From: Acorus gramineus
Lineage: Eukaryota > Streptophyta > Magnoliopsida > Acorales > Acoraceae
Direction of reading: 5' to 3'
DNA length: 64,000 nucleotides
Assembly (NCBI GenBank): GCA_030737835.1
Contig: JAUJYN010000036.1
Coordinates: forward strand, 1,116,001 to 1,180,000
The position numbers and the translations under genes are program-made. Positions 1 through 64,000 of the stretch are shown one piece after another. The notes under the pieces are model-generated. The model saw only the letters and a program-made list of their open reading frames with translations, ran no database searches and was not told the origin of the DNA. Position 1 is the stretch's first letter. The number at the start of each line of letters is the position of its first letter.

Positions 1-757
1 AATATTATAACCTTGTTGTTATAATATATGTTTCCCCGCATCTTAGTTATGCGCCCTGGACTCCCCGGCGTTGGAAAGCTGACCTGACAGAGGGCTCCCG
101 TCCGTAGGTACCTCCGATGCGTCGGACAGTACTGATAGTGGGAGTATACTAGGTAGAGGCTACGGAGTGTGGGAGAGGCTACCGGGTGGACCAGGGGTGG
201 AGAGCGGTCTAGTATGCCCCAAGAGGCCCATGTCACCCCCGTAAAGGGTGAGGGTGAGGGGGGGAGGTGGGTTGGCGATGAAACGACCCACTAGAATGTG
301 TAGTTGCTCCCGTGTTAGGGACTATAAATTATTTAAGGTTAATATGAATTGTGATGCATGGATTGTGCTATTCACTGAGCGTGTGGCTCACCCCTCGCAT
401 ATTCTTTTCCTCCAGTTATATCTGAGTCGGATCTGAAGGAGGAGCTCCCCGAGGCAGCATAGCAGTAGCGGAGCAGCTTCACGTTTTGGGTTCTACAAGT
501 GAGAGGCCATCAGCATCCCCTTCTTGATTGTATGTATTGTTATCTGTGCTTGGGCACACACTTGTATTTGGATGTCATTGTGTATATTGGCTCTCACAGG
601 ACAGTTGATTATGTATTCGGGTCTGTAATGTGTCTTTGAATTACAGACTCAGTCGTTTAAGCTTCCGCTATTTGTATATATTATGTCAGCTACCTTATTG
701 TCTGTGTTGTCATTTTCGATGTTGTTTAGAGTATTTTATTGATCTCCTGTATAGACT
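1..757 (+). mobile_element. Plus-strand LTR-A, 3' portion (5' part lies outside the window)
   Basis: This is the distal part of an LTR-A copy. It contains the conserved blocks seen in other copies: the ctgacagagggctccc module near 85, the gagcgtgtggctcacccctcgcat block near 380, the acceptor-like cctccag near 413, and the ggctctcacaggacagttgat block near 590. It is interrupted at 757 by element E0 and resumes at 10815, ending GGGGCGTGACA at 10864. Whether it is a solo LTR or the 3' LTR of an upstream element cannot be decided here. The sequence after 10864 has no primer-binding site, so it is not a 5' LTR. Confidence 0.85.
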
Positions 758-762
758 GCTGA
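758..762. repeat. Target-site duplication of E0 (left), GCTGA
   Basis: GCTGA directly precedes the LTR start at 763. The same five bases follow the right LTR at 10810-10814. Five-base duplications are usual for Ty3/gypsy integrase. Confidence 0.95.
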
Positions 763-1795
763 TGTCACGCCCCAGGGCGGCCGTCCCCGGGACGCGGCAA
801 GTGTATATATAATATCAGAATCTACACAGGAGGTCAATAATATATATCATACACAAACAACTAGAAAGACACACATGCAACAAAAGGCTGACATGATATA
901 TACACCAAATGCAGAAGCAAAAGACTGAACCTGTAAATAAACATTCTACAGACTCGATACTCAATCATCTGTCCTGTGAGAGCCAATATACACAAATACC
1001 ACTGAACATATACAAACACGTGCCAAGCACGGAAATCAAATACATACAGTCAAGAAGGGATGCTGATAACCTCTGGCACTCGCGGAACGTGGCGCTGCTC
1101 CGCTACTGAAGGAATCCCTCGGAAAGCTCCAACTGCTGCTCCGGCTCTAGCTCAGGCTCAGTGACCACTGGGGAAAAACATATGCGAGGGGTGAGCCACA
1201 CGCTCAGTGAACAGCACAACCCATGCATCACAGACAATATTTACCACAATTCCATTATTTATCCAGCCTCTAAGACATAACAACATAATCCAGTGGTTCG
1301 TACCTCGCCGAACCACCACACCCTCACCCTCACCCATCAATGGGTGACATAGGCTATTGGGACTGATAATCATCCAACCACAAATCCAGTAGGTCGCTCA
1401 TCGCCAACCCACTACACCCTCACCCTCACCCTACCACGGGTGACATAGGATATTGGGACTGACTAGTTTGTTGGTCACCCTTGATCCACCGATAGTCTCT
1501 CCTCCACTCCGTAGGCCGCTTGGCCTCCACCCACAACTTCAGCACAGTCCGTCACAATCATCGGGAGGCGCCTACTGATGTGGGTCCTCCGAAGGACGGC
1601 CTTTCTAACATTGGGGTAGCCTCTACCGGATCCAACGAAGAGAACAGAACAGCCTATCCATACGCATATGATCCACTCGGATCCGCCGACAACACATCTC
1701 TACAACTCTAATGTCATGAACTCTTCAGAGTTCCTCCAGGGCGCATAACCAAGATGCGGGGAACACGTACAATAAAAGCAAGGTTGTAATATCAT

Positions 1796-2096
1796 TGGGG
1801 GAAAGAACTCGGGAGGGCGGCGTGAGTTCCCGATATAGGATACCCCGACAACCAAACAAGGAACACGGAGTACCCTAACCCGGGTCTCACCGCTGTCCTC
1901 GCAAGGCCCCTCCCCTATAATATTCACTAACATGCTAATAATCATACTAATCATACAACATTACATATAATATTATTGGGACTAGAAACCTTGGGAGGGC
2001 AGTATGAGGTCCCGATACAGGACATCCCGACAACCAAACAAGGAACACGGAGTACCCTAACACGGGTCTCAATGTTGACCTCGCAAGGCTCCTCCC
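1796..2096 (-). repeat. ~120-bp LTR module, two copies (representative)
   Basis: Copies at 1796-1915 and 1978-2096 share ttcccgatataggat/tcccgatacaggac, then cgacaaccaaacaaggaaca, the agtaccctaac block and cctcgcaaggc. Other copies: 5040-5158, 8224-8343, 8406-8524, 16902-17015, 17110-17230, 18092-18211, 18319-18437, 27572-27694, 33243-33362, 57394-57520. Those at 5040, 27572 and 57394 are in element interiors and not in LTRs. Confidence 0.82.
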
Positions 2097-2545
2097 TATA
2101 ATATTATCTAAGGCATGCGATTTAACATACACTAGCATTTAATTTAATAAATAAACTAGTAGGACGCATGCATAGGCCGAGGTTTCCTAGCATGAAAACA
2201 GGGGACATGGTGCATGGCTCATACACATATCCTAAGGGTGCAAGTCCCTAACATACAAAGACTAGGGTAGCATGCATTCTACATGTAAATCATACAAGCA
2301 TGGATTACATATTACTGCAGGTTAATATACATCCATGGTGCCCCAGGAGAGGTCGGTATACGCCCAAATGCGTATGACCCCTCTCTACTGGGTTGGATTG
2401 TCCCACTCACCGGTATCTGGGTCGTCGCGCGACCGTCCGTCCAGATCTGCAAGACAGACATTCAATATGGTGAGAACAATACATAAATACTCTAAAACAC
2501 CCAAACATACAAAACCCACAACTAAACACCTAACACTCGGGCAAA

Positions 2546-3600
2546 CGTGCATACGACCCGCACGCACGCTAGCCCGAGCACCCCCGGCAACCACCCGCAC
2601 GGCCGCCCGACCGCCCGGGTGCACCGCTGTGCCTCAGCCAACGCACTCCGCGCACCGCCGAACCTCCCGGGTGCACCGCGCACCCCCTGCGCCTCAGCGC
2701 AGCCGCCCGCGCACACCCCGCACGCCTCACGCTGGCCCGCGAGCACCCCGCACGCCCCGCGCGCAGCGCCTCGCCCCGCACGCACCCCGCGCGCACCACC
2801 TCACCCCGCGCTCACCCCGCGCGCACCACCTCGCTCCGCGCGGACCCCGTGCGCACCACCAGCCTCTACCCTCCTCACCGCGCGCACGGCTGCGCCTCAA
2901 CCTAGCGCCCCGCACGCATACTCCACTGCGGTGCCCAGCGCCCCTGCGCCCAGCGCTCAGCACCCTCGCCCAGCACCCTCGCCCAGCACACCCGGTATCC
3001 GCGACCAGCTCCCAGCGCTCAGCGCCCAGCACCCGGGACCCTCACCCAGCGCCCACGCGCACGCAAGCGCAACACGCGCCCAGCGCACCTGGCAGCACGC
3101 GCCCAGCGCGCCTCCCAGCATGCCCACGCTGCTGCCCGTGTTGCCTGCCTGCCTGCACGCGTCGTCGAGTGGCCCGAGCATCGTTCGCCTGCACGCCCGG
3201 CACTGCTCTCCTGATGCCCGAGCACCTCCTACCCTGCTCGCCTGCGCGCCCAGCCTGCCAGCCCGGCCTGCCCGCGCGCACAGCCCACAGCCTGCCTACC
3301 CGCATGCCTCCCCCTGCACACCCCCGAGCGCACGCCCGCCCAGCTCCTCGCGCACAGCTCGCCCAGCTCCTCGCGCACAGCTCGCCCAGCACCTCGCGCA
3401 CAGCTCGCCCAGCTCCAGCCGCTCGACCAGCTCCCCAGCACCAGCCGCTCGACCAGCTCCTCCCGGGTGTACCCGCGCGCAGCACGCCCAGCGCCCGCAC
3501 GCCCAGCACACCCGCGCACCCAGCACCCGCACGCCCAGCACGACCAGCACGCGCGCCCTGCATGCCCGCGCGCACGCACGCGCGCGCTTGACCTGCGGCG
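2546..3600. repeat. GC- and CpG-rich tract in the E0 3' LTR with a 23-bp tandem repeat
   Basis: About 1 kb made of short degenerate motifs (cgcacgc, cccagc, gcctgc). From 3345 a 23-bp unit beginning tcctcgcgcacagctc is repeated about three times. It opens long spurious frames on both strands (for example 2335-3591 plus, Pro/Ala/Arg/Thr-rich). The equivalent tract in the other LTR is about 8975-10020. In LTR orientation it lies between a conserved donor-like and an acceptor-like site. Confidence 0.8.
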
Positions 3601-4386
3601 CTGCTGTGCTGCTGCCGGTGCTACCTGCTGCCCGAGACCACCCCCCACCCTTACCCGAGCACCTCTACCACCACCCACCGACCTCCGACCACCTCCACAG
3701 CCCTCCGACGGCCACCCACAGCCGCCGACCTCCACCCAACCCCAAAACCCACCTCCTAACATCCATCTAAACAAGAAAAGAGGGGAAATAGGGCTTACCA
3801 AGGGGAGGAAGGGAAGTCCGGACGCTCTCCGCGCGCCGAAACCTTTCCCCAAAGGCTTCCACCGCCCGGATCTACTCCCACCTCCGAAATGGGCCAAAAC
3901 AGAGGAGAAGAGAGGGCGGACGGAGGGGCAAATCTCGCCGGAATTCGGATTTGAAACCACCGGGGTGTAGATCGGGACCCGATCTACACTTCCTAGGTTT
4001 TAGGTTTTTAGGTTTGAGGGGTCTAGGGGGCTCAAAAGTGAGAAAAGGAGAGAGGGGAGAGAGAGAAATCACTTGGTAGGGATGATGAATAGTGATTTCA
4101 AAATTAGATCCCATCCTTATATAGTGTGCGACTTAAAAACCCAGATACGCCCCGGAACTGCGAAATTTCGGAAACGTTACCGGAATTCGATGAAATTTTC
4201 GTGAGAGGCCTAAAATGGCACCAGGACACCAAATATGCAGTTAGATTTCCAATCGGAGTCCTCTAACTCAGGACGATAGCTAACAGTCCAAAAATTAGCG
4301 GTTCCGATCGAAAACCGAAAAAAATTGAAAAACTGCCAGAACGCTCCAACGGTTACCAGCAGGTTAAAAGTGACACATATATAACA

Positions 4387-4402
4387 TTCTTCCCCCCTTA
4401 GG
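4387..4402 (-). other. E0 polypurine tract
   Basis: On the minus strand the sequence TAAGGGGGGAAGAA sits directly before the 3' LTR start TGTTATATATG. It is the plus-strand DNA priming site of the element. The same tract occurs before the LTRs at 25386, 35239 and 61150. Confidence 0.9.
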
Positions 4403-4439
4403 AAATTTTGTCCTCAAAATATGCAAAAACATCTAGGAG

Positions 4440-4905
4440 GGGAAAAGATGCGGATACGCGTCACACCTGGCATCCTTGAGCTCCCAAGTGTCCTCGACAC
4501 CGGAACGGTGCTGCCATCGCACCTCGACCAACTGGACGGTCTTGGTGCAGAGCCTCCTCACGCGGCGGTCCATGATCTCAATCGACTGCTCCACGAATGA
4601 CTGTCCGGCTCAGAGACGAGCGGCTCGAACGGGATGACGTGAGCAGGATCGCGGACACACCTTTACCCAACTGCGAACCCACCACTCCAAGACGGAGAGG
4701 TAAGAATTGGCGCTGAGGTGAGCCTCCGATAAAACTCCAGGAAGCTCTCCTCGCAAGAAGGGGACCACTCGAACCGGACATCCTTCCGAGTAAGGCGGTT
4801 AAGAGGAACAGCTATCTTCGAGAGTCCCTCGTCAAGCTTCCTACAATAACCCTCCAACTCGGGAAGCTCCGAATCCTTGCGGGGTTCGACGGTCGGCGCC
4901 AATTT
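4440..4905 (-). pseudogene. E0 pol remnants: integrase C-terminal tail fused to an RT/RNaseH-junction fragment
   Basis: Minus-strand translation of 4663-4902 gives a stretch with LDEGLSKIAVPLNRLTRKDV and FEWSPSCEESF, typical of the RT-to-RNaseH connection of plant Ty3/gypsy polyproteins. The segment at about 4440-4650 matches the C-terminal part of the longer polyprotein in E2 (HVIPFEPLV, then the chromodomain-like end) but is broken by frameshifts. The two pieces are not adjacent in an intact pol, so RNaseH, the integrase zinc finger and the catalytic core were deleted between them. The region cannot encode a working enzyme. Confidence 0.75.
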
Positions 4906-5740
4906 GACGCGACGAGCGTCTTGCCCGGGTCCACAGATATGCCTTCACCAGAAACCACTCAGCCCAAAAGGCCTTAACCTCTAACCAAACTCGCACTTGA
5001 TCTCTCATCTATCTGATGCTTCCATGGCATCCCTTACCTGGGAAAAGAAACCTCGGGAGGGCACCATGAAATCCCGATATAGGATACCCCGACAACCAAA
5101 CAAGGAACACGAAGTACCCTAGCTCGGGTTCCAACGCCGACCTCACAAGGCCCCTTAATCCAGAAAGGAACACTGGAAGAAGACATCATTTAAAGAACAC
5201 CACTAACCCCTCCGGATCATCTACCTCTAGGTGATCACCCAACGATGTCCTTCAACATCTACCACAAGACCGGACCCAACATCATTGGGAACGGTCCAAC
5301 AGAACTTGGGTCACGAGCGACCCGTCTTCGCCTCATCCACACCCTCACTCCCAAAAGGAGACATTTTGGGACTTTGGGAGAGACTTAGACTGCTCTCTAC
5401 CCCTGGTCCACCGGTAGCCTCTCCCCGCTCCGTAGCTCGCCTGGTCCTCTGACCGGGAGCCTGTCTAACGCCGGGGCTGTACTACGCGGATCCGACGAAG
5501 GGGAGAGCGATTCCACGCTCGCGACACCATTTCAATAATCTCTTACCGGGTAGCCCCTACCTAGCATACTCCCAAATTCAGTACCCCTCCGACTGCATCG
5601 GTGGTACCTACTGATGGGAACTCTCTGCCAGGACGGCTATAACCCGGCTTCCTTAACCCAAACAACCACTCTTGACACTCACTCATCCAGATACCCCACA
5701 CACTTGCATAATAACCACCAACTACACACACACCTATCCT
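4906..5740 (-). repeat. E0 internal non-coding filler made of LTR-derived modules
   Basis: There is no Gag or Pol similarity here. At 5040-5158 lies a copy of the ~120-bp LTR module (CGACAACCAAACAAGGAACA core). It is followed by ggaagaagacatcat and then by pieces resembling the LTR-B tandem blocks (gggtcacgagcgac near 5312, accggtagcctctcc near 5410, ggatccgacgaaggggaga near 5489, ggtggtacctactgatggga near 5601). The same arrangement around the module, including the gatgcttc and gggaaaagaaacc lead-in, occurs inside E1 (27530-27760) and E3 (57345-57560). Confidence 0.7.
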
Positions 5741-5744
5741 TATA

Positions 5745-6535
5745 CTAGAGAGCTGGGAACACAAGATGATACCTCGAACCATGACACCCGAAGGCTGCGC
5801 CTCCTCGGCCGTAAGCGCTGCAACCCTGACCTGGACCAACCGCGGCTGAGGAACAGGAGCACGCCTCGCCGGCTGCACTGGCTGCTGCTGACGCGGAAGC
5901 TGCTGCTGCAAGAACTGCGGCTGCTGAGGTGGCACTCGGGGTCGGCCAGCATCAGGGCAATGGTATCTGATATGCCCGATGCGCTGACAATGAAAACAGC
6001 GCCGCTTCTCCGGCTGCATGGACTGGATGGGCACTGCTGCAATGGGTGCTGGATCCCACACTGGCACCGCATCAGCTGGAGGAGAGGCAGCCGCTGACTG
6101 ATCGAAGCGGGGCCTCTTCCTCTTGCGCTGCCCCTGGTCCCGACTCCCGGAAGGGCCCTGATCTGCAGAAGGGGTCGGAGCCCTCACCTGGATCCCGAGG
6201 TCTCTCTCGACGGTCTTCGCCCGAGACACTAAGTCGGAGTACCTCGTGAAAGCGTGGGCGGTGACGTGCACCCGGATAGCGCTGCTGAGACCGAGCTCGA
6301 ATCGACGGCACCTCGACTCCTCGTCCATCACCAACGCTAGAGCAAATCTGGACAGCCTCGTAAAGCGCGTAGAGTAGTCAGCAACCGACATGGAGCCCTG
6401 CGTCAATTGCTCGAACTCCCGCATCACGATCTGCGCGTCGAGAACGGGAAATACTCGTCCAGAAAATGCCTCCGGAAACCCGCCCAAGAAAGCTGCTCCA
6501 CTCCCTCTGGGATGTCCACCACTCGGGTAGCCCAC
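5745..6535 (-). pseudogene. gag: E0 gag, second part (capsid C-terminus and zinc knuckle)
   Basis: In the minus frame this continues gag with SMSVADYSTRFTRLSRF, a basic linker (RKRKRPRFDQ) and a CCHC zinc knuckle, CFHCQRIGHIRYHC, spaced CX2CX4HX4C. A Gln/Pro-rich segment follows. Similarity to the E2 copies stops just after ILCSQL, before the protease Asp-Ser-Gly motif, and unrelated filler then reads through to 5561. It is one base out of frame with the first gag ORF. Gag packages the element RNA into cytoplasmic particles. Confidence 0.85.
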
Positions 6536-7071
6536 CAGTCGGCGGCGTTACCCTTCAGCATAAAGGTGGCCAGGGGGACTCGCTGGCGATCAGTGCAAAG
6601 CATGGCCGCGAAGATCGTGTCCACCTCCCTCAACCAACGCTCTGGCGCAAGAGGATCTGCCGACTGCCCATGGAACTCGGGAGGATGGAGCTTTAGAAAG
6701 GCGTTGAGGCCGCTCTGCTGCACTCGCGCTGCCGCCTCTAGCTCCTCCTCCCTCTGCAGGGGACCCTGAACTCCTACCGCCGGAATCGCCACCGGAACTG
6801 GGGGTACATCGGGTACCACAGGCGGATCTGCCACCAAGGGGACCTGCGGAACTGCCTCGCGGGTCGCCCTCAGCTCCTGAATCTCTCTAGCCTGCTCTGC
6901 CAACATCCGCGTCTGTGTCTCCACCAAATCAGCCAACCGAGCGAAAGCACGCTCCCAAGCAGGAGGCTCCTGCGTCAAGGGCTCTCCGGTAGCATCCTCG
7001 TCTCTGGTAGGTCCGGAAACCTCCAAAGACCGAGAGGGACCTCGTCCGCGCCGTCCTCTGCGAGGAGGCAT
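6424..7071 (-). pseudogene. gag: E0 gag, first part (N-terminus and retrotransposon gag domain)
   Basis: A 215-residue ORF starts MPPRRGRRGRG, the same start as the E2 gag at 41490. It contains the retrotransposon gag domain, with LKLHPPEFHG, ERWLREVDTIF, LKGNAADWWATR and FRRHFLDEYFPFSTR. The start codon is about 115 bp downstream of the 5' LTR, a normal leader. Near 6430 one base is missing relative to the E2 copies (ctgcgcgtcg against ctgtcgcgtcg), which ends this frame. The rest of gag continues at 5745-6535. Otherwise the sequence is well preserved. Confidence 0.88.
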
Positions 7072-7173
7072 ATCAGCACCCTAAGAAAACCAGACACTAG
7101 GATCAGAATACTCATATAGAAATCCTAGGACTCATCTCTACGAAAGGAGGACTATTGGCTCTGACAGGACCAG

Positions 7174-7185
7174 GCTCTGATACCA
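7174..7185 (-). other. E0 primer-binding site (initiator tRNA-Met type)
   Basis: The minus strand reads TGGTATCAGAGC, six bases inside the 5' LTR boundary at 7192. This 12-mer complements the 3' end of plant initiator tRNA-Met and is standard for many plant Ty3/gypsy elements. It is a primer-binding site and not a tRNA gene. Confidence 0.92.
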
Positions 7186-7191
7186 ACTTTT

Positions 7192-10100
7192 TGTCACGCC
7201 CCAGGGCGGCCGTCCCCGGGACGCGGCAAGTGTATATATAATATCAGAATCTACACAGGAGGTCAATAATATATCATACACAAACAACTAGAATGACACA
7301 CATGCAACAAAGGGGCTGACATGATATATACACCAAATGCGGAAGCAAAAGACTGAATCTGTAAATAAACATTCTACAGACTCGATACTCAATCATCTGT
7401 CCTGTGAGAGCCAATATACACAAATACAACTGAACATATACAAACACGTGCCAAGCACGGAAATCAAATACATACAGTCAAGAAGGGATGCTGATAACCT
7501 CTGGCACTCGCGGAACGTGGCGCTGCTCCGCTACTGAAGGAATCCCTCGGAAAGCTCCAACTGCTGCTCCGGCTCTAGCTCAGGCTCAGTGACCACTGGG
7601 GAAAAACATATGCGAGGGGTGAGCCACACGCTCAGTGAACAGCACAACCCATGCATCACAGACAATATTTACCACAATTCCATTATTTATCCAGCCTCTA
7701 AGACATAACAACATAATCCAGTGGTTCGTACCTCGCCGAACCACCACACCCTCACCCTCACCCATCAATGGGTGACATAGGCTATTGGGACTGATAATCA
7801 TCCAACCACAAATCCAGTAGGTCGCTCATCGCCAACCCACTACACCCTCACCCTCACCCTACCACGGGTGACATAGGATATTGGGACTGACTAGGCTGTT
7901 GGTCACCCTTGGTCCACCGATAGTCTCTCCTCCACTCCGTAGGCCGCTTGGTCTCCACCCACAACTTCAGCACAGTCCGTCACAAAAATCGGGAGGCGCC
8001 TACTGATGTGGGTCCTCCGAAGGACGGCCTTTCTAACGCTGGGGTAGTCTCTACCGGATCCAACGAAGAGAACAGAACAGCCTATCCATACGCATATGAT
8101 CCACTCGGATCCGCCGACAACACATCTCTACAACTCTAATGTCATGAACTCTTCAGAGTTCCTCCAGGGCGCATAACCAAGATGCGGGGAACACGTACAA
8201 TAAAAGCAAGGTTGTAATATCATTGGGGGAAAGAACTCGGGAGGGCGGCGTGAGTTCCCGATATAGGATACCCCGACAACCAAACAAGGAACACGGAGTA
8301 CCCTAACCCGGGTCTCACCGCTGTCCTCGCAAGGCCCCTCCCCTATAATATTCACTAACATGCTAATAATCATACTAATCATACAACATTACATATAATA
8401 TTATTGGGACTAGAAACCTTGGGAGGGCAGCATGAGGTCCCGATACAGGACATCCCAATAACCAAACAAGGAACACGGAGTACCCTAACACGGGTCTCAA
8501 TGTTGACCTCGCAAGGCTCCTCCCGATAATATTATCTAAGGCATGCAATTTAACATACACTAGCATTTAATTTAATAAATAAACTAGTAGGACGCATGCA
8601 TAGGCCGAGGTTTCCTAGCATGAAAACAGGGGACATGGTGCATGGCTCATACACATATCCTAAGGGTGCAAGTCCCTAACATACAAAGACTAGGGTAGCA
8701 TGCATTCTACATGTAAATCATACAAGCATGGATTACATATTACTGCAGGTTAATATACATCCATGGTGCCCCAGGAGAGGTCGGAATACGCCCAAATGCG
8801 TATGACGCCTCTCTACTGGGTTGGATTGTCCCACTCACCGGTATCTGGGTCGTCGCGCGACCGTCCGTCCAGATCTGCAAGACAGACATTCAATATGGTG
8901 AGAACAATACATAAATACTCTAAAACACCCAAACATACAAAACCCACAACTAAACACCTAACACTCGGGCAAACGTGCATACGACCCGCACGCACGCTAG
9001 CCCGAGCACCCCCGGCAACCACCCGCACGGCCGGCAACCACCCGCACGGCCGCCCGACCGCCCGGGTGCACCGCCGCGCCTCAGCCAACGCACCCCGCAC
9101 ACCGCCGAACCTTCCGGGTGCACCGCGCACCCCCTGCGCCCCAGCGCAGCCGCCCGCGCACACCCCGCACGCCTCGCGCTGGCCCGCGAGCACCCCGCAC
9201 GCCCCGCGCGCAGCGCCTCGCCCATCACGCACCCCGCGCGCACCACCTCGCCCCGCGCGCACCACCTTGCTCCGCGTGCACCCCGCGCTCACCACCAGCC
9301 TCTACCCTCCTCACCGCGCACACGACTACGCCTCAACCCAGCGCCCCGCGCGCATACTCCACTGCGGTGCCCTGCGCCCAGCGCTCAGCACCCTCGCCCA
9401 GCACACCCGGTATCCGCGACCAGCTCCCAGCGCTCAGCGCCCAGCACCCGGGACCCTCACCCAGCGACCACGCGCACGCAAGCGCAACACGCGCCCAGTG
9501 CGCCAGGCAGCACGCGCCCAGCGCGCCTACCAGCATGCCCACGCTGCTGCCCGCGTTGCCTGCCTGCACGCGTCGCTGAGTGGCCCGAGCACCGTTCGCC
9601 TGCACGCCCGGCACTGCTCTCCTGATGCCCGAGCACCTCCTACCCTGCTCGCCTGCGCGCCCAGCCTGCCAGCCCGGCCTGCCCGCGCGCACAGCCCACA
9701 GCCTGCCTACCCGCATGCCTCCCCCTGCACCCCCCGAGCGCACGCCCGCCCAGCTCCTCGCGCACAGCTCGCCCAGCTCCTCGCGCACAGCTCGCCCAGC
9801 ACCTCGCGCACAGCTCGCCCAGCTCCAGCCGCTCGACCAGCTCCCCAGCACCAGCCCCTCGACCAGCCCTACCGGGTGTACCCGCGCGTAGCATGCCCAG
9901 CGCCCGCACGCCCAGCACACCCGCGTGCCCAGTACCCGCACGCCCAGCACGACCAGCACGACCAACACGCGCGCCCTGCATGCCCGCGCGCACGCCCGCG
10001 CGCATGCACGCGCGCGCCCGGCCTGCTGTGCTGCTGCCGGTGCTACCTGCTGCCCGAGACCACCCCCCACCCTTACCCGAGCACCTCTACCACCACCCAC

Positions 10101-10809
10101 CGACCTCCGACCACCTCCACAGCCCTCCGACAGCAACCCACAGCCGCCGACCTCCTCCCAACCCCAAAACCCACCTCCTAACATCCATCTAAACAAGAAA
10201 AGAGGGGAAATAGGGCTTACCAAAGGGAGGAAGCGAAGTCCGGACGCTCTCCGCGCGCTGAAACCTTTCTTCAAAGGCTTCCACTACCCGGATCTACTCC
10301 CACCTCCAAGACAGCCCAAAACAGAGGAGAAGAGAGGGGGGACGGAGGGGCAAATCTCGCTGGAATTGGGATTTGAAACCACCGGGGTGTAGATCGGGAC
10401 CCGATCTACACTTCCTAGGTTTTAGGTTTTTAGGTTTGAGGGGTCTAGGGGGCTCAAAAGTGAGAAAAGGAGAGAGGGGAGAGAGAGAAATCACTTGGTA
10501 GGGATGATGAATAGTGATTTCAAAATTAGATCCCACCTATATATAGTGTGCGACTTAAAAACCCAGATACGCCCCGGAACTGTGAAATTTTGGAAACGTT
10601 ACCGGAATTCGATGAAATTTTCGTGAGAGGCCTAAAATGGCACCAGGACACCAAATATGCAGTTAGATTTCCAATTGGAGTCCTCTAACTCAGGACGATA
10701 GCTAACAGTCCAAAAATTAGCGGTTCCGATCGAAAACCGAAAAAAAATTGAAAAATTGCCAGAACGCTCCAACGGTTACCAGCAGGTTAAAAGTGACACA
10801 TATATAACA
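7192..10809 (-). repeat. E0 5' LTR (LTR-A, 3.6 kb)
   Basis: Partner of the LTR at 763-4386, with the same ends and internal order. Visible differences include a short tandem duplication (about 19 bp, near 9018-9050), several indels in the GC-rich tract, and scattered substitutions. The primer-binding site lies just outside it at 7174-7185, which marks it as the 5' LTR of a minus-strand element. The TATA-like TATATATAG equivalent lies near 10540-10550. Confidence 0.93.
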
Positions 10810-10814
10810 GCTGA

Positions 10815-10864
10815 TATTATATATATTTGCCACGTATCGGGGACGGCCACCCTGGGGCGTGACA
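10815..10864 (+). repeat. Terminal 50 bp of the outer LTR-A
   Basis: It continues the LTR interrupted at 757: tattatatatatttgccacg, then the conserved cggggacggcc...ggggcgtgaca end. The LTR boundary is at 10864. Confidence 0.88.
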
Positions 10865-11520
10865 ACAGGCACCCAACCGATTTAATCTAACATCTTTCAC
10901 TCGTCCACGGTGGGATCGACATGGTTCCATTTTTTACAGACACACCAAATTAAAAACAAAAAGTTCATTTGGGCAAATGAGTCATGCGATGTGCGAGCAT
11001 ATGTGGGAGCTAAATTGCCATGCACCAGTTAAGGATAACATAATAGCTACAACCCTATCAAATTTGTAATTCTTAATGTTTCATTATGCCCCAAATATAT
11101 TTGTTTCATCAGTCTAAATACCTTTAATCCCTTAAAGAGGTGAACCTAACTTGACGACATTATGTATCCAAAATTATGTTCAAATTCAATAAACGAACAT
11201 ATTTGGTCAACCAATGAATACACATTTGAGATGTAAAACACAATATATCTTCCTTCTGCACAACTATCACTTAGCTTCAGATAAAACGCTTTCTTAATCA
11301 TGTTCCTTTAGGTCGAATCATACATAACTATAGATAACACACTAAAGTAACTGCATTCATCCGTCACTTTACAATATTATCAAAAGTAACTAAGGGCATC
11401 AATTGAGGCTAGTACTGCCTCAAAGGGACTCATACAGTGAAGTAGGGATTCATTCACTTACTTTCCTTATTAGTTGAATTAAAACACATGTGGTATCACA
11501 TGTCATGGTGATTTTCTCTT
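10865..11520. other. Unassigned AT-rich stretch
   Basis: I recognise no gene or repeat family here. It follows the end of the outer LTR and leads into the minus-strand transposon ORF remnant. ggtgggatcgacatgg near 10900 resembles the gtgggatcgac phrase in the Tat-like LTR at 58501-59944, which hints at a related non-coding element end, but this is weak. Confidence 0.4.
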
Positions 11521-11987
11521 TCAAAAAGGAGCATATTGTCGGTATTTCTTTCCGGTCGCTTTTCCGCCCCCGGGTTTTGGCGTGTGTGGGGACTCAACCA
11601 CACCGGCAAGAAATGTCGCAATAGACAACACACGTCTTGGTCCCTCCAATCCATGGAGCTCCCACCATAATTGGTTCGGATACTCCATCACCCGAGAGAT
11701 ATCGTCCATCTTGACCTGACCTCCGGCCTGGGGGAATCCACTTTCGGTCTTCAGGAATGGCATAGGTGGCGAAGCGATGAGTCCCAGCCGACTGGCATCC
11801 AGCGACCTCGGACCTGAATCTGGCGATCTTGCTAGTCAAATATGTCACTACGGAACATACCTAAGACCAGCTCTGGTGCCTTGGCCTGGCGAGAAATGTA
11901 GAAGTACAAGGACCGGCCGGAAGTTGAAGCTTTGACCTGGTAGACCCAGCGGATTTCTAGCAGGCCAAGCCTAATTCCCATCCTCTC
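11521..11987 (-). pseudogene. Plant 'putative gypsy type transposon' domain ORF, distal part (decayed)
   Basis: From 11987 downwards the minus frame reads RMGIRLGLLEIRWVYQVKAS, SLYFYISRQ and APELVLGM before stops and frame changes. Further pieces at 11594-11848 and 11521-11763 (KSGFPQAGG- and NQLWWELHGL-like) belong to the same decayed ORF. This is the second half of a domain whose first half lies at 19637-19897. Across the intervening LTR insertion and its CTCTC duplication, the two halves are in the same frame. The pattern, PLPHLVAKFL..F.LHPLLVVPNVYRIL followed by an R.G..YFYISR-type segment, resembles the domain at the N-terminus of many plant gypsy ORFs (I recall it as Pfam PF04195). The assignment is from memory. 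Confidence 0.55.
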
Positions 11988-14900
11988 TGTCATGCCCCAG
12001 GGCAGCCGTCCCCGAGACGTGGCAATATATAAAGTATCATCTATCAATATCTGAGGTCAACAAAGACTCAAACAACAACACACAAGGTGGCAAGGCAAAG
12101 ATAAATGATAACTGACTGAAAAGCGAAGCATAAGATATCAACAATGTCTGTAACCAAAAACATTATTACAGACTCGAATACACAATCACTCTCCTTTGAG
12201 AGTCAAGTCTAGTCCAAATAAAATACAACCTGTGCCACATGCACGATTTACAATACATAAAATGACTCTAGGACTGCTGACAGCCTCGCACTCGCCACCT
12301 GCCAGACAGAACGTTCCACGCACATTGGACCACTCCACCGGGAAGCTCCAGCTCCACGCCCAACACTGCCCCTGAAAAGAAACAGTATGCGAGGGGTGAG
12401 CTACAAGCATAATGAGTTGCTGGAAACCAATCACCAATACAACAGTTCAATACTAAAGCAATTTCCTTTTAAGCAAAACATGGGTGGAAACCCAATGGAT
12501 AACAAGGTCACGCGGCGGCGCGACCAACCTCACCCTCACCCTCACTCCCGGAGGAAGACTCTTTGGACTTTTGGGGAGAGACCATGCCGTTGGTCGAAGA
12601 GACGCGGAATTACTGGTCTACACAACACTACTGGATCATCTACATCGAGATAACTGCCCAACAATGTCTCTGAACATCGTTACAGAACCGGACCCAATAA
12701 CTATGGAAACGGACGAACAACGAAATGGGTCACGCAGCGACGTGACTTCAACTCATCCTCACCCTAGCCCCTGGTGGGGTGACCCTAGGGACTTTTGGGA
12801 TAAATCCGCTTGCTCTACACCCTTCATCATCCGGTAACCCTCTCCTGGATAGCCTCTACCTGGTATACTCCCATGATCAGTACATCTTGCCGCATGCATC
12901 GATAGTACCTACAAGTGAGGGCCCTCTGTCAGGACAGCTACAACGCCGGGCAGCATCGACACGGATCCGATGAAGGGGAGAACGATTCCACGCTCGCAAT
13001 ATCATTCGTTAGCCCTCTCCCGTGTAGCCTCTACCTGTCGGCCTTCCACGATCGGTACATCAGCCAGATGTGTACCGCGATACGCATCGGTAGCACCTAC
13101 AAGTGGTGGCACCCAAACAAGACAGCTTCGACGCTGGGGTGTTTCGACACACGACGATGTCGGGAGGAAGCACCCCACGTTCGCAAAGCGAACCCTATGG
13201 GAAAGTCATCTACACTCGATAATCACATATCGACTATAACGAATACTCTTGGAGTCCCACACGAGTGCATCGCTCAAACGCGAGGGGTTATCTCTGCTCT
13301 CACGCATAAATAAGCCCAAGGCATATAACCCAACAGGCGGTTCATATACGCACCTAGCACGGGTAGGCCTAACTTAATGCCAAAGCTACCGGTTTAACAA
13401 AACCGATACAACAAATGAATTCTCTTGAATTCAATTCAAGTGCATCACACGGATGCAAGGGCAATTACATCGCTCGCGCACTAACTAATGAGGTACATCC
13501 CGACAGCGGGTCATACCCACGCCTATTTCAAATAGGCCTAATTAGTTTTGACATGTGCATATAGATAACAGGAGAATCATATCATAGTTATGTGTATGAA
13601 CCATATGCACGATCATCTAATAATTGACTATAAGGGTAACCCCTAACATGGATTTACATAATAAACAACAAATCATACAACATGCATACAAGGTATGACC
13701 CACTTAAACATGCGTTGGATATCACCAACTTAAAAGGGAAGGGTCCAGCGCGGTCTTGCGCACTAATAAGTGCATGCCAATATTCCAAACGAACCTGAGT
13801 CGAGTAGGAAATCGCATTTACTTACTCAGTTCGTGCAGAGGGAGAGGGCGAGAGAGAGCTCATCATCTCTTGAAGTTGGTCATAGCTTTGCCCCATTAGC
13901 ATGGGCGCAACAACTACACCACGCCCTCGAGTCTTATCGCAAGGGAATATTAGGCATGTGCTCGTTGTTAACCCAGACTTAATCATGCTGGATATTTCAA
14001 TTAATATGGTAGTATTACTCATAGGGACTTCCTAAGGCATGCTTATTCTATACATTCATGAAAACCCACATCACACATGCCCATACATGAAGGGTGCATG
14101 CATACATAATAATTCACACATGAATATACATAGGCAAGTATATGGTAGAAAAGGGGGTTCTACGCAATATACGAGCTATACAAGCCTAGCATGCAAATAT
14201 CTAGCATATTTAGGGTGCAAAGAAGCCCCATGGATGCGTGATGCACGACTACGTGCATCGAGCGCATCCCGAAGGGTTGGATCGAACCACTCACCGCAAC
14301 CCGGGACCTCGCACATCCCATCCGAATAAATCTGCAAGGTAGGGGCATCCAATTTGGTGAGTAAAATCACATTATAACACTTAGAATTTACTATAAATAC
14401 CAAAGACTTAGACATGCACGCATGCCCGAGTGCCCCAGCACCTACCCGAGCCCCTGGGCAGCCACACGCGTGGCCCTGCACGCGTACACACGCATGCACG
14501 CGCCACCAAGCCTGCTGGCGCCTAGACGCTCTGGCTAGCGCGTGCGCACGGCCAGCGCACTGCGCGCCTGCCAACACCCCGCATGCATGCCCGCACGCAC
14601 GCGCACGTGCCCGCCTGCGCGCCCGACTGCACTCGCCTGTGCTCCTTAGCGCGCGCGCCTGAGCGCGCACGTGGGCTGACAGACCCGCGCGCTCCTAGTC
14701 ACCATTTAACCCCTTTAACCCCTCCCCCACACTCCTCAATCACCCTAACTCAATCATCTAGCATGCATGACCCCCTTACAACCCCTAACACATGAAAAAC
14801 CAAAGAAAAGAAGGGGGAGAGCTCACCAAGGGAGGGGGAATGAAAGGGGGAGATTCGGGGAGCCTCGATGCACCAGCGACCACCTCAACCACCACCACCA

Positions 14901-15570
14901 CTACCACTACCTCCACAGCCTCTCCTCAGCCTTCTTTGGCTGAAAAACAGGGGGGGAAAGACATGAGAGAGAGCTTGAGAGAAGAGAAACCACAACAACA
15001 ACAACATATACACAAAACACACCTTCTTGTTCTCCTTCTTTTGCTTCTTCCTCCTCCTTCTCCACACACAAAGAGGGGAAAAAGAGACCAAGAGAGGGAG
15101 CTTGAGAGAGTTCCATGAAATGGGAGAGAAGGGTGTTATATATGTGTCACTTTTTAACCTTCTGGTAACCATTGGACCATTCTGGTAGTTTTTCAGTTTT
15201 TTTCGTTTTTCGATCGGAACCGCTAAAATTTTGGGCTTTTAGCTATCACCTTGAGGTTGAGGGCTCCGATTGAAAATCTAACTGCATATTATGTGTCCTG
15301 GTGCCATTCCAAGCCACTCATGAAAATTTCATCAAATTCCGGTAACGTTTCAGAATTTCACAGTTCTGAAGCGTATCCGGGTTTTGACCGAGCGAGAAGT
15401 CATTGGGAGACTTGACTTGGTCAAAGTTGACCTTTGACTTGGTCAAATGAATTTGGATTTTTGTGTGGTTGGGTTGACTAGGGTCAAACCACACTTAAAC
15501 CTAATCTAATCCTAGCCTAAACCTAATTAGGGCTAATCTAAGTGGTGTGAGTGTGTGGTGTGGGTGTGAG

Positions 15571-15577
15571 TATAAAG
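15571..15577 (+). promoter_or_regulatory. TATA-box-like element of LTR-A
   Basis: tataaag follows ggtgtgagtg and is about 440 bp into the LTR. A TATA-like sequence is found on the element strand near 4116-4124 (E0), near 34807 (E2 3' LTR) and near 10540-10550. The first exon-like block begins shortly downstream. No transcript data support the start site. Confidence 0.5.
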
Positions 15578-16741
15578 AAATCCCACGAATACATCCCCCC
15601 CCCACTATTCATCATCTTCTCCAAATTTCTCCCTCTCTTTAATCCCCCCATATGACCTAGTTCAAGGGGTCAAAACCAAAAACCCTAAGAAGAGAAAGGT
15701 TAGGTTTTGTCCCGATCTATCTTCCGGTGGTCTCGGATTCGAGTTCCCACGTGTGTGACCCCTTCTCATGCCCTTTTTCTCCTCTGATTTCAGCCATTTT
15801 TAGGGCTGAAGGAGATCTCGGTGGTGGTGGTCTTGGAGGTGATGTTTCGGTGCGCGAAGAGCAACCGATCTTCCCTTCCTTTCCTTCCTTGGGTGAGGTT
15901 TCTTTCCTTCCTTTTCTTGTTTAGATGTATGTTAGGGTGGGTTTTTGGGAGTGAAAAATGTGCTTGGTGGTTTGGGAGTGGTTGTGGTGGCTGTTGGTGG
16001 CGGTTGGGGTGGTTGAGCTTGGCTCGGGTGCATGCGGGTAGCGGCACGCGCAGGTAGGCAAGCGCAGGCGGGCAGGCGTAGGTGGGCGAGCTGCTGGCAG
16101 GCGCGCTGGGCGCGTGCTGTCGGGCTCGCTGGGCACGTGCGGTCGGGCGCGCTGGGCGCAGTGCACGGCGTGCGCGCGGAGCGCTGCGCAGGGGCGCAGT
16201 GGGTGCTGTGCACGCAGGGTGCTGCGCTGGGGCGCAGGGCGTGCGGGTGTGCGCGCGAGTTGCTACGTTGGGGCGCAGTGAGCGCGCGGTGCACCCGAGG
16301 GGCTCGTCAGCGTGTCCGGGCATGCGGGCCGGGGGCTCGACAGTGCGGCTGGGCGCGCGGGCTGGGGCGCGGCTGTGCGCCTGGGTCGGGTGGCCGTGCG
16401 TACGGCTGCCCGGGGGTTCGGGAGTGAGTCGGGGTGCTCGGACTCGCGTGCGTACGGGCCATATGTACGTTGTCCGAGTGTTGGGTATTTTTAGTGTATT
16501 TTAGTTGTATTTATGTATTTTACTCACCAAGTTGATTACCCTGTCTTGCAGATCTTGACGGACGGTCACGCGACGACCCGGTTAAGGGTTAGTGGTACAC
16601 TCCAACCCAGTAGGGAGGCACTATATGCACTTGGGCGTTTACCGTCCTCCCCTAGGGCACCATGGTTAATATTAACTTGTGTAGTATGTAATCCATGCAA
16701 GCATGATTGATATGTAGTATGCATGCTACCCTAGACTTTGT

Positions 16742-19130
16742 ATGTTAGGGACTTGCACCCTTAGGATATGTGTAAGAGCCATGCATCCTGTCACCCTGTT
16801 CTCATGCTAGGAAGCCTCGACCTATTCATGTGTCCTACTAGTTTGATTTATTAAATTAAATGCGAACTTATAGTGTTTTAGCATGCCTTAGGGAATATTA
16901 AGGGGCCTTGCGAGGTCAACATTGAGACCCGTGCTAGGGTACTCCGTGTTCCTTGTTTGGTTGTCGGGATGTCCTATATCGGGACCTCACGCTGCCCTCC
17001 CAAGGTTTCTTTTCCCAATAATATTATATTTGTTCCCCGCATCTTGGTTATGCGTCCTGGAGGAATTCTGAAGAATTCATGTCATTAGTAGAGTCTCCCT
17101 TCTCTGGATTAAGGGGCCTTGCGAAGTCAGCGTTGAGACCCGGGCTAGGGTACTCCGTGTTCCTTGTTTGGTTGTCGGGATATCCTATATCGGGACCTCA
17201 TGGTACCTTCCCAGGGTTTCTTTTTCCAGTTAAGGAATACCGACGGATCCGAGTGGATCATATGCGTATGGATAGGCTGTTTCTGTACCCTTCGTTGGAT
17301 CCGTGTAGAGACTGCCCCAGCGTTAAAAAGGCCGTCCCGTTTGATGGCTCCCAACAGTATGTACCTCCTGATTTTGGATTCGGACTGTGCTAAAGTGTGG
17401 GAGGAGGCCAAGCGGCTACGGAATGGAGGAGAGACTATCGGTGGACCAAGGGTGATTAACAGCCTAGTCAGTCCCAATATCCTATGTCACCTATTGAGGG
17501 GTGAGGGTGAGGGTGTGGTGGGTCGGCGATGTAGCGACCCACTGGTTTGTGTAGTTCCTGCCACTTTGAGGCTTGAATAATAAATTGTGGTTAATATAAA
17601 TTGTGATGCAAGGGTTGTGCTATTCACTGAGCGTGTGGCTCACCCCTCGCATATATTTTTCTCCAGTGTTATCTGAGTCGGATCAGGAGGAGGAGCTCCC
17701 TGAGGGACCTCAGCAGTAGCGGTGCAGCGCCACATTTTTGCGAGTGTTAGAGGCCATCAGCATCCCTTTTTGATTTGTATGTATTATATTCCGTGCTTGG
17801 GCACGCGTTTGTATTATATTTGGATGTCGTTGTATATATTGGCTCTCACAGGACAGTTGATTATGTATCGAGTCTGTAATATGTCTTTGAGTTACAGATT
17901 CAGTCTTTTAGCTTCCGCTATTTGTGTATATGTTAGGGACTTGCACCGTTAGGATATGTGTAAGAGCCATGCATCCTGTCACCATGTTTTCATGCTAGGA
18001 AAGCCTCGACCTATGCATGTGTCCTATTAGTTTAATTTATTAAATTTAAATGCAAACTTAGGGTATTTTAGCATGCCTTAGGGAATATTATAAGGGGCCT
18101 TGCGAGGTCAGCATTGAGACCCGGGCTAGGGTACTCCGTGTTCCTTGTTTGGTTGTCGGGATATCCTATGTCGGGACCTCATGGTGCCCTCCCAAGGTTT
18201 CCTTTCCCGATAATATTATACCCTTGTTATTGTTATGTATGTTCCCCGCATCTTGGTTTTGCGCACTGGAGGAATTATGAAGAATTCATGACATCAGTAG
18301 AGTCTCCCTTCTCTGGATTAAGGGGCCTTGCGAAGTCAGCGTTGAGACCCGGGCTAGGGTACTCCGTGTTCCTTGTTTGGTTGTCGGGATATCCTATATC
18401 GGGACCTCATGGTGCCTTCCCAGGGTTTCTTTTTCGAGTTAAGGGTACCGCGGATCCGAGTGGATCGTATGCGTATGGATAGGCTGTTTTTGTTCCCTTC
18501 GTTGGATCCGTATAGAGACTGCCCCAGCGTTAGAAAGGCCGTCCCGTCAGAGGGCTCCCATCAGTAGGCACCTCCTGATTTGGATTCGGACTGTGCTGAA
18601 GTGTGGGAGAAGGCCAAGCGGCCTACGGAGTGGAGGAGAGACTATCGGTGGACCAAGGGTGATTAACAGCCTAGTCAGTCCCAATATCCTATGTCACCTA
18701 TTGAGGGGTGAGGGTGAGGGTGTGGTGGGTCGGCGATGTAGCGACCCACTAGATTGTGTAGTTCCTGCCACTTTGAGGCTTTTAATAATTATTGTGGTTA
18801 ATATAAATTGTGATGCATGGGTTGTGCTATTCACTGAGCGTGTGGCTCACCCCTCGCATATATTTTTCTCCAGTGTTATCTGAGTCGGATCAGGAGGAGG
18901 AGCTCCCCGAGGGACTTCAGCAGTAGCGGTGCAGCGCCACATTTCCGCGAGTGTTAGAGGCTATCAGCATCCCTTTTTGATTTGTATGTATTGTATTCTG
19001 TGCTTGGGCACATGTTTGCATTATATTTGGATGTCATTGTATATATTGGCTCTCCCAGGACAGTTGATTGTCTATCGAGTCTGTAATATGTCTTTAAGTT
19101 ACAGATTCAGTCTTTTAGCTTCCGCTATTT
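16742..19130 (+). repeat. 1.19-kb direct tandem duplication inside the solo LTR-A
   Basis: Sequence from about 16742 (gttagggacttgcaccctta) recurs from about 17934 (gttagggacttgcaccgtta) with the same order of blocks: ggcatgcctta, the ~120-bp module twice, ggatccg, the gtgtggctcacccctcgc block and the ctcacaggacagttgat block. The first copy breaks off at ctatttgtgtatat|gttaggg. The second continues to ctatttgtgtatatatcatgtcagcc and the LTR end. The junction shares only a few bases (tatgt-like). Confidence 0.85.
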
Positions 19131-19636
19131 GTGTATATATCATGTCAGCCCCATTGTTGTCTGTGTTGAAACTGCTGATATCATATATACACTTGCCGCG
19201 TCCCGGGGACGGCCGCCTTGGGGTGTCACAAGGGGAGAGAGAGAGAGGGCAAAAATGTCTTTTTCAAGCCCAAATAGTGTCTAGGGGTGACCATAAGGGG
19301 GTGGTGAGGTTAGGGTTAGGCTCACCCTCACTCAACCACTCATTTTTTCTTTATTGGGAAGTGTGCGGAGAAGCACCACACACTCAAAAATATCTCACCC
19401 ACCGAAACCCAATAACGGCCAAATCTGGATACGGTTCGGAACTGCATATTTTTCAAAATAATATCGGAATTTGATGAAATTTTTATGGGTAGTAGAAAAC
19501 GGTACCAGGACCCATAATATGCAGTTAGATTTTCAATCAGAGTACTCCAACTCCCGCAAGTGGTTAAAAGCTAAAATTTTAACGACTCCGATCGAAAAAA
19601 AATTAAGGCTCCAAATGACATAGGCATAACACTCTC

Positions 19637-19897
19637 TCCCAATGCAACCACACACATTAGGATGCGGTATACGTTGGGGACCACAAGAAGTGGATGGAGA
19701 CCAAAGAAATCAAGAAACTTTGCCACCAAGTGTGGCAGAGGAAGAGAAAGACCCCCATCCTTGAATTGACTTGGATGGAGGAGAACAGTGTCTGGGTGGA
19801 GAATTGGGACATCATCCTTGGTGAATTCCTCGATTGCAAAGTCAGAGGAGATGCCCAACTCTATATGAAGGGCTGCGGTTGAGGAAATGTTATCCAT
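19637..19897 (-). pseudogene. Plant 'putative gypsy type transposon' domain ORF, proximal part
   Basis: The minus frame from 19897 opens MDNISSTAALHIELGISSDF and continues through PSQFKDGGLSLPLPHLVAKF, LDFFGLHPLLVVPNVYRILM and CVVALGE up to the solo LTR-B at 19631. The last codons overlap the CTCTC duplication and continue in frame at 11982. The segment matches the plant gypsy ORF1-type domain named in the 11521-11987 entry. About 45 bp upstream the region is cut by a Copia-like LTR at 19944, so the true start may be lost. Confidence 0.6.
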
Positions 19898-19943
19898 GGA
19901 GTTTTTAGATTCAAAAAGAAGATGAGATGGGATGAAATGACAT

Positions 19944-20932
19944 TGTTAGAGTAATGTCCTAAAAGCCATGACTTATGTAATAAACTCTATTATTAAGATA
20001 GTCTTTGCATTTTGATGAGAATTATTATTGGTAAATGCGTGCATTATATTGTTTGAAATATTGTGCTTGTTTCAATTTAATCCTTGAATTTACACTGTAG
20101 ATAATCTGGTGCGTAGAGTTTGTCTTACACATGGAAGATCAGATTATCGGTTCCCTTTGAATTATAAGTTTAGGTTCACAACTTTAGATGGATAATCCAT
20201 TGGATAAAGGTTGTAGTGCAATTCTCTTACGTAGTCTATCTTGACTATTAAAGACTAGTTCATAGGTTTTTGGGTGACTGTGCTAGTACACCTTGTGTGT
20301 ATTGAACGGACCAAGTTGGGGTAAATTTTTTTGTACTAACTAGATAAATTAATTTACACCTCGTGTTTATTATGATTGCTTATGCTGTTAATCTTAAAAT
20401 GGCTCTTAGACATGTGCATTTTTTATTTGACATTTTGATTCATTAAAGAGTGAGATTCTCCTATGGATCAATAGACTCGGTGAGTTGGGTGACAATAACA
20501 CTTGTATGATGAATATTTGCTATTGATGGAATCCACGTCTCCTATAGGAGATTGATGATACTCTCTTGATTATACTTATAAGTTTTGGTTATGTCTAACC
20601 CGGCCGGTGGATTTAACTATCCGACATGTCAAATAAGTTAAGCAAAAGATCTCAAGGAAAATAAGATGTTGTGAAATAATATTGACAGTAATAATTATTT
20701 CATAATGAGTATTGGAGTCTTAGGGTGGGGAGATATTAAGCATATAATATAAGGAGTTCGAAATATTATTTTGAGATTAGTATATTTGGAGAGCAGTTAT
20801 AATTCTTTAGTGGATTGAATTATGACTTATGGGCTTTTGGTTTTTAATTCTAGGTTGAATTATGGTACCCAGGCCCATAGGAGCCAATTACTGATTTCTC
20901 CTTTAGGTCCCTGCCCTAGCCTATAAATATGT
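19944..20932 (+). mobile_element. Copia-like LTR, truncated at its 3' side
   Basis: It starts TGTTAGAGTAATGTCCTAAAAG, the typical opening of many plant Ty1/copia LTRs, preceded by GACAT at 19939-19943. It is AT-rich and contains the ggttatgtctaaccc and gacatgtcaaataagttaag phrases common in such LTRs, with a CCTATAAATA promoter box at 20920-20929. It is cut at 20932 by an LTR-B start. The remainder and the partner target duplication are not in the window. Confidence 0.6.
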
Positions 20933-21800
20933 TGTTATGCCTGTGTCATTTGGAGCCATTTCGGTTAAGCCTTGGTCACATCTGGGTCATTCAGGGCCTT
21001 TTCTTTTTTCGATCGGAGTCGCTAAATTTTTTGGGTTTTAGCCATCTGCGTGAGTTAGAGTACTCTGATTGGAAATCTAACTGCATATTATGGGTCCTGG
21101 TACCGTTTAGTACTACCCATAAAAATTTCATCGAATTCTGGTAATGTTTTGAAAAATATGCAGTTCTAAATCGCATCCGGGTTTTGAGAGTTCCTGGTGG
21201 GTCGAATAGTGTGAGATATTTTGGAGATGTGGTGACCCTTGGTAACCTTACCCCCACCTTGCTAAGGGGTGAAGAAACCTTTGGTTATTTGTTATGTGAG
21301 TGGGTGAGCCTAACCCTAACCTCACCCCCCCTTAAGGTCACCCCTAGGCACTATTTGGGCATGAAAAAGACCTTTTTGCCCTCTCTCTCTCTCCCCCTCT
21401 CTCCCAACTCGTGGAACACTTTTCCTCCCTCTCTTATGGCTCTCTTTCTCCCCAAGTGTTTGGTTTTATGCCAAGGAGAAGAAGATGGAGCAAGAAGAGG
21501 AGGTGCAAGCACAAGAAGGTGAGTTTGTGCATGTGTTGTTGTTGTTGTGGTTTCTCCTCTCTCAAGCACCCTCTCATGTCTTCCCCCCCCCCCCCTGATT
21601 TGCAGCCAAAGAAGGCTGAGGAGGGCTGTGGAGGTGGTGGTGGTTGAGGTGGTCGTGGGAGCATCGAGGGCCCCCGAATCTCCCCCTTTCATTCCCCCTC
21701 CCTAGGTAAGCTCTTCCCCATCTTTTCTTGGTTTTTCATGGCTTAAGGAGTTGTTGGGAGGTCATGCATGCTAGGTAATTGGTTTAGGGTGAGTGAGAAG
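20933..21800 (+). mobile_element. LTR-B, 5' 868 bp only, truncated by E1
   Basis: It opens TGTTATGCCTGTGTCATTTGG after TATGT (20928-20932). It carries the conserved cgatcggagtcgctaaa and gaaaaatatgcagttctaaa blocks, a donor-like agaag|gtgagt near 21513, an acceptor-like ctgatttgcag near 21594-21604, and a donor-like cctag|gtaagc near 21706. It stops at agaag (21796-21800), where the minus-strand E1 begins. The remaining ~2.7 kb should lie right of E1 but is absent. Confidence 0.85.
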
Positions 21801-24800
21801 TGTCACGCCCCAGGGCGGCCGTCCTCGAGACGTGGCAATAATAAAATATCAGCTATCAATACCTGAGGTCAATAAAGACTCCAACAACAACTCACAAGGT
21901 GGCAAAGCAAAGATAATGATAACTGACTGAAAAGCGGAAGCATAATACATAAACAATGTCTGTAAACAAAAAACATTATTACAGACTCGAATACACAATC
22001 ACTGTCCTGTGAGAGCCAAGTCTAGACCAAAGAAAATACAACCTGTGCCACATGCACGATTTTACAATACATACAATGACTCTAGGACTGCTAACAACCT
22101 CGCACATGCCACCCGCCAGAAGAACGCTCCACGCCCATAAGACCACGCCACAGGAAAGCTCCAGCTCCACACCCAACACTGCCCCTGAAAAGAAATAGTA
22201 TGCGAGGGGTGAGCTACAAGCTCAGTGAGTGGCTGGAAACCAATCACCATACAACAGTTCAATACATAAGCACTTTCCTTTCAAGGGAAACATGGGTGGA
22301 AACCCATGGATAACAGGGTCACGCGGCAGCGCGACCAACCTCACCCTCACCCTCACTCCCGGAGGGAGACTCTTGGGACTTTTGGGGAGAGACCATACTG
22401 TTGGTCGACGAGACCCGGGATTACTGGTCTACACAACACTACTAGATCATCTACATCGGGATAACTGACCCACGATGTCTTTAAACATCGATACACAACC
22501 GGACCCAACAACTATGGGAACGGACGAACAACAAATGGGTCACGCGGCGATGTGTCTTCACCTCATCCTCACCCTCACCCCTTAGAGGTGACATAGGACT
22601 TTTGGAAGAGACTTAGACTGCTCTACACCCTTGGTCCACCGGTAGCCCTTTCCCCACGTAGCCTCTACCTGGTATACTCCCACGATCAGTACGCTTCCGA
22701 ATGCATCGATGGTACCTACGGATGGGAGCCCTTTGTCAGGACAGCTTTAACGCCGAGGAGTTCCTACATCGGATCCAACGAAGGGGAGAACGATTCCACG
22801 CTCGCAATATCATTCGTTAACCCTCTCCCGGGTAGCCTCTACCTAGTATACTCCCACGATCAGTACGCTCCCGAATGCATCGGTGGTACCTACGGATGGG
22901 AGCCCTCTGTCAGGACAGCTACAACCTGGGCCCCCTCAACACGGACGACATTGGGAGTAAACATTCCATGTTCGCAAAGCAAACCCAATGGAAAACAACT
23001 ACTCTCGATAATCACTTATCGAGATATCGAATACTACTGTACTCCCACACCGTTGCGTCGCTCAGACACAAAGGGGTGACACGCCCCAACTACCGGCTTA
23101 GCAAACCGTTAAGATAATGAATCCTCCTGAATTCCAAATGAGGGCATCGCTCGGATGCACGGGCGATTTCATCGCTAGCGCTCTAACTAATAAGGTACAA
23201 CCCGACAGCGGGTCATACCCACACCTATTCCAACGAGGCCTATCAGTTTTAACATGCGCATATATTTTAGAGGAGAATTTAATCTTAGTTGTGTGCATGA
23301 ACCATATGCACGATCACATATCAATTAATCATAGGGATACTCCCTAATCATATATTTACATCATAATAAATCATACAACATGCATACATGGTCATTAATC
23401 ACATAAACATACAAAATATACTCTAATATCCGTTGGATATCGCCAACTTAAAAGAAGGGTTCAAGCAGGTGCATGTCAATAATCCAAACGAACCTGAGTC
23501 GAGTAGGAAATCACCTACTCAGTTTGTGCAGAGGGAGAGGGCGAGAGAGATCATCATCTCATGAAGCTGGTCATAGCTTTGCCCCATTAGCATGGGCGCA
23601 ACAGCTACACCACGCCCTCGAGTCTTATCGCAAGGGAATATTAGGCAGGTACCCGTTATTAACCCAGACTTAATCATACTGTATATTCCAATTAATATGG
23701 TGGGAGTAGTATTACAATACTACCTAAGACATGTCATATTCTATACATCCATACACATTTACAACATACATGCCCATACTAGAGGGGCTCATGCAACACA
23801 ATCATTCATACATGAATACAATACATGTATATAAGCCTAGCATGCAAGATATCTACATATTATAGCTTCAGGGGCCCATCGATGCGCGACGCGCGTCTAC
23901 GCGCGTCGGGCGGATCCCGAGAGGGGGGGGGGGATTGGATCGAACCACTCACCATACAACCCGGGACATCGCGCATCCAATCCGACGAGATCTGCAGGGT
24001 AAGGGTATCAAATTTGGTGAGTAACATCACAATTTAATACTTAGAATTTACTAGAAATGCCAAAGACTTAGACATGCACGCATACGGGCTCGCATGCATG
24101 CAAGCACGCGCGTACGCACGCATGCCCGAGTGCCCCAGCACCTACCCGAGACCCTGGGCAGCCCCATGCATGCCCCAGCACGCGCACGCACGTGCACGCA
24201 TGCGCGCGAGCGCACTGGCCCCCAGCCCCGCGCCCAGGCGCATGCCCCGTGCGCGTGCACGCCCCGCGCGCACCCCTGCTCGCGCCAGCGCCCGCGCGCG
24301 TCTGAGCTCCCGCCTGCGCCTGCCAGCGCCCTTCTGCTCGCGCGCCTGCACGTGCACGCGCGCAGACAGCCCCCAGCGAGCGCCCAGCCCCTTTTTAACC
24401 CTCCCCAACCCCTCACACACACTCTAACCCATCTACCTAGCATGCATGACCTCCCCAACCATCCCAACAGCCCAAAAAAATCAAGAAGAAGGGGAAGAGG
24501 ACTTACCAAAAGAGGGAAAAGGAAAGGGGGAGATGCGGGGCTCTCGACGTGCCCACGGCCACCTCAACCACCACCACCACCACGCCTCCTCTTCAGCCTC
24601 TCTCCAGCCCTCATTGGCTGCAAATCAGGGGGGGGGGAAGTTCATGAAAAGGGAGCTTAGAGAGAGGAGGATCAACAACAACAACAACACTTACACAAAC
24701 TTGCTCTTCCTCCTTCACCTTCTCCTTCTCTTCTCTTTGAGACCTTAACACAAACACTTGGGGGATGTGTGTGAAAGAGAGAAAGAGAGCCCAAGATGGT

Positions 24801-25386
24801 AGACGTGGGGAGTGAGAGGGAGAGAGAGAGAGAGATATTTTGGCCAAATAAATATCTAAAGGAGGGATACAAATGACCAATTCATCCCTGACTAGAAATT
24901 CTGTACATGCTTCACTAGAACAGCCATAACTTCCTCAATATAGCTCCGAATTGCACAATTCAAAATCCGTTGGAAAGCCAAGAAGATTATCTACAACTTT
25001 CATGTTTATGCCAAGATCAAATAATCTCTCCAGCTATTCCGAAATGTGAGCTAAACATTGAACAGGGCTGCTTTTTTCATCCCCGGGTATACTTGGAAAA
25101 ATACCCATAACTTTTACTACATGAATTCAGTTGATCTAATTCCACTTTTGTATGAAAGCTAACTCAAAACTGAGCATCTCATAATAAAATCATATTTAAA
25201 CCTCTTCATCTTGGATTTTAACAAAATTAAATCCAAATACCAAATCGGAAATACATAACTTCTAGGAGAAAAATTTGTAACTTAATTTTCAAATAGAGCG
25301 CTCCAACTCCTACAGGTGGCTAAAAGCCAAAATTTTAGCGACTCCGATCGAAAAAAAATAAGGCTCCAAATGACACAGGAATAACA
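21801..25386 (-). repeat. E1 3' LTR (LTR-B, 3.6 kb)
   Basis: Begins TGTCACGCCCC on the plus strand and ends GACACAGGAATAACA. Its U3 (about 24890-25386) carries the long 'C-type' variant with ggaaagccaagaagattatc, also seen at 51466 and 63397, joined to the ordinary gactccgatcg start block, so it is a mosaic. The GC-rich tract is about 24075-24390 and a hairpin lies at 23881-23916. Two ~175-bp tandem blocks lie between about 22660 and 22925. Confidence 0.9.
22660..22925 (-). repeat. ~175-bp tandem block in LTR-B (representative)
   Basis: The phrase gtatactcccacgatcagta with its following ggtacctacggatgggagcc and tcaggacagct occurs twice about 174 bp apart here, and likewise at about 31510-31775. 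Plus-orientation counterparts lie at about 55740-55970. Divergent single copies occur in LTR-A (for example 85-150). Confidence 0.75.
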
Positions 25387-25402
25387 TTCTTCCCCCTTAG
25401 GA
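25387..25402 (-). other. E1 polypurine tract
   Basis: The minus strand reads CTAAGGGGGAAGAA directly before the LTR start TGTTATTCCTGTG. Confidence 0.88.
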
Positions 25403-25429
25403 AATTTAGTCCTCGAAATTTAAGGAAAC

Positions 25430-26575
25430 CCAAAGGGAAGACCGAATATAGCAAGTATCTCGCATAGACCTTTTGCTCCCAAGTGGTCTTTGCACCGGAC
25501 TGGCGCTACCAACACACTATAATCAAAGGAACAGTCTTAGCGTGGAGCCTCTTCTCATGTTGGTCCTTGACCTCGATCCACTGCTCCACGAACGACAAAT
25601 CCAACTCGAGGATGAGGTGGTCGAACAGAATGACATGAGCAGGATCGTGGACATAATGCCTCAGCCATGGGACAAGGACGACGTCGTGGGCATGAGCTAG
25701 CTATGGGGGAAAGGCCACATGATAAGCCACCTCCCCAATCCACTCAATGACGAGAAACGGTCCCATTAAAGAGCCAACTTAGCTTGCCCCGAACATCGAA
25801 ACAGAGGGTGCCCTTAAACCAGGACACCTTCTCGAAAACACGGTCGCCAAACCCAAAAGTAAGCTCCTGGCGACGATGACCTGCGTAGCCCTTCTATCGG
25901 TTATGGGAGGTGCAGATGCACACACGAACCAACCTGGCCACCGCAAGGTCAAACAACTAACTTATGGCCCCTCCAACTGGCGCTCCTCAACCGTCCCAAC
26001 ACAAGGGAGGTATAAAACTGCGCCTGTAGAGTGCCTTTCACAGATCCATTTGGATGCTCGAATGGTAGTCGTCTTGCAGGCATACCCCAACAAATGGGTG
26101 GTGCCTCACCCAACTGCCCTCATCATCGAGCACGCAGGCACTTAGCATGTCCTCCAAGGTCTGAATCGTCCTCTTTTTCTGGCTGTCCATCGGCGATGAA
26201 ACACTATACTTAAATGGAGGCTCGCGCCAAAGCCTGCCAAGGCTGCGCCACAACCACAAAGTAACCCTCGTGTCTCAACCGAAAATAGCACCGACTGGAG
26301 TGCCATGAAGACGAACAATCGCGAAGGTGAAAACCCACGTCAAGGCGTCCAGAGACTCAATCAGTCGGATTAGGGAGGGAAGCACGGACTTAGTTAGTCC
26401 GTCAATGATCACCTAGACGGCGTCGTGACCCGAACATGACATTTGCGAGTCTGCAACAATCCCCGATAAGACACTCCCACGTCCATTGAGGAATCACCAT
26501 GGACTGACGCTTTCCAATGCGATGATGATTCTCAAACTTTGCCTGAGGGCATGCCAACCTGGGGAAACAAGGTCA
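25430..26575 (-). pseudogene. pol: E1 integrase and C-terminal remnant
   Basis: Broken minus frames match the E2 integrase: KRTIQTLEDMLSACVLD at 26038-26259 (E2: TIQTLEDMLRACVLD), then HPFVGVCLQDDYHSSIQM, the FIGP and KLS-like GPY/F region, and the Pro-rich AHDV tail. Several stops and frameshifts interrupt it. The integrase zinc finger and first catalytic segment are mostly unreadable. Integrase would insert the cDNA, but this copy is not functional. It aligns throughout with E3 59945-61130. Confidence 0.75.
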
Positions 26576-26589
26576 CCCACATCACCTTT

Positions 26590-27055
26590 TCATCACACTA
26601 CTAGCAATTCCATGAAGACTACCTCAAAGTAGTCCACATATGCCCAATAAAACTTTTGAGATCCATGAAGGCATCCGGCGCATTCGTCAACCCTGACAGC
26701 AGTACTTAAAACTTATAGTGCCTGAAACGGTCACGAAAGGCCATCTATGGGATGTCCAACTCCCGGATCTCCAACTTGTGGTACCCTTGTGCGAAGATTG
26801 ATCTAACAGAAGACACTCGCTCCCAGAGCTGGTCAAATAGATCATCAATGCACAACAAGGGGGGTACCTGATCTTCAATCCTCATGGGAAGATCAAAACA
26901 ACACCTCGAACGATTAAGTCCAGATTCTACTCCTCGAGCATGGCTGGCGCTCATGATGACACTTACACGCTTGGTAAGCCGCTCAACCGCACTTAATCCA
27001 CAAGACACGCAATAAAGGGTCGTCGAACCTCGACAATGCCTATGCGACGTCATCT
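26590..27055 (-). pseudogene. pol: E1 reverse transcriptase fragment
   Basis: Across broken minus frames the fragment reads IDDLFDQLWERVSSVRSIFA, FAQGYHKLEIRELDIP and a LTNAPDAF-like segment, the RT finger/palm region of Ty3/gypsy. It ends around the position of the catalytic YxDD/FIDD box and joins directly to integrase sequence, so the active site and RNaseH are missing. The same join occurs in E3 at about 58490/59945. Confidence 0.75.
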
Positions 27056-27990
27056 ATCTGATAGGGCGGTTGAGTCCCATCACGAACGCTAGCATCGCGT
27101 CTCCTTATTTGCAACCAATGTGGGGCAAAACGCGACAGTATCCACAACTGTGCTTCACATGCCGCCAGAGATAGGTCGCTCATCTATAACCATTGGAACT
27201 CCAGCATCCTGCACTCCATGGGCAGATTCATCACGGGGAGTCCACGCTCTCGACATCATCTAGTAGCACTCTCTCGGTGTGGCCTCTACCTGGTAGCCTC
27301 CCAAGCCCACTATCTCCGCCATATGGGCGCACCAACAAGCATAGTATCTGGGAGCACCTCACAGGGCTCTGGCCTCAACCGGGCAGCTACAACACACAAT
27401 GATATATCGAAGCGACTCCAGATGCCACTATGGAACCCAGTCCACAAGCAATCGCCCACCAAGCTGCAATAGGATGCACCCAATCCCGATCGTACGCATC
27501 ACCACTCGCTACAGCACCTTCCAAGTGAGAGAAAAAATCCATCATCTTATAGATGCTTCAAAGGTATTCCTTGACTGGGAAAAGAAACCTTGGGAGGGCA
27601 CCATGAGGTCCCGATATAGGATATCCTGACAACCAAACAAGGAACACGGAGTACCCTAGCCCGGGTCTCAACGATGACCCCGCAAGGCCCCTTAATCCTG
27701 AGTAGGAAGGTTGGAAGAAGACATCATCCCTTAATGAGCAATACGCCACATCCTCAACACTTGAAACTGGCGCCGCACGCGAACTCCATGGTTACCAGCG
27801 ATACCGATGCACGGGAAAGAAGCTCCATTATCGAGACGCAATCCATACCTTAGAAATTGCAACCAATTCATCACTATCATATTACTGGCTGGAATCTCCT
27901 ACCCAAGCCTTAATCTCGCAATAAGGGATCCAACAACTGACCCTCTTCAGCCGACCCAGTCGACAACTTAAGGGTGGGTCCAGGGGGTCA
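27056..27990 (-). repeat. E1 internal filler with LTR-derived module
   Basis: Between the gag start and the RT fragment there is no Gag or protease coding. The ~120-bp module is at 27572-27694 and diverged pieces of the LTR tandem block surround 27190-27400 (ctctcggtgtggcctctacc). The block matches E3 57110-57960 almost position for position and partly matches E0 4980-5190. Confidence 0.75.
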
Positions 27991-27991
27991 C

Positions 27992-30505
27992 TATCACGCC
28001 CCAGGGCGGCCGTCCCCGATACGTGGCAAATATATATAATATCAGCAGTCTATACAGGAGATCAATAAAATACTCTAAACAACATTGAAAATGACAACAC
28101 AGACAATAATGAAGCTGACATAATATATATACATATAGCGGAAGCTTAAACGACTGAGTCTGTAATTCAAAGACATATTATAGACCCGAATACATAATCA
28201 ACTGTCCTGTGAGAGCCAATATAAACAATGACATCCAAATACAAGTGTGTGCCCAAGCACGAATAACAATACATACAATCAAGAAGGGGATGCTGATGGC
28301 CTCTCACTCACATAATTAAAAACGTGACGCTGCTCCGCTACTGCTGTGATGCCTCGGGGAGCTCCTCCTTCAGATCCGACTCAGATACAACTGGAGGAAA
28401 AGAATATGCGAGGGGTGAGCCACACGCTCAATGAATGGCACAATCTGTGCAACACAACTCATATTAACCGTAAATCATTTAAAGTCCCTAAACGAGAGTA
28501 ACTACACAAGTTAGTGGGTCGTATCACCACCGACCCACCCCACGCTCACCCTTTATGGGTGACATGGGCCTTTTGGGACAGACTAGACCGCTCTCCACCC
28601 TTGGTCCACCCGGTAGCCTCTCTCACACTCCGTAGCCTCTACCTGGTATACTCCCATTATCAGCACAGTCCGACGCATCGGAGGTACCTACAGATGAGAG
28701 CCCTCTGTCAGGTCAGCTTTCCAACGCCGGGGAGTCCCTATTTGGATCCAACCAAAAGGAGAAGATAGCCTACTCACACGGATACGATCCTCTTGGATTT
28801 GTAACACTACTGATGTCATGAATTCTCAAGAATTCCTCCAGGGCGCATAACTAAGATGCGGGGAAACATATATTATAACAACAAGGTTATAATATTCTCT
28901 AAGGCATGCTTATAACAATATGCTCTCATTTTGATTTAATTAGATTAAACTAGATGGGAACATACATAGTTCGGGGCTTTCCAATCAAGGGACATGGTGT
29001 CTAGGCATGCATAGGCCTCTATACATGATATAAGGGTGCATATCCCTAGCATACAAAGTCTAATGCGGCATGGTTACATCATATTAATCATGCATTGCAT
29101 AGTTTTACATTTATCACAAGTTAATACACAATTATGGTGCCCCATGGGAGGGCAATGCACGCCTATGTGCATCGAATGCCTCCCTACTGGGTCGGATTGT
29201 CCCGGGTCATTGCGTGACCGTCCGTCAAGATCTGCAAGACATGGGCATTCAATATGGTGAGTAAACTACACAAATACATAAGAAATTTACTAGAAATACC
29301 CAATACTCGGACAAGCATGCATACGGACCCGCACACATGCGAGCACGCGCGTACGCACGCGAGTCCGAGTGCCCCGACGGCATCCCGAACCCTCGGGCAG
29401 CCATACGCATGCCCCCCCCCCCGCACGCGCACCTACGCCCCTGGCGCACTACCGCGCCCCTACCCACGCGCCCAGACGCGCTGCCACGCTCGCGGGAGCC
29501 CGCGGGCACCGCGAGCCCAACCCAGCGCGTACCCGCGCGCACTGCGCCCCCCAAAGCACCCCGCGCGCACGCCCGCTCGTCTGCGCGTACGCGCGCGCGC
29601 CTGCCAGGGCGCCCGTCTGCCCCTTCCACCCCCTCCTCAGCCCACCCACACCCCCTAACACCTATGCATAGCATGCATAACCATTTCAACTCCCTAATCA
29701 ATCATCTAAACAAGCTAGGGGAGGAGGAAGACTTACCCAAGGAGAGGAAGAACAGGGGGAGGAAGCTCGGGTGCCCTTTGCGCACCAAACCGCCACAACT
29801 GCCACCACCAAGACCACCACCACCTCAGCCACTCTCAAGGCCTAAAGATGGCTGAAAACAGGGGTGGGGGAAAGCCATGAGAGGGAGGTAGAGAAAGGGG
29901 AAATCAAAACAAAAACCATACAAAGGTAGATCACACACATACCTTTCTTTTTCCCTTCTAGGGTTTTCTTATTCTTCTTCTTCTACTAGCTCTAATGGGG
30001 GGAATAAAGAAGAGGGAGTGATGGATTGTGTGTGTGAGAGAGAGAGAGATGGGGAAGAAAAAGGGGCGCCCAACACTAGTGACACACACACACACACACA
30101 CACACTTGGAACAATTTGTGTTGGTGGGATTGACTTTGAGTCAACCCAACCACACAAAAAACAAATGTATTTGACCAAGTCAATGGTCAAATTTGACTTG
30201 GTCCAAGTCTTCTTTGACTTGGTCAAGTCCCCCCTTTGACATTCCCACTCGGTCAAAACCCGGATACGATTCAGAACTGTGAAATTCTGAAACGTTACCG
30301 GAATTCGATGAAATTTTCGTGAGTGGTTCAAAATGGTACCAGGACACATAATGTGCAGTTAGATTTTCAATCGGAGTTCTCGAACTCATGAAGATAGTTA
30401 AAAGTCCAAAATTTTAGCGGTTCCGATCGAAAAAAGAAAAAGTTGAAAAACTGCCAGAAATGTCCCAAAGGTGACCAGAAGGCTAAAAGTGACACATATA
30501 TAACA
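27992..30505 (-). mobile_element. Solo LTR-A (2.5 kb) inside E1
   Basis: The plus strand begins TATCACGCCCC (TG mutated to TA) and ends ACATATATAACA. Perfect GTCAC duplications lie at 27987-27991 and 30506-30510. The insertion lies within the first codons of the E1 gag. It lacks the ~120-bp modules, so it is shorter than the 3.6-kb copies. It contains a GC-rich tract (about 29320-29640), splice-like blocks, and a (CA)n run near 30087-30105. Confidence 0.93.
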
Positions 30506-30538
30506 GTCACGTCCACGTCAACGGATGCGTGGAGGCAT
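30506..30538 (-). pseudogene. gag: E1 gag start fragment
   Basis: Minus-strand ATG at 30538 opens MPPRIR followed by a stop and RGRD, the basic Arg/Gly-rich Gag N-terminus also seen in E3 at 57072. Only about ten codons precede the solo LTR insertion, and after it the frame runs into non-coding filler. No capsid or zinc knuckle is present. Confidence 0.65.
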
Positions 30539-30635
30539 GTCAGCAACCTAAGATAACTTCTAAAACAAGAGTACTCAGATGACAATCCTACGACTCATCA
30601 TCTATACGACTAGACTTAGGCTCTGACAGGATTAG

Positions 30636-30647
30636 GCTCTGATACCA
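30636..30647 (-). other. E1 primer-binding site
   Basis: Minus-strand TGGTATCAGAGC lies five bases inside the LTR boundary at 30653. It is identical to the sites of E0, E2 and E3. Confidence 0.9.
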
Positions 30648-30652
30648 ACTTT

Positions 30653-32367
30653 AGTCACGCCCCAGGGCGGCCGTCCCCGAGACGTGGCAATAATAAAATA
30701 TCAGCTATCAATACCTGAGGTCAATAAAGACTCCAACAACAACACTCAAGGTGGCAAAGCAAAGATAATGATAACTGACTGAAAAGCGGAAGCATAATAC
30801 ATAAACAATGTCTGTAAACCAAAAACATTATTACAGACTCGAATACACAATCACTGTCCTGTGAGAGCCAAGTCTAGACCAAAGAAAATACAACATGTGC
30901 CACATGCACGATTTTACAATACATACAATGACTCTAGGACTGCTGACAGCCTCGCACTCGCCACCCGCCGGAAGAACGCTCCACGCCCATAAGACCACGC
31001 CACAGGAAAGCTCCAGCTCCACGCCCAACACTGCCCCTGAAAAGAAACAGTATGCGAGGGTGAGGAACAAGCTCAGTGAGTGGCTGGAAACCAATCACCA
31101 TACAATAGTTCAATACATAAGCACTTTCCTTTCAAGGAAAACATGGGTGAAAACCCATGGATAACAGGGTCACGCGGCAGCGCGACCAACCTCACCCTCA
31201 CCCTCACTCTTGGAGGGAGACTCTTGGGACTTTTGGGGAGAGACCATACCGTTGGTCGAGGAGACCCAGGATTACTGGTCTACACAACACTACTGGATCA
31301 TCTACATGGGAATAACTAACCCACGATGTCTTTAAACATCGATACACAACCAGACCCAACAACTATGGAAACGGACGAACAACGAATGGGTCACGCGGCG
31401 ATGTGTCTTCACCTCATCCTCACCCTCACCCCTTAGAGGTGACATAGAACTTTTGGAAGAGACTTAGACTGCTCTACACCCTTGGTCCACCGGTAGCCCT
31501 TTCCCCACGTAGCCTCTACCTGGTATACTCCCACGATCAGTACGCTTCCGAATGCATCGGTGGTACCTACGGATGGGAGCCCTCTATCAGGACAGCTGTA
31601 ACAACGGGGAGTTCCTACATTGGATCCAACGAAGGGGAGAACGATTCCACGCTCGCAATATCATTTGTTGACCCTCTCCCGGGTAGCCTCTACCTGGTAT
31701 ACTCCCACGATCAGTACGCTCCCGAATGCATCGGTGGTACCTACGGATGGGAGCCCTCTGTCAGGACAGCTACAACCCGGGCCCCCTCAACACGGACGAC
31801 ATTGGGAGTAAACATTCCATGTTCGCAAAGCGAACCCAATGGAAAACAACTACTCTTGATAATCACTTATCGAGATATCAAATACTACTGTACTCCCACA
31901 CCGTTGCGTCGCTCAGACACAAAGGGGTGACACGCCCCAACTACCGGCTTAACAAACCGTTAAGATAATGAATCCTCTTGAATTCCAAACGAGGGCATCG
32001 CCCGGATGCACGGGCGATTTCATCGCTAGCACTCTAACTAATAAGGTACAACCTGACACCGGGTCATACCCATGCCTATTCCAACTAGGCCTATTAGTTT
32101 TAACATGCGCATATATTTTAGAGGAGAATTTAATCTTAGTTGTGTGCATGAACCATATGCACGATCACATATCAATTAATCATAGGGATACTCCCTAATC
32201 ATATATTTACATCATAATAAATCATACAACATGCATACATGGTCATTAATCACATAAACATACAAAATATACTCTAATATCCATTGGATATCGCCAACTT
32301 AAAAGAAAGGGTCAAGCGCGATCTCGCGCACTAACAGGTGCATGCCAATATTCCAAACGAACCTGAG
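30653..32367 (-). repeat. E1 5' LTR (LTR-B), truncated
   Basis: It begins AGTCACGCCCC (TG altered to AG) on the plus strand and runs colinear with 21801-23500, including the tandem ~175-bp blocks at about 31500-31775. Similarity to LTR-B stops after cgaacctgagtc at 32367 and LTR-A sequence follows at once. The missing part includes the U3 and GC-rich tract. Confidence 0.9.
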
Positions 32368-32368
32368 T
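32364..32368. other. Recombination junction between LTR-B (E1) and LTR-A (E2)
   Basis: LTR-B copies read cctgagtcgagtaggaaatc (for example 13794-13813). LTR-A copies read cagcagtctatacaggaga (for example 28044). Here the sequence is cctgagtctatacaggaga. The parents share only AGTC at the switch, so this is a microhomology junction and not LTR homologous recombination. Confidence 0.85.
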
Positions 32369-35239
32369 CTATACAGGAGATCAATAAAATACTCTAAACA
32401 ACAACTAAAAAGACAACACAGATAAAAGCAGGGCTAACATGATATATACACAGATAGCGGAAGCTAAAAGACTGAGTCTGTAATCCAAAAACATACTACA
32501 GACTCGATACATAATCAAATGTCCTGTGAGAGCCAATATACACACATACATCCAAATACAATCCAAACTGGGTGCCCAAGCACGGAAATATATACATACA
32601 ATCAAAAGGATGCTGATGGCCTCTAAAACTCGCGGGACGTGGCGCTACTCCGCTACTGGTGCAGTCTCTCGGGGAGCTCCTCCTTCAAGTCCGCCTCAGT
32701 AATCACTGGAGAAAAATATTATGCGAGGGGTGAGCCACACGCTCAGTGAATAGCACAACCCATGCATCACAATTTATATTAACCACAATTAATCAGTAAA
32801 AGCCTCAAAGTGGCATGAACAACACAAATCCAGTGGGTCGCTACATCGCCGAACCACCACACCCTCACCCTCACCCCTCAATAGGTGACATAGGATATTG
32901 GGACTGACTAGGCTGTTGGTCACCCTTGGTCCACCGATAGTCTCTCCTCCACTCCATAGGTCGCTTGGCCACTCCCACATTCAGCACAGTCCGTCCCAAA
33001 TCAGGAGGTGCCTACTGATGGGAGCCCTCTCACGGGACGACCTTTCTAACGCTGAGGCAGTCTCTACACGGATCCAACGAAGGGAACAGAACAGCCTATC
33101 CATACGCATATGATCCACTCGGATCCGCCGACAACACATCTCAACAACTCTAATGTCTTGAATTCTTTAGAATTCCTCCAGGGCGCATAACCAAGATGCG
33201 AGGAACATATATAATAATAATTAACGAGGGTTATAATATTATTGGGAAAAGAAACCTTGGGAGGGCAGCATGAGGTCCCGATATAGGACATCCTGACAAC
33301 CAAACAAGGAACACGGAGTACCCTAGCCCGGGTCTCAATGTTGACCTCGCAAGGCCCCCTTAATATTCCCCAAGGCATACTAATAGACATACGCTCGCAT
33401 TTAATTTAATAAATCAAACTAATAGGACGCATGCATAGGTCGAGGCTTTCCTAGCATGATAACAAGGTGACAGGATGCACGGCTCTTACACATATCCTAA
33501 GGGTGCAAGTCCCTAACATACAAGTCTAGGGTGGCATGCATTCTACGGACTAATCATGCTTACATAGATTACATATTACCAAGTTAATATTAACTATGGT
33601 GCCCCAGGGGAGGACGGTATACGCCCAAGTGCATATAGCGCCTCCCAACTGGGTTGGGTTGTCCCACTCACCAATAACCGGGTCGTCGCGCGATCGTCCG
33701 TCAAGATCTGCAAGACAGGGTAATCAACTCGGTGAGTAAAATACACAAATACACCAAAAATACACTAAAAATACACAACACTCGGGCAAACGTACATACG
33801 GCCCGTACGCACGCGAGCCCGAGCACCCCAACTCAATCCCGAACCCCCGGGCAGCCGTACGCACGGCCACCCGCCCCGGGCGCACAGCCGAGCCCCGGCC
33901 CGCGCGCCCAGACGCACTGCCGAGCCCAGCCCGCACGCCCGGACACCCTGCCGAGTCCCCCCGGGTGCACCGCGCGCTCACTGCGCCCCAGCGCAGCGAC
34001 TCGCGCGCACACCCGCACGCCCAGCACCCCATCGCCTCGCCCCGCGTGCACCCCGCGCGCCCCACCGGCTCGCCTCATCGCACGCGCACAGCACGCCTGC
34101 GCCTCTGCGCAGCGCTCCGCGCGCATGCCCCCGCACGGCGCCCTGCGCGCAGCATCCGCACGCGGTCCCCTACGCATGCCCGCACTGTGCCTCTGCGCAG
34201 CGCCCCGCGCGCACTCCCGCGCACGGCGCCCAGCGCGCAGCACCCGTACGCTCCTGCCAGCTGCTCTGCCTGCCGTGCTCGCCAGCCTGCCTGCCTGCGC
34301 TGCCTGCCTACCCGAGCCGGCCTGCCAACCTACCCGAGACACCCTACCACCTCCCCGACGGCCACCAATGGCCACCAACCGCCACCAACAGCCACCCACC
34401 TCCACCAACAGCCACCCATACCCAAAACCAGCCTCCTAACATGCATCTAAGCAAGAAAAGGAAGGAAAGAAGGCTTACCCTAGGAGAGGAAAGGAAGGGA
34501 AGGGGATCGGGAGCTCTTCGTGCACCGAAACACCTCCACAAGGACCACCACCACCAAGATCTCCTTCAGCCCTCAAGGTGGCTGAAATCAGAGGAGAAAA
34601 GAGGGCGTGTGAGGGGGTCATACACGTGGGAACTCGAATCTGAGACCACCGGTGGATAGATCAGGAGCTCACCTATCCTTTCTCTTCTTAGGGTTTCTTG
34701 ATCCAACACCTCTAGCTAGGTCAAAAGGTGGAAAAAGAGAGAGGGGGAGAGAGAAATTTAATTGGGGAAGATGATGAATAGTGGGGGAGAAGATATTTTA
34801 GCTCACTTATAAGTTAACTCCCACTTAGATTAGGCTAAGTAGGTTAATTAGGGTTTAAGAGAGGATTAGTGAGGCTTAAGTGAGCTTTGACTTGGGTCAA
34901 CCCAACCACACAAAAAAACAAAAGGGGTTGACCAAGTCATGGGCCCAATTTGACCAAGTCAACTTTCCCAATGACTTCTCGCTCGGTCAAAACCCGGATA
35001 CGCCCCAGAACTGTGAAATTCTGAAACGTTACCGGAATTCGATGAAATTTTCGTGAGTGGCTTGAAATGGCACCAATACACATAATACGCAGTTAGATTT
35101 TCAATCGGAGTCCTCAAACTCAGGATGATAGCTAACAGTCCAAAATTTTAGCGGTTCCGATCGAAAAACGAAAAAAACTCAAAAACTGCCAGAATGCTCC
35201 AATGGTTACCATAAGGCTAAAAGTGACACATATATAACA
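32368..35239 (-). repeat. E2 3' LTR (LTR-A with module), distal end missing
   Basis: It ends ACATATATAACA at 35239 next to the PPT. It contains the ~120-bp module at 33243-33362, a GC-rich tract at about 33790-34320, and splice-like signals on the minus strand: acceptor near 33707 (TTGCAG|ATCTT), donor near 34475 (GGTAAGCC), acceptor near 34583 (ATTTCAG|CC). A TATA-like TTATAAG lies near 34807. Its closest relative here by eye is the solo LTR at 15134-19229. Confidence 0.88.
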
Positions 35240-35254
35240 TTCTCCCCCCTTAGG
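35240..35254 (-). other. E2 polypurine tract
   Basis: Minus-strand CTAAGGGGGGAGAA directly precedes TGTTATATATG. Confidence 0.88.
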
Positions 35255-35286
35255 AAATTTTGTCCTCAAAATAAATACAAGAACAT

Positions 35287-36229
35287 CTAAGAAGGGAAAA
35301 GATGCGGATACGCGTCACGCATGGCGTCCTCGAGCTCCCAAGTGGCCTCGGCACCAGAACGGTGTTGCCATCGCACCTTGACCAGCTGGACGGTCTTGGT
35401 GCGGAGCCTCTTCTCGCGGCGGTCCAGGATCTCAATCGGCTGCTCGACGAAAGACAAGTCCGGCTCGAAGACGAGCGGCTCGAACGGGATGACGTGAGCA
35501 GGATCGTGGACATAACGCCTCAGCTGCGAGACATGGAAGACATCATGGGCCTGAGCCAACTGTGGGGGCAAAGCTATGCGATAGGCCACCTCCCCAACTC
35601 GCTCGAGGATGAGGAACGGCCCAATGAAACGCGGACTCAGCTTGCCCCGCACACCGAAACGGAAGATGCCCTTCACTGGGGACACCTTCAAGAAGACATG
35701 GTCACCAACCTCGAAGGCAAGCACACGGCGACGACGGTCAGCGTAGCACTTCTGACGACTCTGAGTGACTCGGATACGCTCGTGAATCGTCTTCACCATC
35801 TCTGAGGTCTGGTGAACGATCTCTGGTCCCTCCAACTGGCACTCCCCGACCTCGTCCCAACAAAAGGGGGACCTGCAACTACGGTCGTAGAGCGCCTCGT
35901 AAGGAGCCATCCGGATACTCGAGTGGTAGTTGTTGTTGTAGGCAAACTCCACCAACGGAAGGTGCCTCTCCCAACTGCCCCCAAAATCGAGAACACAGGC
36001 TCGCAGCATATCCTCAAGAGTCTGAATCGTCCTCTCCGACTGGCCGTCCGTCTGCGGATGAAACGCTGTACTGAAGTGGAGGTTCGTACCAAGGGCGTGC
36101 TGGAGGCTACGCTAGAACCTCGAAGTAAAACGCGCGTCTCGATCAGAAATGATGCTGACTGGAGTGCCATGGAGACGAACAACTGCGCCAGGGTGTCCAG
36201 AGAATCGGTGAGTCGGATGGGGAGGAAAT
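35287..36229 (-). pseudogene. pol: E2 integrase C-terminal half, GPY/F module and chromodomain-like tail
   Basis: A minus frame reads SERTIQTLEDMLRACVLD, which contains the catalytic Glu of the DD35E core, then FAYNNNYHSSIRMAPYEALY, FRFGVRGKLSPRFIGPF (GPY/F), AHDVFHVSQLRRY, and at the C-terminus VRWQHRSGAEATWELE, which resembles the chromodomain-like end of Tekay-type chromoviruses. The segment is one frame away from the upstream integrase, showing a short indel near 36230. It would bind chromatin and catalyse strand transfer if intact. Confidence 0.85.
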
Positions 36230-36929
36230 GAGCAGACTTCGTCAGCCGGTCGACGATCACCCAGATGGCATCGCGACCCGAACGTGACCTCGGCAAACCC
36301 GAGACGAAGTCCATGGTGATCTGCTCCCACTTCCACTGAGGGATCTCAATGGATTGCAGCTTCCCCGCAGGGCGCTGATGCTCCGACTTCACCTGCTGGC
36401 ATACTAGGCATCGGGCAACGAAACGGGCAATATCCGTCTTCATCCCGCGCCACCAGTAGCCACGACGAAGGCCCCTATACATCTTCGTGCCACCAGGATG
36501 CACTGTGTACCTCGAACGATGGGCCTCGTCCAGAATCTTCCGCTTCAGCTCTGCGTCATCGGGAATGCATACTCGGCCTCTGAACCGCAGGATCCCGTCC
36601 GCGCGAATCTGGTAGTCCGGACGCTCGCCCCGAGCGACGCCTTCAGAGAGGACTATAAAATACGGATCCTGAGCCTGAGCCGTGTGGATATTGTCGAGAA
36701 GGACTGGCTGCACCACTAGCCTGGCCAAAAAACCACCCGCAGGAGTCTCTCGAACACTGATCCAGCAAGCGGCCTCCTCCAGAAGCCTCCAACGACGGAC
36801 AGCCATGTGGGCGGCCATGCCCAAGGGCTGCCTACTGAGAGCATCTGCCACGACATTCGCCTTACCCGGATGGTAAGCGATGTCACAATCATAGTCCGTC
36901 AGGAACTCGACCCAACGTCTCTGACGCAT
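36230..36929 (-). pseudogene. pol: E2 integrase N-terminal half (HHCC finger and core start)
   Basis: After the RNaseH end (DIAYHPGKANVVADALSR) the frame reads HRSRYTVHPGGTKMY and VARCLVCQQVK, the HHCC zinc-binding finger. Next come WEQITMDFVSGLP with the first catalytic Asp, and IWVIVDRLTKSAHFLPIR. Close to LAQLFV the frame shifts. The second Asp (VSIISDRDARF) is read in another frame at 36112-36336. All three catalytic acidic residues are therefore still encoded but not in one frame. Confidence 0.85.
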
Positions 36930-37088
36930 GTTGAGCTCCGGCTGGGACTACAAATATGTCAAGCTCATATGATCAGTAAAGAGCTCGAACTCCTCTCCAT
37001 AGAGGTAATGCTTCCACATCTTCAGCGCAAAGATGATCGCTGCCAACTCAAGGTCGTGGGTGGGGTAATTCTGCTCATGGGGCTTCAA
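36870..37088 (-). pseudogene. pol: E2 RNaseH, 3' part
   Basis: The minus strand encodes [38 protein letters not shown] and a stop before QPELNMRQRRWVEFL. This is the second half of the Ty3/gypsy RNaseH domain. It follows directly on an RT fragment, so the RT thumb and first half of RNaseH were deleted. Confidence 0.8.
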
Positions 37089-37349
37089 CTAACGCGAACG
37101 GAGATCGATCTTCAGCTGGTAGTACCCCGAACGGAGATCGATCTTGGAAAAGACACGCGCTCCCTGGAGTTGGTCAAATAGATCATTGATCCGCGGCAAG
37201 GGGTACTTGTTCTGTACTGTCCGCTTGTTCAGCTGCTTGTAATCGATACAAAGCCGCAGCGAACCGTCCTTCTTCCGGATGAACAGAACAGGGGCTCCCC
37301 ACGGAGAAACACTCGGACATGCGAAGCCCTTCTCCAGCAACTCCTCCAA
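37089..37349 (-). pseudogene. pol: E2 reverse transcriptase N-terminal fragment
   Basis: It encodes [51 protein letters not shown] and [13 protein letters not shown], the RT fingers and first palm Asp. Beyond YYQLKI a short repeat (gaacggagatcgatctt at about 37097 and 37127) marks a deletion that removed the FGLTNAP and YxDD/FIDD catalytic boxes. The enzyme is inactive. A single stop (TAG) separates it from the protease/gag ORF upstream. Confidence 0.88.
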
Positions 37350-39408
37350 CTACTCCTTGAGCACCCTCAGCTCTGCAGGGGCCATCCGGTACGGAGCTCT
37401 CGAAATCGGCTCAGTCCCCGGAATCAGATTGATCTCAAACTCGATCGCGCGATCCGGCGGTAATCCTGGAAGATCATCGGGGAAAACCTCGGGATACTCT
37501 GCCACGACCGGAGTCTGACTGATATCTGCCCGCAGCGGTGCATCCTCCTGAGCAATGTACGCTAGAAAGCCCTCGCATCCTCCCTGAAGGAGTCTCCACG
37601 CCTGCATGGACGACACGAACCCCAAAGGGGCTACGTCACGATCGCCCACGAACTGGAAGGACCTCCGACCCGGAAGGTGGAAAGACACCGACTTGGCAAA
37701 ACAGTCGATGCTGGCGTGACTAGCTGCAAGCCAATCCATTCCCAGGATGGCATCAAAATCCGTCATCTCGAGCTCCACCAACTCCACCGGAAACTCATGC
37801 TCCGCAACCAGCACTGTACACCCTCGGTACACCGAACGGAGGAGTATACGGTCTCCCACGGGCAATGATATCTCCAAGATAGCATCCAAAGGGGCGGACG
37901 CCACGCCCGTCCGTCTCGCGAAAGCGGGAGACACGAACGAGTGTGTGGCACCGGAATCAAATAACACATATGCAGGGAGCTGGGAGATCTGAACAATACC
38001 TCGGACCACGCTGCCTGATGCCTGAGCCTCCTCTACCGAAAGCGCTGCCACTCGGCCCTGAACAAACTGCGGTTGAGGAGCAGGGGCACACCTCGCCGGC
38101 TGCGCTGGCTGCCTCCTCTGGTCAACACGGCCACCCTGTGGCTGCTGCTGCTGAGGCTGCTGCTGCGGCTGGCGCTGAGGCTGCTGCTGCTGCTGGCGCT
38201 GAGGCTGCTGCTGGAACTGCTGCTGCTGCTGCGGAGGCAGCACATGGGGTCGATCAGCATCTGGGCAATTATACAAGATATGCCCGATGCGCTGACAGTG
38301 GTAGCAGCGCCGCGTCTCCGGTCGCCTGGACTGGACTGGTACCACCGTGATGGGTGCTGGACCTCGCACTGGCACCACATCTGCTGGAGGAGAGGCAGCC
38401 ACTGACCGATCAAAGCGGGGCCTCTTCTTCTTGCGCTGTCCCTGGTCCTGGCTCCTAGGTGGTCTCTGATCAGCCGAAGGGGTCGAAACCCTCACGAGGA
38501 TCCCGAGGTCTCGCTCGACTAGCTTCGCCCGAGACACCAAGTCCGAGTACCGCGTGAATGCCTGGGAGGTGACGTGCACCCGAATGGCGCTGCTGAGACC
38601 AAGCTCAAAACGACGGTACCTCATCTCCTCGTCCATCACCAAAGCTGGGGTGAATCTGGATAGCCTCGTGAAGCGTGTGGAGTAATCAGCAACGGACATA
38701 GAGCCCTGCGCTAGCTGCTCAAACTTCTGCATCACGATCTGTCGCGTCGAGAACGGGAAGTACTCCTCCAAGAAATACCTCCGGAATCCCGCCCATGTAA
38801 GCTGCTCCACTCCCTCGGGGATATCCACTGATCGGGTAGCCCACCAGTCGGCGGCGCTACCCTTCAGCATAAAAGTGGCCAGGGAGACTCGTTGGAGGTC
38901 GGTGCAACGCATGGTCGAGAAGATCGCATCCACCTCCATCAACCAACGCTCTGGGGCAAGGGGATCCGCCGTCTGGCCCTGGAACTCGGGAGGGTGGAGC
39001 TTCAGAAAGGCAGCGAGGCCGCTCTGCTGCACTCGCGCTGCAGCCTCTAGCCCCACCTCCCTCTCCTGGGGATCCTGAACTCTGACTGCCGGAACCACCA
39101 CGGGGACTGGGGGTACGTCGGGTACCATAGGTGGATCTGCCACCAAGGGGACCTGCGGAACTGCCTCGCGGGTCGCCCGCAGCTCTTGAATCTCCCGTGC
39201 CTAATCTGCCAACACTCTGGTCTGGGCCTCCAGTGCCGTGGTCTGCGTCTCCACCAAATCTGCTATCCGCACAAACGCGCGCTCCCAGGCAGGAGGCTCC
39301 TGCGCCGATCCTGGCCTCACGGCTGAGGACTCTCCAGTAGCATCCTCGCCTCTGGTAGGTCCGGAAACCTCCAAAGGTCGAGAGGGACCACGTCCGCGCC
39401 GTCCTCTG
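37350..39408 (-). pseudogene. gag: E2 gag-protease, copy X (598-residue open segment)
   Basis: The minus frame includes APERWLMEVDAIFSTMRC, LKGSAADWWATRSVDIP, YFPFSTRQIVMQKFEQL and the CCHC knuckle CYHCQRIGHILYNC near 38265-38310. A Gln-rich linker of CAG-type repeats (38140-38240) follows, then the aspartic protease VLFDSGATHSFVS near 37930-37970, and MDWLAASHASIDC. It ends in the RT leader LRVLKE and a stop. The open segment starts at 39146; the same frame extends upstream to 39408 with one stop (TAG near 39203). The first five or so codons are missing because of the chimeric join, so there is no native start codon. Confidence 0.88.
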
Positions 39409-39415
39409 ACATGCG
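39400..39415. other. Chimeric junction inside E2 (RT start of copy Y joined to gag codon ~6 of copy X)
   Basis: Left of the join the plus strand reads ccgcgccgtcctctg, the reverse of gag near its start. Right of it acatgcgaagcccttctcg is the reverse of the RT phrase EKGFAC. The native continuations are ctgcgaggaggcat for gag (7056-7071) and cggacatgcgaagcc for RT (37315). Almost no homology is shared. Confidence 0.88.
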
Positions 39416-39858
39416 AAGCCCTTCTCGAGCCACTCCTCCAGCTGCTCCTTGAGCACCTTCAGTTCTGCTGGGGCCATCCCGGTACGGAGCTCTCGAAATC
39501 GGCTCGGTCCCAGAATTAGATTAATCTCAAACTCGATCGCGCGGTCCGGCGGTAGTCCTAGAAGATCATTAGGGAAAACCTCAGGATATTCTACCACGAC
39601 TGGAGTCTGACTGATATCTGCCCGCAGTGGTGCATTATCCTCAGCAATGTACACAAGAAAACCCTCACATCCTCCTTGAAGGAGTCTCCACGCCTTGATG
39701 GACGACACGAACCCCAAAGGGGCTATGTCCTGATCGCCCACGAACTGGAAAAATCTCTTACCAGGGATGTGGAAAGACACCAACTTCACAAAACAGTTGA
39801 TACTGGCGTGGCTAGCTGAGAGCCAGTCCATTCCTAGGATGGCATCGAAGTCCGTCAT
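39409..39858 (-). pseudogene. pol: E2 copy Y: protease end to RT start
   Basis: It encodes MTDFDAILGMDWLSASHASI, FQFVGDQDIAPLGFVSS, PEVFPNDLLGLPPDRAIEFE and the start of RT, LKEQLEEWLEKGFAC, before the join at 39408. It parallels copy X at 37340-37790 with many substitutions. Downstream of the join the open frame runs on in a wrong frame of gag to 38857, which is not real coding. Confidence 0.85.
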
Positions 39859-39894
39859 GGAGCTCGACCAACTCTAATGGAAACTCATGCTCCG

Positions 39895-40674
39895 CTATCG
39901 CCATGGTACACCCCCGGTAAACAGATGGAGGAGAATACGGTCTCCGACGGGCAATGATATCTCCAGCATAACATCAAGAGGGGCAGACACCATGCCTACC
40001 CGTCTCGCAAAAACGGGAGACACGAACGAGTGCGTGGCTCCGGAATCAAATAGCACATATGCAGGAAGCTGGGAGATCAGAACAATACCTCGGACAACGC
40101 TACCCGAAGCCTGCGCCTCCTCGGTCGTAAGTGCTGCAACACGACCCTGAACAAGCTGCGGCTGAGGAGCAGGGGCACACCTCGCAGGCTGCACTGGCTG
40201 CCTCCTCTGGTCAACTCGGCCACCCTGTGGCTGCTGCTGCTGCTGCTGGCGTGGCTGCTGCTGCTGTTGGCGCGGCTGCTGCTGTAGCTGCTGCTGCGGC
40301 TGCTGTCGAGGCACAGGGGGTCGGCCAGCATCAGGGCAATCATAGGAAATATGTCTGACCCGCTGACAATGGTAACAACGTCGCGTCTCCGGTCGCCTAG
40401 CCTGGAATGGTACTGCAGCAATGGGTGCTGGACCCCGCACTGGCACCACATCGACTGGAGTAGCGGCGGCCGCTGGCTGATCAAAGCGGGGCCGCTTGCT
40501 CTTGTGACGTCCTTGGTCCTGGCTCCTGGGGGGCCTCTGGTCTACAGAAGGGGTTTGAACCCCCGAAGGAACCCCAAGGTCTCGCTCAACTGTCCTCGCA
40601 CGAGACACCAAGTCTGAGTACCTCGAGAACGCCTGAGAGGTGACGTGCACCCTGATGGTGCTAATGAGACCCAT
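39895..40674 (-). pseudogene. gag: E2 gag copy Y, zinc knuckle and protease
   Basis: It encodes SQAFSRYSDLVSRARTVERD, a CCHC knuckle CYHCQRVRHISYDC near 40345-40385, a Gln-rich tract, and the protease motif VLFDSGATHSFVS near 40025-40065. It is in the same frame as the upstream gag ORF, separated by one in-frame stop near 40687. After VGDRILLH the frame is disturbed by two compensating indels near 39900 and regained by 39858. Confidence 0.88.
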
Positions 40675-40689
40675 CTCGAAACGACGGCA

Positions 40690-41490
40690 TCACATCTCCT
40701 CATCCATCACTAAGGCGGGGGTGAACTGAGAAAGCCTCGTGAAACGTGTAGAGTAATCAGCGACTGACATGGAGCCCTGCGTCAGCTGCTCGAACTCTCG
40801 CATCATGATCTGGCGTTTCAAAAATGGGAAGTAATCCTCCAGAAAGTGACTCTGAAATCTAGCCCATAGAAGTCGCCCCACACCCTTGGGGATGTCCACT
40901 GATCGAGTAGCCCACCAGTCGACGGCGCTACCCTTCAACATGAAGGTGGCCAGTGAGACACGCTGGCGGTCGGTGCAGTGCATGGTCGAGAAGATCTTGT
41001 CTATCTCCATCAACCAACGCTCGGGGGCAAGGGGGTCCGTCGACAGGCCATGGAACTCGGGAGGGTGAAGCTTCAGAAAGGCAGTGAGGCCGCTCTGATG
41101 CACACGTGCCGCAGCCTCTAGCTCCACCTCCCTCTCCATGGGATCCTGAATTCCCTCTACTAGAATCTCCACAGGGACAGGGGGTACCTCGAGCACCACC
41201 GGTGGATCTGCTACTAAGGGGCCTTGCGGAACTGCCTTGCGGGCCGCCCGCAGCTCCTGGATCTCTCGCGCTTGATCAGCCAACGCCCTAGTCTGGGCCT
41301 CCAATGCCCTAGTCTGAGTCTCCAATAGATCTGCGATACGAGCATAAGCACGCTCCCATGCAGGAGGCTCCTGCGCTGGTCCTGGCCCAATAGCCGAGGA
41401 CCCTTCAGTAGACTCCTCGCCTCTGGTAGGTTCAGAAACCTCCAAGGCCCGAGGGGGACCACGTCCACGCATCCCTCTGCGAGGAGGCAT
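40690..41490 (-). pseudogene. gag: E2 gag copy Y, N-terminus and gag domain
   Basis: The ORF starts MPPRRGMRGRGPPRALEVSE about 110 bp downstream of the 5' LTR. It has a predicted helical segment (IADLLETQTRALEAQTRALA), then LKLHPPEFHGLSTD, ERWLMEIDKIFSTM, LKGSAVDWWATR and DYFPFLKRQIMMREFEQL. It ends at a TGA near 40687 where copy X has an Arg codon, so one substitution-type change truncates it. Otherwise it is a full-length capsid region. Confidence 0.9.
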
Positions 41491-41585
41491 ATCAGTAACC
41501 TAAGAAACAGACACTAGGATCAAATAACTCATATAGAAATCCTAGGACTCATCTCTAAGAAAACAATTGGCTCTGACAGGACCAG

Positions 41586-41597
41586 GCTCTGATACCA
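41586..41597 (-). other. E2 primer-binding site
   Basis: Minus-strand TGGTATCAGAGC lies five bases from the LTR boundary at 41603. Confidence 0.92.
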
Positions 41598-41602
41598 ACT
41601 TT

Positions 41603-44027
41603 TGTCACGCCCCAGGGCGGCCGTCCCCGATACGTGGCAAATATATATATATCAGCAGTCCATACACGAGATCAATAAAAGACTCTAAACAACATCGAAG
41701 GTAATAACACAATTAATCAATGTAGCTGACATAATATATATACATATAGCGGAAGCTTAAACGACTGAGTCTGTAATTCAAAGACATATTACAGACCAGA
41801 ATACATAATCAATTGTCCTGTGAGAGCCAATACAAGACAAAGACATCCACATACAAGAATTGTGCCTAAGCACGAGTAACAATAATACAAGCAAAAAAGG
41901 GGGATGCTGATGGCCTCTCACTCGCAAGATCTAAATACGCGAACGCTGCTCCGCTACTGATGTGATGCCTCGGGGAGCTCCTCCTTCAGATCCGACTCAG
42001 CGACAACTGGAGGAAAAGATATGCGAGGGGTGAGCCACACGCTCAGTGAATGGTACAATCCATGCAACACAACTCATATTTAATCTTTAACATCATTAAA
42101 GTCCCAAGATGGGAGTAACTGTACAAATTGGTGGGTTGTAGCGACGCCGACCCACCTCACCCTCACCCTCACCCTCACCCTTTAGAGGTGACATAGGACT
42201 CTTGGGAGAGATTAGACTGCTCTACACCCTTGGTCCACCGGTAGCCCTTTCCCCGGGTAGCCTCTACCTGGTATACTCCCATGGTCAGTACGTTCCCGAA
42301 TGCATCGGTAGTACCTACAGATGGGAGCCCTCTGTCAGGACAACTTTTCCCAACCCGGTTAGTTCCTACATGGATCCAACGAAGGGGAGAAAACAATCTA
42401 CACTCACGGATACGATCCTCTTGGATCCGTCGACAACGATTACTAAACATTGCTAAGGTAACGAATTCTCAATAATTCCTCTAGGGTGCATAACTAAGAT
42501 GCGGGGAAAAACATATATTACAATAACAAGGTTATAATATTTTCTAAGGCATGCTTATACTAACATATTCTCATTTTGGTTTAATTAAATTAAACTAGAT
42601 GGGAACATGCATAGATCAAGGCTTTTCAAGCATGGGACATGGTGTCTAGGCATGTATGGGCCTCTATACATGATACATGGATGTATATCCCTAGCATACA
42701 ATGTCTAACATGGTATGGTTACATCATAGCAAAACATGCATTAACATAAGGTTTTATTTACACAAGTTAATATGTAGTTATGGTGCCCCAGGGGAGGGCA
42801 ATACACGCCTACATGCATCGAACGCCTCCCAACTGGGTTGGATCGACCCACTCACCGCAACCCGGGTCGTTGCGTGACCGTTCGCCAAGATCTACAAGAC
42901 AAGGGCATTCAATATGGTGAGTATAACTACACAATTAGACATGGAATTTACTAGAAGTGCCAAAAACTCGGACAAACACGCATACGAGCTCGCACGCATG
43001 CTCGCGCACCTGCGCGGACGCGCGCGTGCCCGCCAGAGTGCCAGACTGCGCGGGCCAGCGCCCCCATACGCGCGCAGACACGCGTGCACGCACGCGGGCC
43101 GATGACCCCGCGCGCGTGCCCAAACCTCTCCCACCCCCTCCTCAGCCCTCCCACACCCCCTACCACCTATGCATGGCATGCATGAACACCCTAAGAGCCC
43201 TAACAACCATTTAAAACAAAGATAAAGGAGGAGGAGAGCTTACCAAAGGAGGGGAAAGGAAAGGGAGGTACTGGGGTGCCCTTGGCGCACCAAAACCACC
43301 GCAACCGCCACCACCAACACCACCACCTCCTCAGCCTTGCTTGGCTGCAAATCAGGGGCAAAAAGGGGAGCATGAGAGGGGTGAAAGCTAGAGAGAAAGA
43401 AAGAGAGAAAGGGACAACAACACCCACACAACCACACCTTTCAGTGCTCTTTCTCTTTCACTTCTCTTCTTTTGCTTCTTCTTCTCCTTCTTTCCTTTAA
43501 AAAGAACACACACACACACACACACACACACACTCAAGGAGAGGAGACGTGGGAATGGTGAGGGAGAGAGAGAGAGATCCCTCTTTTTCCACCATTTGGG
43601 GGGGGGGTGATGAGAAGGGAAAAAGGGGGGTTGGACTTAGGCTAAACTCACCCACACACACTAAAAATATCAAAAGATTTCTTACCCTTTAAGCAAGAGG
43701 GGGGTGAGGTTACCCAAGGTCACCTTAACCACCAAAATATCCCAACACTATTCCTCCTAACAAACCAGAAACGACCGAAACCCGGATATGATTCGGAACT
43801 GCATAATTTTTAAAACGTTACCGGAATTCGATGAAATTTTTATGAGTAGTACAAAATGGCACCAGGACTCATAATATGCAGTTAGATTTTCAATCGGAGT
43901 TCTCAAACTCATGCAGATAGCTAAAAGTAAAAAATTTAGCGGCTCCGATCGAAAAATGAAAAATTGGAAAATGGCCAGAAATGACCCAAATGTGACCAAT
44001 AGACTAAAAAGTGACACATATATAACA
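41603..44027 (-). repeat. E2 5' LTR (LTR-A, 2.4 kb subtype)
   Basis: The plus strand begins TGTCACGCCCC and ends ACATATATAACA. It lacks the ~120-bp module and resembles the solo LTR at 27992-30505. Splice-like signals on the minus strand are a donor near 43240 (TTTG|GTAAGCTC), an acceptor near 42888 (TTGTAG|ATCTT) and a donor near 42855 (GCG|GTGAGTGG). The GC-rich tract is short (about 42980-43120). A (CA)n run lies at 43506-43534. Confidence 0.92.
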
Positions 44028-44939
44028 GTGGGGCAGCTAGATGCGACTAGTCGCCGCCCGTCTGGGTCCCTTATAACCAAAAAGAGGGACCTTCTCTCTC
44101 CCCACATTTTCAAAACGGTTTCTTTCCCTCTCTTCTTCTTCTCTTGCGTTTTAAACCTTAAAAACTTGAGTTTCTTGTCTTTGATTCACCCTAGATCATC
44201 TCTTTCTTCTTGATTTTGAAACCCTAAAAACCTTTTTCGTTCTCCTTTTTCTTGTGAAATTGGGAGAGATGACGAAGGGGAAGAGGATGGCTTCGATGAT
44301 GAAGCGCTTCAAGTCTTCTTGAGAGCAGAGGGGGGGGGGTGTCTCAAGGTCTAGCTCATCGGAGAGCGACAGTTAGGAGAGGAGGGTCGTTGAGGAGACG
44401 ACCCGAATGGTGGAGACACCATTGGTAGGCACGGGTGAGGGTATGGGCGTGTCCTCGTGGGTTGTTCCGAGGGTAGGGAGTAGTGTGATGGGGTATACAT
44501 GCAAGAGGAGGTGTGGGGGTCCATCGGTGGTGGCCGAAGGTCCGGGTTTGGAGGCCGGAGGATCAGCCGAAGGTGTTGTAAGAGAGGTTGGGGTTGAGAG
44601 GGTGGCAAGTATTAGTGAGGAGCAAGCCCGTATCTTGGGCGAGGTCTTCGGCGAGGATGAGGGGGGTCTAGGTGAGGGTGAGACCTAGGTGAGGAGTGAG
44701 GAGGGCTATGGAGGACTATGAGGTGTTGGCCTCCGATGCAGTGGGTGTGGAGGGAAGTGAGGGTGTTGGGGTTGGGGTCGGAGAGGCCGTGGGTGTGGAT
44801 ACGGGGGCCGGTGCTGAGGTTGAAGCTGAGGAGGCCATGGCTGAGGAGGAGGGGGATGATGAGGAAGGAGACGACGATGGGATGGATGATCCCGACAAGG
44901 TTGAGGCGGAGGCTTTTGAAGCCATATGAGCCGCGGTAT
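44028..44939 (+). pseudogene. First exon region of a decayed plant-mobile-domain gene or element
   Basis: A promoter-like ccttataacc lies at about 44070 and a CT-rich leader with aaaccctaaaaacc precedes an ATG at 44269 that opens MTKGKRMASMMKRFKSS and stops. Further open pieces (44407-44688, 44696-44929) encode Gly/Val-rich and then strongly acidic sequence (EAMAEEEGDDEEGDDDGMDD) in shifted frames. A donor-like gccgcg|gtatgc lies at 44938. The matching acceptor is at 49460-49461, so this looks like exon 1 of the gene whose domain exon is at 49462. Either a host-derived pseudogene or a transposon gene fits. Confidence 0.5.
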
Positions 44940-45492
44940 GCCACTATTCCCTTTTGCATGCTATTCTTATGTGTTAGTAGCTTTGGCATATATTAGGCCA
45001 TGGTGTGTATATAATCATAAAAAAAAGGAATGCATAGTAGAAAACTTAATTGATCACAATGAGTTTTGTAAGTGTAGTACGTAGTTTATAGAAGGGGGAT
45101 AAGCTTTTGTACGTATATTATTTTTACTATGTATATATACATATATATATAAAAAGCATGGTGGTGGGATTTGTATATGCATGCATATATGAGTTTAGGG
45201 GAAGGACAATTTTTGAAATAAGTATGCTTCTAGGTGTGATAGTAATATAGGATGGTAGGTAAGCATGCGTTTATGATTACGGTGGTAGTTTATAAGCATG
45301 CTTTACAGGGATGAATAGATTTGTATGACAAAGAAAAAGAAAATGTGTTTGTGTAGTTTTAAGCATGGTAAATCTTGAAGAGTCTTTGGTTGTCTTAAGA
45401 GATAGACCATGGTGGGATTTTTTTGGGGAAAGAAGGGGTGTATTTTATGTTTGAATATTTCATGCTTTGTTTAATTTTTAGTATATTGGAAT

Positions 45493-48400
45493 TGTCACGT
45501 CCCAGGGCGGCCATCCCCGAGACATGGCAATAATGAAATATCAGCTATCAATACCTGAGGTCAATAAAGACTCCAACAACAACACACAAGGTGGCAAAGC
45601 AAGGATAATGATAACTGACTGAAAAGCGGAAGCATAATATATAAACAATGTCTGTAAACCAAAAACATTATTACAGACTCGAATACACAATCACTGTCCT
45701 GTGAGAACCAAGTCTAGTCCAAAACAAATACAACCTGTGCCACATGCATGATTTACAATACATATAATGACTCTAGGACTGCTGACAGCCTCGCACTCGC
45801 CACCCGACGAAAGAACGCTTCACGCCCATAAGACCATGCCACAGGGAAGCTCCAGCTCCACGCCCAACACTGCCCTTGAAAAGAAACAGTATGTGAGGGG
45901 TGAGCTACAAGCTCAGTGAGTGGCTGGAAACCAATCACCATACAACAGTTCAATGCTAACACAATTTCCTTTCAAGGAAAAACATGGGTAGAAACCCAAT
46001 GGATAACAGGGTCACGCGGCGGCGCAACCAACCTCACCCTCACCCTCACTCCCGGAGGAAGACTCTTGGGACTTTTGGGGAGAGACCATACCGTTGGTCG
46101 AAGAGACGCGGAATTACTGGTCCACACAACACTACTGGATCACCAACCTCACCCTCACTCCCGGAGGGAGACTCTTGGGTCTCTTGGGGAGAGAAGATAC
46201 CGTTGGTCAATGAGACCCCAAATTACTGGTCTACACAACACTACTGGATCATCTACATCGAGATAACTACCCAACGATGTCTTTGAGCATCGATACGCAA
46301 CCGGACCCAACAACTATGGGAACGGACGAACCACGAATGGGTCACGCGGTGACGTGTCTTCACCTCATCCTCACCCTCACCCTTTACAGGTGACATAGGA
46401 CTTTTGGAGAGATTAGACTCCTCTACTCCCTTGGTCGACCAGTAGCCCTTTCCCTGGGTAGTCACTACCTAGTATACTCTAACTATCAGTACGCTTCCGA
46501 ACGCCTCGGTGGTACCTACGGATGGGAACCCTCTGTCAGGACAGCTTTTCCAACGCCGGGAAGTTCCTACATCGGATCCAATGAAGGGGAGAACGATTCC
46601 ACGCTCGCAATATCATTCGTTAGCCCTCTCCCGGGTAGCCTCTACCTGGTATACCCCCACGATCAGTACATCTTGCCGCATGCATCGATAGTACCTACAG
46701 GTGGGGGCCCTCTGTCAGGACAGCTACAACCCGGGCCTCTTCATCACGGACGACATTGGGAGTAAACATTCCATGTTCACAAAGCGAACCCAATGGAAAA
46801 ACTACTCTCGATAATCACATATCGATGATATCGAATACTATTGCACTCCCACACGGTTGCGTCGCTCGGACACAAGGGGGGGGGGGTTGCCTCTGCTCTC
46901 ACGCAGAAATAATCCCAAGGCACATAACCCAACAAGCGGTTCATATACACGCCTCGCACGGGTAGGCCCAGCTTAATGCCACAACTACCGGCTTAACAAA
47001 ACCGATAAGATAATGAATTCTCCTGAATTCCAAACGAGTGCATCGCTCGGATGCACGGGGCGATTACATCGCTAGCGCTCTAACTAATAAGGTACAACCC
47101 GACAACGGGTCATACCCACGCCTATTTCAGATAGGCCTAATCAGTTTTAACATGCGCATAATTATTACAGGAGAATTCTATCACTGAAGGAACTTGATCC
47201 ACATGCACAATAACATATGCTTAACTATAGGGTTTCTCCCTAACATGAGTATATGGCATAAACAACATATCATGCAACATACATACAAGGCAAGGCCTAA
47301 CTACACATGCATATGAGGGCACTAATCGTATAAACATCCAAAATATACACTAACATGCGTTGGATATCGCCAACTTAAAAGGGAAGGGTCAAGCGCGATC
47401 TCGCGCACTAACAGGTGAATGCTAATATTCTGAACGAACCCGAGTCGAGTAGGAAATCGCCTCTACTTACTCAGTTCGTGCAGAGGGAGAGGGCGAGAGA
47501 GATCATCATCTCATGAAGTTGGTCATAGCTTTGTCCCATTAGCATGGGCGCAACAACTACACCACGCCCTCGAGTGTTATCGAAAGGGAATATTAAGAAG
47601 GTGCCCGTTATTAACCCAGACTTAATCATGTTGGATATTTCCAATTTGTATGGTGGGAGTAGTATTACAATACTACCTAAGGCATGCCATATTCTATACA
47701 TCCATACACATTACAAAAATACATGCCCATACTAGAGGGGCGCATGCAACACAATCATTCATACATGAATACAATACATGTATATAAGCCTAGCATGCAA
47801 GATATCTAACATATTATAGCTTAAGCATGGCCATACTACTTATCTACACAAGTAGTATAGCTAAGGTGCCCCATCGATGCGCGACGCGCGACTACGCGCG
47901 TCGAGCGCATCCCGAGGGGGGGGGATTGGATCGAACCACTCACCATTACCCGGGACCTTGCGCATCCCATCCGACGAGATCTGCAAGGTAAGGGCATCAA
48001 ATTTGGTGAGTAACATCACAATTTAACACTTAGAAATCACTAGAATTACTAAAGACTTAGACATGCACGCATACGGGCTCGCACGCATGCGAGCATGCGC
48101 GTACGCACGCATGCCCAAGTGCCCCAGCACCTACCCGAGACCCTGGGCAGCCCCGCGCATGCCCCAGCACGCGCACGCACACGCACGCACGCGGGCGCAC
48201 TTGCACACAGCCGCGCGCCCAAACCCGCCCAGACAACCTGCCCCGCGCGCACGCACGCACGCTCGCGCGCGCCCTCGCGCACTCATGCGCAGGACCCGCG
48301 CGCACCGCGCGCGCTGCCACTGCCTCTGCCCCTCTGTGCGCGCGTCTGCTCCTGCCACTGCCCCTCTGCGCGCGCGCGCGTCTGCTCCTGCCACTGCCCC

Positions 48401-49358
48401 CGCCTGCTCCTGCCACTGCCCCTCTGCGCGCGCGTGCGTGCGCACCCCCGCAGACAGACCCGCGCGCCCGGCACTCTTTTAACCTCTTTAACCCCTCCCC
48501 CACACTTCTCACTCACCCTAAACCAATTACCTAGCATGCATGACTTCCCAACAACCCCTAAGCCATGAAAAACCAAAGAAAAGAAGGGGATGAGCTCACC
48601 TAGGGAGGGGGAATGAAAGGGGGAGATTCGGGGGCCCTCGATGCACCTGCGACCACCTCAACCACCACCACCACTACCACCACCTCCACAGCCCTCCTCA
48701 GCCTTCTTTGGCTGCAAAACAGGGGGGGAAAAGGCATGAGAGGGAGCTTGAGAGAAGAGAATCAACAACAACAACAACTACTTGCACAAACACCTTCTTG
48801 TGCTTCCTTCTTCACCTTCTCCTTCATTGCTTCTTCCTTCTCCTTCTCCACACACACAAAGAGGGGAAAAAGAGACCAAGAGAGGGAGAGAAAGAGAGAT
48901 CCACGAGTTGGGAGAGAGGGGGAGAGAGAGAGAGGGCAAAATGGTCATTTCCATGCCCAAATAGTGTTTTGGGGTGACCATAAGGGGGTGGTGAGGTTAG
49001 GGTTAGGCTCACCCTCACTCAACCACTTATTTTTTCTTTATTGGGAAGCGTGCGGAGAAGCACCACACACACAAAAATATCTCACCCACCGAAACCCAGT
49101 AACGGCCAAACCCGGATGCGATTCAGAACTGCATATTTTTCAAAATGTTACCGGAATTCGATGAAATTTTTATGGGTAGTACTAAACGGTACCAGGACCC
49201 ATAATATGCAGTTAGATTTCCAATCAGAGTACTCTAACTCCCGCAGGTGGCTAAAAGCCAAAATTTTAGCGACTCCGATCGAAAAAGAAAAAGGCCCTGA
49301 ATGACCCAGATGTAACCAAGGCTTAACCGAAATGGCTCCAAATGACACAGGCATAACA
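45493..49358 (-). mobile_element. Solo LTR-B (3.9 kb)
   Basis: The plus strand begins TGTCACGTCCC and ends GACACAGGCATAACA. The flanks are GGAAT (45488-45492) and TGAAT (49359-49363), a five-base duplication with one mismatch. No primer-binding site or PPT is attached. It holds an extra copy of the ctcactcccggagg block (46045 and 46157), the GC-rich tract at about 48064-48470, hairpins at 47833-47858 and 47876-47911, and poly-G runs. Confidence 0.9.
47833..47911. repeat. Paired hairpins conserved in LTR-B
   Basis: The first inverted repeat is atactactt...aagtagtat with an 8-base loop (47833-47858). The second is gatgcgcgacgcgcg...cgcgcgtcgagcgcatc (47876-47911), a stem of about 15-17 bp. Matching second hairpins occur at 14233-14268, 23881-23916, 51274-51309, 53066-53101 and 62515-62550. 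The first also occurs at 51327-51352 and 62568-62593. They lie just inside the third intron-like segment of the LTR. Confidence 0.8.
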
Positions 49359-49461
49359 TGAATATTTTTCTAAGGACGGTTTAGAATGAAAAATTCATTT
49401 GGGATTCTCACCCTTCAAACGTCTTTTGTTTTGGACTAATCCCTTTCTTCTGTTGTCTCAG

Positions 49462-49913
49462 CGACCGAATCGCATTCGAGCTTTATGGCACAGAACCAAG
49501 AGGTGGTATGATGCCCTAAGGCCGGAGGACAGGAGCCTAGTGGATGGAACGGGCTTTCGCTCCTTTCTGATCGAGCCATTCCATGTCCACCGCCCATATT
49601 TGGAGGCGTTGGCAGAGAGATGGGATCCAGAGAGCTATGCCTTCATCCTCCCCACGGGTGTAGTGATGCCGACGTTGGAGGACGTCCAGTGGATCACTGG
49701 TTTTCCAGTTTTAGGAGAGGCGGTGATTGCGGCTACATGTGCTGATTATAAGGCCCTCTTCTAAGAGCTGATTGGGGAGTGGGAGGTCATGGAGCGGGAG
49801 AGGATGATGAACCAAATCCCTCTAGGCTAGTTGTCAAGGCGGTACGGCCTTGGTTCTTTCACGCTGCGCCAGAAGGGTGAAGCAGTGACCAGCTATGAGA
49901 GGAGGAGGTTGAT
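49462..49913 (+). pseudogene. Plant mobile domain (PMD) exon, two stops, cut by E3
   Basis: After the acceptor the frame reads RALWHRTKRWYDALRPED, GFRSFLIEPFHVHRPYLEAL, AERWDPESYAFILPTGVVMP and TLEDVQWITGFPVLGEAV. A conserved ERW.PES..F.LP.G...PTLEDV..I.G.PV.GEAV pattern is the hallmark of the plant mobile domain (aminotransferase-like, as in MAIN/MAIL proteins and in several plant transposons). In-frame stops occur at 49762 (TAA) and 49828 (TAG). E3 interrupts the frame at 49914 after TTGAT. The remainder lies beyond the window. Confidence 0.7.
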
Positions 49914-52900
49914 TGTTATGCCTGTGTCATTTGGAGACATTTCGGTTAAGCCTTGGTCACATCTGGGTCATTCAGGGCCTTTTTCTTTTTCGATCGGAGT
50001 CGCTAAAATTTTAGCTTTTAGCTACCTGCGGGAGTTGGAGTACTCTGATTGAAAATCTAACAACATATTATGGGTCCTGGCACTGTTTCGTACTACCCAT
50101 AAAAATTTCATCGAATTCCGGTAATGTTTTGAAAAATATGCAGTTCTAAACCGTATCCGGGTTTTGAGAGTTCCTGGTTGGTCGAACAGTGGGAGATATT
50201 TTGAGGATGTGGTGACCTTTGGTAACCTTACCCCCACCTTGCTTAGTGATGAAGAAACCATTGGTCTTTTGGTATGTGAGTGGGTGAGCCTAACCCTAAC
50301 CTCACCACCCCCCTTATGGTCACCCCTAGACACTATTTAGGCATGAATATGACCTTTTTGCCCTTTCTCTCTCTCCCCCTCTCTCCGATTTCGTGGAAAA
50401 CCTTCTCTCCCTCTCTTGGTCTCTTTTTTTTCTCCTCTTTGTGTGTGAAGAAGGAGGAAGAAGCAATTGAAGGAAAAGATGAAGAAGAAGCACAAGAAAG
50501 AGTGAGAAAGGGTGAGTATGTGTTGTTGTTGTTGTTGTTGTTTCTCTTCTCTCTATCCCCTTCTCATGCCCCTTTGCACCCCTGTTTTCTGCCATGAAGG
50601 GCTTAAGGAGATGCTGATGAGGTGGTGGTGGTTGAGGTGGTCGTGGGTGTGTCGAGAACCCCGCATCTCCCCATTTCCCTCCCCCTGTTTTGGTAAGGCA
50701 GCACTCTGTATTTTAAAGATCTCAGTGAATCTAGTATTTAGAGGCACATTTCTTGGATTATGTCTTCATATGATATGATCATCTATGTGTCTACTTGGTA
50801 TATATGAAATTTGGGGTCATTATGATATATGTGGTGCAAGTTATAACCTGTTTTGCATGGCCTATCCAGATTCGCGTAGGAATTGACCTGCTTCTGGAAA
50901 TAATTTATTTCGGGCTTGTAGAGGAAAAATTAGGTTCTAATGTCTGCATGGATTATGATCCCAGCATATCAGAGAATGTGCATGTTTTATTTCATAATTT
51001 TTGGAAGTGTATTGGGTGCTGTGGAGATCAATTAGTAGGGCTGGTTGCAGCAGGTTTGGCAGTTTTGCTTGGTTGAGTGTCAAGGAGTTGTTTGCATGTG
51101 TCTTGGGTGATAATATGGAAGTATCAGGAGTTAGGGTCTTCATGAAGTAGGCTTATATGTGTGATAGGAGGTTCCATATTTTAATTGTGGATCATTGGTT
51201 GTGTTTTGCAGATCTCGTAGACCGGACGCGCGACGATCCGGGTATCTGTGAGTGGTTTGATCCAACCCCTCGAGATGCTCTCGACGCGCGTAGTCGTGCG
51301 TCGCGCATCGATGGGGCACCCTAGCTATACTACTTATGTAGATAAGTAGTATGGCCATGCTTAAACTATAATATGTTAGATATCTTGCATGCTAGGCTTA
51401 TATTGCATGTATTGTATCCGTGTATGGATGTATAGAATATGGCATGCCTTAGGTAGTATTGTAATTGTTGTGCCTGTGTCATTTGGAGCGCTCTGTTTGA
51501 AAATTTGGGTACATAATTTTTTTCCTAGAAGTTATGTATTCCTGATTTGGTATTTGGATTTGATTTTGTTAAAATCCAAGATGATGAGGTTTAAATATGA
51601 TTTTATTATGAGATGTCCAGTTTTGAGTTAGCTTTCGCACAGAAGTGGAATTAGATCAACTGGATTCTTGTAGTAAAAGTTATGGGTATTTTTCCAAGTA
51701 TACCCCGGGGATGGAAATTCTGGCAGCAGCCCTGTTCCATGTTTAGCTCTAATTTCGGAATAGCTGGAGGGATTATCTGATCTTGGCATGAACATGAAAG
51801 TTGTAGATAATCTTCTTAGCTTTCCAACGGACTTAGAATCGTGCAATTCGGAGCTGTATCGAGGAAGTTATGGCTGTTCCAGTGAAGCTTGCGCAGAATT
51901 TCTAGTCGAAGGGCGACTTAGTCATTCCCCCTTAGATATTTGTGATAAAATATCTTCTCCTCTCTCTCTCCCCTCACTCCCCACGTTGACTAGCTTTTCT
52001 GGTCCCTATTCCTCCCACACAAAGCCCCCCATGTGTTTGTGTGTTTTGTCCCAATGAGAAGAAGAGAAGGAGATGGTGAAGGAAGAAGAGAAGGTAGGTT
52101 TTGTTGTTGTTGTTTGTTCTCCTCTCTCTCAAGCTCCCTTTACATGGTTTCCCCCCCCCCTGATTTTCAGCTGAAGAGGAGGCTGAGGAGAGGCTGAGGA
52201 GGTGGTGGTAGTGGTGGTGGCGGTTGAGGTGGTCGCGGGTGCGTCGAGGGCCCCTGAACCTCCCCCTTTTGTTCCCCCTCCAAGGTGAGCCTTTCCCCTC
52301 CTTTTCTTGATTTTTAGGGCTTAAGGGGCTGTTGGGAAGGTCATGCATGCTAGGTAGATGGGTTAGGGTGTGTGTGAGGGGTTGGGGAGGGTTAAAATGA
52401 GGTTGGGATGGGCTGGGCGCGCGCTGGGCCTAGTCTGCACGCAGGCGCGCGCGCAGGCGGGCGCTGACAGGCTCTGGCAGGCGCGCAGACGCGCGCGGGC
52501 GCGTGCGCGTGCGTGTGAGTGCGCGGGTGCGCGTGGGTACAGGCGCGAACGGGCGTGCGCGCCAGCGTGCGCGCGCGCAGGCAGGGCGCTTGGGCATGCG
52601 CCTGGGCGCGGGGCTGGGGACCAGTGCGCGTGCTGGGGCGTGCGCGGGGTGCTGCGCGGGGGGCGCGCAGGGCCGGACGCGCGGTGCGTCCGGGCGCTCG
52701 GGAGCGTGCGCGCGCGTGCAGCAGAGCGTCTGGGCGCGCGGGCAGGCGCGCGGCAGTGTGCCGAGGGTGCTGGGATGCTTGCGTGCGCGTGCGGGGGGGG
52801 GGGGGGGCATGCGTGTGGCTGCCCAAGTGTTCGGGTAGGTGTCGGGGCACTCGGACTCGCGTGCGTACGTGCGTGCTCGCATGCGTGCGAGCCCGTATGC

Positions 52901-55900
52901 ATGCTTGTCCGAGTATTGGGTATTTCTAATCATTTCTTTGTGTAAATTGTGTTGTTTCTCACCAGTTGGATGCCCCTACCTTGCAGATCTCGTCGGATGG
53001 GATGCGCGAGGTCCCAGGTCGTAAGGTGAGTGGTTTGATTCCAATCCCCCCCCCCCCTCTCTAGGGATGCGCTCGACCCGCGTAGACGCGCGTCGCGCAT
53101 CGATGGGGCTCCCTAACTAATATGTAGATGTTTTGCATGCTAGGGATATACATCCATGTATCGTGTATAGAGGCCCGTACATGCCTGGACGCCATGTCCT
53201 GTACTTAAAAGCCTTGATCTATGCATGATCAATATGATGTATCCATGCCACCTTAGACTTTGTATGCTAGGGATATGCACCCTTATATCATGTATAGCGG
53301 CCTATGCATGCCTAGACACCTTGCCTCGACCTATGCATGTTCCCATTTAGTTTAACTTATTTAAATCAATGCGAGCATATTGTTGTTAGCATGCCTTAGA
53401 GAATATTATAACCTCGTTGTTATAATATGTGTCTCCCCGCATCTTAGTTATGCGCCCTGGAGGAATTCTTGTGTAATCATGACATTAGAAATGTTAGGAA
53501 GCGATGTCGGCGGATCCATGAGGATCATATTCGCGTGAGTAGGCTGTCTTCTCCTTATTGGTTGGGATCCAAGGTAGGAACTCCCCGGCGTTAGCTGGCC
53601 TGGCAGAGGGCTCCCATCTATAGGTACCTCCTTATGTGTTTCGGACTGTGCTGAATCATGGGAATATACCGGGTGAATGCTACGAGGGTGGGAGAGGCTA
53701 CCCAGTGGGGCCAGGGGAGGAGAGCGGTCTAGTCTATCCCAACAGCCCATGTCACCCCTTTGAGGTTGAGGGTGAGGGTGGGGTGGGTCAGCGATGTTAC
53801 GACCCACTAGCTTGTGTAGTTACTCCCGTTTAGGGACTATGACTACTTTGAGGTTAATGTGAGTGTGTTGGTTGTTGTTATGCATGTGTGTGATATCTCA
53901 CTGAGCGAATATCGAGAGTGGTTGTTTTCCATTGGGTTTCGCTTTGCGAACATGGGATCGTTCTCCCCTTCGTTTGGATCCGATGTAGGGACTCCCCGGC
54001 GTTGGCTATACCTGTCAGAGGACTAGGTGGAGGCCACGAGGGGTGGGAGAGGCTACCGGTGGACCAAGGGTAAGAGCAGTGAGTTGAGGAGATCGGGTTG
54101 TAGATACTACCCGCGAGAGGGTTATTGAATGATGTCGCGAGCGTGGAATCGTTCTCCCCTTCGTTGGATCCGAGTAGTGACATCCCCGGCGTTAGACAGG
54201 CTATCCTGACAGAGGGCTCCCACGCGTCGCCTCGTGACCCATTCATTGTTCGACCGTTCCCATAGATGTTGGGTCCGGTCTCGTGATGGATGTTGAAGGA
54301 CATCGATGGACGATTATCTAGATGTAGATGATCTAGTAGTGTTGAGTAGACCAGTAAATCCGGGTCTCTTCGACCGATGGCATGGTCTCTAGACCAGTAA
54401 ATCCGGGTCTCTTCGACCGACGGTATGGTCTCTCCCCATAAGTCCCAAAAGACTCCCTCCGGGAGTGAGGGTAAGGATGAGGTGGGTCGCACCGCCGCAT
54501 GACCCTTTTATCCATTGGGATTCTACCCATGTTTTTCCTTGAAGAAGAGAATTGATTATGTATTGAACTGTAGAATGGTGATTGGTTTCCAGCCACTCAC
54601 TGAACTTGTAGCTCACCCCTCGCATACTGTTTCTTTTCAGGGGCAGTGTTGGGCGTGGAGCTGGAGCGTCCTATGGCGTGGTCTTATGGGCGTGGAGCGT
54701 TCTGCCGGCGGGTGGCGAGTGCGTGTGGCACAGGTTGTATTTTCTTTGGTCTAGGCTTGGCTTCCACAGGACATTGATTGTGTATTCGGGTCTGTAATAA
54801 TGTTTTTGATTTACAGACATTGTTATATATTATGCTTCCGCTTTTCAGTCAGTTATCTTTATCTTGCTTTGCCGCCTTGTGTATTGTTGTTGGTGTCCTT
54901 ATTGACCTCAGGTATTGATAGCTGATATTATATTTTATTATTGCCACGTCTCGGGGACGCCTGGGGCGTGACAGTAATACTACTCCCACCATATTAATTG
55001 GAATATCCAGCATGATTAAGTCTGGGTTATTAATGGGCACCTGCCTAATATTCCCTTGCGATAAGACTCGAGGGCATGGTGTAGTTGTTGCGCCCATGCT
55101 AATGGGGCAAAGCTATGACCAACTTCAAGAGATGATGATCTCTCTCTCGCCCTCTCCCTCTGCACGAACTGAGTAAGTAGAAGCGATTTCCTACTTGACT
55201 CGGGTTCGTTTGGAATATTGGCATGCACCTATTAGTTCATGTACATAACTAAGATATAATTCTCATGTATATATATATATGCGCATGTTAAAACTGATTA
55301 GGCCTATTTGAAATAGGCGTGGGTATGACCCGTTGTCAGGTTGTACCTTATTAGTTAGAGCACTAGCGATGTAATCGCCCCTGTGCATCCGAGCGATGCA
55401 CTCGTTTGGAATTCAGGAGAATTCATTATCTTATCGGTTTTGTTAAGCCGGTAGTTGTGGCATTAAGCTAGGCCTACCCGTGCTAGGTGTGTATATGAAC
55501 CGCCTGTTGGGTTATGATCCTTGGGGTAATTTCTTTGTGAGAGCAGAGGCAACCCCCTTGTGCCCGAGCGACGCAACCGTGTGAGAGTACAATAGTGTTC
55601 GATATCATCGATATGTGATTATCAAGAGTAGTCGTTTTTCCATTGGGTTCGCTTTGCGAACATGGAGTTTTCTTCCCAATGTCGTCCGTGTTGAAGCGGC
55701 CCGGGTTGTTGTAGCTGTCCTGACAGAGGGCCCCCACCTATAGGTACTATCGATGCATGTGGCAAGATGTACTAATCATGGGGGTATACCAGGTAGAGGC
55801 TACCCGGGAGAGGGCTAACGAATGATATTGCGAGCGTGGAATCGTTCTCCCCTTCGTTGGATCCGTAGAGGAACTCCCCGGCGTTGGAAAAGCTTTCCTG

Positions 55901-56956
55901 ACAGAGGGCTCCCATCCGTAGGTACTACCGATGCGTTCAGGAGCGTACTGATCGTGGGAGTATACCAGGTAGAGACTACCCGGGGAAAGGGCTACCGGTG
56001 GACCAAGGGTGTAAAGGAGTTTAATCTCTCCAAAAGTCCTATGTCACCTCTAAAGGGTGAGGGTGAGGATGAGGTGAAGACACGTCGCCGCGTGACCCAT
56101 TCGTTGTTCGTCCGTTCCCATAGTTGTTGGGTCCGATTGCGTATCGATGTTCAAAGACATCATTGGGCAGTTATCTCGATGTAGATGATCCAGTAGTGTT
56201 GTGTAGACCAGTAATTCCGGGTCTCTTCGACCAACGGTATGGTCTCTCCCCAAGAGTCCCAAGAGTCTCCCTCCGGGAGTGAGGGTGAGGGTGAGGTTGG
56301 TGATCCAGTAGTGTTGAGTGGACCAGTAATTCAGCGTCTCTTCGACCAACGGTATGGTCTCTCCCCAAAAGTCCCAAGAGTCTTCCTCCGGGAGTGAGGG
56401 TGAGGGTGAGGTTGGTCGCGCCGCCGCGTGACCTTGTTATTAATTGGGTTTCTACCCATGTTTTCCTTAAAAGGAAATTGCCTTAACATTGAACTGTTGT
56501 AATGGTGATTGGTTTCCAGCCACTCACTGAGCTTGTAGCTCACCCCTCGCATACTGTTTCTTTTCAGGGGCAGTGTTGGGCGTGGAGCTGGAGCTTCTCT
56601 GTGGCGTGGTCTTATGTGCGTGGAGCGTTCTGTCCGGCGGGTGGCGAGTGCGAGGATGTCAGCAGTCCTAGAGTCATTTTATGTATTGTAAATCGTGCAT
56701 GTGGCACAGGTTGTATTTTATTTGGACTAGACTTGGCTCTCACAGGACAGTGATTGTGTATTCGAGTATGTAATAATGTTTTTGATTTACAGACATTGTT
56801 GAAATCTTATGCTTTCGCTTTTCAGTTGAGTTATCAGTTATCATTGGTTTGCCAGCTTGTGTATTGTTTATTGGAGTCATTATTGATCTCTTGTACTTGA
56901 TAGCTGATACTTTATATATTGCCACGTCTCGGGGACGGCCACCCTGGGGCGTGACA
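49914..56956 (+). repeat. E3 5' LTR (LTR-B), split by a nested solo LTR
   Basis: Starts TGTTATGCCTGTGTCA and ends GGGGCGTGACA at 56956, next to the primer-binding site. Own length about 3.53 kb. Splice-like sites: donor 50512-50513, donor 50693-50694, acceptor 51210-51211, donor 51248-51249, acceptor 56566-56567 (tttcttttcag), donor 56710-56711, acceptor 56744-56745. The acceptor before exon-like block 2 is mutated (ttttctg, near 50587). Intron-like segment 50693-51211 here lacks the GC-rich tract and has an AT-rich alternative. Confidence 0.9.
51466..54973 (+). mobile_element. Solo LTR-B, C-type U3 (3.5 kb), nested in the E3 5' LTR
   Basis: Starts TGTTGTGCCTGTGTCA and ends GGGGCGTGACA. Perfect GTAAT duplications lie at 51461-51465 and 54974-54978. 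Its U3 (51466-51960) is the long variant with agcagccctgttccatg and gttatggctgttcc. Splice-like sites: donor 52094-52095, acceptor 52169-52170, donor 52285-52286, acceptor 52985-52986, donor 53026-53027, acceptor 54639-54640. GC-rich tract 52415-52870 with a poly-G run at about 52794-52807. A 43-bp direct repeat (gaccagtaaatccgggtctc) lies at about 54349-54430. Confidence 0.94.
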
Positions 56957-56961
56957 AAAGT

Positions 56962-56973
56962 TGGTATCAGAGC
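56962..56973 (+). other. E3 primer-binding site
   Basis: TGGTATCAGAGC lies five bases after the LTR end (gtgacaaaagt|tggtatc). Confidence 0.93.
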
Positions 56974-57071
56974 CTGGTCCTGTCAGAGCCTAAGTCTAGT
57001 CGTATAGATGATGAGTCGTAGGATTGTCATCCGAGTACTCTTGTTTTAGAAGTTTATCTTAGGTTGCTGAC

Positions 57072-57110
57072 ATGCCTCCTCGCATTCGTGGACGTGGACG
57101 TGGCCACCTC
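57072..57110 (+). pseudogene. gag: E3 gag start fragment
   Basis: ATG at 57072 opens MPPRIRGRGRGHL and a stop. It is the Arg/Gly-rich Gag N-terminus placed about 115 bp after the LTR as in E0 and E2. No capsid, knuckle or protease follows. Confidence 0.7.
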
Positions 57111-57980
57111 TAGACCCACCATTAAGTTTTCAACTGGGTCGACTGAATAGGGTCAGTTGTTGGATCCCTTGTTGTGGGATTAAGGCTTGGGTAGGAGATT
57201 CCAGCCCAGTAGTATGATAGTGATGAATTGATTGCAAATTCTATAGTATGGATTGCGTCTCGATAATGGAGCTTCTTTCCCGTGCATCGGTATTGCTGGT
57301 AACCATGGAGTTCGCGTGCAGCGCTAGTTTCAAGTTTTAAGGATGTGGCATATTGCTCATTAAGGGGTGATGTCTTCTTCCAGTCTTCCTACTCAGGATT
57401 AAGGGGCCTTGCGGGGTCATCGTTGAGACCCGGGCTAGGGTACTCCGTGTTCCTTGTTTGGTTGTCGGGATATCCTATATCGGGACCTCATGGTGCCCTC
57501 CCAAGGGGTTCTTTTCCCAGTCAAGGAATACCTTTGAAGCATCTATTTGATGATTGATTTTTCCTCTCACTTGGAAGGTGCTGTAGCGAGTGGTGATGCG
57601 TACGATCGGGATTGGGTGCATCCTATTGCAGCTTGGTGGGCGATCGCTTGTGGACAGGGTTCCATAGTGGCATCTGGAGTCGCTTCGATATATCATTGTG
57701 CGTTGTAGCTGCCCGGTTGAGGCCAGAGCCCTGTGAGGTGCTCCCAGATACTATGCTTGTTGGTGCGCCCATATGGCAGAGATAGTGGGCTTGGGAGGCT
57801 ACCAGGTAGAGGCCACAATGGGAGAGTGCTACTGGATGATGTCGAGAGCGTGGACTCCCCGTGATGAATCTGCCCATTGAGTGCATGATGCTGGAGTTCC
57901 AATGGTTGTAGTTGGGCGACCTGTCGGTGGTGGCATGTGGAGCACAGTTTGTAATACTGTCGCGTTTTGCCCCCACATGG
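57111..57980 (+). repeat. E3 internal filler with LTR-derived modules
   Basis: Non-coding sequence replaces gag and protease. It contains the ~120-bp module at 57394-57520 and diverged pieces of the gaggctaccaggtagaggcc tandem block around 57740-57850. It aligns with E1 27056-27990 in reverse over its whole length. Confidence 0.75.
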
Positions 57981-58042
57981 GTCGTAAACGAGGAGACGTG
58001 ATGCTAGCGTTCGTGAGGGGACTCAACCACCCTATCAGATAG

Positions 58043-58500
58043 ATGACGTCGCATAGGCATTGTCGAGGTTCGACGACCCCTTATTGCGTGTCTTGTGGAT
58101 TAAGTGCGGTTGAGCGGCTTACCAAGCGTGTAAGTGTCATCATGAGCGCCAGCCATGCTCGAGGAGCAGGATCTGGACTTAATCGTTCAAAGAATTGTTT
58201 TGATCTCCCCGTGGAGGTTGAAGATCAATTACCCTTGCCGCGAATTGATGATCTATTTGACCAGCTCTAGGAGCGAGTGTCTGCTGTTAGATCAATCTTT
58301 GCACAAGGGTACCACAAGTTGGAGATCCAAGAGTTGGACATCCTGTAGATGGCCTTTTGTGACCGTTTTGGGCACTATGAGTTTTAAGTACTGCTGTCGG
58401 GGTTGACGAATGCGCCGGATGCCTTCGTGGATCTCAAAAGTTTTATTGGGCCTCCGTGGACTACTCTGAGGTAGTCTTCATTGAGATTGCTAGTGGCGCG
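58043..58500 (+). pseudogene. pol: E3 reverse transcriptase fragment
   Basis: Broken frames read LPRIDDLFDQL, a QGYHKLEI-like stretch, FCDRFGHYEF and GLTNAPDAFVDL, the RT palm order of Ty3/gypsy. The sequence runs up to the position just before or at the FIDD catalytic box, where a Tat-like LTR is inserted. Several stops are present. It has the same extent as E1 26590-27055. Confidence 0.78.
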
Positions 58501-59944
58501 TGATAAGCGTATTATTTGCACATTTAATCCCCTTAATTTAGTTTTCTATTTCCTAATTTTATGTGTAATAATGACTAATATTCAGAATTTATTTGTTATT
58601 GCAGGTAATTGAGATAAATGATGATTATCAATGCAAAATATTCTATAAAGCATTTAAAGATATGAAGGAGAATTAAGAGGATTCTTGAAGATCCAAAATT
58701 ATGCTAGATAAAGATTTGGTGAAGAGAGAATAAAAAATCAAAATATAATCAAATATTCTTCAAATCAATGTTAAAACCGTCCCACTATTTTGACCATAAC
58801 TTTTCGCTCAAGTATCGTATTTTGGCCCAAGATATGGCGTTGGAAAGATATTTCAATATCTACAAATCAATGTTTCATGAATATTTTTCAATTCCACCTT
58901 ATTAGGGGTAAAAAATTCATCCAAGATTCTGTAGAAAATTAATGACGGGAATGAAAGATTTTACCTGCTAAAATTATCAAATATTCATATGAGGAAGGTT
59001 GATGGCCAATCTTAACCATCCAATTCATTGCAAATCAATGGTACAGATTCAAGGATGGAGACTATAAAAGGAACATATATGAAGCCCAAAAAAAAAAATC
59101 AAAGAAGGAGGCAAAGGGACAACCAAAGGAGAAGAAAGATTCAAGAGTTTTGCTTTGTTTTTGTTTTTCTTTTCATCTCATATCTTTGGATGTTTGTATA
59201 TATTTAGATCTAAATTTTAATATTACTTTAGTATTTTTATTTTCAAGAATTTTTCAATAATATGATGTCTTTTATTTTTTATTTTTTATTTAGTTTGATC
59301 ATGTTTTCTAGTAGCTAAATCTTCAACTAGGGTTGAAGATGAAACCATGCAATGCTAGTTTAGGATTTTATATTTAGATCTGAATTCTCCATTTGGTTTG
59401 CTTTATTGAATATCAATCTCTCCTTCAATTCTCTTTTGAAACCTTTCATGTGAATTTCTTATTACCTTCTTCAAAAATCTCTTGTATTTGATTTGATAAA
59501 ATATGCTTTGATTAGGTTCTCTGATATTTTATGCTCTTCTTAACAAGTTGAATATTGAGTTGGTAGATTTTATAAAGGGAAGGGAGATAGATCATTTTAT
59601 GAAATAATTAATATGATTTTAAATATTTAATTTCTGATTGGTATTTGACTAACGTCAATATTGATTGAGTTATATGGTGGAGTTTCACATTTGAATATAA
59701 CCCCTAAATTGGTATTGCATGGTGGATTCTAAAACCCTAGTTATCTTTTTATATTAATATTCATTTTTAAAAAAATAAAAAAAAAATAAACCTTCATCAA
59801 TCTTCCTATCTAATTCGATTAGTTAAATCAATTAATAATTTAATTTGAACAATTCTCTGTGGGATCGACCCGTATTTGCTAGATCTATACTTCTGTAATG
59901 ATCTGTGCACTTCGGTAATTAATAACAACTTTAATAATCAATCA
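58501..59944 (+). mobile_element. Solo Tat/Athila-like LTR (1.44 kb)
   Basis: An AT-rich segment starts TGATAAGCGTATTATTTGCAC and ends TTTAATAATCAATCA. Flanks are GCGCG (58496-58500) and GGGCG (59945-59949), a five-base duplication with one difference. The phrase tctgtgggatcgacccgtat near its end is typical of Tat/Athila-type LTR ends, from memory. E1 at about 26590 gives the empty site: its reverse strand runs colinear across the insertion point with no gap. There is no coding. Confidence 0.8.
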
Positions 59945-61130
59945 GGGCGATAAAAATGCGATATGGGTTACCTTGTTTTCCCAGGATGGCATGCCCTCAG
60001 GCAAAGTTCGAGAATCATCATCGCGTTGGAAAACGTCAGTCCATCGAGATTCCTCAGTGGACGTGAGAGTGGGTTATCAGGGATTGTTGAGGACTCGCTA
60101 ATGTCACGTTAGGGTCACGACGCCGTCTAGGTGTTCATTGACCGACTGACTAAGTCTGCGCTTCCCTCCCTAATCCGACCGATTGAGTCTCTAGACTCCT
60201 TGACGTGGGTTTCCACCTTCGCGATTGTTCGTCTTCATGGCACTCCGGTCGGCGCTATTACAGGTTGAGACGCGAGGGTTACTTTGAGGTTTTGGCGCAG
60301 CCTTGGAAGGCTTTGGCGCGAGCCTCCATCTAAGTGCAGCGTTTCACCACCGACGAATGGCCAAGCAATAGGACGATTCTGACCTTGGAGGACATGCTAA
60401 GTGCCTGCGTGCTCGATGATAAGGGCAGTTTGGTGAGGCACCACCCATTTGTTGGGGTATGCCTGCAAGACGACTGCCACTCGAGCATCCAGATGGACCT
60501 CAAAAAGGAACTCTACAGGCGCAGTTTTATACCTCCCTTTGTGTTGGGACGGTTGAGGAGCGCCAGTTGGAGGGACCACAAGTTATTTATTTGACCTTGT
60601 AGTGGCCAGGTTGGTTCATGTGTGCATCCGCACCTCCCAGAACCAACAGAAGGGCTACGCATGTCTTCGTCGCCAGGAGCTTACCTTTGGGTTTGGCGAT
60701 CATATTTTTGAGAAGGTGTCCTGGTTTAAGGGCACCCTCCGTTTCGACGTTCGGGGCAAGCTGAGTTGGCCCTTCATCGGACCGGTTCTCATCATTGAGT
60801 GGATTGGGGAGGTGGCTTGTCATCTAGCCTTTCCCCCACAGCTGGCTCATGCCCACGACGTCGTCCTTGTCTCAGGGCTAAGGTGTTATGTCAACGATCC
60901 TGCTCAGTCATTCCGTTTGACCGCCTCATCCTCGAGCTGGATTTATCATTCATGGAGCAGTGGATCGAGGTCAAGGACCATCATGAGAAGAGGCTCCACG
61001 CTAAGACCGTTCCTTTGATTAGAGTGTGTCGGTAGCGCTAGTTTGGTGCATAGACCACTTGGAAGGTCTATGCGTGATACTTGCTATATTCGGTCTTCCC
61101 TTTGGGTTTCCTTAAATTTCGAGGACTAAA
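59945..61130 (+). pseudogene. pol: E3 integrase and C-terminal remnant
   Basis: Broken frames match E2 integrase: a GMPSGKVRES-type stretch for the region after the zinc finger, then NRTILTLEDMLSACVLDDKG (60334-60594), HHPFVGVCLQDDCHSSIQMD, the FDVRGKLSWPFIGP GPY/F-like region (60602-61018), and FDRLILELDLSFMEQWIEV. Numerous stops. The zinc finger and RNaseH are missing. Non-functional. Confidence 0.78.
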
Positions 61131-61136
61131 TTTCCT

Positions 61137-61149
61137 AAGGGGGGGAGAA
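61137..61149 (+). other. E3 polypurine tract
   Basis: aaggggggg followed by agaa precedes the LTR start at 61150. The preceding gaggactaaatttcctaa is conserved at all four PPTs in the window. Confidence 0.9.
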
Positions 61150-63396
61150 TGTTATGCCTGTGTCATTTGGAGCCATTTCGGTTAAGCCTTGGTCACATCT
61201 GGGTCATTTAGGGCCTTTTTCTTTTTCAATCAGAGTCGCTAAAATTTTAGCTTTTAGCTACCTGCGGGAGTTGGAGTACTCTGATTGAAAATCTAACTGC
61301 ATATTATGGGTTCTGGTACTGTTTCGTACTACCCATAAAAATTTCATCGAATTCCGGTAACGTTTTGAAAAATATGCAGTTCCAAACCGTATCCGATTTT
61401 TGAGAGTTCCTGGTTGGTCGAATAGTGGGAGATATTTTGAGGATGTGGTGACCTTTGGTAACCTTACCCCCACCTTGCTTAGTGATAAAGAAACTATTGG
61501 TCTTTTGGTATGTGGGTGGGTGAGCCTAACCCTAACCTCACCACCCCCTTATGGTCACCCCTAGACCATATTTGAGCATGAAAATGACCTTTTTGCCCTT
61601 TCTCTCTCTCCTCCTCTCTCTCATTTCGTGGAACACCTTCTCTGCCTCTCTTGGTCTCTTTTTTTTCTCCTCTATGTGTGTGAAGAAGGAGGAGGAAGAA
61701 GCAATTGAAGGAAAAGATGAAGAAGAAGCACAAGAAAGAGTGAGAAAGGGTGAGTATGTGTTGTTGTTGTTTCTCTTCTCTCTATCCCCTTCTCATGCCC
61801 CTTTGCACCCCTGTTTTCTACCATGAAGGGCTTAAGGAGATGCTGATGAGGTGGTGGTAGTGGTGGTGGTGGTTGAGGTGGTCGTGGGTGTGTCGAGAAC
61901 CCTGCATCTCCCCATTTCCCTCCCCCTGTTTTGGTAAGGCAGCACTCTGTATTTTAAAGTTCTCAGTGCATATAGTATTTAGAGGCACATTTCTAGGATT
62001 ATGTCTGCATATGATATGATCATCTATGTGTCTAGTTGTTATATATGAAATTTGGGGTCATTATGATATCTGTGGTGTAAGTTATAACCTGTTTTGCATG
62101 GCCTGTCCAGATTCACGTAGGAATTGACCTGCTTCTGGAAATAATTTATTTTGGGCTTGTAGAGGCAAAATTAGGTTCTAATGTCTTCATAGATTATGAT
62201 CCCAGCATATCAGAGAATTGGCATGTTTTATTTCATAATTGTTGGAAGTGTATTGGGTGCTGTGGAGATCAATTAGTAGGGCTGGTTGCAGCAGGTTTGG
62301 CAGTTTTGCTTGGTTGAGTGTCAAGGAGTTGTTTGCATGTGTCTTGGGTGATAATATGGAAGTATCAGGGGTTAGGGTCTTCATGAAGTAGGCTTATATG
62401 TGTGATAGGAGGTTCCATATTTTAATTGTGGATCATTGGTTGTGTTTTGCAGATCTCGTAGACCGGACGCGGGACGATCCGGGTATCTGTGAGTGGTTTG
62501 ATCCAACCCCTCGAGATGCTCTCGACGCGCGTAGTCGTGCGTCGCGCATCGATGGGGCACCCTAGCTATACTACTTGTGTAGATAAGTAGTATGGCCATG
62601 CTTAAACTATAATATGTTAGATATCTTGCATGCTAGGCTTATATTGCATGTATTGTATCCGTGTATGGATGTATAGAATATGGCATGCCTTAGGTAGTAT
62701 TGTAATACTACTCCCACCATATTAATTGGAATATCCAGCATGATTAAGTCTGGGTTAATAATGGGCACCTGCCTAATTTTCCCTTGCGATAAGACTCGAG
62801 GGCGTGGTGTAGTTGTTGCGCCCATGCTAATGGGGCAAAGCTATGACCAACTTCAAGAGATGATGATCTCTCTCTCGCCCTCTCCCTCTACACGAACTGA
62901 GTAAGTAGAGGCGATTTCCTACTCGACTCGGGTTCGTTTGGAATATTGGCATGCACCTATTAGTGCGCGAGATCGCGCTTGACCCTTCCCTTTTAAGTTG
63001 GTGATATCCAACGCATGCTTAAGTTATGCCTTGTGTGCTTATATGATTAATGGCCATGTATGCATGTTGTATGATTTGTTGTTTATGATGTAAATCCATG
63101 TTAGGGAGTATCCCTATAATTATTTGATAGGTTATCGTGCATGTAGTTCATGTTCATAACTAAGATATAATTCTCCTGGATATATATATGCGCATGTTAA
63201 AACTGATTAGGCCTATCTGAAATAGGCGTGGGTATGACCCGTTGTCGGGTTGTACCTTATTAGTTAGAGCGCTAGCTATGTAATCGCCCCCGTGCATCCG
63301 AGCGATGCACTCGTTTGGAATTCAGGAGAATTCATTATCTTATTTGTTTTGTTAAGCCGGTAGTTGTGGCATTAAGCTAGGCCTACCCGTGCTAGG
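61150..63396 (+). repeat. E3 3' LTR (LTR-B), first 2.25 kb
   Basis: Colinear with the 5' LTR 49914-51465 and its continuation from 54979, with substitutions and an added gtggtggtagtggtggtgg stretch near 61850. Hairpins at 62515-62550 and 62568-62593. Donor-like gggtgagt near 61750, donor near 61935, acceptor near 62450. It is interrupted at 63397. Confidence 0.9.
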
Positions 63397-64000
63397 TGTT
63401 ATGCCTGTGTCAGTCGGAGCGCTCTGATTGAAAATTTGGGTACATAATTTTTTTCTCCTAGAAGTTATGTATTTCCGATTTGGTATTTGGATTTGATTTT
63501 GTTAAAATCCAAGATGAAGAGGTTTAAATATAATTTTATTATGAGATGCTCAGTTTTGAGTTAGCTTTCATACAAAAGTGGAATTAGATCAACTAGATTC
63601 ATGTAGTAAAAGTTATGGGTATTTTTCCAAGTATACCCTGGGATGAAAAATTCTGGCAGCAGCCCTGTTCAATGTTTAGCTCACATTTCGGAATAGCTGG
63701 AGGGATTATTTGATCTTGGCATAAACATGAAAGTTGTAGATAATCTTCTTGGCTTTCCAACGGACTTTGAATTGTGCAATTCGGAGCTATATGGAGGAAG
63801 TTATGGCTGTTATAGTGAAGCATGCTCAGAATTTCTAGTCAAGGATAAATTGGTCATTTCTATCCCTCTCTTAGATATTTATTTTCCAAAATATCTCTCT
63901 CTCTCTCTCTCTCTCCCTACCATTCCCGACGTGGGATTCTTGGCTCTCTCTTCTTTCTTCCCCCCCCCCCCCCCCCCCCCAAGTGTTTGTGTTAATGTCA
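63397..64000 (+). mobile_element. LTR-B with C-type U3, starts here and leaves the window
   Basis: TGTTATGCCTGTGTCAGTCGG follows ctagg (63392-63396). The first 560 bp resemble 51466-51960 (gattgaaaatttgggtac, then gttatggctgtt). It ends in CT-repeat (63894-63914) and a poly-C run (63961-63980). Solo or full-length status cannot be told. Confidence 0.85.

Follow-up and report, generated by a model that had tools for sequence, protein, structure and literature searches.

The major splice donor of foamy viruses, HTLV-1 and BLV is situated within the LTR (R region, downstream of the start site), but their acceptor lies in the viral body and there is no complete intron within the LTR. The Penelope element of Drosophila virilis carries an intron in its terminal repeat. 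Penelope-like elements in general resemble the elements described here in being retroelements that carry introns through transposition; however, they are not LTR retrotransposons, and according to the accessible part of PMC3846280 their introns are kept, possibly via antisense templates. Among plant systems, BARE1, a Ty1/copia element of barley, produces a spliced gag RNA and a separate unspliced RNA for replication (PMC3735527). It is likewise a plant LTR retrotransposon with a spliced RNA; its intron, however, is 104 nt long and situated at the end of gag and not in the LTR, and the accessible sections of the same paper report a failure to amplify DNA copies of the spliced RNA, whereas probable copies of that kind are present here. 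Ogre/Tat elements, which are plant Ty3/gypsy retrotransposons, contain a partly spliced intron between gag-pro and pol, but that intron lies in the coding region, where it fuses reading frames, and not in the LTR (cited in PMC6317226, of which an excerpt was available). In sunflower, Nanopore reads revealed alternative splicing of the RNA of the retrotransposons Tyran and Varan; this concerns spliced internal sequences and short GAG isoforms, an LTR intron is not described in the available passages of that study, and members of Tekay were, according to the same passages, not among the expressed elements (PMC7730604). A literature search of partial coverage returned no report of introns inside the LTRs of plant LTR retrotransposons, which does not establish their absence from print; a paper on plant centromeric retrotransposons (PMC3059260) mentions neither splicing nor introns, and one on LORE1 (PMC2832683) has just two passages with such terms, both unrelated.

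The LTR family and its intron-like intervals

The window, i.e. the whole 64-kb stretch of DNA analysed, is part of a 398.6-Mb assembly of 137 contigs and is densely filled with nested Ty3/gypsy elements of a large-LTR family that is abundant in the genome. Pfam matches in these elements comprised Retrotrans_gag, RVP_2 and the integrase C-terminal SH3_Tf2-1, together with a weak Chromo match on the integrase (E 3.6e-4; 20.8 bits, under the curated cut-off of 25.1). The LTRs start with TG, insertion is accompanied by a 5-bp target duplication and a primer-binding site follows the 5' LTR, as in Ty3/gypsy LTR retrotransposons; that site, TGGTATCAGAGC, was found behind LTRs at four places in the window. 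From the features of gag and the LTR, the family is a putative chromovirus of the Tekay/Del clade. The LTR copies in the window belong to an A type (A, C, D, E and the pair of element E0), a B type (B, F, G and H) and a J/K type, and the features discussed below are the following.

15134–19229, + strand: LTR-A, a solo LTR; TG start, AAGGG on both sides, no primer-binding site behind it
15571–15576, + strand: TATA box upstream of exon 1 of LTR-A, from the sequence
15699–15793, + strand: intron 1 of LTR-A; exactly absent in related LTRs, alternative donor possible at 15704
15893–16551, + strand: intron 2 of LTR-A, 659 nt, GTGAGG..TTGCAG; exactly absent in A-type relatives
2447–3798, − strand: intron 2 of the E0 3' LTR, 1352 nt
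8875–10220, − strand: intron 2 of the E0 5' LTR, 1346 nt
14332–14826, − strand: intron 2 of copy H (B type), 495 nt
23992–24506, − strand: intron 2 of copy G (B type), 515 nt
29232–29736, − strand: intron 2 of copy C (A type), 505 nt
33708–34478, − strand: intron 2 of copy D (A type), 771 nt
42892–43243, − strand: intron 2 of copy E (A type), 352 nt, acceptor TTGTAG
47981–48599, − strand: intron 2 of copy F (B type), 619 nt; exactly absent in F-type relatives
50693–51211, + strand: intron 2 of copy J (same type as K), 519 nt, AT-rich
52285–52986, + strand: intron 2 of solo LTR-B, 702 nt
61750–61828, + strand: intron 1 of copy K, 79 nt, GTGAGT..CATGAAG; exactly absent in K-type relatives
61934–62452, + strand: intron 2 of copy K, 519 nt; exactly absent in K-type relatives

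The original prediction held that the LTRs carry an ordered series of splice-like signals downstream of a TATA box. Its second pair was recovered as described, with the donor GTGAGG at 15893 and the acceptor TTGCAG/ATCT ending at 16551 in LTR-A and an equivalent pair in LTR-B. The segment between them was also correctly said to vary in length (here measured as 659, 702, 1352 and 519 nt in LTR-A, LTR-B, E0 and K, respectively; 352–1352 nt in the window as a whole) and to be GC-rich in most copies and AT-rich in one: nine representatives have a GC content of 0.58–0.71, the K type one of 0.38. Other parts stood in part. The TATA box is present at 15571 in LTR-A, but is absent, as judged by eye, from the homologous place in some copies; the pair 15699/15793 is real as a class (intron 1, approximately 60–100 nt), although its exact ends vary between subfamilies; and the minus-strand copies keep the order for intron 2, as in the 1352-nt interval of E0 (3798 to 2447), but not for intron 1, E0 having no recognisable intron 1 donor or acceptor.

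In alignments within each type, the donor GTRAG and the acceptor TTGCAG/AT are kept in every copy aligned across that point. Among ten representatives of intron 2, the donor positions G−1, G+1, T+2, A+4 and G+5, like the acceptor AG, do not vary (10/10), while most other columns near the two sites agree in 4–9 of the 10. Since further columns flanking the sites are also 10/10 (donor −10; acceptor T−10, T−5 and G−4; exon +1, +2 and +4), the GT and AG dinucleotides are not the sole invariant bases. From this conservation across subfamilies we infer selection on the intron ends. As a possible branch point, a motif resembling TTGAT/TTGAA is found about 16–20 nt before the acceptor of intron 2 in the A and B types, and differs in K, by an unscored inspection by eye. 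A search of the window against Rfam gave no match; the conserved blocks are thus not explained by a known RNA family.

The interior of intron 2 presents a different picture. In most types its sense strand, including 15893–16551, is G-rich and of low complexity, in contrast to typical plant introns, which are described as U-rich in the accessible part of PMC3735527. The intron 2 of K gave no BLAST match to that of F, A, C or G, whereas the flanking exons of K and F are 79% (249 aligned positions) and 90% (199 aligned positions) identical, the match in the downstream exon starting 26 nt past the acceptor. The J/K type is evidently one in which intron 2 has been swapped for an unrelated sequence at the same site, between constant exons.

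Two further observations concern the structure of these copies. LTR-A is the longest LTR in the window owing to an internal tandem duplication, about 1.2 kb in size (16741–19138; 92.7% identical). E0 is a two-LTR element on the minus strand (763–10809) flanked by TCAGC (5 bp), its LTRs being 95.5% identical; just about 2.8 kb with gag-like reading frames lie between them, and it looks non-autonomous.

LTRs lacking one or both introns

If the interval is an intron of a transcribed leader, reverse transcription of spliced RNA would be expected to yield copies missing exactly that interval. The genome was therefore queried with 70 nt of exon 2 joined to 70 nt of exon 3. The junction was crossed without intron 2 at all 40 scored places with the K query, at all 40 with the F query and at 14 of 40 with the D-type query, the other 26 being partial matches. 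In every one of the 58 intronless LTRs fetched, which represent three subfamilies, intron 2 was cut exactly at the donor and acceptor: 22/22 in a set of 12 A-type and 10 K-type LTRs, 16/16 in the F type and 20/20 in a further K-type set, with L053 and L056 included in the count. Because junction queries favour exact junctions, this figure arises partly by selection, and weight accordingly falls on the controls. A query built in like manner for a third predicted donor/acceptor pair, discussed below, crossed its junction at 0 of 40 scored places. Among the intron-bearing copies of the window, only 1 of 83 other indels of at least 40 nt has GT..AG ends, these being counted over ordered pairs that are not independent.

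Intron 1 is often missing as well, exactly or nearly so. It is absent from eight of the 12 A-type LTRs without intron 2 and kept in four (L009, L016, L018 and L019); in two of the eight, L010 and L011, the junction is shifted to 7 nt upstream of the usual acceptor, which suggests a different splice acceptor in their parent. In the F type it is absent from 11 of 16 LTRs without intron 2 (in L070 at a different junction), kept in four (L074, L081, L083 and L084) and unplaced in L073. The corresponding K-type LTRs (n = 30) lack it in 21 cases, 12 at the standard junction and nine at others, keep it in one (L055) and are unscored in eight; the 79-nt interval GTGAGT..CATGAAG is exactly absent from K-type intronless copies, and other K copies use different junctions, including the standard acceptor TTTCAG/CC. 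In contrast, all 20 of the intron-bearing K-type loci fetched have both introns, of 58–99 nt (intron 1) and 517–524 nt (intron 2). That intron 1 is kept in some and absent in other LTRs without intron 2 means that the two introns are removed separately.

The intronless LTRs start at the LTR's own TG, upstream of the promoter region, and are by their sequence ordinary LTRs, not processed pseudogenes. Identical 5-bp duplications around them were found by script in four of 14 (L009, CAGAG; L013, TAATA; L016, GGGAC; L017, TGGAG) and by eye in L012 (GTATA). Two elements, L012 and L020, have a pair of intronless LTRs; identity within the pair is 96.3% over the larger piece in L012 and 95.4% over part of the LTR in L020. 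The exact cuts, the 5-bp duplications and the elements with two intronless LTRs together make it very probable that reverse transcription of spliced element RNA took place in the ordinary LTR cycle; the trees described below indicate that it did so more than once. The LTRs of this family thus almost certainly carry at least two real GT-AG spliceosomal introns downstream of the promoter region, and there is a high probability that the intronless LTRs derive from spliced RNA. The central proposal of the original prediction, an intron inside the LTR with constrained ends and a free interior, is borne out by the exact removal of intron 2 in 58/58, the frequent exact removal of intron 1 and the J/K swap between homologous exons.

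Origin and rarity of the intronless copies

In the tree of K-type LTRs (53 rows) there are 11 changes of intron state, at least six of which are forced by well-supported branches, and a single clade of intronless copies is rejected by the AU test (p 1.7e-8). The A-type tree (22 rows) has four changes, at least two of them forced (AU against a single intronless clade, p 6.1e-6). The K-type tree leaves out L053 and L056, which are not LTR-like upstream of exon 2, and includes the rows L023_1 and L025_1, which come from the same loci but represent LTRs of other types. The A-type tree has no usable row from L004, L006 or L007, two rows from the single locus L003 and one row without an assigned donor (L008), and it uses the 3' LTR of L012 and leaves out its 5' LTR. 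Genome-wide pattern counts gave 40 K-type places without intron 2, about five of which (two mismatches) are unconfirmed as spliced, against 1253 with the acceptor, 20 of these unspliced places having been fetched. For the A type, 17 of 32 matches were altered acceptors, and the 15 remaining places without intron 2 compare with 3890 that have it; reversed-pattern controls gave 0 matches. As the patterns used differ in strictness, the resulting proportions of about 3% (K) and 0.4% (A) are rough. L026 and L028 share flanking matches and look like segmental duplicates, so the events are fewer than the copies. Judged from the trees and counts, intronless copies are born repeatedly yet are rare, which suggests poor fitness; some of them, however, sit on long branches and may be old subfamilies that multiplied, and this possibility weakens the case.

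The same trees bear on whether the intronless LTRs could instead be ancestral, the introns having been gained later by insertion at a fixed site. Two such insertions could account for the unrelated intron 2 sequences that K and the other types have at one site. Yet in neither tree can the intronless copies, interspersed as they are with intron-bearing ones, be confined to one clade, the K-type intron-bearing copies share one homologous intron of 517–524 nt, which repeated gain would not be expected to produce, and introns 1 and 2 are absent in differing combinations. Since the intron-bearing copies of each subfamily have a single homologous intron in common, repeated loss explains the pattern more simply, and gain is very improbable. 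Loss without splicing, in which a hypervariable stretch of simple GC-rich repeats between conserved control blocks would be removed by DNA deletion, agrees with the low-complexity, GC-rich interior of most copies, but hardly with losses that end at GT and AG in 58 fetched cases against 1 of 83 for other indels, nor with the fact that these copies have lost intron 1 too, at splice sites of its own; the AT-rich K interval, moreover, behaves alike. Deletion is hardly credible, and both gain and deletion were rejected on the scatter in the trees and the exact GT/AG cuts.

Proposed course of events and role of the introns

An intron downstream of the start site and upstream of the primer-binding site would be expected to vanish once a spliced RNA is copied, and its survival in thousands of copies therefore needs explaining. 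The DNA places both introns downstream of the promoter region and before the 3' half of the LTR, intron 2 being free in sequence and length between conserved ends (GTRAG..TTGCAG/AT). According to the preferred reading, the RNA presumably starts upstream of intron 1, so that the 5' leader would contain both introns and the primer-binding site would follow them. They would be removed from much of the translated RNA, whereas the RNA that is usually copied would keep them; intron-bearing LTRs would dominate because most transpositions by far would copy intron-retaining RNA. Occasionally an RNA without intron 2, or without both introns, would be reverse-transcribed. In retroviral replication the end of the leader is copied first and is passed to both LTRs; strong-stop DNA copied from a spliced 5' leader would thus leave both new LTRs without introns.

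Introns in 5'-UTRs of plants are known to raise expression or to aid RNA handling. Leader introns near the promoter may do the same here, and intronless lineages would then have left few descendants; we hold this role as a tentative one, at somewhat less than even odds. The explanation as a whole, i.e. two leader introns, occasional copying of spliced RNA and an expression-related role, is given a probability of about 0.88, the GC-rich intron 2, the non-universal TATA box and the absence of a clear intron 1 in E0 being counted against it. A stronger version, in which the lineage depends on its own LTR introns, is speculative and on balance unlikely: the introns would be removed from the working RNA and restored only via an unspliced template, intronless progeny would mostly be dead ends, and splicing would act as a built-in check on the quality or timing of element RNA; the subfamily whose intron 2 was exchanged for an unrelated one would have preserved its splice sites.

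Two other roles may be considered. The introns might separate RNA pools, the spliced RNA being translated and the unspliced RNA packaged, with packaging signals residing in the introns or exposed by their retention. That most copies keep their introns would suit such a separation, as would the distinct RNA pools and spliced mRNA reported for BARE1 of barley in the accessible part of PMC3735527; on the other hand, the intronless LTRs indicate that spliced RNA can be copied, and conservation between types does not extend to the interior of intron 2, so that no shared packaging signal is evident. This makes the separation of pools doubtful as the main role. It is also known that introns can protect plant transgenes from small-RNA silencing, and a role mainly as a shield of the transcript against such silencing, although improbable, would explain why the introns are retained without a conserved interior.

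With intron-bearing and retro-spliced LTRs coexisting in one genome, nature would have recorded the frequency with which spliced genomic RNA undergoes reverse transcription, and the cost of doing so. Variation among LTRs can in this way preserve evidence of splicing without RNA data, and annotation tools that expect uniform LTRs will mis-score such families.

The original prediction had also listed a third donor/acceptor series in LTR-B (donor 53026, acceptor 54640). A joined query of the same design as those for intron 2 crossed this junction at 0 of 40 scored places, and no third exact gap was seen downstream of the intron 2 junction in the four intronless LTRs compared (L009, L010, L013 and L017); the third intron was consequently rejected. 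The solo LTR-B itself (51466–54973) is apparently inserted in a J-type LTR, within 49914–56956, the 3' part of J resuming before the primer-binding site at 56962. Elsewhere in the window, at 37417–41113, a minus-strand element has two tandem copies of its gag-protease part, which are about 2.07–2.09 kb apart and 77–87% alike.
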